NCBI GenBank assembly: GCA_001661515.1
Contig: LUVW01000045.1
Coordinates: 44,494 to 108,493, forward strand
DNA length: 64,000 nucleotides
Direction of reading: 5' to 3'
Origin: Capniomyces stellatus
Taxonomy: Eukaryota > Kickxellomycota > Harpellomycetes > Harpellales > Legeriomycetaceae
The position numbers and the translations under genes are program-made. Shown here piece by piece: positions 1 to 64,000 of this stretch; position 1 is the stretch's first letter, and each line of letters opens with the position of its first letter. The notes under the pieces were generated by a model, which was not told where the DNA came from, did no database searches, and saw only the letters and a list, made by a program, of their open reading frames with translations.

Positions 1-238
1 CAAAGCGTAGTTGACTGATGATGCAGCAAACTCGTAAAAATCAGAGCGCTCGAAAAATTCCGAATTAATTTATAGGAAATGAACTAACATCAATTCTTAG
101 TAAATTACCAAAACGTAGACACGTTTAGTATTGCTACTCCTGCTGCTACTTCTGCTGTTACTTCTGCTGTTACTTCTGCTGTTACTCATGTTGTTGCTCC
201 TGTTGGTATTACCACCGGCATTATTACTCGGAGTTAAT

Positions 239-2016
239 CTAGGCATTGATGTTCCTGGTTGACGACTTGCCGGAAAACTGTTCATCTGGCGCTTTACCTC
301 TGGGATAAATGTAGCTTTCGCTAGAGTCCTCAGAGTCAGATGTTGAGTAAAAAGACACACCATCCACTCCAACACTATGTCCTCTTACAATCACACCGTC
401 TGTATGACCAATGGAACCTCCAGCTGTTGGTAACTTTAGCACAGAAATAGCCGAGCTATCGTCATTTACGATTTCAACTTTTATGCTCTTTTGTTTAAAT
501 AGGTTTAAAACGTCCGATTCTGTTTCACTTTTTGATGGCAAATAAAATATGTTTCTATATACATCGCTGCGTTCATTATTACATATTTTGTACAGTTTGT
601 TTTCTTCTTTTGGGCTGCTCTTCAAAAATCCTATTCCAGGCTTACAGCAGTCCAGCATAGTACTAAGTCTGGACCTGGGCCTTCCTTTGAATATACATTT
701 TGTTTGAGTTTTTAGTTTGAGTCTTTGATTTAAACTTATAGTCAAACATTAAAATGTTGGTCGGCTACATCGAGTTTTGGCATTTGACTGAAAATATTTA
801 AACATGGCTAGTGTAATACAAAATAAAAAGTCACCTTCGCCAACTGCTTGAATTTTATCTATAAATATCCTATAATCCCTTAGAGCCGAGTTTACGTCCT
901 GGGTCATAAACTTTTTGCTTTTTTCTTCTTTAAAAAAGACAGCCTCGGCATTTTTCATCTCCAACTGGCATTTGTATTTCTCAAGCACGCTTTCCAGCCG
1001 TGCTACTTTTACTAAAATAACAAGATAAAATAAAATAAAACTACCAGCAAAAATACTACACTGATACTTTTTACTTGGCCGAGAACGCAAACGTAACAAC
1101 TCAAAAACTCACTTACAATTATAGTTACTGATACCTGGCGCGTGTTTGTCGACAGATATATTTCCCTTGACTATGATCTCAAAGGCCTTTGAGTACCCGC
1201 TGAAATCTTTAGCTTTGTTGAGCTTTTTGCGTTTCTAAAGGAATTCATGATTTTTTTTTGGAGGAATATTAAAGCGCTTGGGCCTTTTGTAAATACAGTT
1301 TAGTGTTGAAAGTACCCATAAAAACTAAGCAATATAAAATAATGGATGGATGGATGGATGGATGGATGGATGGACTTGCTTTCATGGCTCTGGAAATACA
1401 AACTTGCACTTTTGGTAACCTGATAATTGGGCTGATGTAATTGTGCTCAAGATCAAACTGTGAGCCATCAGACTCGAAGCACAAAACCTCCTTTTCGCAA
1501 TTCAAGCAGACAACAACGTTGTAGGAATTGTCGTTAGATTCGACGCAATATAACCTGACTAGCTCAATGTGTTTCTATTATGAAATTATAAAAATAGGGT
1601 AAAAATAATGAACTAATATCAACAAACAATAAATAAAAACGTAACACTGTGTTTATTAAAGTAACGCGAGTACATAATCAAGGACGAAGTTTTTGTGTGT
1701 GTGTGTGTGTGTGTGTGTATTGATGCTCTTACTATTGTAGCCTCGCTGACTTTCAGAATGACTTGTTTCCATTGCCTTTTTTCTACACTCCTTCTTTCCC
1801 AAGCTGATTTTATTGACTCCCTTTCCCTTAAAACACTGACATTTAGACATCGACACGAGTACATTTGGCTGTTTAATTGATGGCTGTGCAATGTTTCCAC
1901 TTGCTATTTATTCAAGTAGACCTTTATGTTTTAAATTATAAAGTTGGAAGGTGTGGGCTGTTTATAATACAAACAAGTTTAGTTAATGAATCAGTAAGTA
2001 GCGCGTCGGCAGTCAT
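239..2016 (-). CDS. Multi-exon coiled-coil protein, function unknown
   Basis: I do not recognise this family. Four exons chain with matching splice phase: 1733-1903, 1410-1574, 1117-1234 and 835-1011. They join at AATAG, ATAATAG, CTTTAG and TTTTAG acceptors. A likely first exon begins at the ATG whose complement is 2014-2016. The last part (239 to about 680) is an open frame on the same strand, but the donor after 835 would be a weak GTGACT, so the 3' structure is uncertain. Reading through instead would end the protein at 749. The product has a compact N-terminal half with one CxxC pair (CLNC), then a coiled coil (KVARLESVLEKYKC onward), then an acidic Ser-rich tail. A globular head followed by a coiled coil is also the layout of XRCC4/XLF-type proteins, but I see no diagnostic motif. 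I am fairly sure a gene is here and unsure of its ends and role. Confidence 0.5.
1342..1374. repeat. (ATGG)n tetranucleotide microsatellite
   Basis: About eight copies of ATGG in a row. They fall in the predicted intron between the exons ending at 1410 and starting at 1234 of the minus-strand coiled-coil gene. Confidence 0.9.
1695..1718. repeat. (GT)n dinucleotide microsatellite
   Basis: Twelve GT dinucleotides, located in the predicted intron 1575-1732 of the minus-strand coiled-coil gene just past its donor. Confidence 0.9.
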
Positions 2017-3505
2017 GAAATAGAAAAATAAAGCTTCTTGTTGCGTATTTCATCCCAAAAACTTATCGAAGATTAAGAGTAAATGTACAATTATTTAGTA
2101 CACTAATATCTTGAAAACCCAGCACACAGTATCTTGTATGTGTGGCATGTTTGCACTTTGTATAACGACCAGACAAAAAAAAAAAGAGCTTTGTTGCTCG
2201 ATGTATTATGGTCGCTGTGTGATTTCACTGTTTGTGGTGTAGCACTTTGTATGCTACGTGTTTAATTCACATAATTTAGAAACGACATGCGCAACAGTTT
2301 ATTAGCGATACAAGTCCACTATGCATATATTAAACATTTGATTTAGTGAAGAAGAGATGAAATGTTGCAAAGGTTTTGGTGTAGTGATAGGTGATATTTT
2401 TTTTTGCGTTGTATGGATAAAAGCGGATTTTGGGTTATACTCTAAAGTAACCATAAAACTTTTGCCTCTACTGTCTCTATTGGGTTGGTTCGTATTCTAG
2501 GATTATTTTGGCTGTGGAAATAGCATGGGTTTAATTAAAACAAAAGACAGCATTAATTATCAGCTATAGACTATTGATAGTAAATCAACTACTTTCTAGT
2601 ACCGGTGTACAGGAGAAAAACCTTGTTTTGAGACTTTTTTTTTTAGGGGTTTGGGCATTCTAAAGGGTTTAAGGTTGTATTTCAATAAGACCTTTTTGTC
2701 GAGGCTGGCCTTTCTAATTTAGACATTTGAGGGTTTAAAAGTGTTTGCATGTATGTAATTGTGCTAATTAAAGAGTGAAACAAGCAATATTCGAGTTAAT
2801 ATGGCGGTTTGTGGTTTAATTAAACGTTGTACGCCCGAATCTATCTCGAATGCTATCGACTGAAAGAGCTAAATAACTGGAAGAAACAAAGAGATGGTCT
2901 TATATTGTCTGTGTAAATGTAGATTATGCGTGGATTTGGAAAAACGCTATGTGACATAAAAGTAAATACAATGCAAACAAAGTAAAGAGGGATTTTGCGT
3001 AAAACGAGCATGGAAATGAAAGAATGTTAGTAAATAATCAAATACATTTGATTATTGTTTTATTAAAACCACGAGAACGAAAAATGAATGTATAAAACGA
3101 TAAAAACAACTAGAAGATTGTTTTGTAAAAATAAATAGTTGAGAAAATGGTCTTCTTGTGAGATGCATTATTATGATAGGTATTAAAGAGGTCGCAGCTA
3201 AGAAAGACGAATAAAAGTAAAGTAAAAAAGAGCCGAGCGGAATAACAGTGCAGTAAAACAGACCACCAACCTGGCAGAATCAATTTAGTCGAGGCTAAGG
3301 AGAGGTTGTAGAGAGGTATGAGAGAGGTATGAGAGAGCATGAAGCAAAGAGAAGAGGGGAAGTATAAAGGCAGAGTGAGAGCAAATCGCTTGTTATATTG
3401 TAAAGAGGGAGGGCGAGAGGGGAAGGGAGGGGTGAAAATCTAGAAAGAGAAAATGAAGAAGCTTATTGACCCGCTTTGATGTGCTTGGACAGGTCTAGAG
3501 ACTCA
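2017..3505. other. Intergenic, no gene assigned
   Basis: AT-rich sequence with short homopolymers. Around 3300-3450 the plus strand is rich in AG and GAGG repeats. No open frame with coherent splice phases was found. It holds the 3' flank of the chaperone gene and the 5' flank of the coiled-coil gene. Confidence 0.5.
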
Positions 3506-5343
3506 TTAGAACTTGTACATTGCAGAAAACTCGTCAACTTCGTCTATAAAGGAAACAAATTATTAAGATTGTCAACAAATTTTTTTTTAATAAAAAACCG
3601 ATTTATGTTAAATTAGGTTAAATGGGAATTGAAAAAAGTATGCTTGAACAAAAGCAAAAAACAAAAAAACAAAAACGTAAATGATTGTAAATCAGTTTTA
3701 CCTTCGGTAATAGAATTCCAGAATCTGAACACACAGTATATTGTGATGGCGTCAAATAATGTGCTAAACATTGAACCGTCGATGGTTTTAGAAGTACCTG
3801 CACATATTGTGGAGCTGATAACAATTGAAAAAACCAAAGAAATAGCTGTTGTAATCAGACCAGCAACAAGCCACACTATATAAAACATAATCAAAAGGTT
3901 AGTTTGGCTGACAAGTCTGTAAAGTTAATTCCAGTTGAAGAAAGAAGGGATGTAAAAATAAAAAAAGAGAGAAAAAAATAAGGCTTACATAGAGGCATTC
4001 TGACTGCCAAGAACTTGATCACAATAACGGTCTGTGTAGCAAAGTAAACAACAATTACTACAGCAGGTATTATCAGTTGCAAAATAAACACTGTGGCCGA
4101 ATTAAACGGCTTTGAGCCAATTATTGCAAAGTTGTTTGTCAAGTTGAATAAAATGTCGGCTGCAAAATAACCCGCTAGACAGAACGAGATGAGCATGGTT
4201 GTCAACATGAGCTATTAACAGTAGCAGAATCAAACAGGCGGCACAAATAAACAGCGGTTAGAATTTATCAAAGGTGTCAAAAAAAAATATAAATTTGTGG
4301 TGAAAAAAAGTGTAAAGCAGCGCTTTTGGCTGTGAGCTTACAAATATTGAAACTGCTGAACCGTCGGGTATTATTTGGAATCCTATTGGTTACAACCAAG
4401 AAAAAGCAAAGAAAAGTACAGCGTTTTTTTGTTTAGTTTGTAGGCAGACTTTTAAAATCCCCACCAATAGCAAATAAGAATAGCGGATAATGCTGCTAAA
4501 ATACAAGTATGACTTACCAACAAAACCAAAGAAGAGTAAGGCCCAGAACACCATAAACATGGAGGCCGTGACACCCATTAAAAGCCACTATTTAATGTAC
4601 AGATTCAGAGCCAAGTAAGTAAACGTTCCATAACTCAACCAGCAAATAACACGTATAGGTATGATCCGCCTCATTTAAAAGGCTTGTTTGGTTATATTTA
4701 TTTGTAGTTACCCGATTAACTGTAAAGTTTTCGAACTCCATGGACCACCCAAGAATTCCAAAAATACAGGCAATAAAAATAGAGGCCAGGAACAAGGTCA
4801 TTTCTCTGCGTCCTATAAAAACCAAGGTTCATTTAAAGAATGTTAGCTTTGTTAACACAGCCATTTGTTTCTGTGTGTTACAAACATTGAAACGCTTTAT
4901 ATCAGGGTATAAACAAGGTGTGTGTTTTTAACTACATTCTTGTTTTTATTATTAAACTTACCAACAGCTGCAACCTTATTATTCGATTTTATCATCAGTA
5001 TAACCACAAAGATGGCTGTTATAATCAGCGCACAGAAGTTGCCTACAAAACATAATTCAGAGCCAAAGCCAAAGTCAAACGTTTGTTTGTTTTAGTCCCC
5101 CTCCAGTTCCAAACAAATAGAAACAAGGTGTATATATATTTAGCCTTGGTTTAGCTATACCAAGTATCAAGCTGCCCCGCTAAAAGCAGGTTCTGTAAAC
5201 CACTTACCAATATTTGATATTTGTGCTGAGCCGATACTTATTTTACCAACAACACATTTTGGTGTTAATGATTCGGCAAAATACTGACACAAAGCAAGGT
5301 TTCCATTCTCGCAAATGAACTTGAAGTTCCCAAAGCCCGACAT
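3506..5343 (-). CDS. CHS7: Chitin synthase export chaperone, CHS7-like
   Basis: This multi-span ER membrane protein is of the family needed for export of class IV chitin synthase (yeast Chs3) from the ER. Eight exons fit with consistent phase: 5208-5343, 4962-5042, 4712-4812, 4518-4587, 4342-4382, 3989-4211, 3702-3875 and 3506-3543. The start is the first ATG, giving MSGFGNFKFIC, the family's usual N-terminus. Family landmarks follow in order: a loop ending AVGRREM, the signature GFVGFQIIPDGSAVSIF, a long hydrophobic run, then FWNSITED near the C-terminus where Chs7 proteins have YWDSIT. About seven hydrophobic segments are visible. The protein ends DEFSAMYKF. The boundary after VNR in exon 3 uses a GTAACT donor, and an alternative in-frame extension exists there. 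Presence of the gene implies a chitin-walled organism. Confidence 0.9.
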
Positions 5344-6148
5344 CTTTTTTTCTCTATTGTGATATTTTGTTCTATGCTACTTTGATACCGATAGTCTTGG
5401 ATTTCAATATTTTCTTCCTTTCTTGGTAAGTCTTTCTTCTTTTTTTTTTAGTTGGCTTCGCGATTCTTAGTTTGTCTATTTGTTTCTTTTCTATTGTTAA
5501 TCTAATCTGTATTTATAAAAAAAACGAAGGGGCGAGGGAGAGTAAGTACAAGAAGGTAAATTTCATTAAAGTATCATTCAACAATTGTGCTGTTCTTTAT
5601 TTGTTTGTTTGTTATTTAAACGTGTGTCTAGTTGTTTTATTAAGGAGAAAGTTTTGTTTAGTAATAGCAAAACACCCCTCCTATATCATTCAGAGCTATT
5701 TTTTGGTATAGTCACTATTCCTTTTTATCTCATTATACGAGCTCTAAATTTTTGGTTTAATTATACCCACCCTTCATACCTTTTAAATAACGCTTACAAT
5801 TTTGTTGTTTATCTCAACTAATGTAGGAATCAACAAAAAGGTGATTGAGAAAAAAAACAAACACAACAACTCTTAAGGCTTTAATAGATGGACTAAATAT
5901 CCCATTATTTAATCTTGCCTAAATTAGTAACATCCTGTTTCTGTTTCTTTTTCTGCTTCTTTTTCTGTTTCTTTTTCTGTTTCTGTTTCTGTTTCTTTTT
6001 TTCCTTTTTCTTTTTTCATTATAATTTTGATTTTGGTTATATTTTTCATTATATGTTTTTCCTTTTTATTTTTATTTTTATTTTTATTTTTCATTGCATT
6101 TTCCCTTTTATATTTCTTTTCCACTCCTCTTCCATTACATTTTAGTAT
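5344..6148. other. Intergenic, pyrimidine-rich low-complexity tract
   Basis: This is the upstream region of the CHS7-like gene. Positions 5936-6125 are almost pure pyrimidine on the plus strand (CTTTTTCTG-type repeats, then TTTTTA repeats). The open frames there are composed only of Phe/Cys/Ser or Lys/Glu and are not genes. Confidence 0.6.
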
Positions 6149-6352
6149 TTAATCGTTGCTCGCGGCATAGTACTGGCAAGAATAAGGGTATGGATCGTGG
6201 TGGTTTTTGTTGTGTTTGCACCAGCCACAACTAACTATAGCGTGCTATACCATAATATTGATTAAAGCTCTGCTAAACTACTTACTCTTTAATTTTGATC
6301 TGGATTCTTGCTTGTAACTTTTCTTTTACATGCTCTTTAATATCTGTCCAAG
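6149..6352 (-). CDS. 3' exons of a small unknown gene (5' end unresolved)
   Basis: Two exons join in phase. 6286-6352 ends at a strong GTAAGT donor, and 6149-6230 starts after a TTAG acceptor. Their product contains DIKEHVKEKLQARIQIKIK followed by a Cys/Tyr/His-rich tail (DCGWCKHNKNHHDPYPYSCQ) and a stop. Upstream, 6353 to about 6500 has another long open stretch in a different frame, so at least one more exon exists, but I could not match its phase. The tail has four cysteines and resembles short secreted cysteine proteins. I cannot show a signal peptide. Function unknown. Confidence 0.4.
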
Positions 6353-9300
6353 CTGGTAATATTTATAAGTATAGCTGTTCTGGTTGCACTTTTCTGCACC
6401 TTTCTAGCGTGAAGTGTTGTTTCTAGTATGAAATTGGTCGAGCCTTTTACGTTGCTGCTTTTACTATGTTTTCGATACCAAACTACTCTACAGTAATTCT
6501 AAATATTTTATATCTTTGAAAAATAATACCCATGAAAGAGAGAAAAAAAAACATCAGTTACATTTTGCCTCTTTACGTTGATTATATTTGATTTTTGCGC
6601 TTTGGTTTTATTTTTGTATTACTAAAACAAACCAATTTATTTAACTAACCCAATAATACCAACAATTATTACATAACACAAAGCTCACTATGTACAATTC
6701 AAGTATGTTATAGGAGTCCTCTTTATTTAGGTTAAATGGTTGTGGTTGGTATTTGGCGTTATTTCCGTTTTAAAAAGGTGGCCTTGATTTTATTTTAGTA
6801 GTTTGCAAAATTCCTCCTATCTAAAACGTTCTCTGCCTTTTCGTTTACCGTGTCCTTAAAACTTTACTATTTTTTTTTCATCTCCTAATTCTCGTTGGGC
6901 GTCTTTATATTTAGGACTGAAATTCATTAACAATCTTTCACCTCCTTTTTTATCAATTGGATATTTCCATTTAGCCATTTATAATCTCATTGCTCAGCAT
7001 TTTGCCTCAACCAATAACTTTGTCCAGTTATTTTCCTTTGTTTTCCCCTCCTTTTTACCCAAACAGATTTTTGTGTAGATTTCCTTTTCCTCTTTGTTTC
7101 CAATGGCCAATGTTGTTTATTAAATTGATCCTATTGATTATTCTCTTTTCTTTTGCATGATATTCCACAATTTACAGCCATATTGTTTTTTAGTCTCCTT
7201 TATTTACGCTTTATTCGCCCTTATCATCCCAATCCTTTTACACTTCTAAATCGGTATCAACTCGCCTCAGACTATTTCTCTTCAATAGGCTTACAAATGT
7301 ATAACCACTCGGTTTGCCTCTGTTTTTTTTGTATCTCAAAACCCAAAACCCAAAACTCAAAACCTAATACCTAAAACCCAAAACTCAAAACTTAAAACTT
7401 AAAACTTAAAACAAAACTCAACAACAGACTACAAACTAATTGCATCTATGTTTAAAACGAAAGTCAGGCAATTCCCTCTTGCGCTGCACTGGTATTGGCA
7501 TTGAGGTTCATTAATAATAATTTACAAATTCCACATTCGAGCGTTTATTTTACTAATTTGTGCTAAAACTACACTAGCTACATAGAGCCGTTTTGGAATA
7601 AAATATCAACCAAATATGTGCGCTGTGTTCTTAGATTGGCTAGTATTTAGCCATATTTCTAACCAACACTCAAATACATTTGAATTCAACTATAAGTGAA
7701 GACTTTTTTCTCTAGCTTGAAATTTGACTCGAGATTTAAATTAAGATTTAGTTTTGGTTTTGTATTTGGTTTTGTATTTGGTTTAGATTCATTTCTATTT
7801 TGCTTTTATTATTGTCATTTTTGTTTATGTTTATGTTATTTCGGCTGTTAATTTGGCTTCAAGCCTGAATCGCACCAATTTAGAAAACAAATACATACAT
7901 TTAATCCACCACAACAAGACCAACTGTACCCACCTTGTACGCTTTATAATTCATTAAACTGACCTAATCACCGAATTCAATATCACATAATTTCAAATTG
8001 ACCAACTTTTTTTTCAACTAAGCCATTTGGCTTGACACGAAAACACTATAACTTTTTATGGCTCTCTTTTAATATTAATATTTATGTTTATTTCAACACT
8101 AGTAACTACCCCTAAATTGCTCGTAGAAGCTTTTATCATGGATCTGTTGTTTTTTTTTGACCATTTTATTTTTACTTTTCAAGTTTAACCAAACGGAGCA
8201 AAGAATGTCAATAGTTTTAGTCGACTTTGATCGCTTTAATATTTTATTGACTTGTTCTAAAGATAAAAGTTGTAGCGACTTTTATTGATGACTACATTCC
8301 GCAGATATAATAGGCGATATAATGACTGATACAATTGCTGACCCAAACCAAAGAGTTTACAGCTATAGAGTAAATGTTTGAGTATTGTGATACCGTAAAA
8401 ATAATTGATGCCTAAAAACATGCTCGCCCATCCTCACAAAAGAGCAAAGTAGAAATAAATATAACACAACACCATGTTCAACCGTGCATCCAAGGAATGC
8501 TGTTGTCAAGTTAGCTTAGGGAAAGGTACCCCCTACCAAGCGAAATAGATCAAGCCAACCTGTAATATTTTAGGTATCGCATTAAGAAAAGCACCACACA
8601 TAGACCTTGTTGGTGCAAAAAATACCAATTTCAAACTGCACTACATTTGAATTAAGCATAGTGACAGCTATTTTTTTTTGGTGTGTCGAGTAGCTATATA
8701 GTTGAGCAGCAATTATTTAATGTGAGTTGTGTACACATTATACATCTCATGCCTTCACACCAACTATGCGCGCTACATCAAGTATTATGGTGGGCTTGGA
8801 TTAAGGTTTACACTACACATCTGCTCGCAACCACACATTTTGTATTTTAGGTGGTGTTTACTTTGTAAAAAAACAATATGCTACTTGAAAGTCGCTTTCC
8901 AGTTGTTTAAACAACCCTAATAGTTAGTTATAATGCCGCTGATACCATACACAAGCACCAAAGGTGTAATGGAAATTTCGATCGATCTAAATAAAAACAG
9001 CCTTGGCAGTAAAAAAAGGTGGATTTGAATTGCTAAACAAACACAGGCAAATCAACTAGAATGGCAATAGGAGCAAAAAACGATGAGGGATTAAAGGCAA
9101 AAGAATTAAACAAACAAATCCAATAAAAAACTAAATAAACAAATAAACGGAATAGTTCAAAACAGCCTAGGAATTGGAAAGTTGGACAGAAAATAGGCCA
9201 ATAGATTAGACTTTATAAAACTTGGCTAAAACACGCATAAATTTGTTTGATCTAGAAAAATAAGACAAGGGCAAGTCGCCTTCACCCAATTCCAGCAAGG

Positions 9301-10229
9301 CTTTTTTACTGTTTGTAAATCTGCTTGACGCTGTGCTTTTTCTCATTCAAAAACGCACGAAACGCCCAATTGCATACAAACAGACAGTGCTGAAAACTTA
9401 AAGGTGGCTTTAATTGTGTTTTAAGCAAACCTCCAAGGATCCCCAAGGTTGACAAGAGACGCAAGAGCAAATATGATTGTTTTTAACTAGGGTAGATGAA
9501 CACGCAATTTGCTTTGTTTGCAAATGCGTTCGAGCCAAGGGATTTTCAGCCATTTTAAAGATTATTTGTGAAATTGAAGATACACATTCTTGACTGCAAG
9601 ATGGTAGTAGTTAAATGTTTTTGTGGTTTATAACGTACATAGTGTTGACGGATACCACATATCATTGAAGTGTGTTGAACATGTCTATATACATTATAAA
9701 TAGATAAAAAAAAAGCAAGTAAACAAGAAGGTGTATTGTTTGGGTTCGTAAATATAAGAGCGATACCAATAAACAGAGCCAAATTTATGATGTGCAAGGC
9801 TTGATTGTTGTACGTTGGATTTACTCTCCCCCCTTTTCCCACTTTCGATTCATTAAAGAATGAAAGTCAAAGAGCAAACCCAATGCCACAATTTGATTCA
9901 TAATTATTGTAGTAATACAATCTTATTGTTGTTGAGCTGCAAACAGCAGAAATTGGTGTCAAACCAAAATTGAAGTAAATTCCAGCTATTTATTAATATA
10001 TCAAGTTATGGCTACTATTGTTATTAACAGGCTATTATTAAAACAAGTTTGGGAGGCAAACAAGTCGAGAAAAAACAAAATAAAGAAATAGCAAAAAGGT
10101 TGTTAAAACAGACATGGGAGTGTAGCAATATACGATTACAGCAGTAAGATCAAAACAGCAAATTAAAGATCAAAGTAGTAAAGTTTGACAGCAACAATAA
10201 TAAAAAAGGGATAAAGAGAGAGTATGAGA
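6353..10229. other. Gene-poor stretch, no confident gene
   Basis: Nearly 4 kb with only scattered short open stretches. Examples are short ATG-started frames near 8934 and 9551 (complement) that do not extend through credible splice sites. TATA-like and poly-T runs are common. Small multi-exon genes may be hidden here, because such genes were found elsewhere in this window. Confidence 0.4.
7336..7414. repeat. Degenerate AAAACCC/AAAACTC tandem repeat
   Basis: About eleven imperfect 7-bp units in tandem, alternating AAAACCC, AAAACTC and AAAACTT. The unit drifts toward AAAACTT at the right end. Confidence 0.8.
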
Positions 10230-12130
10230 TTAAATTCTATTAGTGCCCTGACGTCGCTGGTCAGAAAACCCACCAGGAGTAGGCGAGAATAATAGGTCGG
10301 CGCCATAGTAACTGGACCTACGGATATCTTGCCATAGATTAGAATAGCCTTCACAGGCTTTCAAATTCATCCGACACAACGGGCATAGCGGGAGTCTTTC
10401 AAGCCATTTCCTCAAGCAGAATCTAAAAGAATCCACCAATAGCATCCAGCAAGTAAATATATATATAATTTTTTATTGAAATAGCAAGTAAATATTTGAC
10501 TTATAGTTTTTTTTGCCTTTAACTAGCAATAGATCCACGCAAACCAAAAGGATTCATTGATATTGAATTTGCATACATGCAAGGTGCATACCAGCAGTAT
10601 GGAGTGATGATTATGAATTAAAATAATAATAATAATAATAATGACTTACCTATGGAATAAATGGCCACATGGTAGCTTTACTGCGGACTTCATACCTTCC
10701 CAACAAATTGGACAAGTGCCCTCAAAGTGTTCAAGTTCTTTTTCAGTTGTATCAGAAAGTCTAATTGACAGATGATAGATATCGAGGGATATTAAATAAG
10801 GCGATGAATTGTGTTAGTAACAACAGTATTGGTTGTACTAGCAATGATAGAATTAATAGTGTAAGGGATAACACTAGCACCAACACTAACAATAACACCA
10901 ACAATAAAAATAACAATAAAACTTACACAGAGTTCATTTCAGTTAGAGCTTGTCTGTAATGTGCAAGCCTTTTGATAATGGTGTTGAGCTTGATCACTAG
11001 GCTTTGGAGATTTGAAAAGACAACAATCCCAACAACGTTGATATTGAACCCATTTATCACCTATAAAACCAAGACAAGCATCAAATGGTTTATACATCCG
11101 ATATAAAGTTCAGTACATCAAAATGGCGCACAGTGAGTTACAAATAGGATGTATGTAGCAGTGTTACCATTATGTGGATAAAATTGGCAAGTCCCAAAAC
11201 CAAAATACAAATGTCCACCAAAGATTGAATCCAGAAAATCCTATCAACCAAAGAGTCGTTGAAGTCGTTGATATCCTCTCCCATCTTAGACGAAATCGCT
11301 TTTAAGACTATATGACCAACGTCTAACAGCACTGTCAGAGCCTATCGAGTAGTATACATTAGAAGAAGCACAATTGTCGGTTAGAAAAAAAAAAGAATGG
11401 AAAGAGGGTGGTGGAGTGGCAGAATTAGTAATACGAAGGTTATACAATAAAAATTAGGCTAAAGTGGCTAAACGAAGTGTACCTCAATAGCCAAAAACGG
11501 GAAAAACGCTCGTAGTCTGTTCCAGAACAAGTACGACACCCCCAAGTTTGCCACAACTACTAAAGACATCATAGTGTTGAATGGAAATAGTCCCAAGTTT
11601 GTCGGGCTCACTGAATGTCTGGGGCTAGCGACGTACTTCACGTGGCTTTTACAAAGCTTCAAAACTTCGTACAAAAGAGAAAATATGCTGTAAGACAATG
11701 TCCAAAGTACAAAGTCTTCTATTTTAAGCCCAAGAATCGGCTGAACTATAAGGATTTTAAAAATAAAAAAGTTTCTTGGGTATCCCAGCGGAAAAAACCC
11801 GCCAGTTGAAAACCCCATTGATCGGTTAAAGTTTCTTAGTCGTTTGTAGAAGGAAACTATGGCAAACACTGCAAAGTTCAGAACAATCAGAAACAAATAA
11901 AAGTCGTTTACGAATGCCTTGATGATTTCGGATGTTGTGCACCATAGTTTGGGATTTCCGTTTCGAGCACTAATAGTTTTATTGAAAATTGTGGACCCCA
12001 TAGTCACCTGCTTCCAACTTGTCTCCCTCATACACTTTTCGATTCCCATATTATTTCCGAGTATGTATATCAGTTGGAACAAAGCGTACCCCGTGGTAAA
12101 CAGCGTTGATGTTATGTATATCAAGTACAT
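10230..12130 (-). CDS. ER membrane RING-H2 E3 ubiquitin ligase, AMFR/gp78-like
   Basis: Five exons in consistent phase: 11483-12130, 11168-11341, 10927-11060, 10650-10760 and 10230-10422. The protein is about 420 residues. Roughly the first 300 residues are hydrophobic with several membrane segments. The RING-H2 finger then reads CPICWEG, LPCGHLFH, FC and CPLC, close to gp78/AMFR (CAICWD, LPCGHLFH, CPTCRM). By family this is an ERAD ligase that ubiquitinates misfolded or regulated ER proteins with its RING in the cytosol. The start is the first ATG of the long first exon. Unlike animal gp78, the protein ends about 50 residues after the RING, so the CUE and p97-binding regions are absent or lie in an unseen exon. 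Hrd1 is the alternative assignment. The spacing and LPCGHLFH core favour AMFR. Confidence 0.8.
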
Positions 12131-12956
12131 TTTGTGTGTTTCTTTTAAAAGCTACTTGGCTGTGTAGAGTTTCGGGTTGTTTGAAAATACAGTCCCTTGA
12201 GTATAGTCTATTTGTGTTAAGGAAAGGGTGAGGTAAGGCGAGCTTCGAAGGTCGTCGCTACCGATATGTATATACTAGTGTTTGGCAGGGTTGTTGAGAG
12301 AAAAGTCGTGCAAGCCTGATGTATAATTACAAAAATAAAGTAGAGGAATTATAAAAACAACTGGGCTGGCTTGAATCGAGTAAATGTACAAGTTTTAAAA
12401 AGTATAAATTAAAGAAAAAATACAATAGAAAGCAAGAAAAATTATACAGAATCTTTTTTCAGTGTTACGTTTCTTTGGAAGGGAAAGCATTCGCTAAACC
12501 GTCTATATAAAACCTTGTAATGTAATTTTACTCTTTGTTTCAATTTCAAGAGTGAGTTGAGAGTTGAAAGAAGAAAATAAAGTGGATTAGTTTAAATGTA
12601 CAGTATAAAGTTTGGTTTGAGAACACGATGAAATTCTTGGATTATATCCCTCCTCCAGCCTAAATATAAGCCTATTGTTTATTATAAACCGTTTGAAGGT
12701 ATTATAAATTTTACAATTTCAATTATTAAAAATAGAATTGGAATTACTGGCATAATACGCAAAAAGATTAACGAACCTCGTAAAAAAGAGGAAAAAAAAT
12801 AAAAGTAAAATCGTTAACGCTTCGGAAAACATTGCAGAAACAATCAGGTAAAAACTTGGCTTAGCTCAAAGTCTCCAAGTTCAAAAAAGACGCAATATCC
12901 AAATTATGAAATTGGTAGCAGTAGTAAAAATATGGGGATAAAAAATAAGAATAAAA

Positions 12957-13064
12957 TTAAAAGTAAGAGCAAAAGTAAGTAAAAGTAAAAGTAAGTAAAA
13001 GTAAGTAAAAGTAAGTAAAAGTAAGTAAAAGTAAGTAAAAGTAAGTAAAAGTAAGTAAAAAGTA
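12957..13064. repeat. AGTAAAAGTA decamer tandem repeat
   Basis: About ten copies of a 10-bp unit (AGTAAAAGTA), nearly perfect. Confidence 0.9.
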
Positions 13065-13580
13065 AAAGACCGGATTCTCTCGAGTGGCAAGTCCTTTTTT
13101 TTGTCCTATCCTGGAAAATCTTGAGAGTAAAATTAAAAGGGATAAAATATGAAATTCAGAGAGAATCCCAAGAGGCCAATAAAAATAGCCAAAAGTGCCG
13201 TTATAAGGAGGCACTTTCAAGACTTGGTAAAATAGAAGGGGGGGGGGGCTGTATTTTTGCTTTCTAATTTTTTATACGGCATTATTTTTGCCATTGGTAT
13301 CGTGCTCATAAATTGTTTTTTTGCTCGACTAAAATCCGTTGGTGTTTAGAGGCAAAGGTGACAAAGTATTAATATTTCTGCAAGAACGATATAATAATGC
13401 CCAAAAAAAGAGCATTGACCTATTTTCTTGAATGTTACACCTTTCTTACCAGTTGATTAGCGCTTTACTTTTTCTTTTTTAGTAAAAAAAAATAAAAAAT
13501 AAAAGCTACTTGCTAGAAAATAACTCGGAAACACCAATTGTTCTTGGGGATTTTTTATTGCATATCTTTAGTGATCTGCT

Positions 13581-13664
13581 ATGATTAAAGCTTTAACCAA
13601 CTTGATCGCAGCACCTCTTGGGTTTATCGTGTTTGGTTTGCTAGTTTGTTTTGGCTTTGTATAG
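13581..13664 (+). CDS. Possible 27-residue hydrophobic peptide ORF
   Basis: An ATG-started 28-codon frame encodes MIKALTNLIAAPLGFIVFGL and a further seven hydrophobic residues, then stops at a TAG inside GTATAG, which could instead be a splice donor. The sequence looks like a single membrane span rather than random AT-rich translation. It could be a stand-alone micropeptide, a first exon, or chance. Confidence 0.2.
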   Translation: MIKALTNLIAAPLGFIVFGLLVCFGFV

Positions 13665-14310
13665 CTTTGAATGCGAGTGTAATTGTAATGGTAATGGAAA
13701 AGAAATAGAGCTAGAGCTAGCTTCTAAAATCAAAATAGTTTAGATGTGTATTATTATCATGTGACTTTCAGGTTCTTTTATGATATATATGCAGTTTATT
13801 ATTCTTTTTGATACATTATATAGGTCAAGTAAGATTAGTAAAGTGGATTCGGATTTATAGAGTAGAAACAAGTTGTTGATATAAGCTCAGTTATACAGCA
13901 AGCAATAGTAGCAATGATATGTTTATGATAGGGCGTGAAAGAGATCCAAGTGCACCAAATGTCACAAAGTGCATCAAGCGTTCTGAATGTTCCAAAGTTT
14001 TCTAATATTTAATTAAAAATAGTGGAGGCTTTGGAGGAACGTCAAATTTACAGGCTGTTTGCTTGATGCATTATGTTAAGCCCCCGAGCTATTAAATAAC
14101 TCAAGTCTCTGGGCATGATGGTAAGAAAGGAAGATAAACGAAAAAAAAGACAGCTGTGACCAAAAATAAATAAAATGGAAAAACAGCTTTTTTTTTTTAC
14201 AGTAAAATAAAGCGGACGAACTTGGATACAATAAAAAAGTGGGTGGATTAATTAAAGTGGCGGGAATGAGATGATTTTTCCAAAAACCCAAGGACACGTA
14301 AAAGGAAAAA

Positions 14311-14311
14311 N

Positions 14312-14338
<27 letters not shown>
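14311..14338. repeat. Poly-A tract containing one undetermined base
   Basis: An N at 14311 sits inside a run of A of about 30. The true length of the tract is uncertain. Confidence 0.8.
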
Positions 14339-14344
<6 letters not shown>

Positions 14345-15453
14345 CAAAACAACCAAAACAAAAAAGGGGAGGTAAAAAAGAACAAAAAAAAAGAGGTAAT
14401 TTTACAAAAGTGGCAGAATAAAGCCTAAAACAGGTATGGATAAAGTAAAAGAGGTAAAGGTGTAATTGTATTTGGGGAAGGGGAGTGAGAGAGTAGAGTA
14501 GGGTAGAGTAGAATGAAATGGGCGTGGAATCGAGAAAGGATAATTTGTGTATGTTAGCTTGATTAATCACGGTTAAAACCAAAAGCGTCGAGTGAAAATA
14601 TCAAAAAATAGTCAAAAAAGTAAGGTCAAAAAAGTAAGAGGAAAGGAGTGGTAAAAATAGTAATTACATCAAATGGGTAGATCGGAATTTTGTAAGAAGG
14701 TGAGATAAATAATATAATGGTTATGGATGATGAGCGATGGGGGTGTATAAAGGAAATCACGTTAATGTACAGGGAAGAAGTCATTGTTGGTTTGTTAATT
14801 GGTTTGGTAAGCAGGAAAGATATCAAAGATAAAAGTAGAGCGGGGAATATTTAAGTTTGAAGTGTGCAAAGAAAAAGAGCATGAAGATAGCAATGACCCA
14901 TCTAGCATTAATAAGATTAAGGAAATGTAAAAGAAAGAAAAGAGGGACTAGTTGAATAAGGAAAATCATTAATTAGTATTAGTAATGTATATGAAGAGGA
15001 ATAAATAAAAAAAAAACAGAAAGCAAAATAGAATAAAAAAAACGAAACGAAAACAAATGAAATCAAAATAAAAAGGCGAAAAGAAAAGAAAAAAATCAAA
15101 AAAGAGTAGGAATTTCAATTAAAAAATAAAAGAAAAATAAGAGTAGGGAAAATAAAAAAAACGAGAAAATAATAAATAAAGGAAAACAAAAAAAAAAACA
15201 AGTAAAAAAAAAACGCCTTTTACTTTTAAACTTGGAGTAGTGAAGATAAAACGACACAAAGTATAAAGAGAAGAAGAAAAAAAAAGAAGATTCAATAGAG
15301 TTGTTTTTTTTTTAACTAGAGGGTAATCAAAGATTGACAAACGCACGATCTAAAGGGAGGAAGAGAAAAAAAAAATTGAAAAAAAAACAAATAAATAGAA
15401 AAGGAAGCGACGAAGCAATAATAAAAAAAAAAAAAGGATTACGCAATTTGATG

Positions 15454-16639
15454 ATGGAGGCAAGTAGAGAGAGAGCGAGAAGAAAATAAATAAAAGGAAT
15501 AAATAAAGAGATTGATGAAAATAATCAGTAATGTAAGAGTGTGGGAGAGGGTGGATACAAAAGAACAAGGAGTAAATACTAAAACGTGAATGGAATAAAT
15601 AATACATAATAGGGTATTCTTGATTTTAGCAAAGACTTGGATGTTGGATTGTTGGATACGGTAGTGAATACTTTTTTCACTGGGCGAGGAGAAGAGGTAA
15701 GAGTCAAAAAGTAGAATAGAGTAAAAGGAGAAAGTAGATTGGAGAGAGTAAAAGAGAGTAAAAGAGAGTAAAAGAGAGTAAAAGAGAGTAAAAGAGAGTA
15801 AAAGATTAATAATAAATGAACTGTAAATAGCAAAAGCTGGCACAACAAATTTTGACGACGTTTCAAGAAAACCCAGAGTCATGGACAAGAGTAGATGGGA
15901 TATTAGAAAAGTCAAACCTTGCACAAACCAAAGTAAATAAAAGAAGTATACAAGTATAAGTATAAATATAAATATAAATATAAATATAGTAAAATGTAAT
16001 AAAATGTAATTATAAAATGTAGTTTATTGGGCTTCAAATACTGGAAAAGTTGATTCAAACGAGATGGAAAATATTGCCAGTAGATCAGCAAAATGGTAAA
16101 TAAAGATATAAAGGATATAAAAGAAAATAAAGGGAAATAAAAGAAAATAAAAGGATGAATTGTGGCTTTGGGAAAATAGGGATAAAGAACTTTATAGTGG
16201 CAATAGTGATAAAGACGTCAAGTACGGAGGAAATGATTAAGGCAAACAAGATGTACTTGTCAAAGTTGAATTTGATATTGGTAGAGATTCTGAAGCAAGA
16301 GTGGCCACATAACTGGCCAACGTTTATACCGGAGATAGTAGCGAGTAGCAAGACGAGTATATCGTTGTGTTGGAACAATATGGAGATATTGAAGTTGCTT
16401 AGTGAGGAGATATTTGATTATTCGGGGGAGCAAATGACGACGAAGAAGGCGATGGATATGAAGAAGCAGATGAATGGGGAGTTTAGTGAGATATTCCAGT
16501 TGTGCAATGAAGTGTTGCAAACAGCGATGCAGGCGAATCTGATTAAGGCGACGTTGGAAACATTGTTGAAGTTTTTGAGTTGGATACCATTGGGGTATAT
16601 ATTTGAAACCGATTTGATTGAAAATTTATGTACAAGAGT

Positions 16640-16671
<32 letters not shown>

Positions 16672-19347
16672 TTGGTAGTAGTAGTAGTATTGGTAGTAGT
16701 AGTAGTAGTAGTATAAGTAATAATAAATAATATTAATTGATAAATGAATTAATTGATAAATGAATAAATAAAAAAAATAATAAATAATAAATAGTTTCTA
16801 GAGGCTAGAGAGACTAGAAATTCGGTGATAAAATGTCTAGGAGAGATATCAAGTTTGAGTATAGAGGAGAATTATAGTATGAAGATGGTAAAGATGTATT
16901 CGATGGCGATGGGGGGGATAAACAAGATACTGGGGGAGAACAATAAGGAAATAGGAAAGAAATGGGATGGATTGGCAGATGATGAGCAAGAATTTATTCA
17001 GAATGTGGTGCAGTTTTTAGCGACGTACTTGGGAAAACATCTGGAATTGTTGGAGAGACAGGGGAATTGGGGGGAGATAATAGCGGGGCATCGATACTTG
17101 GTGGAGATAATGAGGGTTGAGGACCGAGAAATGTTTAAAGTATGTTTGGAATACTGTAATGGATTTGTTAGAGGATTATATGAAGATAATAAGAAGGGGA
17201 ATGTGAATATGAATATGGGATCAACAGGAGTATTGATGGTTGGAATGGGAATGGGGATGGGGATGGGAGGAGTAGGAGTAGGAGTAGGAGGAAAGAGAAA
17301 CAATAGAGTGGAAATGTATAGAGAAATATTGACAGAAATGAGGCAGGTGATAATAGACAATATGGTGAAACCATCAGAAGTGTTGATAGTGGAGAATGAC
17401 GATGGAGAAATAGTAAGAGAATTTATCAAGGAAACAGATACAATTACGCTGTACAAGACAGAGCGAGAGAGTCTAGTGTTCCTAACGCACTTGGACACAG
17501 ACGATATGGAGCGGATTATGATGGACAAGTTGGGCAAACAGCTGGACAACAGCGAATGGAGCTGGAACAACCTGAACAAATTATGCTGGGCGTTTGGATC
17601 GATCAGTGGGTCGATGAACGAGGACCAGGAAAGGCGATTTCTGGTGGTGGTGATCAAGGGGCTACTGGGGCTTTGCGAGATGGTGCGCGGGAAGGACAAC
17701 AAGGCAGTGGTGGCGAGCAATATCATGTATGTGGTAGGACAGTACCCACGGTTCCTGAAGGCTCACTGGAAGTTCCTCAAGACCGTAGTCAACAAGCTGT
17801 TTGAGTTTATGCACGAGCTGCACCCAGGCGTACGCGACATGGCCTGTGACACGTTCATCAAGTTGGCCGACAAGTGCAAGAAACACTTTGTCATAGTCCA
17901 GCCCAACGAGTCTGAGCCCTTTATAGCCGAGATTCTACGCGCTACCAGCTCAATCATCAACGACCTTGAACCACAGCAGACTATCACCTTCTACAACGCC
18001 ATTGCGCGCATCATCTCCGCCGAGTCCGACCCTCACGCTCTTGCTAACCTCCTCACCAACACTATGGCTCTTCCAAACGCCACTTACGCGCGTATGCTTG
18101 CCCTCCTCTCCGAAAACCCAACCAATCTCGAAAAAACCGATATTAACAAATCCATTTCTCACTTTTTACGCGTCAACATCAACGTGTGCGAACCTATTGG
18201 GTCTAGCTTCCTGCCCCAGATCGCTAACATCTACCTCGACATGCTTGGTGTCTATGCCGCCCTCTCCGAACGCATCAACGCGTCTGTTTCTGCTAATGGT
18301 CCAATTGCTGCCCGTTATCCAAACATCCGTGCTATGCGTGCTGTCAAAAAAGATTTTCTTAACCTCATCGACTGCTTCATTGCCAACTCCAAGAACTCCG
18401 ACCTTACTCAGATTTCTGCCAACATTCTGCCTCCGCTATTTGACTCTGTTCTGCCTGACTTTTCTGCCTCTGCTCCCATTGTCCGTGACCATGAGGTAAT
18501 CAAGCTGATGTCTACTATTGTCTCTGTTACCGGGTTTCTTGCTGCTCAGCATGTACCCCTCATCATTGACCACGTCATCATTCCTACTCTTGACATGATT
18601 AATAAGGACTTTTCCGAGTTCCCCGAGTTCCGCATCGAGTTCTATAAACTGCTCACCAGTATCAATACTTGCTGCTTCAACGCTCTTCTTTCCCTCTCCC
18701 CCGCCAACTTCAAGCTCATCATTCACTCTATAGTCTGGGGCTTCAAACATACTCTTCGTGACATTTCCGAGTCCAGTCTCACTCTCCTCTCTGAACTCAT
18801 CAATAACTTTGCCTCCTCTGACCATCTCGTCGCCAACTCTTTCTTTGCCTCTTACTTTTCTGAGCTCACAACCGACATTTTCTATGTTCTAACTGACTCT
18901 GACCACAAGTCCGGCTTTCGTTCCCAGTGCAACATTCTCTCCAGACTCATCCAAATCTCCCAGTCTTCCCTCCTAACTTCCCCTCTTGATCCTAACCCAA
19001 TCAATCCTTCCCCTTCTAACCCTAAATTTGACAACGTCACTTATGTCTCCAACTTTATTTCCTCCCTCCTCAGAAACGCCTTTCCCAACCTCACTGCCTC
19101 CCAAATTCAGTCCTTCATCACCAACCTCTTCAACAATTCTAACCCTAACCAACTTGACAACTTCCGCATCATTGTTCGTGACTTTTTAATCCAACTTAAG
19201 GTCTTTAGCGGTGAGTCTGATGAACATTTAATTCTCTTCAGTGCTGATAATGAACTTGAACTTGATAATCTTAAAACTATCCAACGAAATCAAGCCCTGC
19301 TTATTCCTGGAATGATTAAACCCAGTGAAATGGATGAAGGCGATTAA
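15454..19347 (+). CDS. XPO1: Exportin-1 / CRM1 nuclear export receptor
   Basis: This karyopherin carries NES cargo out of the nucleus with RanGTP. Exons: 15454-15459, 15613-15696, 15831-15932, 16023-16095, 16180-16637 and 16795-19347, about 1091 residues (human CRM1 is 1071). The N-terminus GILDFSKDLD and the stretches LKQEWPHNWPTFIPEIVASS, GYIFET, ASNIMYVVGQYPRF and LKTVVNKLFEFMHE are near-identical to CRM1. The first exon is inferred to be just ATG GAG followed by a GC donor (GCAAGT), giving MEGILDFSKDLD, the usual fungal start. An ATG three bases earlier is also possible. Cys535 in GLLGLCEMVRGKDNK matches the leptomycin-reactive cysteine. A Met/Gly/Val low-complexity insert lies near residues 377-411. 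Codon choice changes from purine-rich to pyrimidine-rich halfway. The UBP3-like gene follows 280 bp downstream on the same strand. Confidence 0.93.
15743..15804. repeat. GAGTAAAAGA decamer tandem repeat in an XPO1 intron
   Basis: Six copies of a 10-bp purine-rich unit within the intron 15697-15830 of XPO1. Confidence 0.9.
16638..16794 (+). repeat. (AGT)n-containing XPO1 intron
   Basis: The intron between the fifth and sixth XPO1 exons starts GTAAGT and runs directly into about 20 AGT triplets interrupted by ATTGGT. It ends AATAG. Reading through would add poly-Ser, so the splice is strongly preferred because the next exon resumes CRM1 homology with FLEARET. Confidence 0.8.
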
Positions 19348-19433
19348 TCCCATTAATCCCCTCTCTATATTCCTCTTTTATTCTTACTTTCTATTTTTTT
19401 TTTCTTTTTAATTTTACTATTAGCTCTTTAATC

Positions 19434-19494
19434 TTTTTTTTTTTTTTTTTTTTTTTTTTTTNNNNNNTTTTTTTTTTTTTTTTTTTTTTTTTTT
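19434..19494. repeat. Poly-T tract with assembly gap
   Basis: Six Ns at 19462-19467 inside a T run of about 55 bases, just after the XPO1 stop. The real length is unknown. Confidence 0.9.
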
Positions 19495-19627
19495 ATTATC
19501 TTTTAATAAAAATTTACATAACCCTTATAAATCCTTTTATTTAATTATTTATTTCCCTTACTAGTATTTTCTTTTTATTATCTTTTTTTTTTATTATTCT
19601 TTGTTTTTCTTTTTATTATCTTTAAAA

Positions 19628-20553
19628 ATGTCTATTCAATCTAGTATCATTCCAAATAATATCTCTCAAAATCTCAATCCTAATCTCAATCCTATTCCTA
19701 ATCCTAATCCTAAACAGAATCAGTACCAGAATACTAAACAGAATCAGAAACTTAAACCTAAATCTAAATCTAAATCTAAATCTAAATCTAAACAAAAGTC
19801 TAAATCCAACTCTAGTTTGATTTCTACTTTACCTCCATCTCCAACTACAGGTCTGAATCCTGTTGCATTTTCTATCCCAGTTTTACCAATCGACTCTACT
19901 CTCAAGTTTGGTTCTTCTTCTTCTCACTTTGTTATTGAAAACCAATTTGTTGTTGATAACCTCAATACCATCAAAAGTCTCTTTTCCAAAGTAAGTTTTG
20001 TTTTTTGTTTTTTGTTTTGTTCCTTTTTCTTCTTTTCTTCTTTTGTTCTTTTAACGCTTCATTTATCTCACCGTTTTCTTATTTCTTATTTCTTATTCCA
20101 GTTTCCTGTCCATATCCCAGATAACACAGGTAGATTCACTAACCAACCTTATCCATTCAATTCAATTCAATTCCATTTTTCTTTCTTATCTTATTCTATA
20201 ATTGTACAGTTGATTGTTGATTTAGTTTAATTTTAATTTTCCTAAATTCTTCATTTAGACGAGTTTTGGAATCAAGTCACTATAGATTCAATCCAAAAAA
20301 AACAGTCTCTTCGAAAACTCAAACTATCTCAAAAACAAGCTCTAAAACATCCTCAATCTTCTTCAAATATCTCAGCCCAGCCCACCAACTACCAAAATAC
20401 AAATCTTACCTCTAATAACACTGACGATACGATGATCACCAATATTATAAATAACAATCCCACCAATCAACCCTCTCAAAGTCCTACTGAGAACCAAAAT
20501 GTTCCTACCAAACCAAAACCACCTCCTTCCAGCTGGGCAGCATTGCTAAAACC

Positions 20554-20597
<44 letters not shown>

Positions 20598-22535
20598 AAA
20601 CTAAAGCAGAAGCAGAAACAGAAACAGAAACAGAAACAGAAACAACGACTTCACCACCTTCATTCCCACAACCTCAAAAACTCCCCAAAAAATCTCTATT
20701 TGACTTGATCAAATCATACACTCCCCACAACTCTCCAAAAGTCTTTGTCCCAAAGGGCCTAGTCAACACCGGAAACATGTGCTTCATGAACGTTGTTCTC
20801 CAAGCCTTCCTCCACTGTCACTACCTAACCAACCTTTTAATCGACATCAGAGACACTGTTTCTCACAATTTCTCTTCAAACATCCCTATAATCGATTCTC
20901 TCATTCTCTACATCAACGAGTTTCACTACCTCACTTCTGAATTCGACAATTCGTTAACCGATGACCCCTTTGTTCCCGAATACGTTTATCTCGCTCTTCG
21001 CCAAAAAAAGATTTTCCAGACTTCTCGGGTAACTAACCCACTCTAATCATCTACCTTTTATATCTTTTACATCATTTACTTTTTCTATATACATATATAT
21101 ATTTTGCTTCGTTTAATTGCTTGCTTGGGTTTTATTAGGGCCAGCAAGAAGATGCTATCGAGTTTATGGACCATTTAATCAACGGAATGCACGACGAACT
21201 TCTTCATGGTAACAAAACAAAACAAAACAAAACAAAACAAAACAAAACAAAACAAAACAAATTTCATCTAACTCCTTTCACTTTACTTTAATTGGTTTGC
21301 TGATTTTTCTATTTTCTTCTATCCATACCCATCTGTACAAACTTACCAATCACTGCTCCGTTTCCCTTTATTAATCTTTACAACCAAAACTTGTCATTTT
21401 TTTTTTTTTTCAGTAATGCAAATCGGAAATGCCCCTGCAAATGGCTTGTCACAAAACTCCTCAAAACTCCAAACTTCCCCTTCGTTTGCTGGCTTTGCAT
21501 CTCCAAAGTCACCTAAAACCTCAGCCCATCAAAACGACCCCTTTTCAACTCAACCATCCCACCCCAACAGTGCCAATCTGAACTACCACAACTCATCAGA
21601 CATCCCATCTGACTGCGGTCTTTCCTACTCTGACCAGTACCTCGCTGCTAATTACGGCGACTTTGAAAACTCTGATAATGGAAACGACTGGCTGAAGGTT
21701 GGCAAAAACAGCAAACTCGTCATCAACCGCGACTACCAATTTGCCCAAACCCCTATTTCCATGATTTTTGGCGGGTATCTCCGGTCTGAACTCAAAATTC
21801 CTGGGTCCAAACCCTCATCCACCAGAGAACCCTTCCAGTGCTTGGCTCTTGACATTTCAGTAAGTGGACAAAACTAAATACACGATGAAATCAATTTATA
21901 TTGACAAATCAACACACTCATTGTTGAATTTAGTTACTTTTTTTTTTTCCAACTCTTATTTATACTAATCTTACCTTTTTAATCTTTTTTTTATTTTTTT
22001 TATTTTTTTTATTTTTTTAATTTTTATTTTTTTTGTCTTGTGTTGCCCCCACTTTGTTTTTCTCTAGCCTCCTGAGGTCGAACATTTAGAAGATGCAATT
22101 GACCACCTGACTTTCCCTGAAGTCATTGAAGGGTACACAAACTCAAATGGCCACAAAGTCAACGCCACAAAGCAGCTGTTTCTAGACGATCTACCGCCGG
22201 TCCTAGTCATCATTCTAAAGCGGGTTGTTTATTCAATCGAACTTGGCGCGTTCAAAATCAACAAGTTTGTTACTTATCCAAATACCCTTTTCCTAAAACC
22301 CAAATGGTTTAACCGCAAGAGTCACTCTTGTCCCAGCTACAATCTTTCTTCCGTTCTCTATCATCACGGCGACCATGCTGGTGGTGGCCATTATACCTGT
22401 GATGTTTTGAGGCAGCGGACAGATGATTGGTTGAGATTTGATGATACCGATATCACCACCGGTCTTATGCCTGACCAGGTTTTGTCTGAAAAGGATGATA
22501 GATGCGCCTACATTTTAATTTACACTAGATCTTGA
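19628..22535 (+). CDS. UBP3: Ubiquitin carboxyl-terminal hydrolase, Ubp3/USP10-like
   Basis: A USP-family cysteine deubiquitinase. Six exons in phase: 19628-19990, 20102-20129, 20259-21028, 21139-21208, 21414-21859 and 22068-22535, 714 residues. The Cys box is GLVNTGNMCFMNVVLQ (nucleophile Cys305). The QQEDAIEFMDHL box is intact. The His box is GGHYTCDV (about His667), and RFDD carries the likely Asp. The segment DWLKVGKNSK, then TPISMIFGG, then LPPVLVIILKR follows USP10 and Ubp3 in order. By family, Ubp3 with Bre5 acts on COPII and ribophagy substrates and USP10 on p53 and stress-granule proteins. The Bre5/G3BP partner is not in the window. The N-terminal 250 residues are low complexity (Asn-Pro repeats, Lys-Ser repeats, poly-Thr from an AAC microsatellite, Glu-Thr repeats). 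An AAAAC microsatellite sits in the intron after 21208. Confidence 0.9.
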
Positions 22536-22763
22536 TTTTACCTTTTTACCATTTTTCTTTTACTTTTTTATATATTGATTTTTTTTTTTCTTTTGGTTAT
22601 TATTATAAATTCTTTAAATTCAATTTGAAAATAAAAATGAAAAAGTGGGGGTTTTCTTCTTACTATAAAGTTTACTGTTAGGTATTTAAATTCGATATAA
22701 AAAAAAAAACTGAAATAATAACAGAAATAGAAAAGGTGAGGCACATAACATTTTTATGTAAAG

Positions 22764-25700
22764 TTAATCGTCTCCTTCATTATAGACGTTTTCAGGGTCT
22801 GGGTTGCACTTTGCGCATTTGTATATTGGTTTACAAGCCGGGCAGCCTTCAAGAGGAGGTGGTGGAGGAATCAGTTCATTGTCAGGTCCGTTTGGACAGC
22901 TTTCACAATGATGGTTTTCTGGACATTCAGGGCATGATGGGTAGACATTGCACTCTTTACACTTGAGTCCTGGCTCACAAATTGGACACCCCTCAACATG
23001 TGGTGGAGCTGGAATGATTTCGTGGTCAGGGCCAAACTCGCATTTGTCGCATACTTGCTTGATTGGACACTTGGGGCATTCTGTTGGTTTGGGCTTGCAC
23101 TTTCTGCATTTCAGTCCTGGCTTGCATACTGTGCACCCCTCAACATGTGGCGGAGCTGGAATGATTTCGTGGTCAGGACCGAATGGACAGACTTTGCACA
23201 CCTCCTTGATTGGACATTTTGCACAGCCAGGTTTGGTGTTGCACTTTTTGCATTTCAGTCCTGGCTCACAAACTGGGCATCCTAGTACATGCGGTGGAGC
23301 TGGAATGATTTCGTGGTCAGGTCCAAATTCACACTTGTCGCACACTTGCTTGATTGGGCATTTAGGACATTTGGTCGGGTCTACATTGCATTTTCTGCAC
23401 TTGAGTCCTGGCTTGCATACTGTGCACCCCTCGACATGTGGCGGGGCTGGAATGATTTCGTGGTCAGGACCGAATGGACAGACTTTGCACACCTCCTTGA
23501 TTGGACATTTTGCACAGCCAGGTTTGGTGTTGCACTTTTTGCATTTCAGTCCTGGCTCACAAACTGGGCATCCTAGTACATGCGGTGGAGCTGGAATGAT
23601 TTCGTGGTCAGGTCCAAATTCACACTTGTCGCACACTTGCTTGATTGGGCATTTAGGACATTTGGTCGGGTCTACATTGCATTTTCTGCACTTGAGTCCT
23701 GGCTTGCATACTGTGCACCCCTCGACATGTGGCGGGGCTGGAATGATTTCGTGGTCAGGACCGAATGGACAGACTTTGCACACCTCCTTGATTGGACATT
23801 TNGGTGGAGCTGGAATGATTTCGTGGTCAGGGCCAAACTCGCACTTGTCGCATACTTGCTTGATTGGACACTTGGGGCATTCTGTTGGTTTGGGCTTGCA
23901 CTTTCTGCATTTCAGTCCTGGCTTGCATACTGTGCACCCCTCAACATGTGGCGGAGCTGGAATGATTTCGTGGTCAGGACCGAATGGACAGACTTTGCAC
24001 ACCTCCTTGATTGGACATTTTGCACAGCCAGGTTTGGTGTTGCACTTTTTGCATTTCAGTCCTGGCTCACAAACTGGGCATCCTAGTACATGCGGTGGAG
24101 CTGGAATGATTTCGTGGTCAGGTCCAAATTCACACTTGTCGCACACTTGCTTGATTGGGCATTTAGGACATTTGGTCGGGTCTACATTGCATTTTCTGCA
24201 CTTGAGTCCTGGCTTGCATACTGTGCACCCCTCGACATGTGGCGGGGCTGGAATGATTTCGTGGTCAGGACCGAATGGACAGACTTTGCACACCTCCTTG
24301 ATTGGACATTTTGCACAGCCAGGTTTGGTGTTGCACTTTTTGCATTTCAGTCCTGGCTCACAAACTGGGCATCCTAGTACATGCGGTGGAGCTGGAATGA
24401 TTTCGTGGTCAGGTCCAAACTCGCATTTGTCGCATACTTGCTTGATTGGACACTTGGGGCATTCTGTTGGTTTGGGCTTGCACTTTTTGCATTTCAGCCC
24501 TGGCCCGCAAACTGGACACCCTTGTACATGTGGTGGAGGAACAATCACAAGATGTTCAGGGCCATACGGACACTTCTCACATACCTCCTTGATTGGACAT
24601 TTAGGGCATTTGGTTGGGTCTATATTGCATACCATGCATTTCAACCCTGGTTTACATACCGGGCACCCTTCAACATGTGCTGGTGGAGCAATAACCAGAT
24701 GGTCAGGTCCAAACTCGCATTTGTCGCACACTTGCTTGATTGGACATTTAGGACATTCTGTCGGTTTGGGCTTGCACTTTCTACATTTAAGCCCTGGTTC
24801 GCAAACTGGACATCCTTGTACATGTGGTGCTGGATCGATTATTTCATGTTCAGGGCCATACGGGCATTTATCACATACCTCCTTGACTGGACATTTAGGA
24901 CATTTTGGTTTGGGGTTACACTTTTTGCATATATATGTTGGTTTACATACAGGGCATCCCGGCAATTGGTTTAATGGTGGAACTAGTTCGTGCTCAGGGC
25001 CATACTTACACTTTCTGCATTTGTTTACTATTGGGCATTTTACACAAGTTGCTGGATCTGGGTTGCACTTTAGACATTTATAGCTGGGCTTGCAGGATGG
25101 GCATCCTGGCAGTTGTGGTGGTGGAGGGATTAGCTCGTGTTCTGGACCAAACGGACACTTTTCGCATTTGTTGGGTACTGGGCAGATAATACAGTTTCCT
25201 GGCTTTGAATTGCATTTTTTACATTTATAGCTTGGTTCACATGCTGGGCATCCCGGCAGTTGATTTGGTGGAGGGATAAGCTCGTGGTCTGGACCATACT
25301 TGCATTTTTTGCACTTGTTTGGTACTGGGCACTTTAGACACTCTGAAGGAGGAACATTGCATTTTCTGCACTTGTATGTTGGTTCACATGCTGGACATCC
25401 TGGAAGTTGTGTTGGTGGTAGGATGAGCTCATGTTCTGGTCCGTATGGACATACTTTACACTTTCTTACTTTAGGACACTTGTTGCATTTTGCAGGATCA
25501 CAATTACATTTTTTACATTTATAACTTGGTTCACATGCTGGGCATCCTGGCAGTTGTTTTGGTGGAGGAATAAGCTCATGTTCTGGACCAAACGGACACT
25601 TTTCACACTTGTTTGGAATAGGGCAAACATTGCACTTACTTGGATCGCAATTACATGTTTTGCATATATACGTTGGTTTGCATGTTTTGCACCCAGGCGG

Positions 25701-27485
25701 TGGCTTAGGAGGCAGCACCATTATGTGTTCGGGGCCAAATGCACATTTCTTGCACTTTTCTACTTTAGGGCAAACAGGGCATTCTGAAGGGGGTACGTTA
25801 CAAGTCAAGCATTCGTAACTTGGTTCGCACTCTGGACAACCTGGTTTTAAAGGGGGACCTGGAATTAGCTTGTGTTTTGGTCCATAAGGACATTTCTTGC
25901 ACTTCTTTGGCGTTGGACAAGCGTCGCAGTTTCCTGGTTTTGTATTGCACTTTAAGCACTTGTAGTTTGGCTTGCACTTGGGACAGCCTGGCAGTCGAGG
26001 TGGAGGAGGAATTAATTCATGTGCTGGGCCATACTTGCACTTAGTGCAAGTATTTGGAACCGGACAGACGTTACATTTTTTAGGATCAACGTTGCATTTT
26101 TTGCACTTGTAGCTTGGTTCACATGCTGGACATCCCGGCAGTTGTTTTGGTGGAGGGATAAGCTCGTGTTCTGGACCAAACGGACACTTTTCGCACTTGT
26201 TTGGAATAGGGCAAACATTACACTTACTTGGATTGACATTGCACTTTTTGCACTTGTAGGTTGGCTCACATGCTGGACATCCTGGTAGCTGCTTTGGTGG
26301 TGGGATAAGCTCATGTTCTGGACCAAATGGACACTTTTTGCACTTGTTTGGAGTGGGACATTTTAGACAATTTTCAGGATTGACGTTGCATTTTTTACAT
26401 TTATAGCTTGGCTCGCATGCTGGACACCCTGGTAACTGTTTTGGTGGTAGGATAAGCTCGTGTTCTGGTCCATACTTGCATTTTTTGCATGTGTTTGGGG
26501 TAGGGCAAACATTGCACTTACTTGGATTGCAATTACATGCTTTGCACTTGTAGCTAGGTTTACATGGTGCACACCCTGGGAACGGTTTTGGGGGAATAAT
26601 CAGTTCATGCTCCGGTCCAAACTCACACTTGGTACATGTGTTTGGCGTTGGGCACTTTTGGCAGGTTCCTGGGTTTGGATTGCATGGCTTACATCTGTAG
26701 GATGGCTTGCATCTAGGACACCCAGGCAGTGGTTTTGGTGCTGGGATTAACTCATGTTCTGGGCCATACGGACACTCTTTGCATTTTTTAGGCTCTTCGC
26801 ATTTAGGACACTTTGATGGATCAGTGTTGCACTTTTTACATTTGAATGTTGGCAAGCAGTCGATGCACCCGTCTTTATGTGGAGGAGGAATAATCAGCTC
26901 ATGCTCCGGTCCAAACTCACATTTTTTACACCCAACTGGTACAGGGCATTTAGGACATACAACATTTCCAGACCCAGGGTTACAACCTTCATGTTCTTTA
27001 CAATTGAAGCACCTAGGACACGGCAAGCATTGCGGGTTTATATAATTTGTTTTAGCAACCAACTTCATTTGGATTTGATCACTGCTGACTTTGACGCGCT
27101 CTGCTTTATACGTATTCATTACTTCAGCGGCTTTTTGGATTGAAGGAAAAAGCTTCCCCGCCTCAATTTCTTTTCCTCCAGATGGTATATAGTATGATAC
27201 TTGTACATTCAGTGCCCACAGCCTGTTGTTTATATCTTTGACATCTTTTGATTTACTGACAGTCTTCAAATTGTTGCCGACACTTCCAGGAATTAACCTG
27301 TTCCACTCTTCAGTGACCGAATATGGAATGTTGATGAAGTTTGTTATATTTCTTGGTACCACCTCAATCTCATGCTTTACTCCTTCAAAGGTCTGCTTGC
27401 AAACAAGTTTTTTATTTACCTTTTTGCAACTCAAGGCATGACAGGAAATCGCTAAACTAACCAGAAGTGTTACTGGTAGCCTCAT
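22764..27485 (-). CDS. Secreted cysteine-rich repeat protein, about 29 repeats
   Basis: A single-exon gene of about 1573 codons, with one N at 23802. A signal peptide is clear (MRLPVTLLVSLAISCHA). Residues 18 to about 150 are a non-repeat domain. Then about 29 repeats of 47-49 residues follow, each with consensus CPxCPxxxxCxKCxxGPEHE, then IIPPP, then GCPxCxP and KCxKC. Each repeat holds eight cysteines. GP[ED]HE is nearly invariant and precedes a proline patch. Repeats 1-14 carry a QLPGCPACEPSYKCKKC-type second half and repeats 15-28 an HVxGCPVCxPGLKCKKC type. The protein ends with an acidic tail, NEGDD, with no evident GPI signal. I do not recognise the family. Regular disulfide-rich repeats plus secretion suggest a wall, spore-coat or adhesion fibre, but that is inference. 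It lies tail-to-tail with the UBP3-like gene, 228 bp apart. Confidence 0.85.
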   Translation of the reverse strand: MRLPVTLLVSLAISCHALSCKKVNKKLVCKQTFEGVKHEIEVVPRNITNFINIPYSVTEEWNRLIPGSVGNNLKTVSKSKDVKDINNRLWALNVQVSYYIPSGGKEIEAGKLFPSIQKAAEVMNTYKAERVKVSSDQIQMKLVAKTNYINPQCLPCPRCFNCKEHEGCNPGSGNVVCPKCPVPVGCKKCEFGPEHELIIPPPHKDGCIDCLPTFKCKKCNTDPSKCPKCEEPKKCKECPYGPEHELIPAPKPLPGCPRCKPSYRCKPCNPNPGTCQKCPTPNTCTKCEFGPEHELIIPPKPFPGCAPCKPSYKCKACNCNPSKCNVCPTPNTCKKCKYGPEHELILPPKQLPGCPACEPSYKCKKCNVNPENCLKCPTPNKCKKCPFGPEHELIPPPKQLPGCPACEPTYKCKKCNVNPSKCNVCPIPNKCEKCPFGPEHELIPPPKQLPGCPACEPSYKCKKCNVDPKKCNVCPVPNTCTKCKYGPAHELIPPPPRLPGCPKCKPNYKCLKCNTKPGNCDACPTPKKCKKCPYGPKHKLIPGPPLKPGCPECEPSYECLTCNVPPSECPVCPKVEKCKKCAFGPEHIMVLPPKPPPGCKTCKPTYICKTCNCDPSKCNVCPIPNKCEKCPFGPEHELIPPPKQLPGCPACEPSYKCKKCNCDPAKCNKCPKVRKCKVCPYGPEHELILPPTQLPGCPACEPTYKCRKCNVPPSECLKCPVPNKCKKCKYGPDHELIPPPNQLPGCPACEPSYKCKKCNSKPGNCIICPVPNKCEKCPFGPEHELIPPPPQLPGCPSCKPSYKCLKCNPDPATCVKCPIVNKCRKCKYGPEHELVPPLNQLPGCPVCKPTYICKKCNPKPKCPKCPVKEVCDKCPYGPEHEIIDPAPHVQGCPVCEPGLKCRKCKPKPTECPKCPIKQVCDKCEFGPDHLVIAPPAHVEGCPVCKPGLKCMVCNIDPTKCPKCPIKEVCEKCPYGPEHLVIVPPPHVQGCPVCGPGLKCKKCKPKPTECPKCPIKQVCDKCEFGPDHEIIPAPPHVLGCPVCEPGLKCKKCNTKPGCAKCPIKEVCKVCPFGPDHEIIPAPPHVEGCTVCKPGLKCRKCNVDPTKCPKCPIKQVCDKCEFGPDHEIIPAPPHVLGCPVCEPGLKCKKCNTKPGCAKCPIKEVCKVCPFGPDHEIIPAPPHVEGCTVCKPGLKCRKCKPKPTECPKCPIKQVCDKCEFGPDHEIIPAPXKCPIKEVCKVCPFGPDHEIIPAPPHVEGCTVCKPGLKCRKCNVDPTKCPKCPIKQVCDKCEFGPDHEIIPAPPHVLGCPVCEPGLKCKKCNTKPGCAKCPIKEVCKVCPFGPDHEIIPAPPHVEGCTVCKPGLKCRKCNVDPTKCPKCPIKQVCDKCEFGPDHEIIPAPPHVLGCPVCEPGLKCKKCNTKPGCAKCPIKEVCKVCPFGPDHEIIPAPPHVEGCTVCKPGLKCRKCKPKPTECPKCPIKQVCDKCEFGPDHEIIPAPPHVEGCPICEPGLKCKECNVYPSCPECPENHHCESCPNGPDNELIPPPPPLEGCPACKPIYKCAKCNPDPENVYNEGDD
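22940..24500. repeat. Near-identical 291-bp tandem repeats within the Cys-rich gene
   Basis: The same 291-bp block, equal to two protein repeats, recurs with starts near 22998, 23289, 23580, 24090 and 24381. Most copies are identical or nearly so over long stretches. The N at 23802 breaks the array, so copy number is uncertain. Repeats in the 5' part of the gene are much more diverged. Confidence 0.9.
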
Positions 27486-29193
27486 GATTAGTATAGATTA
27501 TGTTGTAAAAATAAAAATAAAACTTGTAGAATGTACTATGTGCTCTATTCTTGACACTATACTCTATTTCTATGATCTATACTTTATGTTCTATGTTCTA
27601 TAGTCTTTGCTTTATTTCTATGGTCTATACTTTATGTTTTATATTCTATATTCTATAACCTATATTATACCTTCTATATTCTATGTCTATGTTCTATGTT
27701 CTAAGTTCTATAACGTATGTTAATAACTCGTATCGTTCATGTGTTGGCTTTCTGACAATACGGTTTAATAAAACTTGCTATATGATGACTAAACAGAAAA
27801 AAGTTTAATTTGTATTTGTATTTTATAAATCCCAAGTTAAGAAGATCTCTTGCAGTTTATATACTAGCAGGTTAAAAGTTCTAGTGAAAAAAAACACATT
27901 TCCACTATTTATCAGGATTGACGAGCTTACTTATCCTTAGCTTCCAGCATTTATGCTAGACTAAATGTTTTTCTCAATTAGATATATTTAAGCTTAACCT
28001 TTAAAATGGGTATTGCTGCTTGCTCATTTGTGGCTTGATATTCGCTATATGGATTCATCAATAGTTGAATGAATCTTGAGACTAGAAGTTATGTTTCCCC
28101 AAAGATATAACATTAATTAAAAGTACTTTAAGCAAATCTTGTTAATTCAAACAAGCAATGAATGTTCAAGGGATTTTATTACCAGTACAACCAATCTAGC
28201 ATAATGTCAATTAATTGCATGTCTCAACTCAAGTCTAAGTTTTTTGATCAACCATTTCTACAAAGTATTTTTATTCTAGATACGGAATATAGATTCGGGT
28301 GACGTTCCAAAAACTCAGAATATCTATTTGATCGTGGTTTGTAGAATCCAAAAAAAAGGGAAATGAAACAGAAGCTAACAAATTCAAATAACTCATGTGC
28401 AAAGAAAAAATAAATCCACATGAAAAAAACTTTTGTGCCAAATGGAAATGTTTGATATACAAACCCAATGGCTCAAGCTGTAAATGTAGTAAGGTAGCTT
28501 TTATTCTACCATTCTGTAAAACTACCTTTAGTTGCCTATCATTGTTATTTATTAAAAAAAGAACAGTAAATTAACAAGGTTCTAGAGCCTAGGATTCTAT
28601 AAAGATAACTCGATAAAAGACAAAAACAACAAATATTTCTTTAGCATGATGTTGGCTATCTTTATCAGCAGCTGGCTTACTTGGATTTCTTGACCTTATA
28701 TAAATCTGATCAACAGAGATCAACAGTTTCAAAGATATTGTTTCGCAGCAAATGATGCTTTTATACCATCAAATCCGAAATTGAGGTCTGAATATCAAAT
28801 TTGTAAACTGTACCATAAATACCAATTTTTAAATAAAAATAAACATATACCCAGAATTTGCATTTATTTATCCAAATTTATACGAGTAGAATATACCCAA
28901 GTTTTTAGCACTCTTTGTCCCAAACTTGTTGTGGCAAAATGTCGAATCGAGTTTGAGACTAGAGTATTTTCTTTTTTGCATTAAAAACATCTTTCAACCC
29001 GGGATCTACGCTCTAAATCAAATGCGTTGTTGTACTTTTTATCTATTTATGTAGTTTATTGACAACGTAATCAACACAATTATACTGTACTTTATTTTTA
29101 TTTTTTTATTGCTATACTGTACTTTTACTCATTTTTATAATTTTAACATATTATTTTTTGAACTTTTCCTAAATCATAGCTTTATTATAAAAG
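27486..29193. other. Intergenic, no gene assigned
   Basis: AT-rich sequence. Positions 27540-27720 are an irregular repeat of TTCTATGTTCTATA-type words directly upstream of the Cys-rich protein gene. No coherent coding stretch was found. Confidence 0.5.
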
Positions 29194-29361
29194 TCAATCA
29201 ATGTGTATTGGAAATAAACCATATACTAGCCATAACGCAATATAGCACAACATCAATCGTAGTCGAGTGTTAGCATTGAAGTGTGGGATTTCTCTTGGCT
29301 CAATTACACCAACTCTCAAGCGTAATGTCACTTTTTTAAAATTCAGAGTACTATTAAACAT
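29194..29361 (-). CDS. Possible 55-residue single-span membrane protein
   Basis: An uninterrupted ATG-to-TGA frame of 55 codons. The N-terminal 35 residues are polar and basic (KVTLRLRVGVIEPREIPHFN). The C-terminal 20 are hydrophobic (LMLCYIALWLVYGLFPIHID). This fits a small tail-anchored membrane protein. No homolog comes to mind. It could also be an exon of something larger, but no splice is needed to give a complete frame. Confidence 0.35.
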   Translation of the reverse strand: MFNSTLNFKKVTLRLRVGVIEPREIPHFNANTRLRLMLCYIALWLVYGLFPIHID

Positions 29362-29914
29362 TTGTTTCTGTGCAAGGTTTTTAGGCTAATCTAGCCAATT
29401 CAATTTTGTGGAGTAAAAAATTCTTTCGGTTTTGTAGAAATCGAACATTTTATATCCAAGTGTATGCGCACCACATTATTTATTACTCCTATTACAGGCA
29501 AAGTGGGGTGTTTATGATTGACTTTACTTTTATTGAAACCTACTGTAAGTTTTAATCTAGAACACCATTTCCACAAATCGAGGCATAAACAGCTGGTTAA
29601 AGTTCGAAAGGTAGTCTTTTATTCAATTAGTTTTCACTTCAAACTTTTATTTATTCCATTTTTATTTACTTCAAACTTGTACTTTAACAACTTTTGAGTA
29701 GCTTTCTCGACTGGCAAAAGCTAAGGGCAAAGAAAACATAATAGAATAAAATAAAAAACATTGCTTAAGAAGTACAAAACAGCAATCAAGATTGTGCAAA
29801 ATTGGACAGAAAAAAAAAAAGTTGGCAATGGACGACTAGGAACGTCAAGGCTCTACTCGGCTTCAGCAAACAAGTTTAAATCAGGAGCTTGATATCTTGG
29901 CTGTTAATACCTTA
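29362..29914. other. Intergenic, no gene assigned
   Basis: AT-rich. Nothing recognisable apart from short A/T runs. Confidence 0.5.
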
Positions 29915-30421
29915 CTAATCTTTCAAAAGAACTGGACCATTATTATTGCCAACATTAGGGACACACCTATACCAGTACAATCCTGCAGAATTGAAGTAGC
30001 AATTGGAGTTGGGGTAGTTGCAAAAGCCTCCAGCACACAGCTTCCACCCAAGATCGTTTCGATAAATTATAGGCTGTATATACTTGGTAGTTTCAGTGCA
30101 GTTCTTTGCACACTTGTATCTGATTTTGCTTCCTTTAAAGTTGTAAACATCGGACGGATTCAAGTTAACAGTTAGCGGTGCTAAATTAGTATCAGTCCAT
30201 CCATCGTCCTTTAAACGTTTACTATCAGCCAGCTTAGCCTTTCCATTTAAAATATCACGTTTGACTGACTTGGCTGTTTGGAATGGGATGAAGACTCTGT
30301 GTGTTTCCACGACATTTCCTTTTTGGCCCCAAGGAATAAAAATCTCACGGTATTTGTCAGCCTGAGCTAGAGTAAATGTGCTAAGAAGGCACATTGCAAC
30401 GATTTGCTTGCTAAAAAACAT
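29915..30421 (-). CDS. Small secreted protein, 168 residues
   Basis: A single exon with a signal peptide (MFFSKQIVAMCLLSTFTLAQA). The mature part is about 147 residues. It has a polar half with paired IFIPWGQKG and VFIPFQ segments, then a cysteine-bearing half with six cysteines (YKCAKNC, LCAGGFC, NC, YRC) and aromatic residues near the end (GLYWYRC). No known domain is recognised. The next annotated gene on its downstream side is the 55-residue ORF, then the giant secreted Cys-rich gene, all on the minus strand. Secretion is well supported. The role (wall component, effector-like or carbohydrate-binding) is open. Confidence 0.7.
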   Translation of the reverse strand: MFFSKQIVAMCLLSTFTLAQADKYREIFIPWGQKGNVVETHRVFIPFQTAKSVKRDILNGKAKLADSKRLKDDGWTDTNLAPLTVNLNPSDVYNFKGSKIRYKCAKNCTETTKYIQPIIYRNDLGWKLCAGGFCNYPNSNCYFNSAGLYWYRCVPNVGNNNGPVLLKD

Positions 30422-31635
30422 TTTGTAGTGCTAGAGGGGTTTTACTTGGTGAAAAGCAGATTGACTGATGCTGAACTAATTGATTTGGTTTAGTATGAAG
30501 TTAATGTCTTGTTTTATTTTATAAAAAAAACAGCTAATGTGAACTTTATCTGGACTTGACGGAAAAGCACAAGTATTTATAGTGAGTCGCAAAGCTGCAT
30601 TGATAGAGAGCTAAGCTTTTTAGTCTTGAAATATTGCTTTTGCTTCCAAGTTAAACATACTATAAAGAAAAGCAAGCAAAGTTGCCGTTCTAAACAGCCG
30701 TAACCAGCGTCTCTAACAAGCTAAAGCTAGTCATTTTAATTATCGAGACAAGCGATTGATGTGAGGTCAAATGAAAAAAGTGAATTAAAGCTTACTCCAA
30801 TTCTGAAATGAACAATCAATTGAAAAGAAAACGTTGGTTCATATTTTACCCACATCAAAGTTTATTTAATAGACGATCAACTAAAAATAGCCGAATTAAA
30901 CAAAGCAAAGAACGTAATGACCAATTTGTCCCGTTTGTTTTGTTTTATTTTTATTTTACTTCAAAACTCGTGTGAAAAATTTAATAATCAATTTTCTATG
31001 TCAACGTTTGGGAAATAAAGTGACAATGTCTAAAGAGATATTTCTAGACACTCTACCCTGCTATTCAGACAAAGGGCATGGGTAACATTTTTTTTAACTA
31101 AACTACTTGACCAAATAATAGCTCGAGTTTCAATATAATAGTCTCTTGGCAAAAAGCAATGGTGTACATTCTAAAACAGCTTAAGCCCTTCACCAGCATA
31201 TTTCGGATATAAACAAGCTAGACATACAGTGGAGCTGGGTGTTTGTAAAAACGTTGTTCAGAATTATTCAAACTCTGCAATTTTCCAATTCCCATTTAAG
31301 CTGAAACTTAGTCTAGCGTTTAAATACATAAACAGAGGGATCATTTTAATGACTATGTGTTAAATCTGACTTTAAATAATACATTACAAGAATGTGGTTG
31401 TTTGAAGATATATAAATAGTGCTGCTAAAGTACTTTATTTAAATGACACAAACACCTAATATTACACCTTGGCATAAATGTGCTATTCCACATTCTAATA
31501 ATAATAACTTATTATTCAAAATATCCAATTGTCTATTTAAAAAAAAACAATACTCGGTTGTCAAGTGATTTCTTAAATAATCGAGCTGAGTCAAAACAAA
31601 AAACAATCGTCTAAATTAGTATAAATGAGCACATT
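30422..31635. other. Intergenic, no gene assigned
   Basis: This is the promoter side of the small secreted protein and the 3' flank of COQ2. AT-rich. A short ATG-started frame near 30757 (complement) did not extend through credible splice sites. Confidence 0.4.
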
Positions 31636-33129
31636 CTAATCATTATTGCTATCATCAAGTCGTCTAAACCCCAAGTCTGTCAAAATTGCAAGCAAAACCA
31701 CAAGTCCAAAAATATTATTCGACTTAAAGGCCTTCCAGCAACTAGTGGTGCTGTTCAAATCCACTGTTTTAATTTGATATACTAGTTGGCCAAAGCATGC
31801 TGTTAGCAATCCAGCGTAAAATATACTACCTTGGTCATTATAATAGCCAGCAATAGCCATCGATGTAATAGTTAGGGTGCCCAAGGTGTATAGAATCGGC
31901 TTGGTATTATTAGCAAAGAGGAGGGCGGTTGATTTAACTCCAATTTTGATGTCATCGGTTTTGTCTTGGTGTGCATATATTGTGTCATAAATCAACGTCC
32001 AAAAGATCCCAGACATGTATAAAGGGGCTGTTACAAGCAAGTTCAGATCCCCCGACATTGCCGACCACCCCAGCAAGGCCCCCCAGTTAAAGGCCAACCC
32101 TAAAACAGCCATTTAGCAAAATACCCTAGTTACAAATCAATTTGCTCAAAAAAAAAGAAAAAGGCTGTGAAATTAGACATACCTAAAACCGCCTGTGGCC
32201 AGTAAGTAACGCGCTTCATTAAAGGATAAATAACGACTATCAACAAAGACCCAGCTCCTAGAAGAATGGTATAGTTGTTCATCTGTAAAAGTATAGCGAG
32301 TCCAGCAGACAGCTGAGCAGCCAGAAACACCGTTGCTTGTTTATAATTCAAGTTTCCAGATGCTAGTGGTCGTAGTTTAGTTCTGGCAACCTAAAAAAAA
32401 AAGTTAGGGTTAGCTTATTAGCCATAGATCAAGAGACAAACGTGAAAAAAAAAAATCGTAAAAATCAACTACCTGTTTATCATATTTAACATCCCACATA
32501 TCATTTATGGTACAACCAGCGCCTCGCATTATAAAAGCACCAGTTGCAAATAGTCCCATCATGTAAACGCAACTAGACAGTGGCAAGTTTAAGCTAAAAG
32601 TTGCCATTGCAATACTCCAAGAACAAGGCCAGAACAACAGTAAAGTGCCAATCGGTTTGTCCATACGTGCTAAAAATATGTAGTTTTGTATACTGGGAGG
32701 AAGCTTAGAAACAATGGAATTACTAGCATTGTGGTTAGGCTGTAGTTCTAATCTAGGTATAGTTGTCGATTTGATCTCATTTTGGTTGATATCGTTGGCG
32801 CTTAGCTTGGAATTATTGACAGCGCTTTTCTCGTTATTCGAGCGCTTGAAAAACAGAGATGTGTTAAAATGTCTTTTATTTGCAGTGAAGTATCGAGGGC
32901 TGTTAGGTTTAATCGAATTTGTGGTTTTAGATCTATTTTCAATTGAATTAGTCGAAAAATTCAAAGTATGACGCTTGAAAAAAACGGATCTCGAAATAAA
33001 GTTATTCAATTGATTATATTTATTTTGATCATATTTAAAAGATTGTAAGGGTAGAAGCAAAATTTTATGAATGGATGTACTATGCGAATGGAAAGAAAGA
33101 GGGAACTGAGCAAATATCTTGCTTCTCAT
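31636..33129 (-). CDS. COQ2: 4-hydroxybenzoate polyprenyltransferase, mitochondrial
   Basis: A UbiA-family prenyltransferase that attaches the polyprenyl tail to 4-hydroxybenzoate in coenzyme Q synthesis, in the mitochondrial inner membrane. Three exons in phase: 32473-33129, 32183-32390 and 31636-32099, 442 residues. The first Asp-rich motif is NDMWDVKYD and the second is [31 protein letters not shown] and [14 protein letters not shown] are all present in family order. The first about 150 residues are Ser/Lys/Arg/Asn-rich and include a basic, hydroxylated N-terminus ([18 protein letters not shown]) typical of a mitochondrial presequence. The ATG at 33129 was chosen because the frame upstream offers only a TTG. 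The zinc-transporter gene lies upstream on the same strand, about 730 bp away. Confidence 0.93.
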
Positions 33130-33860
33130 TTTAAGTAAAGTCGATTGAAGTTGGGTCAAAAGTGAAAAGCAACATTAGAGTTTTGTATTTTAAGTTGAAT
33201 AAAAAGAATGAATGAGATTAAATTTAAAAAAAAAAGTCCAAAAGATGCAAAGATTAAAAAAAAAAAAAAATTCGTAGATTGCAATAAAAATATTAAAAAA
33301 TAAAAGAAATGGAGTTAGAAAATAAAGTAAACTGAAATACAAAAAGTAAATAGAAAAACTGTGATAAATAGACAAAAATATAAGCAAGAATCAATACCCT
33401 TTTACTACCTTTACCACTTTTACTCCATCTACTGTATGTCAATCACACTTTATGTATTACATTTTGATCATTTTGCTTTTGCTTTTGGTGCATACAAAGT
33501 TCTTCATTATCACATCATATTTATATTTTATATTTTAAATTTTATTTATTTCACTTTATTTAAATTTCTTAAATTATCTTACTTATAGTTATTAATATTA
33601 ATCCATCTATACTTGGTAAAACTCCTAATTTATGTATCTTTCTCTTTCAAATCCGACACTACTACTGGATCTTCGCAGCATTCTGAACTTACACACGCGC
33701 CATCTTGGCATCTTAGTAAGCAATGTGTTTGTTCGTTTGAGCTTTGAGAATTTAATTCCATTCCGTTTTTCTTTTCGTTTTCTTTCCCTAATTTTCAACA
33801 TTATTTAGTCGTTTAGTGTTTATTGAAAGCACCATCTCCATATATTTCAAATATATTTTT
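33130..33860. other. Intergenic, no gene assigned
   Basis: Upstream region of COQ2 and 3' flank of the zinc transporter. A- and T-rich with several poly-A runs on the plus strand. No open frame of note. Confidence 0.5.
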
Positions 33861-35653
33861 TTAGGTTAATTTGGGTTTGAATAGTTTTGGGTGGTTACCA
33901 TTTCTGGAATTCTCGATAGTTAGCATATTATTAGCGTATACAACATATTCTGTACTTTTGTTGGGGCTAGGGTGCTTGCTTAGGTAGAGACTTCCAGTTT
34001 CAGCAAACTCTGGCTGGATTGTTGTAGAGTGAACACCGAATGAATGTAGTATTTCGTTTGCACGTTTAGCAACGGTCATGTAAATACGACTGGGGTCAGA
34101 CTCTGTAATGTCTTCATCGTCCATATTTAGCAGGTTTAATTTGTTATCGTTGTTGGAGACAAATGATTGTATAAGCATGTGGACCGAAGCTACGACCTTT
34201 GTATCAGACAGCTGCCAGACATGAAGTTCGTGTACGTTAGCAACATATGGAATCTATTGAAATGAAGCATTAGATAGTTGATGTCTTTTTACTAGCTAAT
34301 TTGGTGATTTGGATTACAGTACTAGCTAATACTTACTTTGCACAGCTTTTTGTACAGCTTTTGGATATCTATTGCTGGCGGAACGCCCTGTAGCAGAATA
34401 AATGACGCACTTCTCACTATAAGAATAATATGAATTTAATTAAAAGCAAAAGCCCATATTATTTTCAATTCACTGTTACTCGTGGATATCCGCCAAGTAT
34501 AGCCGAAGGCTTAAACTTACCTAAAGGAATAGTGAAAACAACTATCAGCGTGTTTATAAACAGCGAGATTATTGGGTCCATATAATATTTCCAGCTAAAG
34601 TCGGTTAGCCAAATAAACAGGGCGCTGAATATAACAGCCACACTGGCCAAACTATCGCCCAAAATGTGTAGCCAAACGCCGTGCATGTTTAAATGCCCTG
34701 AGGCTCCTTGCTCGTTTGATTTTTCGGTTTTTGGGTCGTTAACCGACACAGCATCATGGCTATGAGTTTCCTTTAGATCATCTTTTACTATTTTAACGCC
34801 TTGTCTATGACTGCCCATTTTTTTGATCATCTCAGCCGACTCGACAATTGCTATGTGGGTATACGCTGGCAAGTCTGTATTGGGACGTATCTCTGCTGTA
34901 TTTGAACGTAAAGTTTGCGAGTCTTGGTTGGTTTCTTTATTTGAAGGCATTTTATTCGGCAACTCGATATCCTTTGAGTCACCTATTGCTGCCTGTAATC
35001 TAGTCGAGCTTTCAAAGCTGCTTGCGTCTGAATTATTGCTGTTTTGGTCAAGAGCGGTTTTTTCGGTTATTTTTCCATGGGAGTGCCCATGCGAATGGTT
35101 GTGGCTATGTGCATCTACATTTGGTTGTAAGTATTGCTTGTATTAGTGACAAGAATCAAGAGTCAAGTCAAATCACCCAAAACGAGTATTCAATCAACTT
35201 TTGCTTATAATTCGAAATATATTTGGTAGTTAGTTTCCTCAGCTCTGAGTTACCTCCAAATATCCACAGCCCCACTACATTAAACAGCAGCCCTACCGAC
35301 CCCACTATTAGAACGAGTACCGGGTTATCTATTACAATTGGTTCAAAGAAACGCTGTATTGCTTCAATGTAGATTGTTAGACTCAGTGCCAGCAAAAGAA
35401 CGCCATTCATGAGGGCACCTAGTATCTCCGACCTTTGCCAGCCATATGTGTTATTTGGCTTGTATTCTTTTTTGGCTGCCAGCTTGATCGCGTACAGAGC
35501 TATTACTAAACTTATAGCGTCGTTTAACATGTGGAAGGAGTCGGCTACCAATGCCACCGAGCCTGTTACAATTCCAATGACTAGTTCTAAAACGAACAGC
35601 ACTGAAGTGAAGAACAGCATTATTGACACCTTTGTTGATCTTGACATAGCCAT
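33861..35653 (-). CDS. Zinc transporter, CDF/SLC30 family (Zrc1/Cot1/ZnT-like)
   Basis: A cation-diffusion-facilitator Zn2+/H+ antiporter, by family located in the vacuole or another endomembrane. Four exons in phase: 35254-35653, 34521-35114, 34337-34416 and 33861-34253, 488 residues. TM2 carries ADSFHMLNDAISL and TM5 carries HILGDSLASV, both with the HxxxD zinc-site pair. Between TM4 and TM5 is a long loop starting with a His cluster (HSHNHSHGHSHG), typical of Zrc1/ZnT proteins. About 125 further residues of polar sequence follow. After TM6 the cytosolic domain contains LLQGVPPAID and VHELHVWQLSD, the usual CDF C-terminal motifs. An in-frame second Met lies two codons after the first. Whether the metal is only zinc cannot be read from the sequence. 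Confidence 0.92.
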
Positions 35654-36076
35654 CTTGGACTACTGAATGTACCTGTTGTTTAGGTTTGGTTAGTGGTTTT
35701 GATGTAAAGATTGGATATATAATTTAAATAGCAGTTGGTATATAGACCTTCTCTATTTGTACTCTATGGATACAAGCCAGGATTGATGAATTTCAAAATT
35801 TTAACAGCTCGATATAAAACAATTATACTTAAAAATACGCAAATAAATAAAAAACACAAAAAAAAAAACTAGTGATACTCGGAAAGTTGGGACTTTTACA
35901 TTTCTCATGCTACAATTTAATTGTTTTTTTTTAGTCTTATGGTCCAAAATTGATTGGGAATGAATCGGCGTTTGTATTGGATTTAATTAGCCACGTAAAT
36001 CTTCTTTGTGTTTACTTCTAGTAAAGTTGGGTGATAGCTCAGCTTAATTCATTCATAGTTGATGATATTATTTGTG

Positions 36077-36107
<31 letters not shown>

Positions 36108-36279
36108 TTCTAAGGGATTAGTTTCCAGAGTATTTTACTTTTACCACAAACCATATTCTTCAGCTATTTATTTTCATTTTAGTTGCAAATTGTGTATTAT
36201 GTCTTTATTGTTTAGTAGTTATACAAACAGACTGTTCGTAATAGCTCTATTTGTTTTCTTTCTATACCAGTTTCTAGTC
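35654..36279. other. Intergenic, contains poly-T run
   Basis: Upstream side of the zinc transporter. A run of 28 T lies near 36077-36104. Nothing else recognised. Confidence 0.5.
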
Positions 36280-36625
36280 TTACTGAGTACCTTTCAAAGT
36301 ATCGGGTTTAATGCCAATTAGGACGTTAGCGTTATTAGTAGAGGTGGCCCGACTAAAGCCAGACATTAAATATATAAATCTCCGAGTCCAAAATTTTCAA
36401 GTTATTTGAATACATTCTGTGGAAATTGTGGATGTTCTAAAATGAGGGATTATTGCTGGAGTTAAGAGAATGGCTTAAGTAGCGGAAATAACCCAAATAC
36501 TAATCACATGATTCGCAACCTGCCAAACCATTTTGCTATACCGGTTTAGCAATCGCTTGCTCCAGTACAAATTCTAGCGCGGTGTAATAGGTTTGTAGCG
36601 ACTCGGAATTATTCACCAATAACAT
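36280..36625 (-). CDS. Small three-exon gene, possible PUB-like domain
   Basis: Three exons fit in phase: 36542-36625 (ATG in a good context, donor GTATAG), 36414-36436 (23 nt, acceptor TTTTAG, donor GTATTC) and 36280-36352 (acceptor CTTTAG). The product is 59 residues: SESLQTYYTALEFVLEQAIA, then KPNIHNFHRIRATSTNNAN, then a short tail. The pattern of a helix, KPxxxxxxRIR and a following Asn is reminiscent of PUB domains (PNGase/UBXD type), which are usually longer. A further exon via GTACTC after codon 56 is possible. The gene model depends on weak donors. The coding look of each piece is the main support. Confidence 0.35.
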
Positions 36626-37245
36626 GGATTGCTTTTTTTTTTTCAAACTATTTCAGAAGGCCAGAAAATACTTGACTGGTACAGGAGCAACTTGACAGCT
36701 AGCTTTATAATAAGGTACTTAAAGTTAAATATAAACATGGTACATCTCATTGTTTGTAGCTGCGAGAGAAGAAAAAAAGTAACCTTTCAAAGATATTTTA
36801 ATTAATTATATCAAATTTCAAGTACAAGTTCGAGAATAACTCGACACACTTTTTTTACACTGGGTAAACTCCTGGAGACAAAATTATTTGTTCAGAAAAG
36901 AAAAGTTGGAATTTTCAAAAAAGTTGTTGGAAAGTTGCAAAAACAAATCAGTCTATAATTTATTGATCAGCTAACAAACGTATAGATATTAAACCAATTT
37001 TAAAGGAGAAGGGATAGGAAAAGGGAAAGGAAAAGGAGCAAAGAGTAGTAGAATATAATTTGAGATAAAAACTACATGAAAACAAAAGAGTTATTAACTA
37101 GTAAACTGACAAAAACAAAGAGTGAAAGGTAATTAACGATAAATAAAACGTGAAAATAAAAATATGAATTAAGATGAAACGTGAAAATAAAATTGTGAAT
37201 TAAAATATAAATGTAAATGATAATAAAAAAAAGAGAGAGGGGAAA
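36626..37245. other. Intergenic, turning purine-rich toward PHO81
   Basis: No gene seen. From about 36990 the plus strand becomes dominated by A and G, and this carries into the 3' half of the PHO81-like gene. Confidence 0.5.
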
Positions 37246-40200
37246 CTAGTATGAATTAGAATTGGAAACGATGGTTGTGATTAGATCATACGACAAACCA
37301 TGATGTTGAATAGAAGCAGGAATAGCGGGTGCAGGTGCAGGTACAGGTGCAGAGTCAAGAGACTGGGCACTAGAAGAGTGCAAGAACAGAGACAGGTGGG
37401 AGTTTTTGATGGGAATTGAAAGGTCGGGAAAGTCAAGAATGAGAGAGTAGTTGACAAGCAGGCCAAACAAAGAGTGCAGCCCAGAAAAGAAAACAGCATC
37501 CTTGATGGATCTGAAGGGCTGGCTCCAAAACAGGTGGCTGGAGCTGGGCGTGATGCTCAGGTCAAGCAGAATCGGATAGAGAAACTGCTTGTAGTGCAGC
37601 AGAAGCGACATGGCAGGCGAGGCAGACAAGAAAATAATGGATCTGGGCAAAGCCACATTCTGGTCGCTAAACGCATACTGGAAGATTGCAGCCAACAAGC
37701 AGTCAGTCGCTCTATTGAGACAGTACGAGGTTGCCAAAGCAGAGCCCGAGCGCACAGACTCAAAAGGCAGATCTCTGACATTTAGCACCAACCCAACATC
37801 AGCTGGCAGTCGCGCAAGCAGGACAGCTAGTGGAATACCAGACATGCACAGCAAACGCCGGTTCTTGACAGCATCTTCAGACGACTCAACAATCTGGTTT
37901 AGACACCGCAGGTCAAATTTATTTGACGCAGAGCCGTAAAGAACCAGATTGATTTGCTCGCAGGTCAGCATGTGTACAGGCACGTGTATTTGTGCAATTT
38001 CTTGTACACATATGGCGTGGCTGTTGTACACAATTGGTACATTGTCGGAGGTGAGCTGTACAAAAACGTCACAGTACTTTTCCGGGTACTCGACTGGAGA
38101 AGCTAGCAGGAGCAGCTCGTCAACAGTCTTGCCGGTGCCAGAGCTAATCCGGGAAAACTCAAATGGATTGATTATCAAGAAGTCAAACCTCAGTTCGGCT
38201 ATCAGGACCTGGTTCCGGTTAACCAAAGGAACCGTAACGTTTTCGCAGCTCTCGTTGCCGAAAAATGACGACGAGATAAACGTCTGGCCAATAACCTCAG
38301 ACCCAAAGCTGGCAAACAACTTGATCTCCAGACACACGTTTGATTGGTTGGAAAGATCAAATGAGCAGTACGCATCACGCGTTTGGATGGGTAGCTGCAG
38401 AGTCTGGGGCAGCACGCCAATGTCGGGAAACGAGCCTATCTGGACTCTGAGAGAAGTCAGCTTGGTATGGTTTATGAACGTGATTGGCTGCAAATACCCC
38501 GACGCGTCGCTCTTGAACCTCATCACCACGCGTTTCTGCTGCGTCAGCTGCGAGTGGTCGCCAAGGTAGAACGGGATGATTGGGGGAGGCAGTTCGAGGT
38601 CAGGAATCAGGTCCAAGTCGTCGTCAGTGATTATACTGTCGCCAATGTCTGGATCGGCGCTGGTTTTGGCGCTGATTTTGGCGTCAGACGCGACTTTGTT
38701 TGTTTTTAACCGCTCCGATATCTGCAAAAAGCCCTCGTATGCCGCATAGAACCCAGCTGTCCGCCCGTCCTCATCAACCATCAACGTGTCACACCCAAAC
38801 TCCAGCAACAGGTCCACACAGTCTCCGTATCCCCCCTTTGCCGCATAGAAAATAGCCGTCCACCCCAAATCGCGATCACGCGCCTCGATCATCACGTCCT
38901 GACCAATCAGCCACCGTGCCATTTCCACGTGACCGTGCTGCACCGCAACGTGCAACGCTGTTCGTCCCAGGTTAGGATCCAACGCAGTCTTGACATCCAG
39001 GCCCAGATTAGACTCGTGCAGGATCTTGGCCACCTGCCATTCACCCCTCTCGCTCGCCTTGAACAGCGCAGCTTCAAGACCCAGCTTCAACGACGCGCTC
39101 CTCAAATCTCCGCGTCGTATATGCCTTATCAGCTCCATGATACTCGCAGTCTGCCCGCACGACGCTGCCAGCTGCAGGCCCTGAGTTCCAAACTCATCCA
39201 CTGCCTGCTGCGCCCCAGCCTCCACAAGCATCCGCACTATCCCGCTATACCCCCCTACAATCGCATAAAACAGTGCTTTTTTTCCATACGCGTCGCCTGC
39301 CTCCAAATCCGAGTGGCCGCTTATGCTCAGCTCCACCAGCCTGCTAAGCCCGCTTTTGGCAGCTTCGTGCAAAATAGTTCTGTCACTGATCTCTGCCTTC
39401 CACGCCGTGTCAATTCCCAGCCCCTGCCCAACAAGCGTTTCTACCACCAACTCCTCGATTTTCCTCCTTTTATTTTCCTCATTTTCGCCCCCATTCTCCT
39501 TCCCAGAAATACTGCATATCCCCCACTGAATCGCCTGGCTAATTCCCGCCAAATCCTTTCTGCTCACCGCCTCCAAAAACATCTTTTCCCACCCCTTCTC
39601 CCCTGCCTCTCCCCCCGCCTCCTGCTCGCTTTCCCGCTCCAGTTTCTCCTTCTTGATTATCCCCAGCACTACATTGTCGCTCAGCTTCGTTATCGCCTTT
39701 CTGCTAAACCACGCTTGGAACTCCGACTGCCTCGCTATATACAGCTCTTTGTTTCTGCTTCTCGCCCTCTTGTCCCACTTTTTCACTATCTTTGACACCC
39801 CCGCCCCGTTTAGCTCTGCAAAACTCTCCAAATTGTCCACGTCCTGCTTCAGCCGCTCCCATCCCTCCCCCAACTCTTTCAACACCACTACTCCTACCCC
39901 TTCGCCCCTCTTTTGCCTCTCTATCTCTACCTCCTGAATTCGCTCCAACTGCTCAAATCTCCTTTGCTTCTTTTCCTCCTTCAGTGTATAAAACTTGCTT
40001 ACCTATTGCAGACATTCTCATTAATTCTTTTCTTCTATTTTCTCTTTTATTTTCTCTTCCATTCATATAAATCTTATCTCTACTTTATACTCTTCAACTT
40101 TTTAAACCTTTTCTTACTTTTTCCAGCTCTAAATCCAACCGCTTGAAGAACTCTATTTTTCCCTCCTTCTTTTCCCTCTCCGACTTCTCTACTGCATATT

Positions 40201-40531
40201 TAAAAACATTGTTATTTTGAATACCCCCCCCCCAATTTTTTCTTCTACTAGTATTTTATACCATACCATACTCACCTGTTGAATCCTTCCCCAACAACTT
40301 AGTAATCAACTTTTTCAGTGCTTTATAATCGACATAATGCTCCTCCCAATTCTCTTGTCGATGTATCTGAATATGTTTTCCAAACTATTTGGTTTATTTG
40401 GTTTATTTATTTATTTTACTTTGTTTAGTCTAACTTCAACCTCCTGTCATTTTCGTCAAAATATCTATTTTTTTCAACCAAACCTCCTCTCTCACCCTTT
40501 ACATCAACTCTCCTCCTCTCCCTACCTTCAT
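37246..40531 (-). CDS. PHO81: SPX-ankyrin-degenerate GDPD protein, PHO81-like
   Basis: Probably a phosphate-pathway CDK inhibitor of the Pho81 type. Four exons in phase: 40526-40531, 40276-40384, 40118-40191 and 37246-40002, about 981 residues. The SPX domain fills the first about 200 residues (MKFGKHIQ, EEHYVDYKALKKLI, LELEKVSKFYTLKEEK, then GVSKIVKKWDKR, the inositol-polyphosphate-binding helix). About five to six ankyrin repeats follow (DRTILHEAAKSG, RTALHVAVQHGHVEMARWLI, WTAIFYAAKGGYGDCVDLL). Next comes a C2-like beta domain. The C-terminus aligns with a GDPD fold (DVFVQLTSDNVPIVYNSHA, PVHMLTCEQI) but lacks the HRG and Glu/Asp catalytic signature near its start. That separates Pho81 from the active enzyme Gde1. 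The first exon codes only Met-Lys before a GTAGGG donor. Codon composition flips from purine-rich 5' to pyrimidine-rich 3'. Confidence 0.85.
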
Positions 40532-41497
40532 TTCCCTGTTACTTGCTTTTGAGCTTGTTGTATAAATATTTGCCTATATTTTTGCCCTAGTTTTTGTCCT
40601 CGTTTTTGCCTTAGTTTTTGCCTTTATCACCCTTACTCCTGTCTGAAAGCTTTTGTTATGTCCCCTTTTGCTGTATAATTTTGCTCTCGAATTACCAACA
40701 CTCGGCACTCTGCTTTTATTATTATTATTATTATCGCTAGTTGTTTTAAAGCAATGGTCTTCCACCTCTCCTTTTTATACTCGACGTGTTCTACTCTGCT
40801 ATTCCTTTCCTTTATTTATCATATTCCTAAAACCAACCTCTATTTTAACTATAATACTCTTATTTAATTTAGTTTCGCTATCCCTCTCCCCTTACATACC
40901 TCTACAGTACAATATCTTGTTTTATTTCCTGTACTTTTTGCCAAGTCGGGGATTCCTACAATCCCATTATCACCGCTCTTTTTATCACTTTTATTTCCTA
41001 ATTTTATAGACCCGAATACCTCGTCGGTTCAACTTTTATCTTTCTTCCGCCCTTTCAACAACTATTTACACAATTTCTGTATATTATATAAAAAGTTTCC
41101 ACATTTCATTTAACTTTTTTTGCCCTTTAAACCAATTTAATTGCTTTCAGTTCATGTCTTTTTTTTCAAAGGCGATTCAATTAAGCTATCAACTATCTCG
41201 ACGTTTATTTTTTCTTAATTTTTATTATTTGCTTTGTAACTAGCCATGCTTTTGTTGGTCAATACCCTCTTCACCTTCTCCCAAAACTCAGTAAACAACT
41301 CAGTAAACAAATAAACAATTAAATAATTAGTATATATATAACATCAATACTACGAAAAATATCGATTCTGTCGCTAAATAAATCACACAAATGACTAAAT
41401 AAATAAATAAAGTAAAAAAGAAAACATTTTTTAAATTCCACTTTTACCTCGATATCCTCTTAGCTCTCCTCTTGGCTCAACGTTTTAATTCCTCTGG
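40532..41497. other. Pyrimidine-rich intergenic DNA
   Basis: Upstream of the PHO81-like start. The plus strand is C/T-dominated to about 41200, continuing the skew of the gene's 5' half. Ser/Leu/Phe-rich frames here are composition artefacts. Confidence 0.5.
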
Positions 41498-41677
41498 CTA
41501 ATCTCCTGCCTTTCCCAAGTCTTCCTTTACTCTGCTATTTGCGTCACTCAACAAATCTGACTTGGCGTCAATCTTACTTTTACTTTTTTTTTGCTCCCTC
41601 CAATGAGTACAAGATAAACAGCACATGTCTTGTTCAGCCAATTTCAACTGGCCCACAATAAAATCTGTCGTCAGATC
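41498..41677 (-). CDS. Coding-like terminal exon of an unknown gene
   Basis: An open stretch of about 59 codons ends at TAG (complement of 41498-41500). Its product contains LTTDFIVGQLKLAEQDMCCL, then SCTHWREQKKSKSKIDAKSD and a hydrophilic end (VKEDLGKAGD). The mix of residues looks like real protein and contains a CC/CxxC-like cluster. An internal ATG would give a 43-residue product. A preceding exon is likely, but I could not match a donor with certainty. Family unknown. Confidence 0.3.
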   Translation of the reverse strand, partial: DLTTDFIVGQLKLAEQDMCCLSCTHWREQKKSKSKIDAKSDLLSDANSRVKEDLGKAGD

Positions 41678-42622
41678 TTATTACCAAAGTATGCTTGTTT
41701 TTATTTGCTTGCCAACTTACTCGCAACTACAACTACAACGCACTATTAATCTTATTTCAATCACTATTTAAACCCCAACCTGATCACTGTTCACAACCGC
41801 ACCAAATTTTTTTCTTCCTACCAGTTGTTTTTTTTTTAGATTAAATTTGGCATTTTGTACCATCGCCTTTTCAATTATTTTTTTATTCTTTGGTAAGTTG
41901 CTCTAATTTTCGTACATTTTGTTTACCAATTTACTGGTGTCAATTGTGCTTTGCTTTAATAGCCGAAAATCACCAGCTACCCCAAATAACTTTAAAATCG
42001 ATATAATGCATATATACACTCCTTGCATATTATACAACCACGTTGCTCTTTAACGCCAACTTTTTCTCTGTATACAAAGTCAATGATTATCCACACATTG
42101 ACTACCAACTTTAAAGTACCTACCAGCAGCTAGTTTCAGTACACACATCTAAATTCATCTTTTTTAATTTTTATTAAGTTCATTGAACGGTTGTTGTTTT
42201 GCTACAACATACTATCACATTCTGTTTTCTTCGACCCCGACTCCCTCCCCCCCTTTTTTTCACTGAAACCCGCCTTTAATCTTTTTTATAAGATATTACG
42301 CTGCTTTAATGTATTTATTTGTTAAATACAGTACTTGCATAGTACCAAAATTCGATTTATTATTATTATTGAAATTCAAACCCCAATCTTATTTACAACA
42401 AAAACCAACTATTTATTTCTTTTAATCTAAAACAAGTCAAAATCGTGTATATTTAGTATACGACCAAATAGCTCTACTTGCATACAACTTAAACCCCAAA
42501 CGTTTTAACCAATTTGATGTGTCAGATTTCAGAAACAAAACTAAACAGCTGATTACCCCTCCCCCCCTATAACTACTCGGATATACTCGTATCCACTTGA
42601 ATCTACCCGAATCTACCCGAAT
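41678..42622. other. Intergenic, no gene assigned
   Basis: 3' flank of tyrosinase and possible upstream exons of the preceding unknown gene. AT-rich. Nothing else supported. Confidence 0.4.
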
Positions 42623-44072
42623 CTACTCGTAATCGTACTCCATATCGTCAATGGTGTCTCTTACTAACTGGTTCATTTTATTTACAGCTATAGGATCAAA
42701 GTTAAACATCGAGCTGTTGAAACTCAAACTGATCACCGGAACTGGGAGCTGTCTCACTTTTTTTCCTGTTCTATTTATTGTTTTGTTTTGCCTATTTATC
42801 CATTCCTTCAATTGTGATTGTGCTATTCTATTCTGTGATTGTGTTATGTCTTCATAAGTAAAGCAGTTCCCTGGATCCGTGTTCCTCATCACTGCTCTTA
42901 TTGGTTCGTTGTAGAACGGCATTATCGAGTCCAACGTTATTGGCTGGCCATCGCTTGAAACGCTTGCGGCGTCGGAAAACCGTGATTCGTCCATTGACTG
43001 CCATAGCAACCACAATCTGTCAACCATTGAATGGTGCATAAAAAACAACATGCTAAAGATGATACATTCATAGTTACATATGTGCGCTTGCTTTTAGTTG
43101 ACGTTTGTAAAATAAAGCTTTGTCTCCAAACATTCAACATAGTGTTTAAATTGCTTGATCTTTTTGACCCCCCCCCTCTTCTGCTATTTAAGCTTGGTCA
43201 ATACATTATGCATCATTTACAAAATAAAAACTCTTTTTTCCGTATCCACATTTTTCTCTCTAGCAAATCCATTTGTTTCTATTTCTTATACTATTTCCTA
43301 ATATCAACAACACTACTTACTCATTTGGCGCCCACATTGTCATAAAGTCTCCCCCCACTCCAATGTGCACTACTCCATGAGATCCATTCTCTATATTTGT
43401 TCCAAACTCTCTAAAATTTGGTGATTGGGAGATAACATTGTACACGGCTTCCCTAGGCCAAAATGGTCCTGTCGATTGCCCATTGAGATATTTACGTGTA
43501 ATGCATGTGTTATCTGGGTACGTTTTCATCCACCCAGCCTCAAACCCTGTGTTCAAACAACTGGTTGCCATATCGCCGTTTCCACCAAATATATCACTGC
43601 TCAGCACTCTGTCCACCTCAGGGCTCTGCCAATTTCTTGTCCAGTCCTATATTTCCACATTCCATTCATCTGATTTAGCGACTTCAACGCTCATTACTTG
43701 TGGCAACTAATCAATAACTAATCTACACAAACGTCTGCTTACCCAGTATGGTACCACAACATGTGGGTTTATAATGTACATCAGATCCTGGATATGAATC
43801 ATATACCGCCTATGCCAGGGGAAAAACATCCCAGATCCATGTATAGGCATAGCATTTACGTTGTGTATCTCTGCCAACCCAGCCATCCAGCCTCTATTAT
43901 GCATCTCGGATACTACATCTTTAAACTCCTGCAGCTCCAATGGAGACATGTTTGTAAGCTCTTTACGCACTAGTATCTTGTTACACGATAAAGTCGACAA
44001 CGGGATCCTAGGAATGTTTTGTGAACTTGCTATGCTGCTCACAAGCAAGAATATTATTGCTTTTAAATTCAT
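42623..44072 (-). CDS. Secreted tyrosinase (type-3 copper oxidase)
   Basis: A binuclear copper monophenol/o-diphenol oxidase, by family linked to melanin or quinone cross-linking. Three exons in phase: 43743-44072, 43321-43646 and 42623-43052, 361 residues. A signal peptide (MNLKAIIFLLVSSIASS) indicates secretion. CuA histidines lie at about 70, 78 and 87 in EIHNVNAMPIHGSGMFFPWH. CuB is formed by SHGVVHIGVGGDF and, across the second intron, NDMLFFMHHSMVDRLW with the HHxxVD signature. N-glycosylation sequons occur in the C-terminal part. There is no long inhibitory C-terminal domain, and the protein ends shortly after an acidic/Tyr tail (MEYDYE). A short bacterial-like or fungal secreted tyrosinase fits best. 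A substrate cannot be inferred. Confidence 0.9.
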
Positions 44073-44448
44073 TCTATGTTTAAATCGATATACTATACTA
44101 TTTGTGTTATTGCTATTCCTCAACTACAGTACTTTAAAACAATGCTAATCAAAACAATATTGTGTACTATTTACAATAATCAGCTTTTAGATGTATCTTT
44201 AATCCTCATTAAGCAAGCTTTGTAAGTTCGGGTCCTTCCTCATTGTTTAAATACCATTTACAAAATCTTTATCTATTAGACCCATTCAATAATGGTCAGC
44301 ACGTTCACCAAATTCATAACTGATATTGTAGATAGTTGGTTATAGATATTACAGTTAGGATTTGATTTTGCACTGCACTGACCTGGCCAGATTTTTCTTT
44401 GGAATCACATGCATCTTTCTTTGGGATTACTTGCATCTTTCTTTGGAA
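44073..44448. other. Intergenic, no gene assigned
   Basis: Upstream region of tyrosinase. Nothing recognised. Confidence 0.5.
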
Positions 44449-45099
44449 TTACTTGTACCTTTCTTTTTCGGCGTAACGCCCTAAGGCTTTATTTCCGTTT
44501 ACTGTATTGGTTGTCGTTATTAACATATTGTATGGAGCCATTTCAATACCCAATGATTTTTGCTGTACCAGTGACTGTTTTCGCTTTAAACCACAGCCAA
44601 TTAATTAAATTGAAGCATACTGCCACACTTTAGTAGTGTATATTGCCATACCTGGATCACCCATTCATCATCATGTTTTTGCGGGGATATTTCCAAAATA
44701 CACGAAGACGTTCTATATTTATTCCCCACAACATCAAGCTTGGTTTGGCTAATCAAACTGCTTGCACCAAATCCAATATAGTAAAGTAAAGTAAAGTGGA
44801 ATAAATTAAAAACTGCTCGTGTCAATAACGGATTAAACGAGGCTTGACTGCGAAGTTGGATCTTATTAGTACTAGTATTAAAGGTATGTTGTCGAATATC
44901 TAATTATCACTAAGGCTATGATTCAAGTGATTTGATGCGTGCCATGGCCTCAGCGCATTTATTTTGAACCCTACCACCACCAGTCCTTTAATGTGGCAAT
45001 TATATCAATATGGGTATCGGGTTTATAAGCACTATGGACCTGGAAAAGGCTTACACACACAAGCATACGCACACGCCCCCTCAAGCAGAGAAAAATCAT
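44449..45099 (-). CDS. Small three-exon gene, possible organellar membrane protein
   Basis: Exons 45069-45099, 44652-44899 and 44449-44574 chain in phase (donors GTATGC and GTATGG, acceptors ATTAG and AACAG), 134 residues. The N-terminal 35 residues are basic and hydroxylated without acids (RGRVHIRQHTFNTSTNKIQL), like a mitochondrial presequence. One hydrophobic span follows (FHFTLLYYIGFGASSLI). Then comes a soluble segment (TSSCILEISPQKHDDEWVIQ) ending KALGRYAEKERYK. Donors are weaker than GTAAGT, so the first exon is provisional. Exons two and three are convincing because both read as protein only in the spliced frame. Family unknown. The gene is divergent from CAB4, sharing a 730-bp upstream region. 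Confidence 0.45.
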
Positions 45100-45830
45100 G
45101 CAGCTTCACATGTTCGAAATAAAATAATAATACATGTTTTCCATCTACAAGCACACCAACTGTATGCCCAAAACTAGCCTTGATTGTCTGAATACGATAC
45201 GTCAGACTATTTACAGAATATTTTTTTTGGTATAATTATAAGAATCTACAAACCATCCCTCTTGACAAAATTAACGCAAATGTAGCGTTGGATCCGAGTT
45301 ATATCAAAAGTATGCTATACAATCATTATAAAAAAATTGTGCTATAAAACCCATTAACAATAAAAAAATATTATACAGTACTAATGATACCTTGTGTTTG
45401 ACTAGTTACCAAACACAAAAGATATTATTCCACGCTTAGCTAACTAACAATCAAGGCCAAGTTTTATGTCCAAGCCCAAGTTTTATGTCCAAACCCAAAC
45501 TGTATGATAAATTGCCAAACAAAAAACCCCGTGATTGATCAAAATTGTTCAAGGGGAATTGCACTCGGTGTTTGAAACTTTGTTGACTATTTATTACGTT
45601 AACGCAACAAAAACACGACAGCCACTTTGCTGGCCCAGCTATAAAACAGTTTTAAATTTCACGATCCAAAAAGGTTTTCAAGCTTGTTGTTCCCAATCTT
45701 TCCAATTCTAAATTCATTGTAAAATTCACCGACAACAGCGAAAATAAATAAGTAAAAACAAAGCAGAAAATAAGAAAGGGAAATCTGCAAAAGTAAAGGG
45801 CATTCAAAGTAGAAGACTTGATGCTTCAAC

Positions 45831-47242
45831 ATGGAAAGCTTACACGTATTTTTTGATTTAGAAAACGGTAGCTTTGAAAACTTGGATGAATTCGGAGTAT
45901 GCATAGACGATGCTATACAGAAAGAAACCAGGGAGTTGGTGTTGGTTTTTAGCATTTCCAGAAAAAACCTGGCGGAATTTTCAAACAAACAGGACAAATT
46001 TGATAGCCTGGACTATATAACCGATTCTCTAAACCTGGATTTCAAAGAGTGGAATGGTCTACAAAATGTACTTTCGTACTTTTACGGGCTTTCGCTAACA
46101 AAGGCCATCAACAAGAACAACGAAGGCCTTGATATAAATGTGATTTGGCTTGAGGGTAGCCAGTACTTGGCAAAAAAGTCGATTGATACTGCTAGAGCCA
46201 AAATCACCATTCTGGATTTAGGCAAGCATATTAATTAGAATACTTTGAAGATTTGAATATTTTTTTCTTTCTGGATTTGGGCCTAGACCAAGCTCTATTA
46301 CTATATACATACCATAATTTACTTGTATGACATTGTATGGTTGGTAATTGGGATTATAGAGACGGAATCTGAATCAACTTTGCCCTACTTTGCGTTGTCT
46401 GGTAGCAAAACAATCAGTGAATCTGCTGGCAAAACCGACAACAATGGTGGATCCAAAGACGGAAATGACGGGTTTTTTGCTGGATATACAAACCATATCG
46501 CGGTAGGCGGAACATTTGATCATATGCACATTGGCCATAAAATACTGCTGTCAATGACAGCATACTGCGCCATCATCAAGGTTACTTGTGGGCTAACAGG
46601 TACTATTCTGCCTAATACAATACAAACATACACGTAATTGACATACATCCTAGCTATGAATATCAACAAAACATAGGTTATAACTGCTGTGTTTGATATT
46701 ACAGGTGACTCCTTGCTTGTTAACAAAAATTACAAAGAGTTTATGGAATCGATGGAATCAAGAGAATACAATGTGCTGCGGTTCTGTAATATTATTAAAA
46801 AGAGGATAGAGTATAATGTAAGTTGAAAAGCGTCAGATAGCTGGATAGTTGAATGGCTGTAAAAGTAAATTATACAATTCTAAACCTGTAGATTGTGCCT
46901 TTGTCAGATCCTTTTGGCCCAATAATTGAAGATGGGACAATCGATACTTTGGTAGCGTCAAAGGAAACAGTGGTTGGTTGTGATAAAGGTATGTGGCTTG
47001 ATCTCGTTTGTACTTGTAGCCAACTTCATAGAACATGGTGTATGATTGGTTGTACTAACAGTTTATGTATTTTTACTGTAGCTAACGACATTAGGGTCAC
47101 TAAATCTATGAAAAAAATGAGCATTTTATCAATAGATCTAGTGGGACTATCGGATAACAACACTGTAAAGAAATCAGGCCTCTTGGGTAAAATGAGCTCA
47201 TCTGATTCCAGAAAGCGCCTGTATGAGCTATCAGCCAAATAG
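45831..47242 (+). CDS. CAB4: Pantetheine-phosphate adenylyltransferase (CoA synthesis)
   Basis: Transfers AMP from ATP to 4'-phosphopantetheine, giving dephospho-CoA. This is the fourth step of CoA synthesis. Five exons in phase: 45831-46221, 46360-46599, 46705-46817, 46892-46988 and 47082-47242, 333 residues. The eukaryotic PPAT core begins at IAVGGTFDHMHIGHKILLSM, with the nucleotidyltransferase motif GGTFDHxHxGH. LTGDSLLVNKNYKEFMES and IVPLSDPFGP follow, then DTLVASKETVVG. About 200 N-terminal residues precede the core, as in yeast Cab4. No dephospho-CoA kinase domain is fused, unlike animal COASY. The first intron is best explained by a GC donor (GCAAGC), because no in-phase GT exists before the stop and the spliced product is continuous. 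Confidence 0.88.
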
Positions 47243-47400
47243 CTCGATTTTTATACCCCAAATTTACTTGGGCTTGCACTTGACAATAAGTTGAATACAG
47301 GGCTAATAACCAAGAACCTGATATAGTATAATTACTTAAACAGTAAACTGCTTTTTTTTAAAAAAACCAAAGTTTAGCATAGGTTTTAATATTTAAACTT

Positions 47401-47435
47401 GGTTTTGGTTTTGGTTTTGGTTTTGGTTTTGGTTT
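47401..47435. repeat. (GGTTTT)n hexanucleotide repeat
   Basis: About six copies of GGTTTT downstream of the CAB4 stop. Confidence 0.9.
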
Positions 47436-47571
47436 ATTAAATATTAATATACAAAAGTGCCGTGCAGTTAAGAAAGTATCACAAATTTAGTTGGTAAAAA
47501 AAAACAAGAATATACTCGGATATAGTCAAATGTATGGATGAAAAACAGCAAAAGGGGAATTGTAATCCCAG

Positions 47572-48439
47572 TTAAACACTAACGCCAGAAACTCCATTCT
47601 TTTTCTTACGAGGTAAAACCAGCTTGACTGGTGTAAACCTATCAATGTCAGCCAAGAAAAGCTTTCTTTGAATAATTGCACCGCAAATAGCGATAAAGAA
47701 CCAAGCAGCTAGCAAACTCCAAGCAGACGATGTTTTGACAAATTCAGACTTATTGTCCCACTTTTGAAGAACGACTGTGTTGATTCCTGTCTTTGCAAAA
47801 ATGTCTACGCCAACAATGAAAAACATGGCACCCCAGAAGGTTGAGCCCAGCAAATATATTCCATCCTCAACAAAAATCATGCCAGCAAATGCGCCTGAAA
47901 GCCCCGTCAGATATAGGAATGTAATCCAGTTATTCGTAAACAGGAAGATGTCGGCCTGGCATAAAACAAACTTTGCTATGGCGTAACCCGTTAAAGCGCC
48001 AACACTAGCAAATCCTAGACTAGGAACAATTATAAACGCCACAGCTATACCTAACGACAGAATCATAGAGACTGCAGGTACCGCGCCATTGTAATAATTG
48101 TCTGATATCTGGTACCCAAGCGCAGATATCAGTTGCTCTATTTATCCATAAACAGCAAAGTTCTGGTTAGAATTCAACTAGCTGTGATAGGTTAAAATAA
48201 TATACCTGTCTGCCAACTTTGCTTTAATTAAAATCAATCCACACTTTGCATCATTCGGTATTTAGCATTCGATATATATATATCTTCTTGATCAAGTGGT
48301 AGTAGTGCTTACCTGAAATGAAGTATCCAGCAATAAAGCTTGTGATTCTAAAGTATTTCTTTGAAAAGAAACACACAAATATTCCTCCAGGAATTAGTAA
48401 CAGGACCGATAAAACAATATCAGCTACAACTACAGCCAT
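47572..48439 (-). CDS. DUF4203/TMEM198-like multi-span membrane protein
   Basis: Two exons in phase: 48313-48439 and 47572-48137, 230 residues. The sequence is mainly hydrophobic, with about six to seven membrane segments. It has Gly-rich spacing such as GALTGYAIAKFVLC, GLSGAFAGMIFVEDGIYLLG and STFWGAMFFIVGVDIF, which resembles the TM7S3/TMEM198-like (DUF4203) domain. The C-terminal tail is basic (LPRKKKNG). The start is the first ATG, followed immediately by the first span. The domain is common in fungi. Its molecular role is not established, and the family match is from memory of the pattern rather than a search. Confidence 0.6.
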
Positions 48440-49299
48440 TGTATTTTGGTTATTCTATTCAAAAAATACTTATAAGTTTATTTTTAATTTAGCTTAGCCT
48501 AATGTTTATATGTTTATATGTGATGTTGGAGTTCGTGTTTAACAGTTTTTCAAAAAAAAAAAATCAAAAAAAGTTATAAATTTAGCAGTGTTGATGGCAT
48601 TAAGATAACCAGAAACGAGAACTAGTGCTTGTAAGATTACTTTTATATCCACACTTGCGTTTATAAAGTTTCCCAATTTTCACTTTTCACTTTTCAATAT
48701 TGTCCTTGTTTTTGTCTCTGTTGTCCATTTCTGCTTTTAGTGGTGTTTACTCTAACTGCTTAATTGCGTTTTGGATACAACTTTTTTTTAATTGTGTGCA
48801 TGCCTGTTTTGAATAAACATTTACACAATCGGCAATCTTGTTCGAGTATCAATAGTTTAATTTCTCTTTTCACTTTAAAACTGTATAAATGTTGGTTTAC
48901 TAAATATTTTCTTCCAGAGCACCGTGTGCTCCCAAACGTTCTAAATGGCGCCAAATTTGGGATTTGTCTTTTTGTCTTTAACAAGGGCTTTTTATTTTCC
49001 CTTTTTTGCATTTCCTAGCATTGACTATTTGTGAGTAAACTTTAAACTGTCGTGTTTGCTAAACTTGTTTATACCAGTGTGTGCACCAATATAGCCACAA
49101 TTTTCATGATAATTGCAACTAGCAAAGTACAATGTAAAGGATTTACAGCTACAACTTAAATACACTCGCTTTATTTTATCGAGTTATCGTATTTTTTTAA
49201 TTTCCACTGTCGAAATAGATTCATTTCGAAAATCGTATTTTTTCTAATGTCTATACTCTTAAATTTTTTGCTTTAATTCAAAATTGTTTTCTTGTTATT

Positions 49300-49371
49300 G
49301 CACTTGTTTTTACACTTATTTTTGTACTTGTTTTTACACATGTTTTTGTACTTGTTTTTACACTTGTTTTT
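49300..49371. repeat. 12-bp tandem repeat (TTTTTACACTTG-like)
   Basis: About six imperfect copies alternating TTTTTACACTTG and TTTTTGTACTTG. Confidence 0.85.
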
Positions 49372-49877
49372 TGTGGCAACTCGCCTAAATGCTATACATG
49401 TTCTACCAGTGCCAGTAGGCTGTTTTTGCTGATACAGGTTGGCCGCATTCAATTCCTTGATTTAATCGAGTATTCGGGTTAATAAATAAATGTTGGATTG
49501 TGACTTTTGCTGAATAGAAATTAAAGTCTGTGGATCTACACACAGATAATAAAACTGATTAATCATGAACATGTATGATCGACATAGTGCTTTAGGCTCA
49601 CAATTTTAAGGATTGACTTTGGTTCTTGTTTGATTATTTTTTATACATATTGTGTCAAAATAGGTATGTTGTCAGTGTCGTTTATAGACGATGCGGCACT
49701 TGGGGAAGGCTATGAGACTTCAATTTGTTTAGACCTTAGTGGTTGAAGCGAATATAAACCCGTACATTTGATTGTGACAATGATAAAATGATAAATACCA
49801 TGGTTGGGTTTGTATTCTTATGGTCAGCTTTATCTAGTGTGATATCTACATTCCAAAAAGTTTATAAATGCGCCGTT

Positions 49878-49950
49878 AAAAAAAAACAAACCATTAAAAA
49901 AACAAACCATTAAAAAAACAAACCATTAAAAAAACAAACCATTGAAAAAC
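49878..49950. repeat. 16-bp tandem repeat (ACCATTAAAAAAACAA)
   Basis: Four consecutive, nearly perfect copies of a 16-17 bp unit. Confidence 0.9.
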
Positions 49951-50243
49951 AAAATATTAAAAAAACAAAGCTTTTAAAACAATCAGTTCAATACAATCAG
50001 TAAACAATTATGCAGTATGCTTAATTCATACCATATCAAGGCGCACCCTTAAATTATGAAGGGATTGTATGCTAAAAAAACAATAGAAGCCTTAATTGTA
50101 ATGTTTAATTCTACAAAAATGTTTTAGGCAAGAAAAAGTCCATTGTGTGGAGGAAAAAACGGGTGCAATAGATCGGTTAAAATAATGAACTTGGTATAAT
50201 TCCAAACAATAAAGCACCAGCTTATTCTGTATTGTTCAGCACA

Positions 50244-51066
50244 ATGAACCTGATTGTACTCTTCTGTTTCTGCAAGTTATGCCTGTTAATTTTATATTTG
50301 ATTGTTTAGTTTTGCAAAACAATCAATGGCTCCTGCACACTTCAGTAAATATACCAGCAATAGTCACAAATGCAACTGACTGGTTAAACATACTTGTAAG
50401 TGAGAAAACAGGTGATAGTTCAATTGGTGCAGGGTTGTATACACATTGTAAACAGTTTTGTAAAGGCGCATTGTATAGTACCAGTATGGGCTTATATCAG
50501 CGGAGACCGGGATAGTTCCATTGTTTATACAGACAATGCCCCGATCTGCCCATTATCTTGACGTTTGGATCACCGTTGTAATTGTTGTTTCAGAAACATA
50601 CTGAATGGTTAATAGGTCGGCTGTAATATATGCCGTATTTGCATAGTTGATGGTTGGTATTGATAGTATTTATCTCCAATTTGTACAGAATGTACTGTAA
50701 ATTATACCTGTAAATTTTGCTTTTGTTTTTAAAAGCCAAAGCCAAAGCCAAAGCCCAGAAGTCCATTGTATTTTGGCCAGCAGTTTTGGTGCTTTGGGTT
50801 ACGGACAAAGAAAAAATAATATACGATGTAATATACAACACCTAAACTGATTGGCAGCTATAGAAGACTAGAAGCCGTGTGTGTTAAATAACCACAAGTT
50901 TGCGACAAGCCCTAGTTTTGGCTTTGACGCAGGCACAACCAAGTTTAATACTGATAATCGAAAATTAATCGCAGGAAATAATTGCGGGAATTTCATAGCA
51001 AGCTGGAAAAAAAAACAACTTTTGATTCGCCTGAAAAACCAGCAACATCATCATAACCTGAACTAA
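50244..51066 (+). CDS. Probable multi-exon membrane protein, unknown family
   Basis: Coding-like pieces lie in order on one strand. The first (about 50301-50398) reads QNNQWLLHTSVNIPAIVTNA, then TDWLNIL, ending at a perfect GTAAGTGAG donor. The next begins after a TATAG acceptor at about 50479 and reads in phase YQYGLISAETGIVPLFIQTM, then a hydrophobic YLDVWITVVIVV. A third hydrophobic piece (KSIVFWPAVLVLWV) starts near 50759. The terminal piece (50904-51066) reads FGFDAGTTKFNTDNRKLIAG and ends in a basic His/Asn tail. Loop, span, span, tail suggests a small tetraspan protein, perhaps SUR7/claudin-like, but no signature is decisive. Exact exons and the first exon (ATG near 50244) are not fixed. 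Confidence 0.35.
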
Positions 51067-52465
51067 GAAAAACATATGTAAAAACATAAACACAAACATA
51101 AACATACAAAAAGAAACTTGAAAACAAATAGCAATTCAATAAAGATATGACAGGTTTGGAGACAATAAATTAAAATAAAATGCCTGGCAACTTAGTATTT
51201 ATGTGCGTTGTTTGAGTGTTTACAAATAAAGCAGTGCTTTGAAAAACACAACAAAGCTGGTTAGCGCGCTTATAATACAGCGTATTTAGTTATATGAGGC
51301 TCTAGATTGATTTTTTGCTAGCAGTGAGTAAGGCAATGTCGATTTTCAAGCGTTCAGGATAATAAAAAGGCAAATAAAAGACGGGTTGAATAGTAAACTA
51401 ATTTAGGAAAGTTAGAGTGGGCAAAGTGATTAAAGGTAAATGGGAGTATCTAGTCGAATATAAAAACAAAAGGTTTGGAACGGAGCAGGAGCTATTTTTA
51501 AACGAAACTGAACGCCGAAAGACCTGAGATGTATGCTGTGTAAATCAAAATTACCAATACGGGGATAGTTTAATCGGTTGAAAGCAAGTAAAAAGAGCAA
51601 ACAATTATATAATGGAAGGTCTTCAAGTTATAAATAAAAAAGATTAAATTGGGTGGATTTATGAACAAAAAGCGTAAAACACAAACAGTAACGAGAATTG
51701 AAATGGGGCCAATGGTTGGAATCAACAAATAGAAAAGGGAAAACATAATGTTATTGGCTAAAGCAATAGAGAAAGTTTGAAAACGAAGAGATTAGTGGAG
51801 GCAAAAGCCGTGGTTTATTCAATTAAGAGCAAAAAAAATAAAATGAAAAGTGAAAAGCGAAACTGCCAGAATAAGGAAAATAAGTGATACTAAATAGTAA
51901 AAGGAAAATAGACTTGATCTCAAAACACTGGAGAATTACAAATTTAAAAAAGAAACCGAAGATTTAAAGCTTTTAAAAACTATTGAATAGAGCAAATTGG
52001 GTTGAATCAAGTTGGGCTGAATCAAGAAAAGGTCAAAAAATTGAGATCGAATTGAGTGGCAGAGCAAACAATTAAACAAAGAGCTAAAGATTAAAAAAGA
52101 TTAAAAAAGGCTAAAAAATATTAAAAAGTCAAAAAACAAAAAAACATTGTTTAAAATAGGAAAAGAGAAAAGCTGCAGCAATAGAAAAGTTAAAGTGAAA
52201 GTAGAGGCAGAAAATGTTGAATTTTTATTAAAGATAGATAATATAGAGCCTTTAATTGATTGAGCTAAAAAGAAAGAAAAAAGAAAGACAAGCAGCAATC
52301 AGGGTAACAAAGCTAGGAATTGGATCTGGATTGAGTAAGCGGACAGAGGGAAAACGTAGTAATTTAGAAATAGAGGGAAAGCTTGCTTGACTAGAATATA
52401 GTAAAGGTGGAAATAGAGAATATAAAATAGAATTAGGAATAAACGGAATAGAAGAAACAAAAGAA
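51067..52465. other. Purine-rich intergenic DNA
   Basis: No gene seen. From about 51330 onward the plus strand is strongly A/G-rich and merges into the purine-rich 5' half of the ArfGAP gene. Confidence 0.5.
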
Positions 52466-55400
52466 ATGATAAAGGCAGAGGAAGTAAGAGGTAAAAAGAG
52501 TATGGGGGAGGGAGAGAGGCAGTTGAGTGACTTGGTTGAGGGAAAAAAATACAAGCGTCACCAGCCAAGCTATAAGGGGTTGGTGGCAGAGTTTGAGAAA
52601 TATGTAGCAGGGGTTGAGGAACGGGGGCCAAAGCTTGAAAAGGTAGGGGGGCAGCTTATGGGGGCGATTGAGGAGTATGACAGGAGTAGCGAGCGGATGA
52701 ACAAGAGTATTGAGGAAATATTGAGTATGGGGCCAGTTAGGGACAGCCAGTCGGAGCAGCTGTTTAGGCACTACTTTCAGAGCGTTGAGGAGCTAGGAAA
52801 GATCCGGAGGGTGAAGGATCTGGAGAAGATTAAGGCGGTGAAGACAGAGATAAGCGAGGTGCTGTCAAGGAAAGTGGGGGAGGCAAAGAGAGGCAAAAGA
52901 GCAACGGAGGGGCAGCAATACGAGTATGAAACGCAACTATCAAGGATGCTGAGCAAGCGAATAAACGACGGCAGTATTGAAAAGATGGCAGAGGGGGTAG
53001 TTGGGTTGAGGGAAGAGTATGAGGGGGGAATGGAGCAATATACGCGAGTTTTAGGGGAGATATCAGGAGTAGATAAGGTGGAGGCGATGGAGAAGGTAAG
53101 CATAACGACACGAATAGAATGTATAGAGCAAAGAAAAAAAGAAAAATAAAAGGATGAATAAAAAAAGATGGATGATAAATAATGGGGTAGGTGCTTGGAT
53201 TGGTTATATCGGATTATGCGTACTATCATCAGGCATTTGCAATAATGAAAGATTTAGAGCCAACAATAGAGCAGCTGTCAACAAGACTGAGGGAAATGAA
53301 AAAAGACTACAAAGAGATAGTAGAAAAGGAAACAGAGAAAGAGGTGGTGGGAAGGAGAGTAGAGGGGGAAATAGAGAGAGAAATAGAAAGAGAAGGAGGA
53401 TACCTGTATTTACAGACACAAAACATGCTTAGTAGTTCGTGGCAGAGACGGTGGTTCCGGGTGAGAAAGGGGAACCTGGAGCACTTTACAAAGTGGGACG
53501 AGAGTGATATTGAGCAAATAGCGCTGCATGTTAGCAATGTGAGAAAATATAAAGAACGCGAGGATTCAAGTGGAGGGGCAGAAAATGGAATCGATAGAAG
53601 GCACATAATAGAAATAGTGTCACCACAAAAGACGTATATTCTGCAGGCAGAGTCGCGGGAGACAAAAGAGGCGTGGCGGGAAATCCTGAGGAGGCAGATA
53701 GAGGACTCGGTTTATTCAAAGTCAAATTTCAACAATGAAAATGAAGAAGAGGAAAATTATGAGAATGATGATTTTAGCAATGATGATGGTAGCAATGATG
53801 GTAATAAGGGGGATAGTAAGGATGAGAATGGGGATCAGGGTGAGGGCAGCGACAAAAGAACGTTTGGAGGAGCAATGGAAGCAATAGGAGCAATAGGATC
53901 ATCAATTAATGCATCGTCGATTCTGAGCTCATTGATGGGGTCAGACGATGGCACAAGTAAAGACAATAGTAAAGACAAAAATAAAAACAGTGGGAATGGG
54001 AATGGAAATGGAAATGGAAATGAAAGCCGTAATTTAGGGCTTTTTGGGCTGTCTCGGTCAAGAAAAAACAGCAGAATTTCTCAGGAAAACAGTATTGTTA
54101 ACAAAGAAAAAGAAGGAATGGCAATGGCCAGGTCCAGATCAGCACTAGGTCCAGTGTTTGACGTTATGGGAAACGACCGGTGTGCAGACTGTGGGAGCAG
54201 CAAGGCCACGTGGGCTGTTGTAAACTTTGGGATTCTGGTGTGCATCGACTGCTGCGGCGTCCACAGAAGCCTTGGCGTTCATGTCAGCAAGGTCAAGTCT
54301 ACTATTCTGGACAAATGGGATTCCGAATCCATCCACATTATGCAACGACTCGGCAACTCTGCTGCAAACGCACTCCTCGAATCCCCAGACTCCTTCAAGC
54401 CAGACCCCGACTCGCCCCGCGACCTGATCCAGGTATACATTTCCAACAAGTATCTGCTTAGAAAGTACCTACCCAGACACTCCCCCAACTCCCCACCTCA
54501 ATCCCCGCAGTCCCCCCGCAACAAAAACAACAATAATAGTAATAGTAATAACAGTAATAACAACTATGACCTCTTGCTTGCTTCTGCAACTCTTCACTCC
54601 AACGTTCCCGCTGCTCTACATGCTCTACTCAACAATGCTAACCCCAACGCCAACGCCAACGCCAACTCGTCGGATTCTTCTACCTCTCCCCTCATCAACG
54701 CTGCCTACGTTGGCGACTACGCTCTTGTCAAACTCCTCCTTCTTTGGGGCGCTGACATCAACCTCCGAATTCCCCCCTCTTCTCATTCAGAATCTCCGCC
54801 CAATTCTCCCCTCAAGTCCTTTTCTTTTGCCGACCCTCCTACCACTAATCACCTCCCTACCTCTATTGTCTGCATGGGTGGTTCTGCCTTGCACGCTGCT
54901 GCCTGTGTCGACAACCCATCTATGATCTGCCTTCTCATCCGCCTCGGGGCCGACTCCTCCATTCCCAACTCTTACGGCTACCTACCACTCGATATTGCTC
55001 TTGGCTACTCAAATGTCATGTCTGTGATGGCTCTGAGGTACGCCGGAATCATGACTTCTTCCAACTCTTCTTCCTCTTCCCCTAATCTCAATTCCACTTC
55101 TACTCCTACTTTTACTTCTACTCTTACTCCTATTCCTACTCCCTCCTCCACTTTTGATTCTATCTCCTTAATCCACCCCAATGATCCTTTCACCAACGAA
55201 TGGGCCATTCCTACTTTCTACTCTCCTTCTCCTTCTCCTCCTCCTCCCCTACCCACCAACTTTTCTTCAACTTCTAAACTACTTGTCTCGACCTCCCCAG
55301 CTGACTCTTCATACTCTTTGTCCCCAATCAAATCCCAAATCGACCAATCAATCGAATCCCCAATCGAATCCCCAATCAAATCAACAATCGAATCCCCAAT

Positions 55401-55911
55401 CGAATCCCAAATCGAATCCCAAATCGACCAACCAAACTCAATTTTACCAAACAGTGATCATATCTCTTCCCAAACTCAACTAGACGAATATCTCGACCAA
55501 GTTGATGATCAAGTACTTTCTTCAGAATCCCCTGTCAAGTTCTCTCCCACCCCACCACAACTTCAAATTCCCATCACTTCTACATTCACCACCAAGCAAA
55601 CTATAGATTCCATCCACTCCCCATCAGCCAATATCAGCCCTTCAACTCATTCAGTAGTCCCTCCAACTAACGAACCATTCAAAAACGACACTGAAAACGA
55701 CGATAACATACTACCACCATCACCACAGGCTACTGAAATTATACCTGATTCTAATGTTGGCCAACTTGATGACACTGAATTAACAAACGCAATCAACTCT
55801 AAACCAGAACATGATCTAAATGGCCATGACTCAACCAAGCCATCTAAAAAAACCAAAAAGGTCCTTAAAAATAAACAAATCAAATCCAATAATCTACCAA
55901 TTGACTCTTAG
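52466..55911 (+). CDS. BAR-PH-ArfGAP-ankyrin protein (ACAP/centaurin-beta type)
   Basis: A GTPase-activating protein for Arf, acting at endosomal or plasma membranes. Two exons in phase (52466-53095 and 53191-55911), about 1116 residues. Residues about 30-265 are helical and charged, as a BAR domain ([37 protein letters not shown]). A PH domain follows at about 280-380 ([37 protein letters not shown]). The ArfGAP zinc finger is CADCG, then [12 protein letters not shown] at residues 541-565. It includes the catalytic Arg in [13 protein letters not shown]. Ankyrin repeats come next ([40 protein letters not shown]), then a 250-residue Ser/Pro/Thr tail with repeated IESP motifs. An upstream exon is possible because the first Met is not conserved. 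Codon composition switches from purine- to pyrimidine-rich at the ArfGAP domain. Confidence 0.9.
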
Positions 55912-56121
55912 TTTTTCTATTGTTTACTTATTAATAAATTACTTATTTTTCTTTGCTAATTTTAACTTATTCCCAGCTCATAATTTACAAGTAAATTGTT
56001 TAACTTTATTAAATTAATTATTCGATTAAAATACTAAAGCACCACTATAATCACAATAAGATTACAATTGAACTTGGAATATAATTAATGAACAAGAAAC
56101 CTGTAAAAATAAACGAGTTAC
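55912..56121. other. 3' flank of the ArfGAP gene
   Basis: Short AT-rich segment. Nothing recognised. Confidence 0.5.
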
Positions 56122-56990
56122 TTGTGTGAATGAAGGGATATGGGATAGTGAAATTGATGGAGGTAATACAATCCATGTTGTAACGCTGTCCAAATATAAA
56201 CATCCATGGTTGGTTTAGGATGGTAAAAATAAACAGTTGTGTCGCGTGTTTGATATGTTGTTATTTAGAAATAGTTGGAGCAATGGCATTTTGATAGTGG
56301 TATTAAAACAACAATGTCAAACTGGGCAAGTAAATAAAGATAAAGCAGATAAAGTAAATAGAGAGAATAAAGCAAATAAAGCAAATAAAGCAGATAAAGT
56401 AAATAATGTAAATAATGTAAATAAAGCAAATAAAGCAGATAAAGCAAATAGAGAGAATAAAGCAGATAAACGCCAAGTCAACACCATCAACCAATTATGA
56501 ATCGAGTGATCTATAAATCTGAATGTCTGTGCAGTTCCAAAATAAAGCGAGAACAATCAAACTGGTTGTGGAAGTGGAAATGGAAGTGGAATCGGTGCTA
56601 GATTTACAGGGTCAGAATTTAAATTGGGATATGGATATGCCTGATTGTTCAAGTGGGCAGCAACAATGGCTGAATAAATGGGTGAATAGACACTAGCCAA
56701 TGTATTGGGAGTGTGTGATGTGGGGGCCGTGGACTTGGAAAGTTAAATAGAGCATTCGATCAAATTACATAACAATAACAATAACAAAATGAATGATAAT
56801 AACAATAACAATGAAATAAAAATGATAATGATAATAATAATTATATATAAAATAAAATAATAAAGATAACAGTTACAATTACGATGATAGTATAGTATAA
56901 TATAACAAAAATAACAGTTACAATTACAATGAAAATAATATAGTCTATTAATGATAATTACAATAACGATGAAAATAATAATACGATATG
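56122..56990. repeat. Direct duplication, copy A
   Basis: This segment matches 58990-59625 at high identity over its left part (56122-56345) and middle (56546-56780), and more loosely over the following AAT/GAT microsatellite. Copy A carries about 200 extra bases (about 56346-56545) that copy B lacks. Both strands show short conserved open stretches: on the minus strand, TAPTSHTPNTLASVYSPIYS is open in both copies. Copy A has extra stops. This suggests a relic of a gene or element. The family is unknown. Confidence 0.75.
56346..56545. repeat. Low-complexity insertion within copy A (AAATAAAGC-like)
   Basis: About 200 bp, absent from copy B, consisting of AGATAAAGC/AAATAAAGC/GTAAATAAT units followed by about 75 bp of unique sequence. 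It is bounded by ATAAAG on both sides. Confidence 0.7.
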
Positions 56991-57250
56991 GTAATGATAA
57001 TAATAGTAATTTATAACAACGGCAATTATAATAATAAAGGTAATGATACTGATACTGATAATGATGCTAATAATGATACTGATAATGATAATGATAATGA
57101 TACTGATACTGATACTGATAATAAAAACAAGACTAACAAATGGGAACGGATAATGGTATGAACAAGCAGTAAATGCGAGTAAACAAGTGATTNGTATAAT
57201 ATAGTATAATATAGTATAATATAGTATAATATAATAAATGAAAGCCGATT
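56991..57250. repeat. Microsatellite block with one N
   Basis: GATAAT/GATACT repeats run to about 57120. A TATAGTATAA decamer repeat spans about 57194-57236, with an N at 57193. The copy numbers of these arrays are unreliable. Confidence 0.8.
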
Positions 57251-57290
57251 GAATTGAATGAGGTGGGAATGAAAGTTGGATGAATTCAAA

Positions 57291-57737
57291 ATGATTCTGC
57301 TTGGAGGTTTGGCTACAAATAATACTTTTCTCATTATTTTGGTGCACAGCATAATTTGCTTTGTTTCGCAGCTAAACGGCATGCTGGCTATTATCTGCTG
57401 TTGTTTTTGTTTCACGGCGCACATTTCCAAGAAACCCGACCAACAAACACCAGGATTGGAACCCTTTGTCGGCTCTGGGTTGATGGTTGTACTATCTATG
57501 CCGCTACTGTTTGTTTATTTGGATAATGGATGTTCGGTGAGCCCAATTCAGTGTCATTGTTTTTCTTGGCCGTAGTATTTGTTGTGTTGTTGGCTGGTGT
57601 GTGGTGTGTGGGGAGAAGTAGAATTGACCAAGACAAAATATGGTGATAGCAACAATTGGCATGGGCAATGGCGGTGTTGCAGATGCAGCCAATATTCATT
57701 TTTTTGGAGGAATGGCTTGCTTGTAGTTGATTTTGTT
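57291..57737 (+). CDS. Possible small membrane-protein gene or relic
   Basis: An ATG-started open stretch encodes hydrophobic sequence (LATNNTFLIILVHSIICFVS, GLMVVLSMPLLFVYLDNG). It is followed in a different frame by another hydrophobic stretch starting at an ATG near 57529 (SLFFLAVVFVVLLAGVWCVG). The two could be joined by an intron with a GTGAGC donor, but the phase I could test leads to an unlikely product. Alternatively the gene is frameshifted. It lies between duplication copies A and B. Low confidence. Confidence 0.2.
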
Positions 57738-58040
57738 ACAGTTGGAGCTATTAATTGGAGTCTGGTCATCGTACAGTAGTGATATTGTTTTTTGGAATAA
57801 TTATCAAAATATCACAATAAAAATAAAATAAAACCAAATAACTCGCCAAACTCGTATTAAGATCTTAAAATGAATATAACATAATTGAATTTCAAAATTA
57901 TTATTTCATTCAAAAAAGATTAATATTAAAAGTAATCATATGACGAAAGTCAAATCATTCCAATAGAATAGTCACAACTTTTCTCACGTACAAGACTTGA
58001 AAGTATCCGAATACTAGTTTTGTACATATATATAAATATA
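57738..58040. other. Intergenic, no gene assigned
   Basis: AT-rich. Nothing recognised. Confidence 0.5.
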
Positions 58041-58399
58041 CTACCGTTCTCTTGCATTATATCTGAGATTTCTAAAGATCGAGTCTAGATCTCTGCGTAT
58101 CGAGTCACGTACTTGACAACAGGCTTCTATAGAAAAGCTGTCAAATACTGCTTCATAAAAACTCCAGTACACTGTGCAAACTGAAGGGTAGTTGAAATCG
58201 GTTTAGACAGATCAAGAATATTACTGTGTAATGATGGGTCTGAAGTAACGGTGCTGAAGGGAACCAAATAAACTTCATTTGGCCAGAATGAGTGCAGTAT
58301 AGTATCACAGATACAAATGTGGTGATAATAAGCATTGATATTATTGTAAGCAACAGTGATACTACCAACTGTTGGTTTAACCCGAGTATATTGAATATT
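58041..58399 (-). pseudogene. Frameshifted coding segment, unknown family
   Basis: On the minus strand a long open frame (58399 down to about 58180) encodes VGSITVAYNNINAYYHHICI, then SFWPNEVYLVPFSTVTSDPS. Near 58195-58215 the protein-like signal moves to another frame: TVYWSFYEAVFDSFSIEACC, then QVRDSIRRDLDSIFRNLRY. It runs to a stop at 58041. The switch point has no normal-size intron. A 33-nt intron would restore phase but is shorter than the others in this window. Either one indel broke a real exon or a sequencing error sits there. The upstream part of the gene may extend into copy B of the duplication. Family unknown. Confidence 0.4.
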
Positions 58400-58989
58400 T
58401 TACTTTTGACTACGAGTTTTTATTGTTAAAATCAAGTTCTGTAGGCCATTAACGAAGTTAAAGCATTTTATATTGAGGTTCAATGGTATTCTGGTAGTTA
58501 CCCTTTTTGTCAATGGTAGAATATGTATTTGCACTTGGTTGTGTGGTTAGAGTATTCGAGTTGCCGATGATCAGACTTTGAGTGGGTAGCTAGAGCGTGG
58601 TTTATAATTATGGGTCAAATCTTGACAGAAACATGACAGTTGAGGACATCGATTTATTTGTTTGCGGCAACGGCAACCCGATGATATTTTACCCTACTCA
58701 CTCATTTTTTTAAACTCATTTAACTCATTTAACTCATTTAGCTCATATAACTCATATATGAGTATATTGAGTATATTGTGTGTTAAAACAACACTGTTGT
58801 ATCAGTGTTATTGTTGATTGATAGGGATGTGTTATTGTTAATTGATAGCTGGGAATGATAAAACAGAATAAAAAAAAATGTAGAGTTGTTCAGTCGAAGA
58901 AACGGATGAGAGGTACATATACTTGCCTAGATTGTTGTTGATTGTGGTTGTTAGAGTGGCAAAGAGACCAATAAAATTAAACCAATTAA
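58400..58989. other. Intergenic, ACTCATTT/ATATAACTC repeats
   Basis: Short AACTCATTT/AACTCATATA repeats at about 58700-58780. No gene seen. Confidence 0.4.
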
Positions 58990-59625
58990 TTGTGTGAATG
59001 AAGGGATATGGGATAGTGAAATTGATGGGGGTAATACAATCCATATTGTAACGCTGTTCAAATATAAACATCCATGGTTGGTTTAGGATGGGGAAAATAA
59101 ACAGTTGTGTCGCGTGTTTGAGATGTTGTTTAGAAAGGGATGGAGCAATGACATTTTGATAGTGGTATTAAAACAACAATGTCAAACTGGGCAAGTAAAT
59201 AAAGATAAAGCGAGAATAATCAAACTGATTGTGGAAGTGGAAATGGAAGTGGAATCGGTGCTAGATTTACAGGGTCAGAATTTAAATTGGGATATGGATA
59301 TGCCTGATTGTTCAAGTGGGCAGCAGCAATGGCTGAATAAATGGGTGAATAGACACTAGCCAATGTATTGGGAGTGTGGGATGTGGGGGCCGTGGACTTG
59401 GAAAGTGAAATAGAGCATTCGATCAAATTACATAACAATAACAATATAAATGATAATAACAATAACAATAACAATATGAATGATAGTGATAATATGAATG
59501 ATAATAACAATTACATATAAAATAAAATAATAAAGATAACAGTTACAATTATGATGATAATATAGTATAATATAACAAAGATAACAATTACAATAACGAT
59601 GAAAATAATATGATAATGAAAATAT
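58990..59625. repeat. Direct duplication, copy B
   Basis: Matches copy A (56122-56990) from TGTGTGAATGAAGGG onward, offset about 2.87 kb, but without copy A's roughly 200-bp insertion. On the minus strand about 59155-58930 is open without stops (LKHATQLFIFPILNQPWMFI, then TPINFTIPYPFIHT). On the plus strand an 84-codon frame also runs through. I cannot decide which strand was coding. Confidence 0.75.
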
Positions 59626-59814
59626 AGAGTCATTTTTCAACCGTTAGAAAGTAAATTTAAAAATTTAATAGTTCAGGAACTATCGCTTAGAAACAGAAAT
59701 GTGTTCATAAAAAAATGGGTCAAAATCAAATGTCAATGGTTTGTTTTTGAACCAGAAGAAGAACCTAGAGAAGATAAAATAACATTTCAACTAACTGACC
59801 CTAAATCCAAATGA
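59626..59814 (+). CDS. Short coding-like segment, unknown
   Basis: The open frame begins at 59620, immediately after copy B, and runs to a TGA at 59812-59814. It reads FQPLESKFKNLIVQELSLRN, then VFIKKWVKIKCQWFVFEPEE and FQLTDPKSK. The composition looks like protein (Trp, Cys, Glu clusters) rather than AT-rich noise. There is no ATG near the start and an acceptor-like ATATAG precedes it, so it may be a terminal exon or a relic. Confidence 0.25.
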   Translation, partial: RVIFQPLESKFKNLIVQELSLRNRNVFIKKWVKIKCQWFVFEPEEEPREDKITFQLTDPKSK

Positions 59815-60240
59815 GGATTAACTCGAATTAAATAGTCACTATTTTACTATAGTAACTTTCATAACTTTTCGCATTTATTAACATTCATATTAATAAATTT
59901 CAATAAATAAAAAGTTGTCATAGGCCAATCCGGCCAACTCTGAATGCTGTGAGTAGTAATACAGCCAGTGACGCTGGGCCTGGACTATTCTTGAATAAGC
60001 GAATGTATTCTTGAATTGTTTAGCGTATAACTGCCGTGCTTCTGGTGACCATACTCTGTTTACACCCAGTTAACCCGACTTAGTCTTCTCCAGCAAGGAA
60101 AGTTATAAATATTTGTAGGCATAAAATAACTTTAAATAATAATTTACTTAATAATAAATCATAACTAACAATAATTATAGTTTTAATAAAAATAGTATCC
60201 AAGTGGAAAACCACAAAAGAAACAGCCGGGGTTACAATAA

Positions 60241-61300
60241 ACGAACTATAAAAACGAACTATAAAAACGAACTATAAAAACGAACTATATAAAAAAAACG
60301 ACAACGACAACAATAATGGTTATAAACTTGATGAAAACGCTCCAAAGTTGCTATTTATCTCTGAAACCAACACCAACATCTGCAATTCTTTAGTGGTGCC
60401 TAGCAAGACCAAAACCACTTTAGTTCTTTTGAACTTGATTGGTGCTGTTATGGCTGACCAGCTGCAGTCAACCATTTCTATTCTGGCCAAACTGCTTGCC
60501 AAACATCAAATATCACAACCACAACCACAACCACAACCACAACCAGAATCGATCTAGAGTAATTTCAAGTGTAGAAGTGGACATATGCAACAGTTCAGAC
60601 GAGTTTACTTGGGATTTGGCAGTTTTACTTGAGCCAGGAGATGGGAATATCAACAATATGGCGCTGATTTACTTGCTAAAAACACAATACGAGCATTTGG
60701 ACGACCGGATAAGAAGCTTCAACAACAATCTGATCAACCTCAACAAACGCACATGCGATTTAGGCATCAACCTGGACATGCTGGCTCTGATAAAATAGTG
60801 GATATTTAGAAACTAGGAGTTTTTGCCTCCAATCAAGGATAAGGCATCGCTAATGGTGCCAACAATGAGCTTAGGAATCAACAACTCAACTTCAGCACCA
60901 CAACGACCACTACTGTCTGATTTAACCACCAAGCTGTACCTCAAGCTGGTCATTCGGATCTACAGCACTGTGCAGTTTGAGCGCACTGACTCGACAATGC
61001 GGCCTAAACAGGCATTTATAATTGCGCAATGCCAATGACGCGGAAATCAGCTCAACATTTATTGCTATTTTCAACAAACACCTGCTCAACTCTTTGGTGT
61101 TCCGGCTCAACTACTTGTTCGACACGCAAAACTGGGCCAGCATATATGACAAGTATTGACTCAAACTGGTGCTAAACCTGCTGCTAACGTCATCAATGCC
61201 TACTTCAATCTCAATTGCATTGTCAATATCCACTTCAATTAATATATCAATATCATTGTCAAAGTTCACTTTAGTGTCCACTTCAACATCCACTTTAGTG
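60241..61300. repeat. Direct duplication, copy C
   Basis: About 1 kb that recurs at 62985-64000 (offset about 2.74 kb) with only scattered substitutions and a few short indels. It opens with 3-4 copies of a 13-bp unit (AAAAACGAACTAT). It contains a CAACCA microsatellite and ends in a CACTTCAA-type minisatellite. Confidence 0.9.
60331..61158 (+). pseudogene. Frame-broken relic in copy C
   Basis: Four protein-like stretches follow in order in shifting frames. They are KLLFISETNTNICNSLVVPS..., then VEVDICNSSDEFTWDLAVLL..., then LPPIKDKASLMVPTMSLGIN..KLYLKLVIRIYSTVQFER, then NDAEISSTFIAIFNKHLLNS..LFDTQNW. Stops or frame changes separate them (60554, 60796, 61036). No splice donors fit at the junctions. 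The breaks are the same in copy D. Family not recognised. Confidence 0.6.
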
Positions 61301-61430
61301 CACACTTCAATATTCACTTCAATATTCACTTCAACATCCAATTCAACGTTCACTTCAACATACAATTCAACGTTCACTTCAATATTCACTTGACGTTCTC
61401 TTTAGTGTCCACTTCAACGTTTTATCAGTA
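61200..61430. repeat. CACTTCAAYRTTCACTTCAA minisatellite
   Basis: Irregular 12-15 bp units (TTCACTTCAATA, TCCACTTCAACA) repeated about 15 times. A short form of the same array closes the window at 63975-64000. Confidence 0.85.
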
Positions 61431-62192
61431 TTTACTTATCGTTTACTTACTATATATGCTTATTATATATGCTTATTATATATTGCTTATTATATACTTA
61501 CTATATACTATCTACTATCTACTATCCATTCAATCCTTCCATTCTTTTTCACTCCAGCTAATCACTTCAATTCGGCCAAATGACTTTTCTTTTCAACTTT
61601 TACTTTCCAGCCTCCTTTAACAAGTACATTGAAATATCTTGATCTATTTTGTGCCATTTAATCTCTTTTACTCCCCCCTCTCCACCGATCTTTTCTGATT
61701 ATTCCGATCTAATTAATACCATCTCCAATTTACTATTTATTTGCATCTTATTTGCTATTATCGTTATTCCCGCTCAGTATTGCCGCAAATTACTACACAG
61801 TTCGAAACATTGGTTTTGTTCAACTCGACTATATTTGCTCTTTATTCAATTTTTTGGCTGCTTTAATAGAAATTGCGTCATTGCTGGTTCAAATTAGTAA
61901 TATTTTTTTTCTTAACGTTTACAATTATTTTTACTTAAATTAAAGTAAAAAATCACCAACATCTACTTAAATCCTGTTTTTTTGTGGATTTTTGTTAACC
62001 GTTTTCCTGGTTCTTCAAGACAAAATAAACGCATCCAGGTTTATGTTCCCAACTCGGTTTATATAACTATCATTAGTTGACCTGTTTTGTTACAGTTCAA
62101 ATGTCATTCCTTCCGCTCTCTATTTACTAATAATTGCATTTCTATGCTACTGAGCGTTTCACTATAATCCCAATACTCCAATTTTTCTTTAC
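61431..62192. other. Unique sequence between duplication copies
   Basis: TACTTACTATATA repeats to about 61530, then AT-rich DNA. Frames of 63-82 codons here are Ile/Leu/Phe-rich with no supporting features. Confidence 0.4.
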
Positions 62193-62999
62193 TTGGCTAT
62201 TGCTTTGCTTTGTTTTGTTGTTTTGATTTATTTCTACTATTTTGCTAAACAAACCGATTGTAAGCTACAAGACATACTGCTTTTGGACCATATCTCAGCA
62301 ATGAAACCAACAAAGCTTCAAGACAACACTCGTTTAAAAGAGCTCAAACAACCCAACCACATTAACAACAAACACCATCCAAACCAAACTGTAAACACAA
62401 TAGCAAATGGCTTATCCGGCCCAATCAACCCCTTCGATAATACTCATTTAGTCAAACAAGCAAAGTATCCCCCACAAACCAGAAACTCTGACTTAAAATC
62501 AGTATCAACACTCAACACTCAGTACATCACACACACAACGCCGGCTCCAAACAACCAAAACCAAAACGGCTACTACCCAAATCACACACTAGTCACCAAT
62601 CAACAAAAATACACCCTCGGCGTATCCACCAACAATGAACCTGACCCAATACAAATATTTGGGATAACTTTCACTGTAATTGTATGTATCCTGCTCACTT
62701 TTCTTGCATACACAAAGTTCAAGCTAAAATCCCACGAATACATTCCTATGACCAACATCACGTCCGCTGACAACAATACCGAAATTGAAAATGAACCTTA
62801 CCACTGCAGCGCAACTGGCCAGAGCCTCAATAACAACAACCATCTTGCTCAAAGCGCCCATCTTCATAGCCCAGACACCTCTCTGTCACATCATGAACTT
62901 TTATTGTTAAAAAACCAGCTACAACAAATACTNAACAAAAACAGAATCAGTAACAAAAACGGAAACAAAAACGGAAACAAAAACAAAAACGAACCATAA
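62193..62999 (+). CDS. Two-span, Asn/Thr/His-rich protein (5' end uncertain)
   Basis: A 268-codon open frame. It begins with a hydrophobic stretch (ALLCFVVLIYFYYFA) that has no in-frame ATG before 62301, so the true start is either an upstream exon or the Met at 62301. The middle (about residues 30-150) is Asn/Thr/Pro/Gln-rich with several NxT sequons. A clear membrane span follows (IFGITFTVIVCILLTFLAYT) and then a polar tail with a YIPMTN motif. One N lies at 62932, and the C-terminus is built from Asn-Lys minisatellite codons. The topology suggests a type I or single-pass surface protein with a glycosylated exterior. Family unknown. Confidence 0.45.
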   Translation: MAIALLCFVVLIYFYYFAKQTDCKLQDILLLDHISAMKPTKLQDNTRLKELKQPNHINNKHHPNQTVNTIANGLSGPINPFDNTHLVKQAKYPPQTRNSDLKSVSTLNTQYITHTTPAPNNQNQNGYYPNHTLVTNQQKYTLGVSTNNEPDPIQIFGITFTVIVCILLTFLAYTKFKLKSHEYIPMTNITSADNNTEIENEPYHCSATGQSLNNNNHLAQSAHLHSPDTSLSHHELLLLKNQLQQIXNKNRISNKNGNKNGNKNKNEP

Positions 63000-64000
63000 A
63001 AACGAACCATAAAAACGAACTATATAAAAAAAACGACAACGACAGCAATAATAATGGTTATACACTTGATGAAAACGCTCCAAAGTTGCTATTTATCTCT
63101 GAAACCAACACCAACATCTGCAATTCTTTAGTGGTGCCTAGCAAGACCAAAACCACTTTAGTTCTTTTGAACTTGATTGGTGCTGTTATGGCTGACCAGC
63201 TACAGTCAATCATTTCTATTCTGGCCAAACTGCTTGCCAAACATCAAATATCACAACCACAACCACAACCACAACCACAGCCACAACCAGAATCGATCTA
63301 GAGTAATTTCAAGTGTAGAAGTGGACATATGCAACAGTTCAGACGAGTTTACTTGGGATATGGCAGTTTTACTTGAGCCAGGAGATGGGAATATCAACAA
63401 TATGGCGCTGATTTACTTGCTAAAAGCGCAGTACGAGCATTTGGACGACCGGATAAGAAGCTTCAACAACAATCTGATCAACCTCAACAAACGCACATGC
63501 GATTTAGGCATCAACCTGGACATGCTGGCTCTCATGAAATAGTGGATATTTGGGAACAAGGAGTTTTTGCCTCCAATCAAGGATAAGGCATCGCTAATGG
63601 TGCCAACAATGAGCTTAGGAATCAACAACTCAACTTCAGCACCACAACGACCACTACTGTCTGATTTAACCACCAAGCTGTACCTCAAGCTGGTCACTCG
63701 GATCTACAGCACTGTGCAGTTTGAGCGCACTGACTCGACAATGCGGCTTAAACAGGCATTTATAATTGCGCAATGCCAATGACGCGGAAATCAGCTCAAC
63801 ATTTATTGCTATTTTCAACAAACACCTGCTCAACTCTTTGGTGTTCCGGCTCAACTACTTGTTCGACACGCAAAACTGGACCAGCGTATATGACAAGTAT
63901 TGACTTAAACTGGTGCTAAACCTGCTGCTAACGTCGTCAATGCCTACTTCAATCTCAATTGCATTGTCAATATCCACTTTAGTGTCCACTTCAACATCCA
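62985..64000. repeat. Direct duplication, copy D (runs off the window)
   Basis: Second copy of 60241-61300, beginning with the same 13-bp AAAAACGAAC units at the end of the preceding ORF. Compared with copy C it has one extra CAACCA-type unit, about 35 bp missing near 63975, and a few substitutions. It continues past the window end. Confidence 0.9.
63069..63903 (+). pseudogene. Frame-broken relic in copy D
   Basis: Carries the same four coding-like stretches and the same frame breaks as copy C. Differences are few and several change amino acids (for example Ile to Met, Ile to Thr, Pro to Leu), as expected without purifying selection. Confidence 0.6.

Follow-up and report, generated by a model that had tools for sequence, protein, structure and literature searches.

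Abrupt purine-to-pyrimidine strand switches inside long genes of a Harpellales-like fungus

Long genes of a Harpellales-like fungus with a 24.5-Mb genome switch from purine-rich to pyrimidine-rich sequence at internal pivots. In the 64,000-nucleotide stretch analyzed here (the window), the large exon of XPO1/CRM1 (850 codons, 16795..19347, plus strand; aligned with CRM1 residues 243-1083 in PDB 4fgv, with 5' exons further upstream) carries purines at 102/110 fourfold-degenerate sites before a change point near 17,761 and at 35/249 after it. An earlier note had described this switch, which is real and stronger than described. The pivots have definite positions and a limited reach, are sharp in five genes, come close to saturation at silent sites, and are associated with genes within the sample. 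The best explanation, to which we give somewhat less than an even chance, is that initiation takes place at fixed positions within genes, probably at recombination breaks followed by resection, and that strand-specific repair there has saturated silent sites. The DNA covered comprised a 225-kb contig (C40) and two 40-kb samples, together with two targeted genes, PRP8 and RPB1, picked in advance of reading their DNA; about 289 kb of the 59 contigs was read, and the refuting conditions set out in the earlier note were examined on about 273 kb plus those two genes.

Results

The CRM1 change point gained 108.9 in log likelihood, whereas none of 200 permutations exceeded 9.8. Its position was estimated at 17,738 from cumulative GC skew, 17,883 from cumulative purine content, and 17,761-17,763 from the fourfold-site change point; with bounds taken from the fitted 10-90% width of about 207 nt, the pivot spans 17658..17865. 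The switch had previously been placed at 17,850-17,950, and the measured range of 17,738-17,883 lies at or slightly to the left of this. By base composition, the plus strand is purine rich and C poor in the left arm (14080..17760) and pyrimidine rich and G poor in the right arm (17761..22100), within which lies a ubiquitin hydrolase exon (20246..21046, plus strand; UCH match) that was formerly called UBP3. In 500-base windows, GC skew was +0.37 to +0.67 over 14.0-17.5 kb and -0.29 to -0.59 over 17.75-22.0 kb. AT skew was positive throughout the left arm; in the right arm it was mostly negative, the exceptions being the pivot itself (+0.04 at 17.75-18.25 kb) and an excess of A over T at 20.25-21.0 kb. 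The skew extends into DNA flanking the XPO1 exon: positions 14080-15430, assumed to be noncoding, contain A at 0.51, C at 0.08, G at 0.22, and T at 0.20, and the DNA separating XPO1 from the ubiquitin hydrolase gene (19350-19600) contains G at 0.008. GC content was 0.44-0.52 at 17.25-19.25 kb, while most windows between 14 and 17 kb had about 0.25-0.37, confirming the rise noted around the switch. The GC-skew step at CRM1 was 0.95, with a maximum on C40 of 0.97-0.98; steps of at least 0.95 arose in 0/200 shuffles of C40 at each block size (3, 100, 500, and 1000 bases), the highest among the 1000-base-block shuffles being 0.94.

The flip was retained at codons whose CRM1 residue is identical in Furculomyces, the species against which residue conservation was judged (55/60 versus 23/137 purines at fourfold sites), in agreement with the previous argument that protein constraint is not the cause. 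The third-position step, which the earlier note allowed might disappear on masking, is thus still seen at silent sites when only conserved codons are used. The synonymous choices described before (GGG Gly and TTG Leu, then CTC/CTT Leu and TCC Ser) also hold at these identical residues: TTG (11) and CTG (8) for Leu and GGG (5) and GGA (4) for Gly before the pivot, and CTC (18) and CTT (13) for Leu and TCC (8) and TCT (7) for Ser after it. Amino acids were compared across Smittium, Furculomyces, and Kickxellales rows. Those of CRM1 and of two further genes described below, PHO81-like and ArfGAP, were shifted in this species and not in Smittium or Furculomyces; among the species compared, the effect is restricted to this lineage. 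The Kickxellales rows showed a purine gain in the right half (+23 to +36), indicating that drift is not confined to this lineage and runs the opposite way elsewhere. Relative to the conservation maximum, the pivot fell at percentile 1.00 in CRM1, 0.99 in ArfGAP, and 0.24 in PHO81-like; since it coincides in two of the three genes tested, we do not claim that the pivot is the most conserved stretch as a rule.

As the earlier note had observed, the pattern recurs in the other two long genes of the window. In an SPX-ankyrin PHO81/GDE1-like open reading frame (ORF; 37246..40002, minus strand), purines fall in the sense direction from 140/176 to 104/237 fourfold sites at about 38,692, and in a PH-ArfGAP-ankyrin ORF (53191..55911, plus strand) they fall from 99/122 to 71/300 at about 54,258. 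A BAR-domain ORF identified by domain match (52391..53149, plus strand) directly precedes the latter and forms the left arm of this third pivot. A Cys-rich tandem-repeat ORF of 1573 amino acids (22764..27485, minus strand) is long and has no significant change point, making it an internal counterexample; two retroelement ORFs likewise had none. The sign flip occurs within genes of either strand, and the skew thus lacks the single sign along the whole gene that transcription-coupled coding-strand skew would give. PRP8 and RPB1 both flip. Fitted widths were 207 nt for CRM1 and 419-640 nt for NOT1, DHX29-like, VPS15, and ArfGAP, five of the eight genes fitted; the other three were not sharp (PRP8, at 1049 nt, had two flips; PHO81-like measured 5947 nt; and the HSF-response-regulator fit was degenerate), and the RPB1 transition, judged by eye, spans about 1.2 kb.

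Across the ORFs tested, 19/45 changed significantly, and all 19 changed from purine to pyrimidine, a 19:0 count to which the gradual nature of up-steps and the sharing of one domain by some ORFs contribute. GC-skew steps numbered 15 down and 13 up at a threshold of 0.35, and 7 down and 2 up above 0.6; several of the up-steps belong to the same domains, as their outer boundaries, and what sets the two directions apart is therefore step size. All six strong pivots on C40 lie within ORFs. Adding the two 40-kb samples gives seven, of which six are inside ORFs of at least 850 codons (P = 1.9e-5, which is indicative only, because skewed DNA is poor in stop codons and so lengthens ORFs by itself). 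On contig C1, the seventh (GC estimate 3808, purine estimate 4157) coincides with the 3' end of a Cid1-like ORF of 387 codons, which faces a convergent DBR1 ORF. Among 98 ORFs of at least 150 codons, length and size of drop were not significantly correlated (Spearman 0.17, p 0.10). Judging by their Pfam matches, the pivot-bearing genes are real genes. The earlier note had raised the question of random placement; in the roughly 273 kb and the two targeted genes, the pivots do not look random relative to genes.

Intron loss was considered as a cause and is not supported: PRP8 and three RNA polymerase large-subunit matches sit in open frames of 2976, 1872, 1208, and 1688 codons, which suggests that long exons are usual for long genes here. 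PRP8 and RPB1 are the two of these four whose DNA was read, and the lengths given are those of open frames.

Averaged over the six C40 pivots, GC skew peaked at +0.53/-0.46 and had dropped to +0.08/-0.15 by 5-6 kb; on the right side, a residue between -0.07 and -0.15 remained out to 10 kb. Flat, skew-free zones are present inside C40, and the 40 kb of contig C10 contained no GC-skew step of at least 0.35, though a C10 ORF (17393-19060) had a significant change point. Arms can outrun genes, those of NOT1 by roughly 1.5 kb before the ORF and 2 kb after it, and the right arm of CRM1 runs on through the next gene. At fourfold sites of left arms, both purines are raised and both pyrimidines lowered, A exceeds T, and C is depleted far more than T, falling to 0-3% at 1.5-4 kb from the pivot (in those of six ORFs extending that far) and to 0/217 sites in the first 1.5 kb of RPB1 that was read; the two halves are roughly complementary in base composition. 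Fourfold GC was 0.40-0.58 in 14/16 bins around pivots and 0.46-0.81 in PRP8, versus 0.38 in ORFs far from pivots. The GC peak seen at the pivot in total GC is gone at fourfold sites (0.48-0.49 within 500 nt versus 0.27-0.58 elsewhere). No 8-mer was common to at least five of ten pivot windows. Tandem repeats covered 0.075-0.129 of the DNA within 10 kb of pivots versus 0.047 beyond, and as there was no trend near the pivot, they are not used as evidence.

Discussion

The pattern is strand symmetric, as had been proposed, and fits a process acting outward from the pivot. Each pivot may be a narrow, long-lived initiation site, usually intragenic, from which a strand-specific process would spread about 4-5 kb in both directions, such that pyrimidines, and C most of all, disappear from the strand pointing its 3' end toward the pivot (the plus strand in left arms and the minus strand in right arms), which is equivalent to a loss of purines from its partner. 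Double-strand breaks recurring at fixed places would be the likeliest source, and SPO11 breaks of meiosis the probable kind. Resection from the 5' ends would bare precisely these strands with 3' ends, after which bases would change strand by strand through damage, error-prone refilling, or a biased correction of mismatches. We infer all three of these elements, namely, breaks as the initiator, their meiotic nature, and the chemical step swapping pyrimidine for purine. The near-complete polarity of the arms at fourfold sites (C at 0-3%; 0/217 in RPB1) is what would be expected if a single strand were exposed outside the initiation zone. Of the two sources suggested earlier, replication fits badly, and a recombination hotspot is, on our analysis, the best candidate.

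At human meiotic hotspots, according to passages of PMC7615360, opposite strands are hit on either side of a narrow center and the 3'-ended strand loses C, with C>N in the flanks on the forward strand, which a figure legend gives as the strand exposed leftward. Loss of C on the 3'-ended strand at each side of our pivots matches this asymmetry. What the same passages describe are newly arising mutations at PRDM9 sites, for the most part no further than 2 kb away, with A>N accompanying C>N on that strand, whereas here base composition itself nears saturation, over 4-5 kb, and on the left-arm strand A exceeds T instead of being depleted, which counts against a human-type pattern. Matches to recombination genes include one SPO11-type TP6A_N, the RAD51 family, MutS_V at six places, and a HORMA protein for which Hop1 is a candidate identity. 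The narrow flips fitted in five genes, the short reach of the skew with its flat gaps, the raised fourfold GC of pivot genes, and the species-specific amino acid shift also count in favor of recombination breaks. Counted against them are the missing fourfold GC peak and shared 8-mer at pivots, the right-side residue to 10 kb, the unsharp fits in three of eight genes and in RPB1, and the PHO81-like pivot lying off the conservation maximum. Yeast hotspots are mostly at promoters, and the position of our pivots inside exons is a further point against. A route through deamination, UNG, and REV1 is weakened and unsupported, since uracil-DNA glycosylase (PF03167) was not found and Y-family polymerases gave a single weak match.

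Transcription is an unlikely alternative. Sense R-loops would expose the nontemplate strand in the 5' half and antisense transcription would do likewise in the 3' half, the two meeting inside the gene, with R-loop damage giving the skew. Strong pivots in long conserved genes, the uniform direction of the 19 significant changes (though a strand-symmetric pivot reads alike from either strand), and the unchanged Cys-rich gene and retroelement ORFs speak for it. However, the arms at NOT1 and CRM1 outrun ORFs, as measured against ORF ends rather than transcript ends, and for a flip of about 207 nt, opposed transcripts would both have to end at a single position.

Breaks might instead act through fixation rather than mutation, if correction of heteroduplex mismatches favored purines on the invading strand. 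Such purine-biased conversion would suit the joint rise of A and G and fall of C and T on left arms, as a purine gain requires transversions, and MutS-family genes are present. We consider it quite unlikely, as we know of no mismatch-correction bias favoring purines, C depletion much exceeds T depletion, and outcrossing would be needed. Pivot genes share raised silent-site GC with GC-biased gene conversion, which is not known to have a strand preference and therefore cannot produce the flip; nor do silent sites show the GC peak at the pivot that such conversion would predict.

Replication appears improbable. Pivots could mark fork convergence in origin-free long genes, with a purine-rich leading strand, or origins, with a pyrimidine-rich one; both versions yield a strand-symmetric step, and passages of PMC3459929 describe GC/TA skews changing sign at a point in Saccharomyces cerevisiae, at origins and some termination zones. 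The jump at yeast origins is 9% with a reach of about 20 kb (PMC3459929), whereas steps here are about 10 times that (up to 0.98) and mostly fade within 5-6 kb, apart from the right-side residue, rather than persisting toward a next origin or terminus. In addition, down-steps outnumber up-steps above 0.6, C10 has 40 kb without a step of 0.35, and forks that meet stochastically would not give so narrow a flip; the abruptness of the flips, their limited reach, and the gaps free of skew thus argue against replication forks. The origin version would further require a leading strand rich in C and T, and that of S. cerevisiae is rich in A and C (PMC3459929). Candida albicans centromeres, in the same paper, show a 74% GC-skew jump that is average again about 3 kb away and is argued to be nonreplicative. 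Our pivots share this large local jump and return within a few kilobases; however, a centromeric skew of the Candida type would be expected once per chromosome and outside genes, and here six strong pivots lie inside genes on one 225-kb contig. The "GC skew" of gerbils is no parallel, as the term denotes GC bias in the passages of PMC7403616 concerned. Selection on mRNA folding or codon choice, through pairing of the purine half with its pyrimidine counterpart, would suit the complementary halves but is very improbable given the skew outside ORFs and the shifted amino acids of conserved proteins.

In its boldest form, which we consider fairly unlikely, the recombination-break reading would make this genome a readable fossil map of recombination initiation, in which break sites in long conserved genes, kept from eroding by purifying selection on the protein, drove silent sites to saturation and bent the proteins through an undescribed purine-favoring, strand-directed bias of repair or conversion.

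In sum, strand asymmetry this strong at many sites would allow the initiators of a strand-specific process to be located from sequence alone. Caution is also called for in analyses of codon usage, phylogeny, and selection, as conserved genes may have opposite composition in their two halves. If the initiators are meiotic breaks, this fungus would preserve, base by base, the traces of stable hotspots within exons; the hotspot-erosion paradox could then be tested, and the reshaping of proteins by break repair could be observed.

Results

The plus strand turns from purine-rich to pyrimidine-rich midway through XPO1 (CRM1), as the earlier note had claimed, and sliding-window GC and AT skew show that this step is real. 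GC skew was +0.37 to +0.67 over 14.0-17.5 kb of the window and turned negative (-0.29 to -0.59) across 17.75-22.0 kb, with AT skew running parallel save right at the pivot and across 20.25-21.0 kb. The XPO1 exon (window 16795-19347; 850 codons) was identified by CRM1 domain matches and by alignment along the length of solved CRM1. Within it, purines occupied 102 of 110 four-fold degenerate (silent) sites before the best change point and 35 of 249 after it; this point lies at window 17,761-17,763, with a fitted 10-90% flip width of about 207 nt and a likelihood gain of 108.9, where the best of 200 permutations reached 9.8. The step also stays when only conserved codons are counted: at positions where Furculomyces has the same amino acid, the split was retained (55/60 versus 23/137), and repeats or low-complexity insertions are therefore not its source. 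C made up 8% of 14080-15430, taken as upstream noncoding sequence, and G made up 0.8% of 19350-19600, between XPO1 and the next gene. The window holds ten N bases (14311, 19462-19467, 23802, 57193, and 62933), those at 14311 and 19462-19467 lying within long A and T runs.

The flip is very strong and extends past XPO1 to further genes. The window is bases 44494-108493 of a contig (C40) of a 24.5-Mb genome in 59 contigs, and we scanned all of C40 (224,887 bases, 31,916 of them N) plus 40 kb from each of two other contigs, C1 and C10, for a readable total of 272,954 bases. GC-skew steps above 0.6, calculated with 2.5-kb flanks, comprised seven down-pivots versus two up-steps. Six of the seven fell inside ORFs of at least 850 codons, encoding NOT1, XPO1, a PHO81-like protein (window 37246-40002), an ArfGAP (53191-55911), VPS15, and a DHX29-like helicase; the earlier note's claim that the other two long window genes repeat the pattern held. 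The seventh, on C1, maps to the 3' end of a Cid1-like ORF, opposite a convergent DBR1 ORF, and in the 40 kb of C10 every step stayed below 0.35. In Smittium simulii, the locus numbers of the PHO81-like and ArfGAP genes follow one another (BB561_001824 and BB561_001825), indicating partial synteny.

PRP8 and RPB1, picked for gene length with their DNA then unseen, both flip, four-fold purine counts passing from 459/541 to 261/690 and from 259/293 to 150/660, respectively, with C at 0 of 217 four-fold sites in the first 1.5 kb of RPB1 read. Among 45 ORFs (44 of at least 250 codons, plus PRP8), 19 had a significant change point (p no higher than about 0.01), and every one of these ran from purine to pyrimidine in the sense direction. 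Eight of the nine ORFs of at least 850 codons were significant, the sole exception being a Cys-rich tandem-repeat protein gene (window 22764-27485; 1573 aa, 147/294-base repeats, one N at 23802, and, judged by eye, a likely signal peptide). The change-point test found no significant flip in two neighbouring retroelement ORFs (C40:127295-133707). Both of these encode reverse transcriptase domains, accompanied by an aspartyl protease in one case and by RNase H in the other. Within the DNA read, the flip is linked to genes.

PRP8 (locus L027) carries an intein with a Hom_end_hint match at approximately L027:1524-2768 (residues ~508-922) and a second mini-intein, recognized by eye, at approximately 5466-5858 (residues ~1822-1952). 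Silent-site purine share was 0.64-0.81 across most of the first intein, and both purine share and GC dip relative to flanking PRP8, as for a younger insert.

Summed across the six C40 pivots, GC skew left and right began at +0.28/-0.27 over the first kb, reached +0.48/-0.46 over the second and +0.53/-0.31 over the third, and had dropped to +0.08/-0.15 by 5-6 kb, with -0.07 to -0.11 persisting on the right to 10 kb. To the left of pivots, at a distance of 1.5-4 kb, four-fold sites of the ORFs long enough to reach there had 0-3% C and 84-92% A+G; ORFs distant from strong pivots had A 0.37, C 0.20, G 0.19, and T 0.25.

Discussion

Flip widths of 207-640 nt in five of the eight genes fitted point to a positioned initiator, most likely a recombination break site, a reading that we hold with moderate confidence. 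The earlier note had proposed a process acting outward from the pivot, either bidirectional replication or a recombination hotspot, and of these recombination is favoured. Replication is argued against by the reach of only about 4-5 kb, with flat zones past that, and by steps about 10 times those at yeast origins; the same reasoning set Candida albicans centromere skew apart from replication in the work of Marsolier-Kergoat (PMC3459929). Transcription alone is also disfavoured, since the arms overrun ORFs and enter the neighbouring gene.

At a recombination break, 5' resection would expose the plus strand left of the pivot and the minus strand right of it. Human hotspots, according to PMC7615360, lose C with the polarity of resection-exposed strands, and C is lost with the same polarity here. 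Because C and T both drop and G climbs most, transversions are necessarily involved; purine-favouring mismatch correction on the invading strand would, as a conjecture, supply them. Candidate recombination genes include one SPO11-type match, a HORMA protein that need not be Hop1, several matches to the RAD51 family, and six places matching MutS_V. Counting against the simplest version of the break model, however, are retention of A on the exposed strand, no GC peak at the pivot at four-fold sites, and, in a six-frame genome search without introns, a single weak Y-family polymerase match and no match to the uracil-DNA glycosylase superfamily (PF03167), the latter short of proof of absence. Titles and abstract openings of the papers listed in searches of the open-access literature described no intragenic purine-to-pyrimidine flips, and the only open-access match for Kickxellomycotina and GC skew concerned rotifer-trapping fungi.

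Among the best 120 of 4049 CRM1 matches, the nearest named species were Harpellales (Furculomyces, 57% identity; Smittium, 54-56%), and the top-scoring match was a eukprot entry (45% identity) with part of its own sequence repeated. Scored against a fungal consensus and divided at residue 385, the pivot of the earlier note, rather than at 323, XPO1 replacements in this species changed purine by +31.3 units in 135 changes on the left and by -21.0 in 228 on the right. Furculomyces and four Smittium showed no such split, and Kickxellales rows gained purine on the right, the opposite drift. Left-right differences in purine load were +0.318 for the PHO81-like protein and +0.277 for ArfGAP, versus -0.16 to +0.13 in 20 compared rows. 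Within the set of species compared, the process is thus confined to this lineage, and the amino acid shifts in all three proteins indicate that it is powerful enough to alter proteins.
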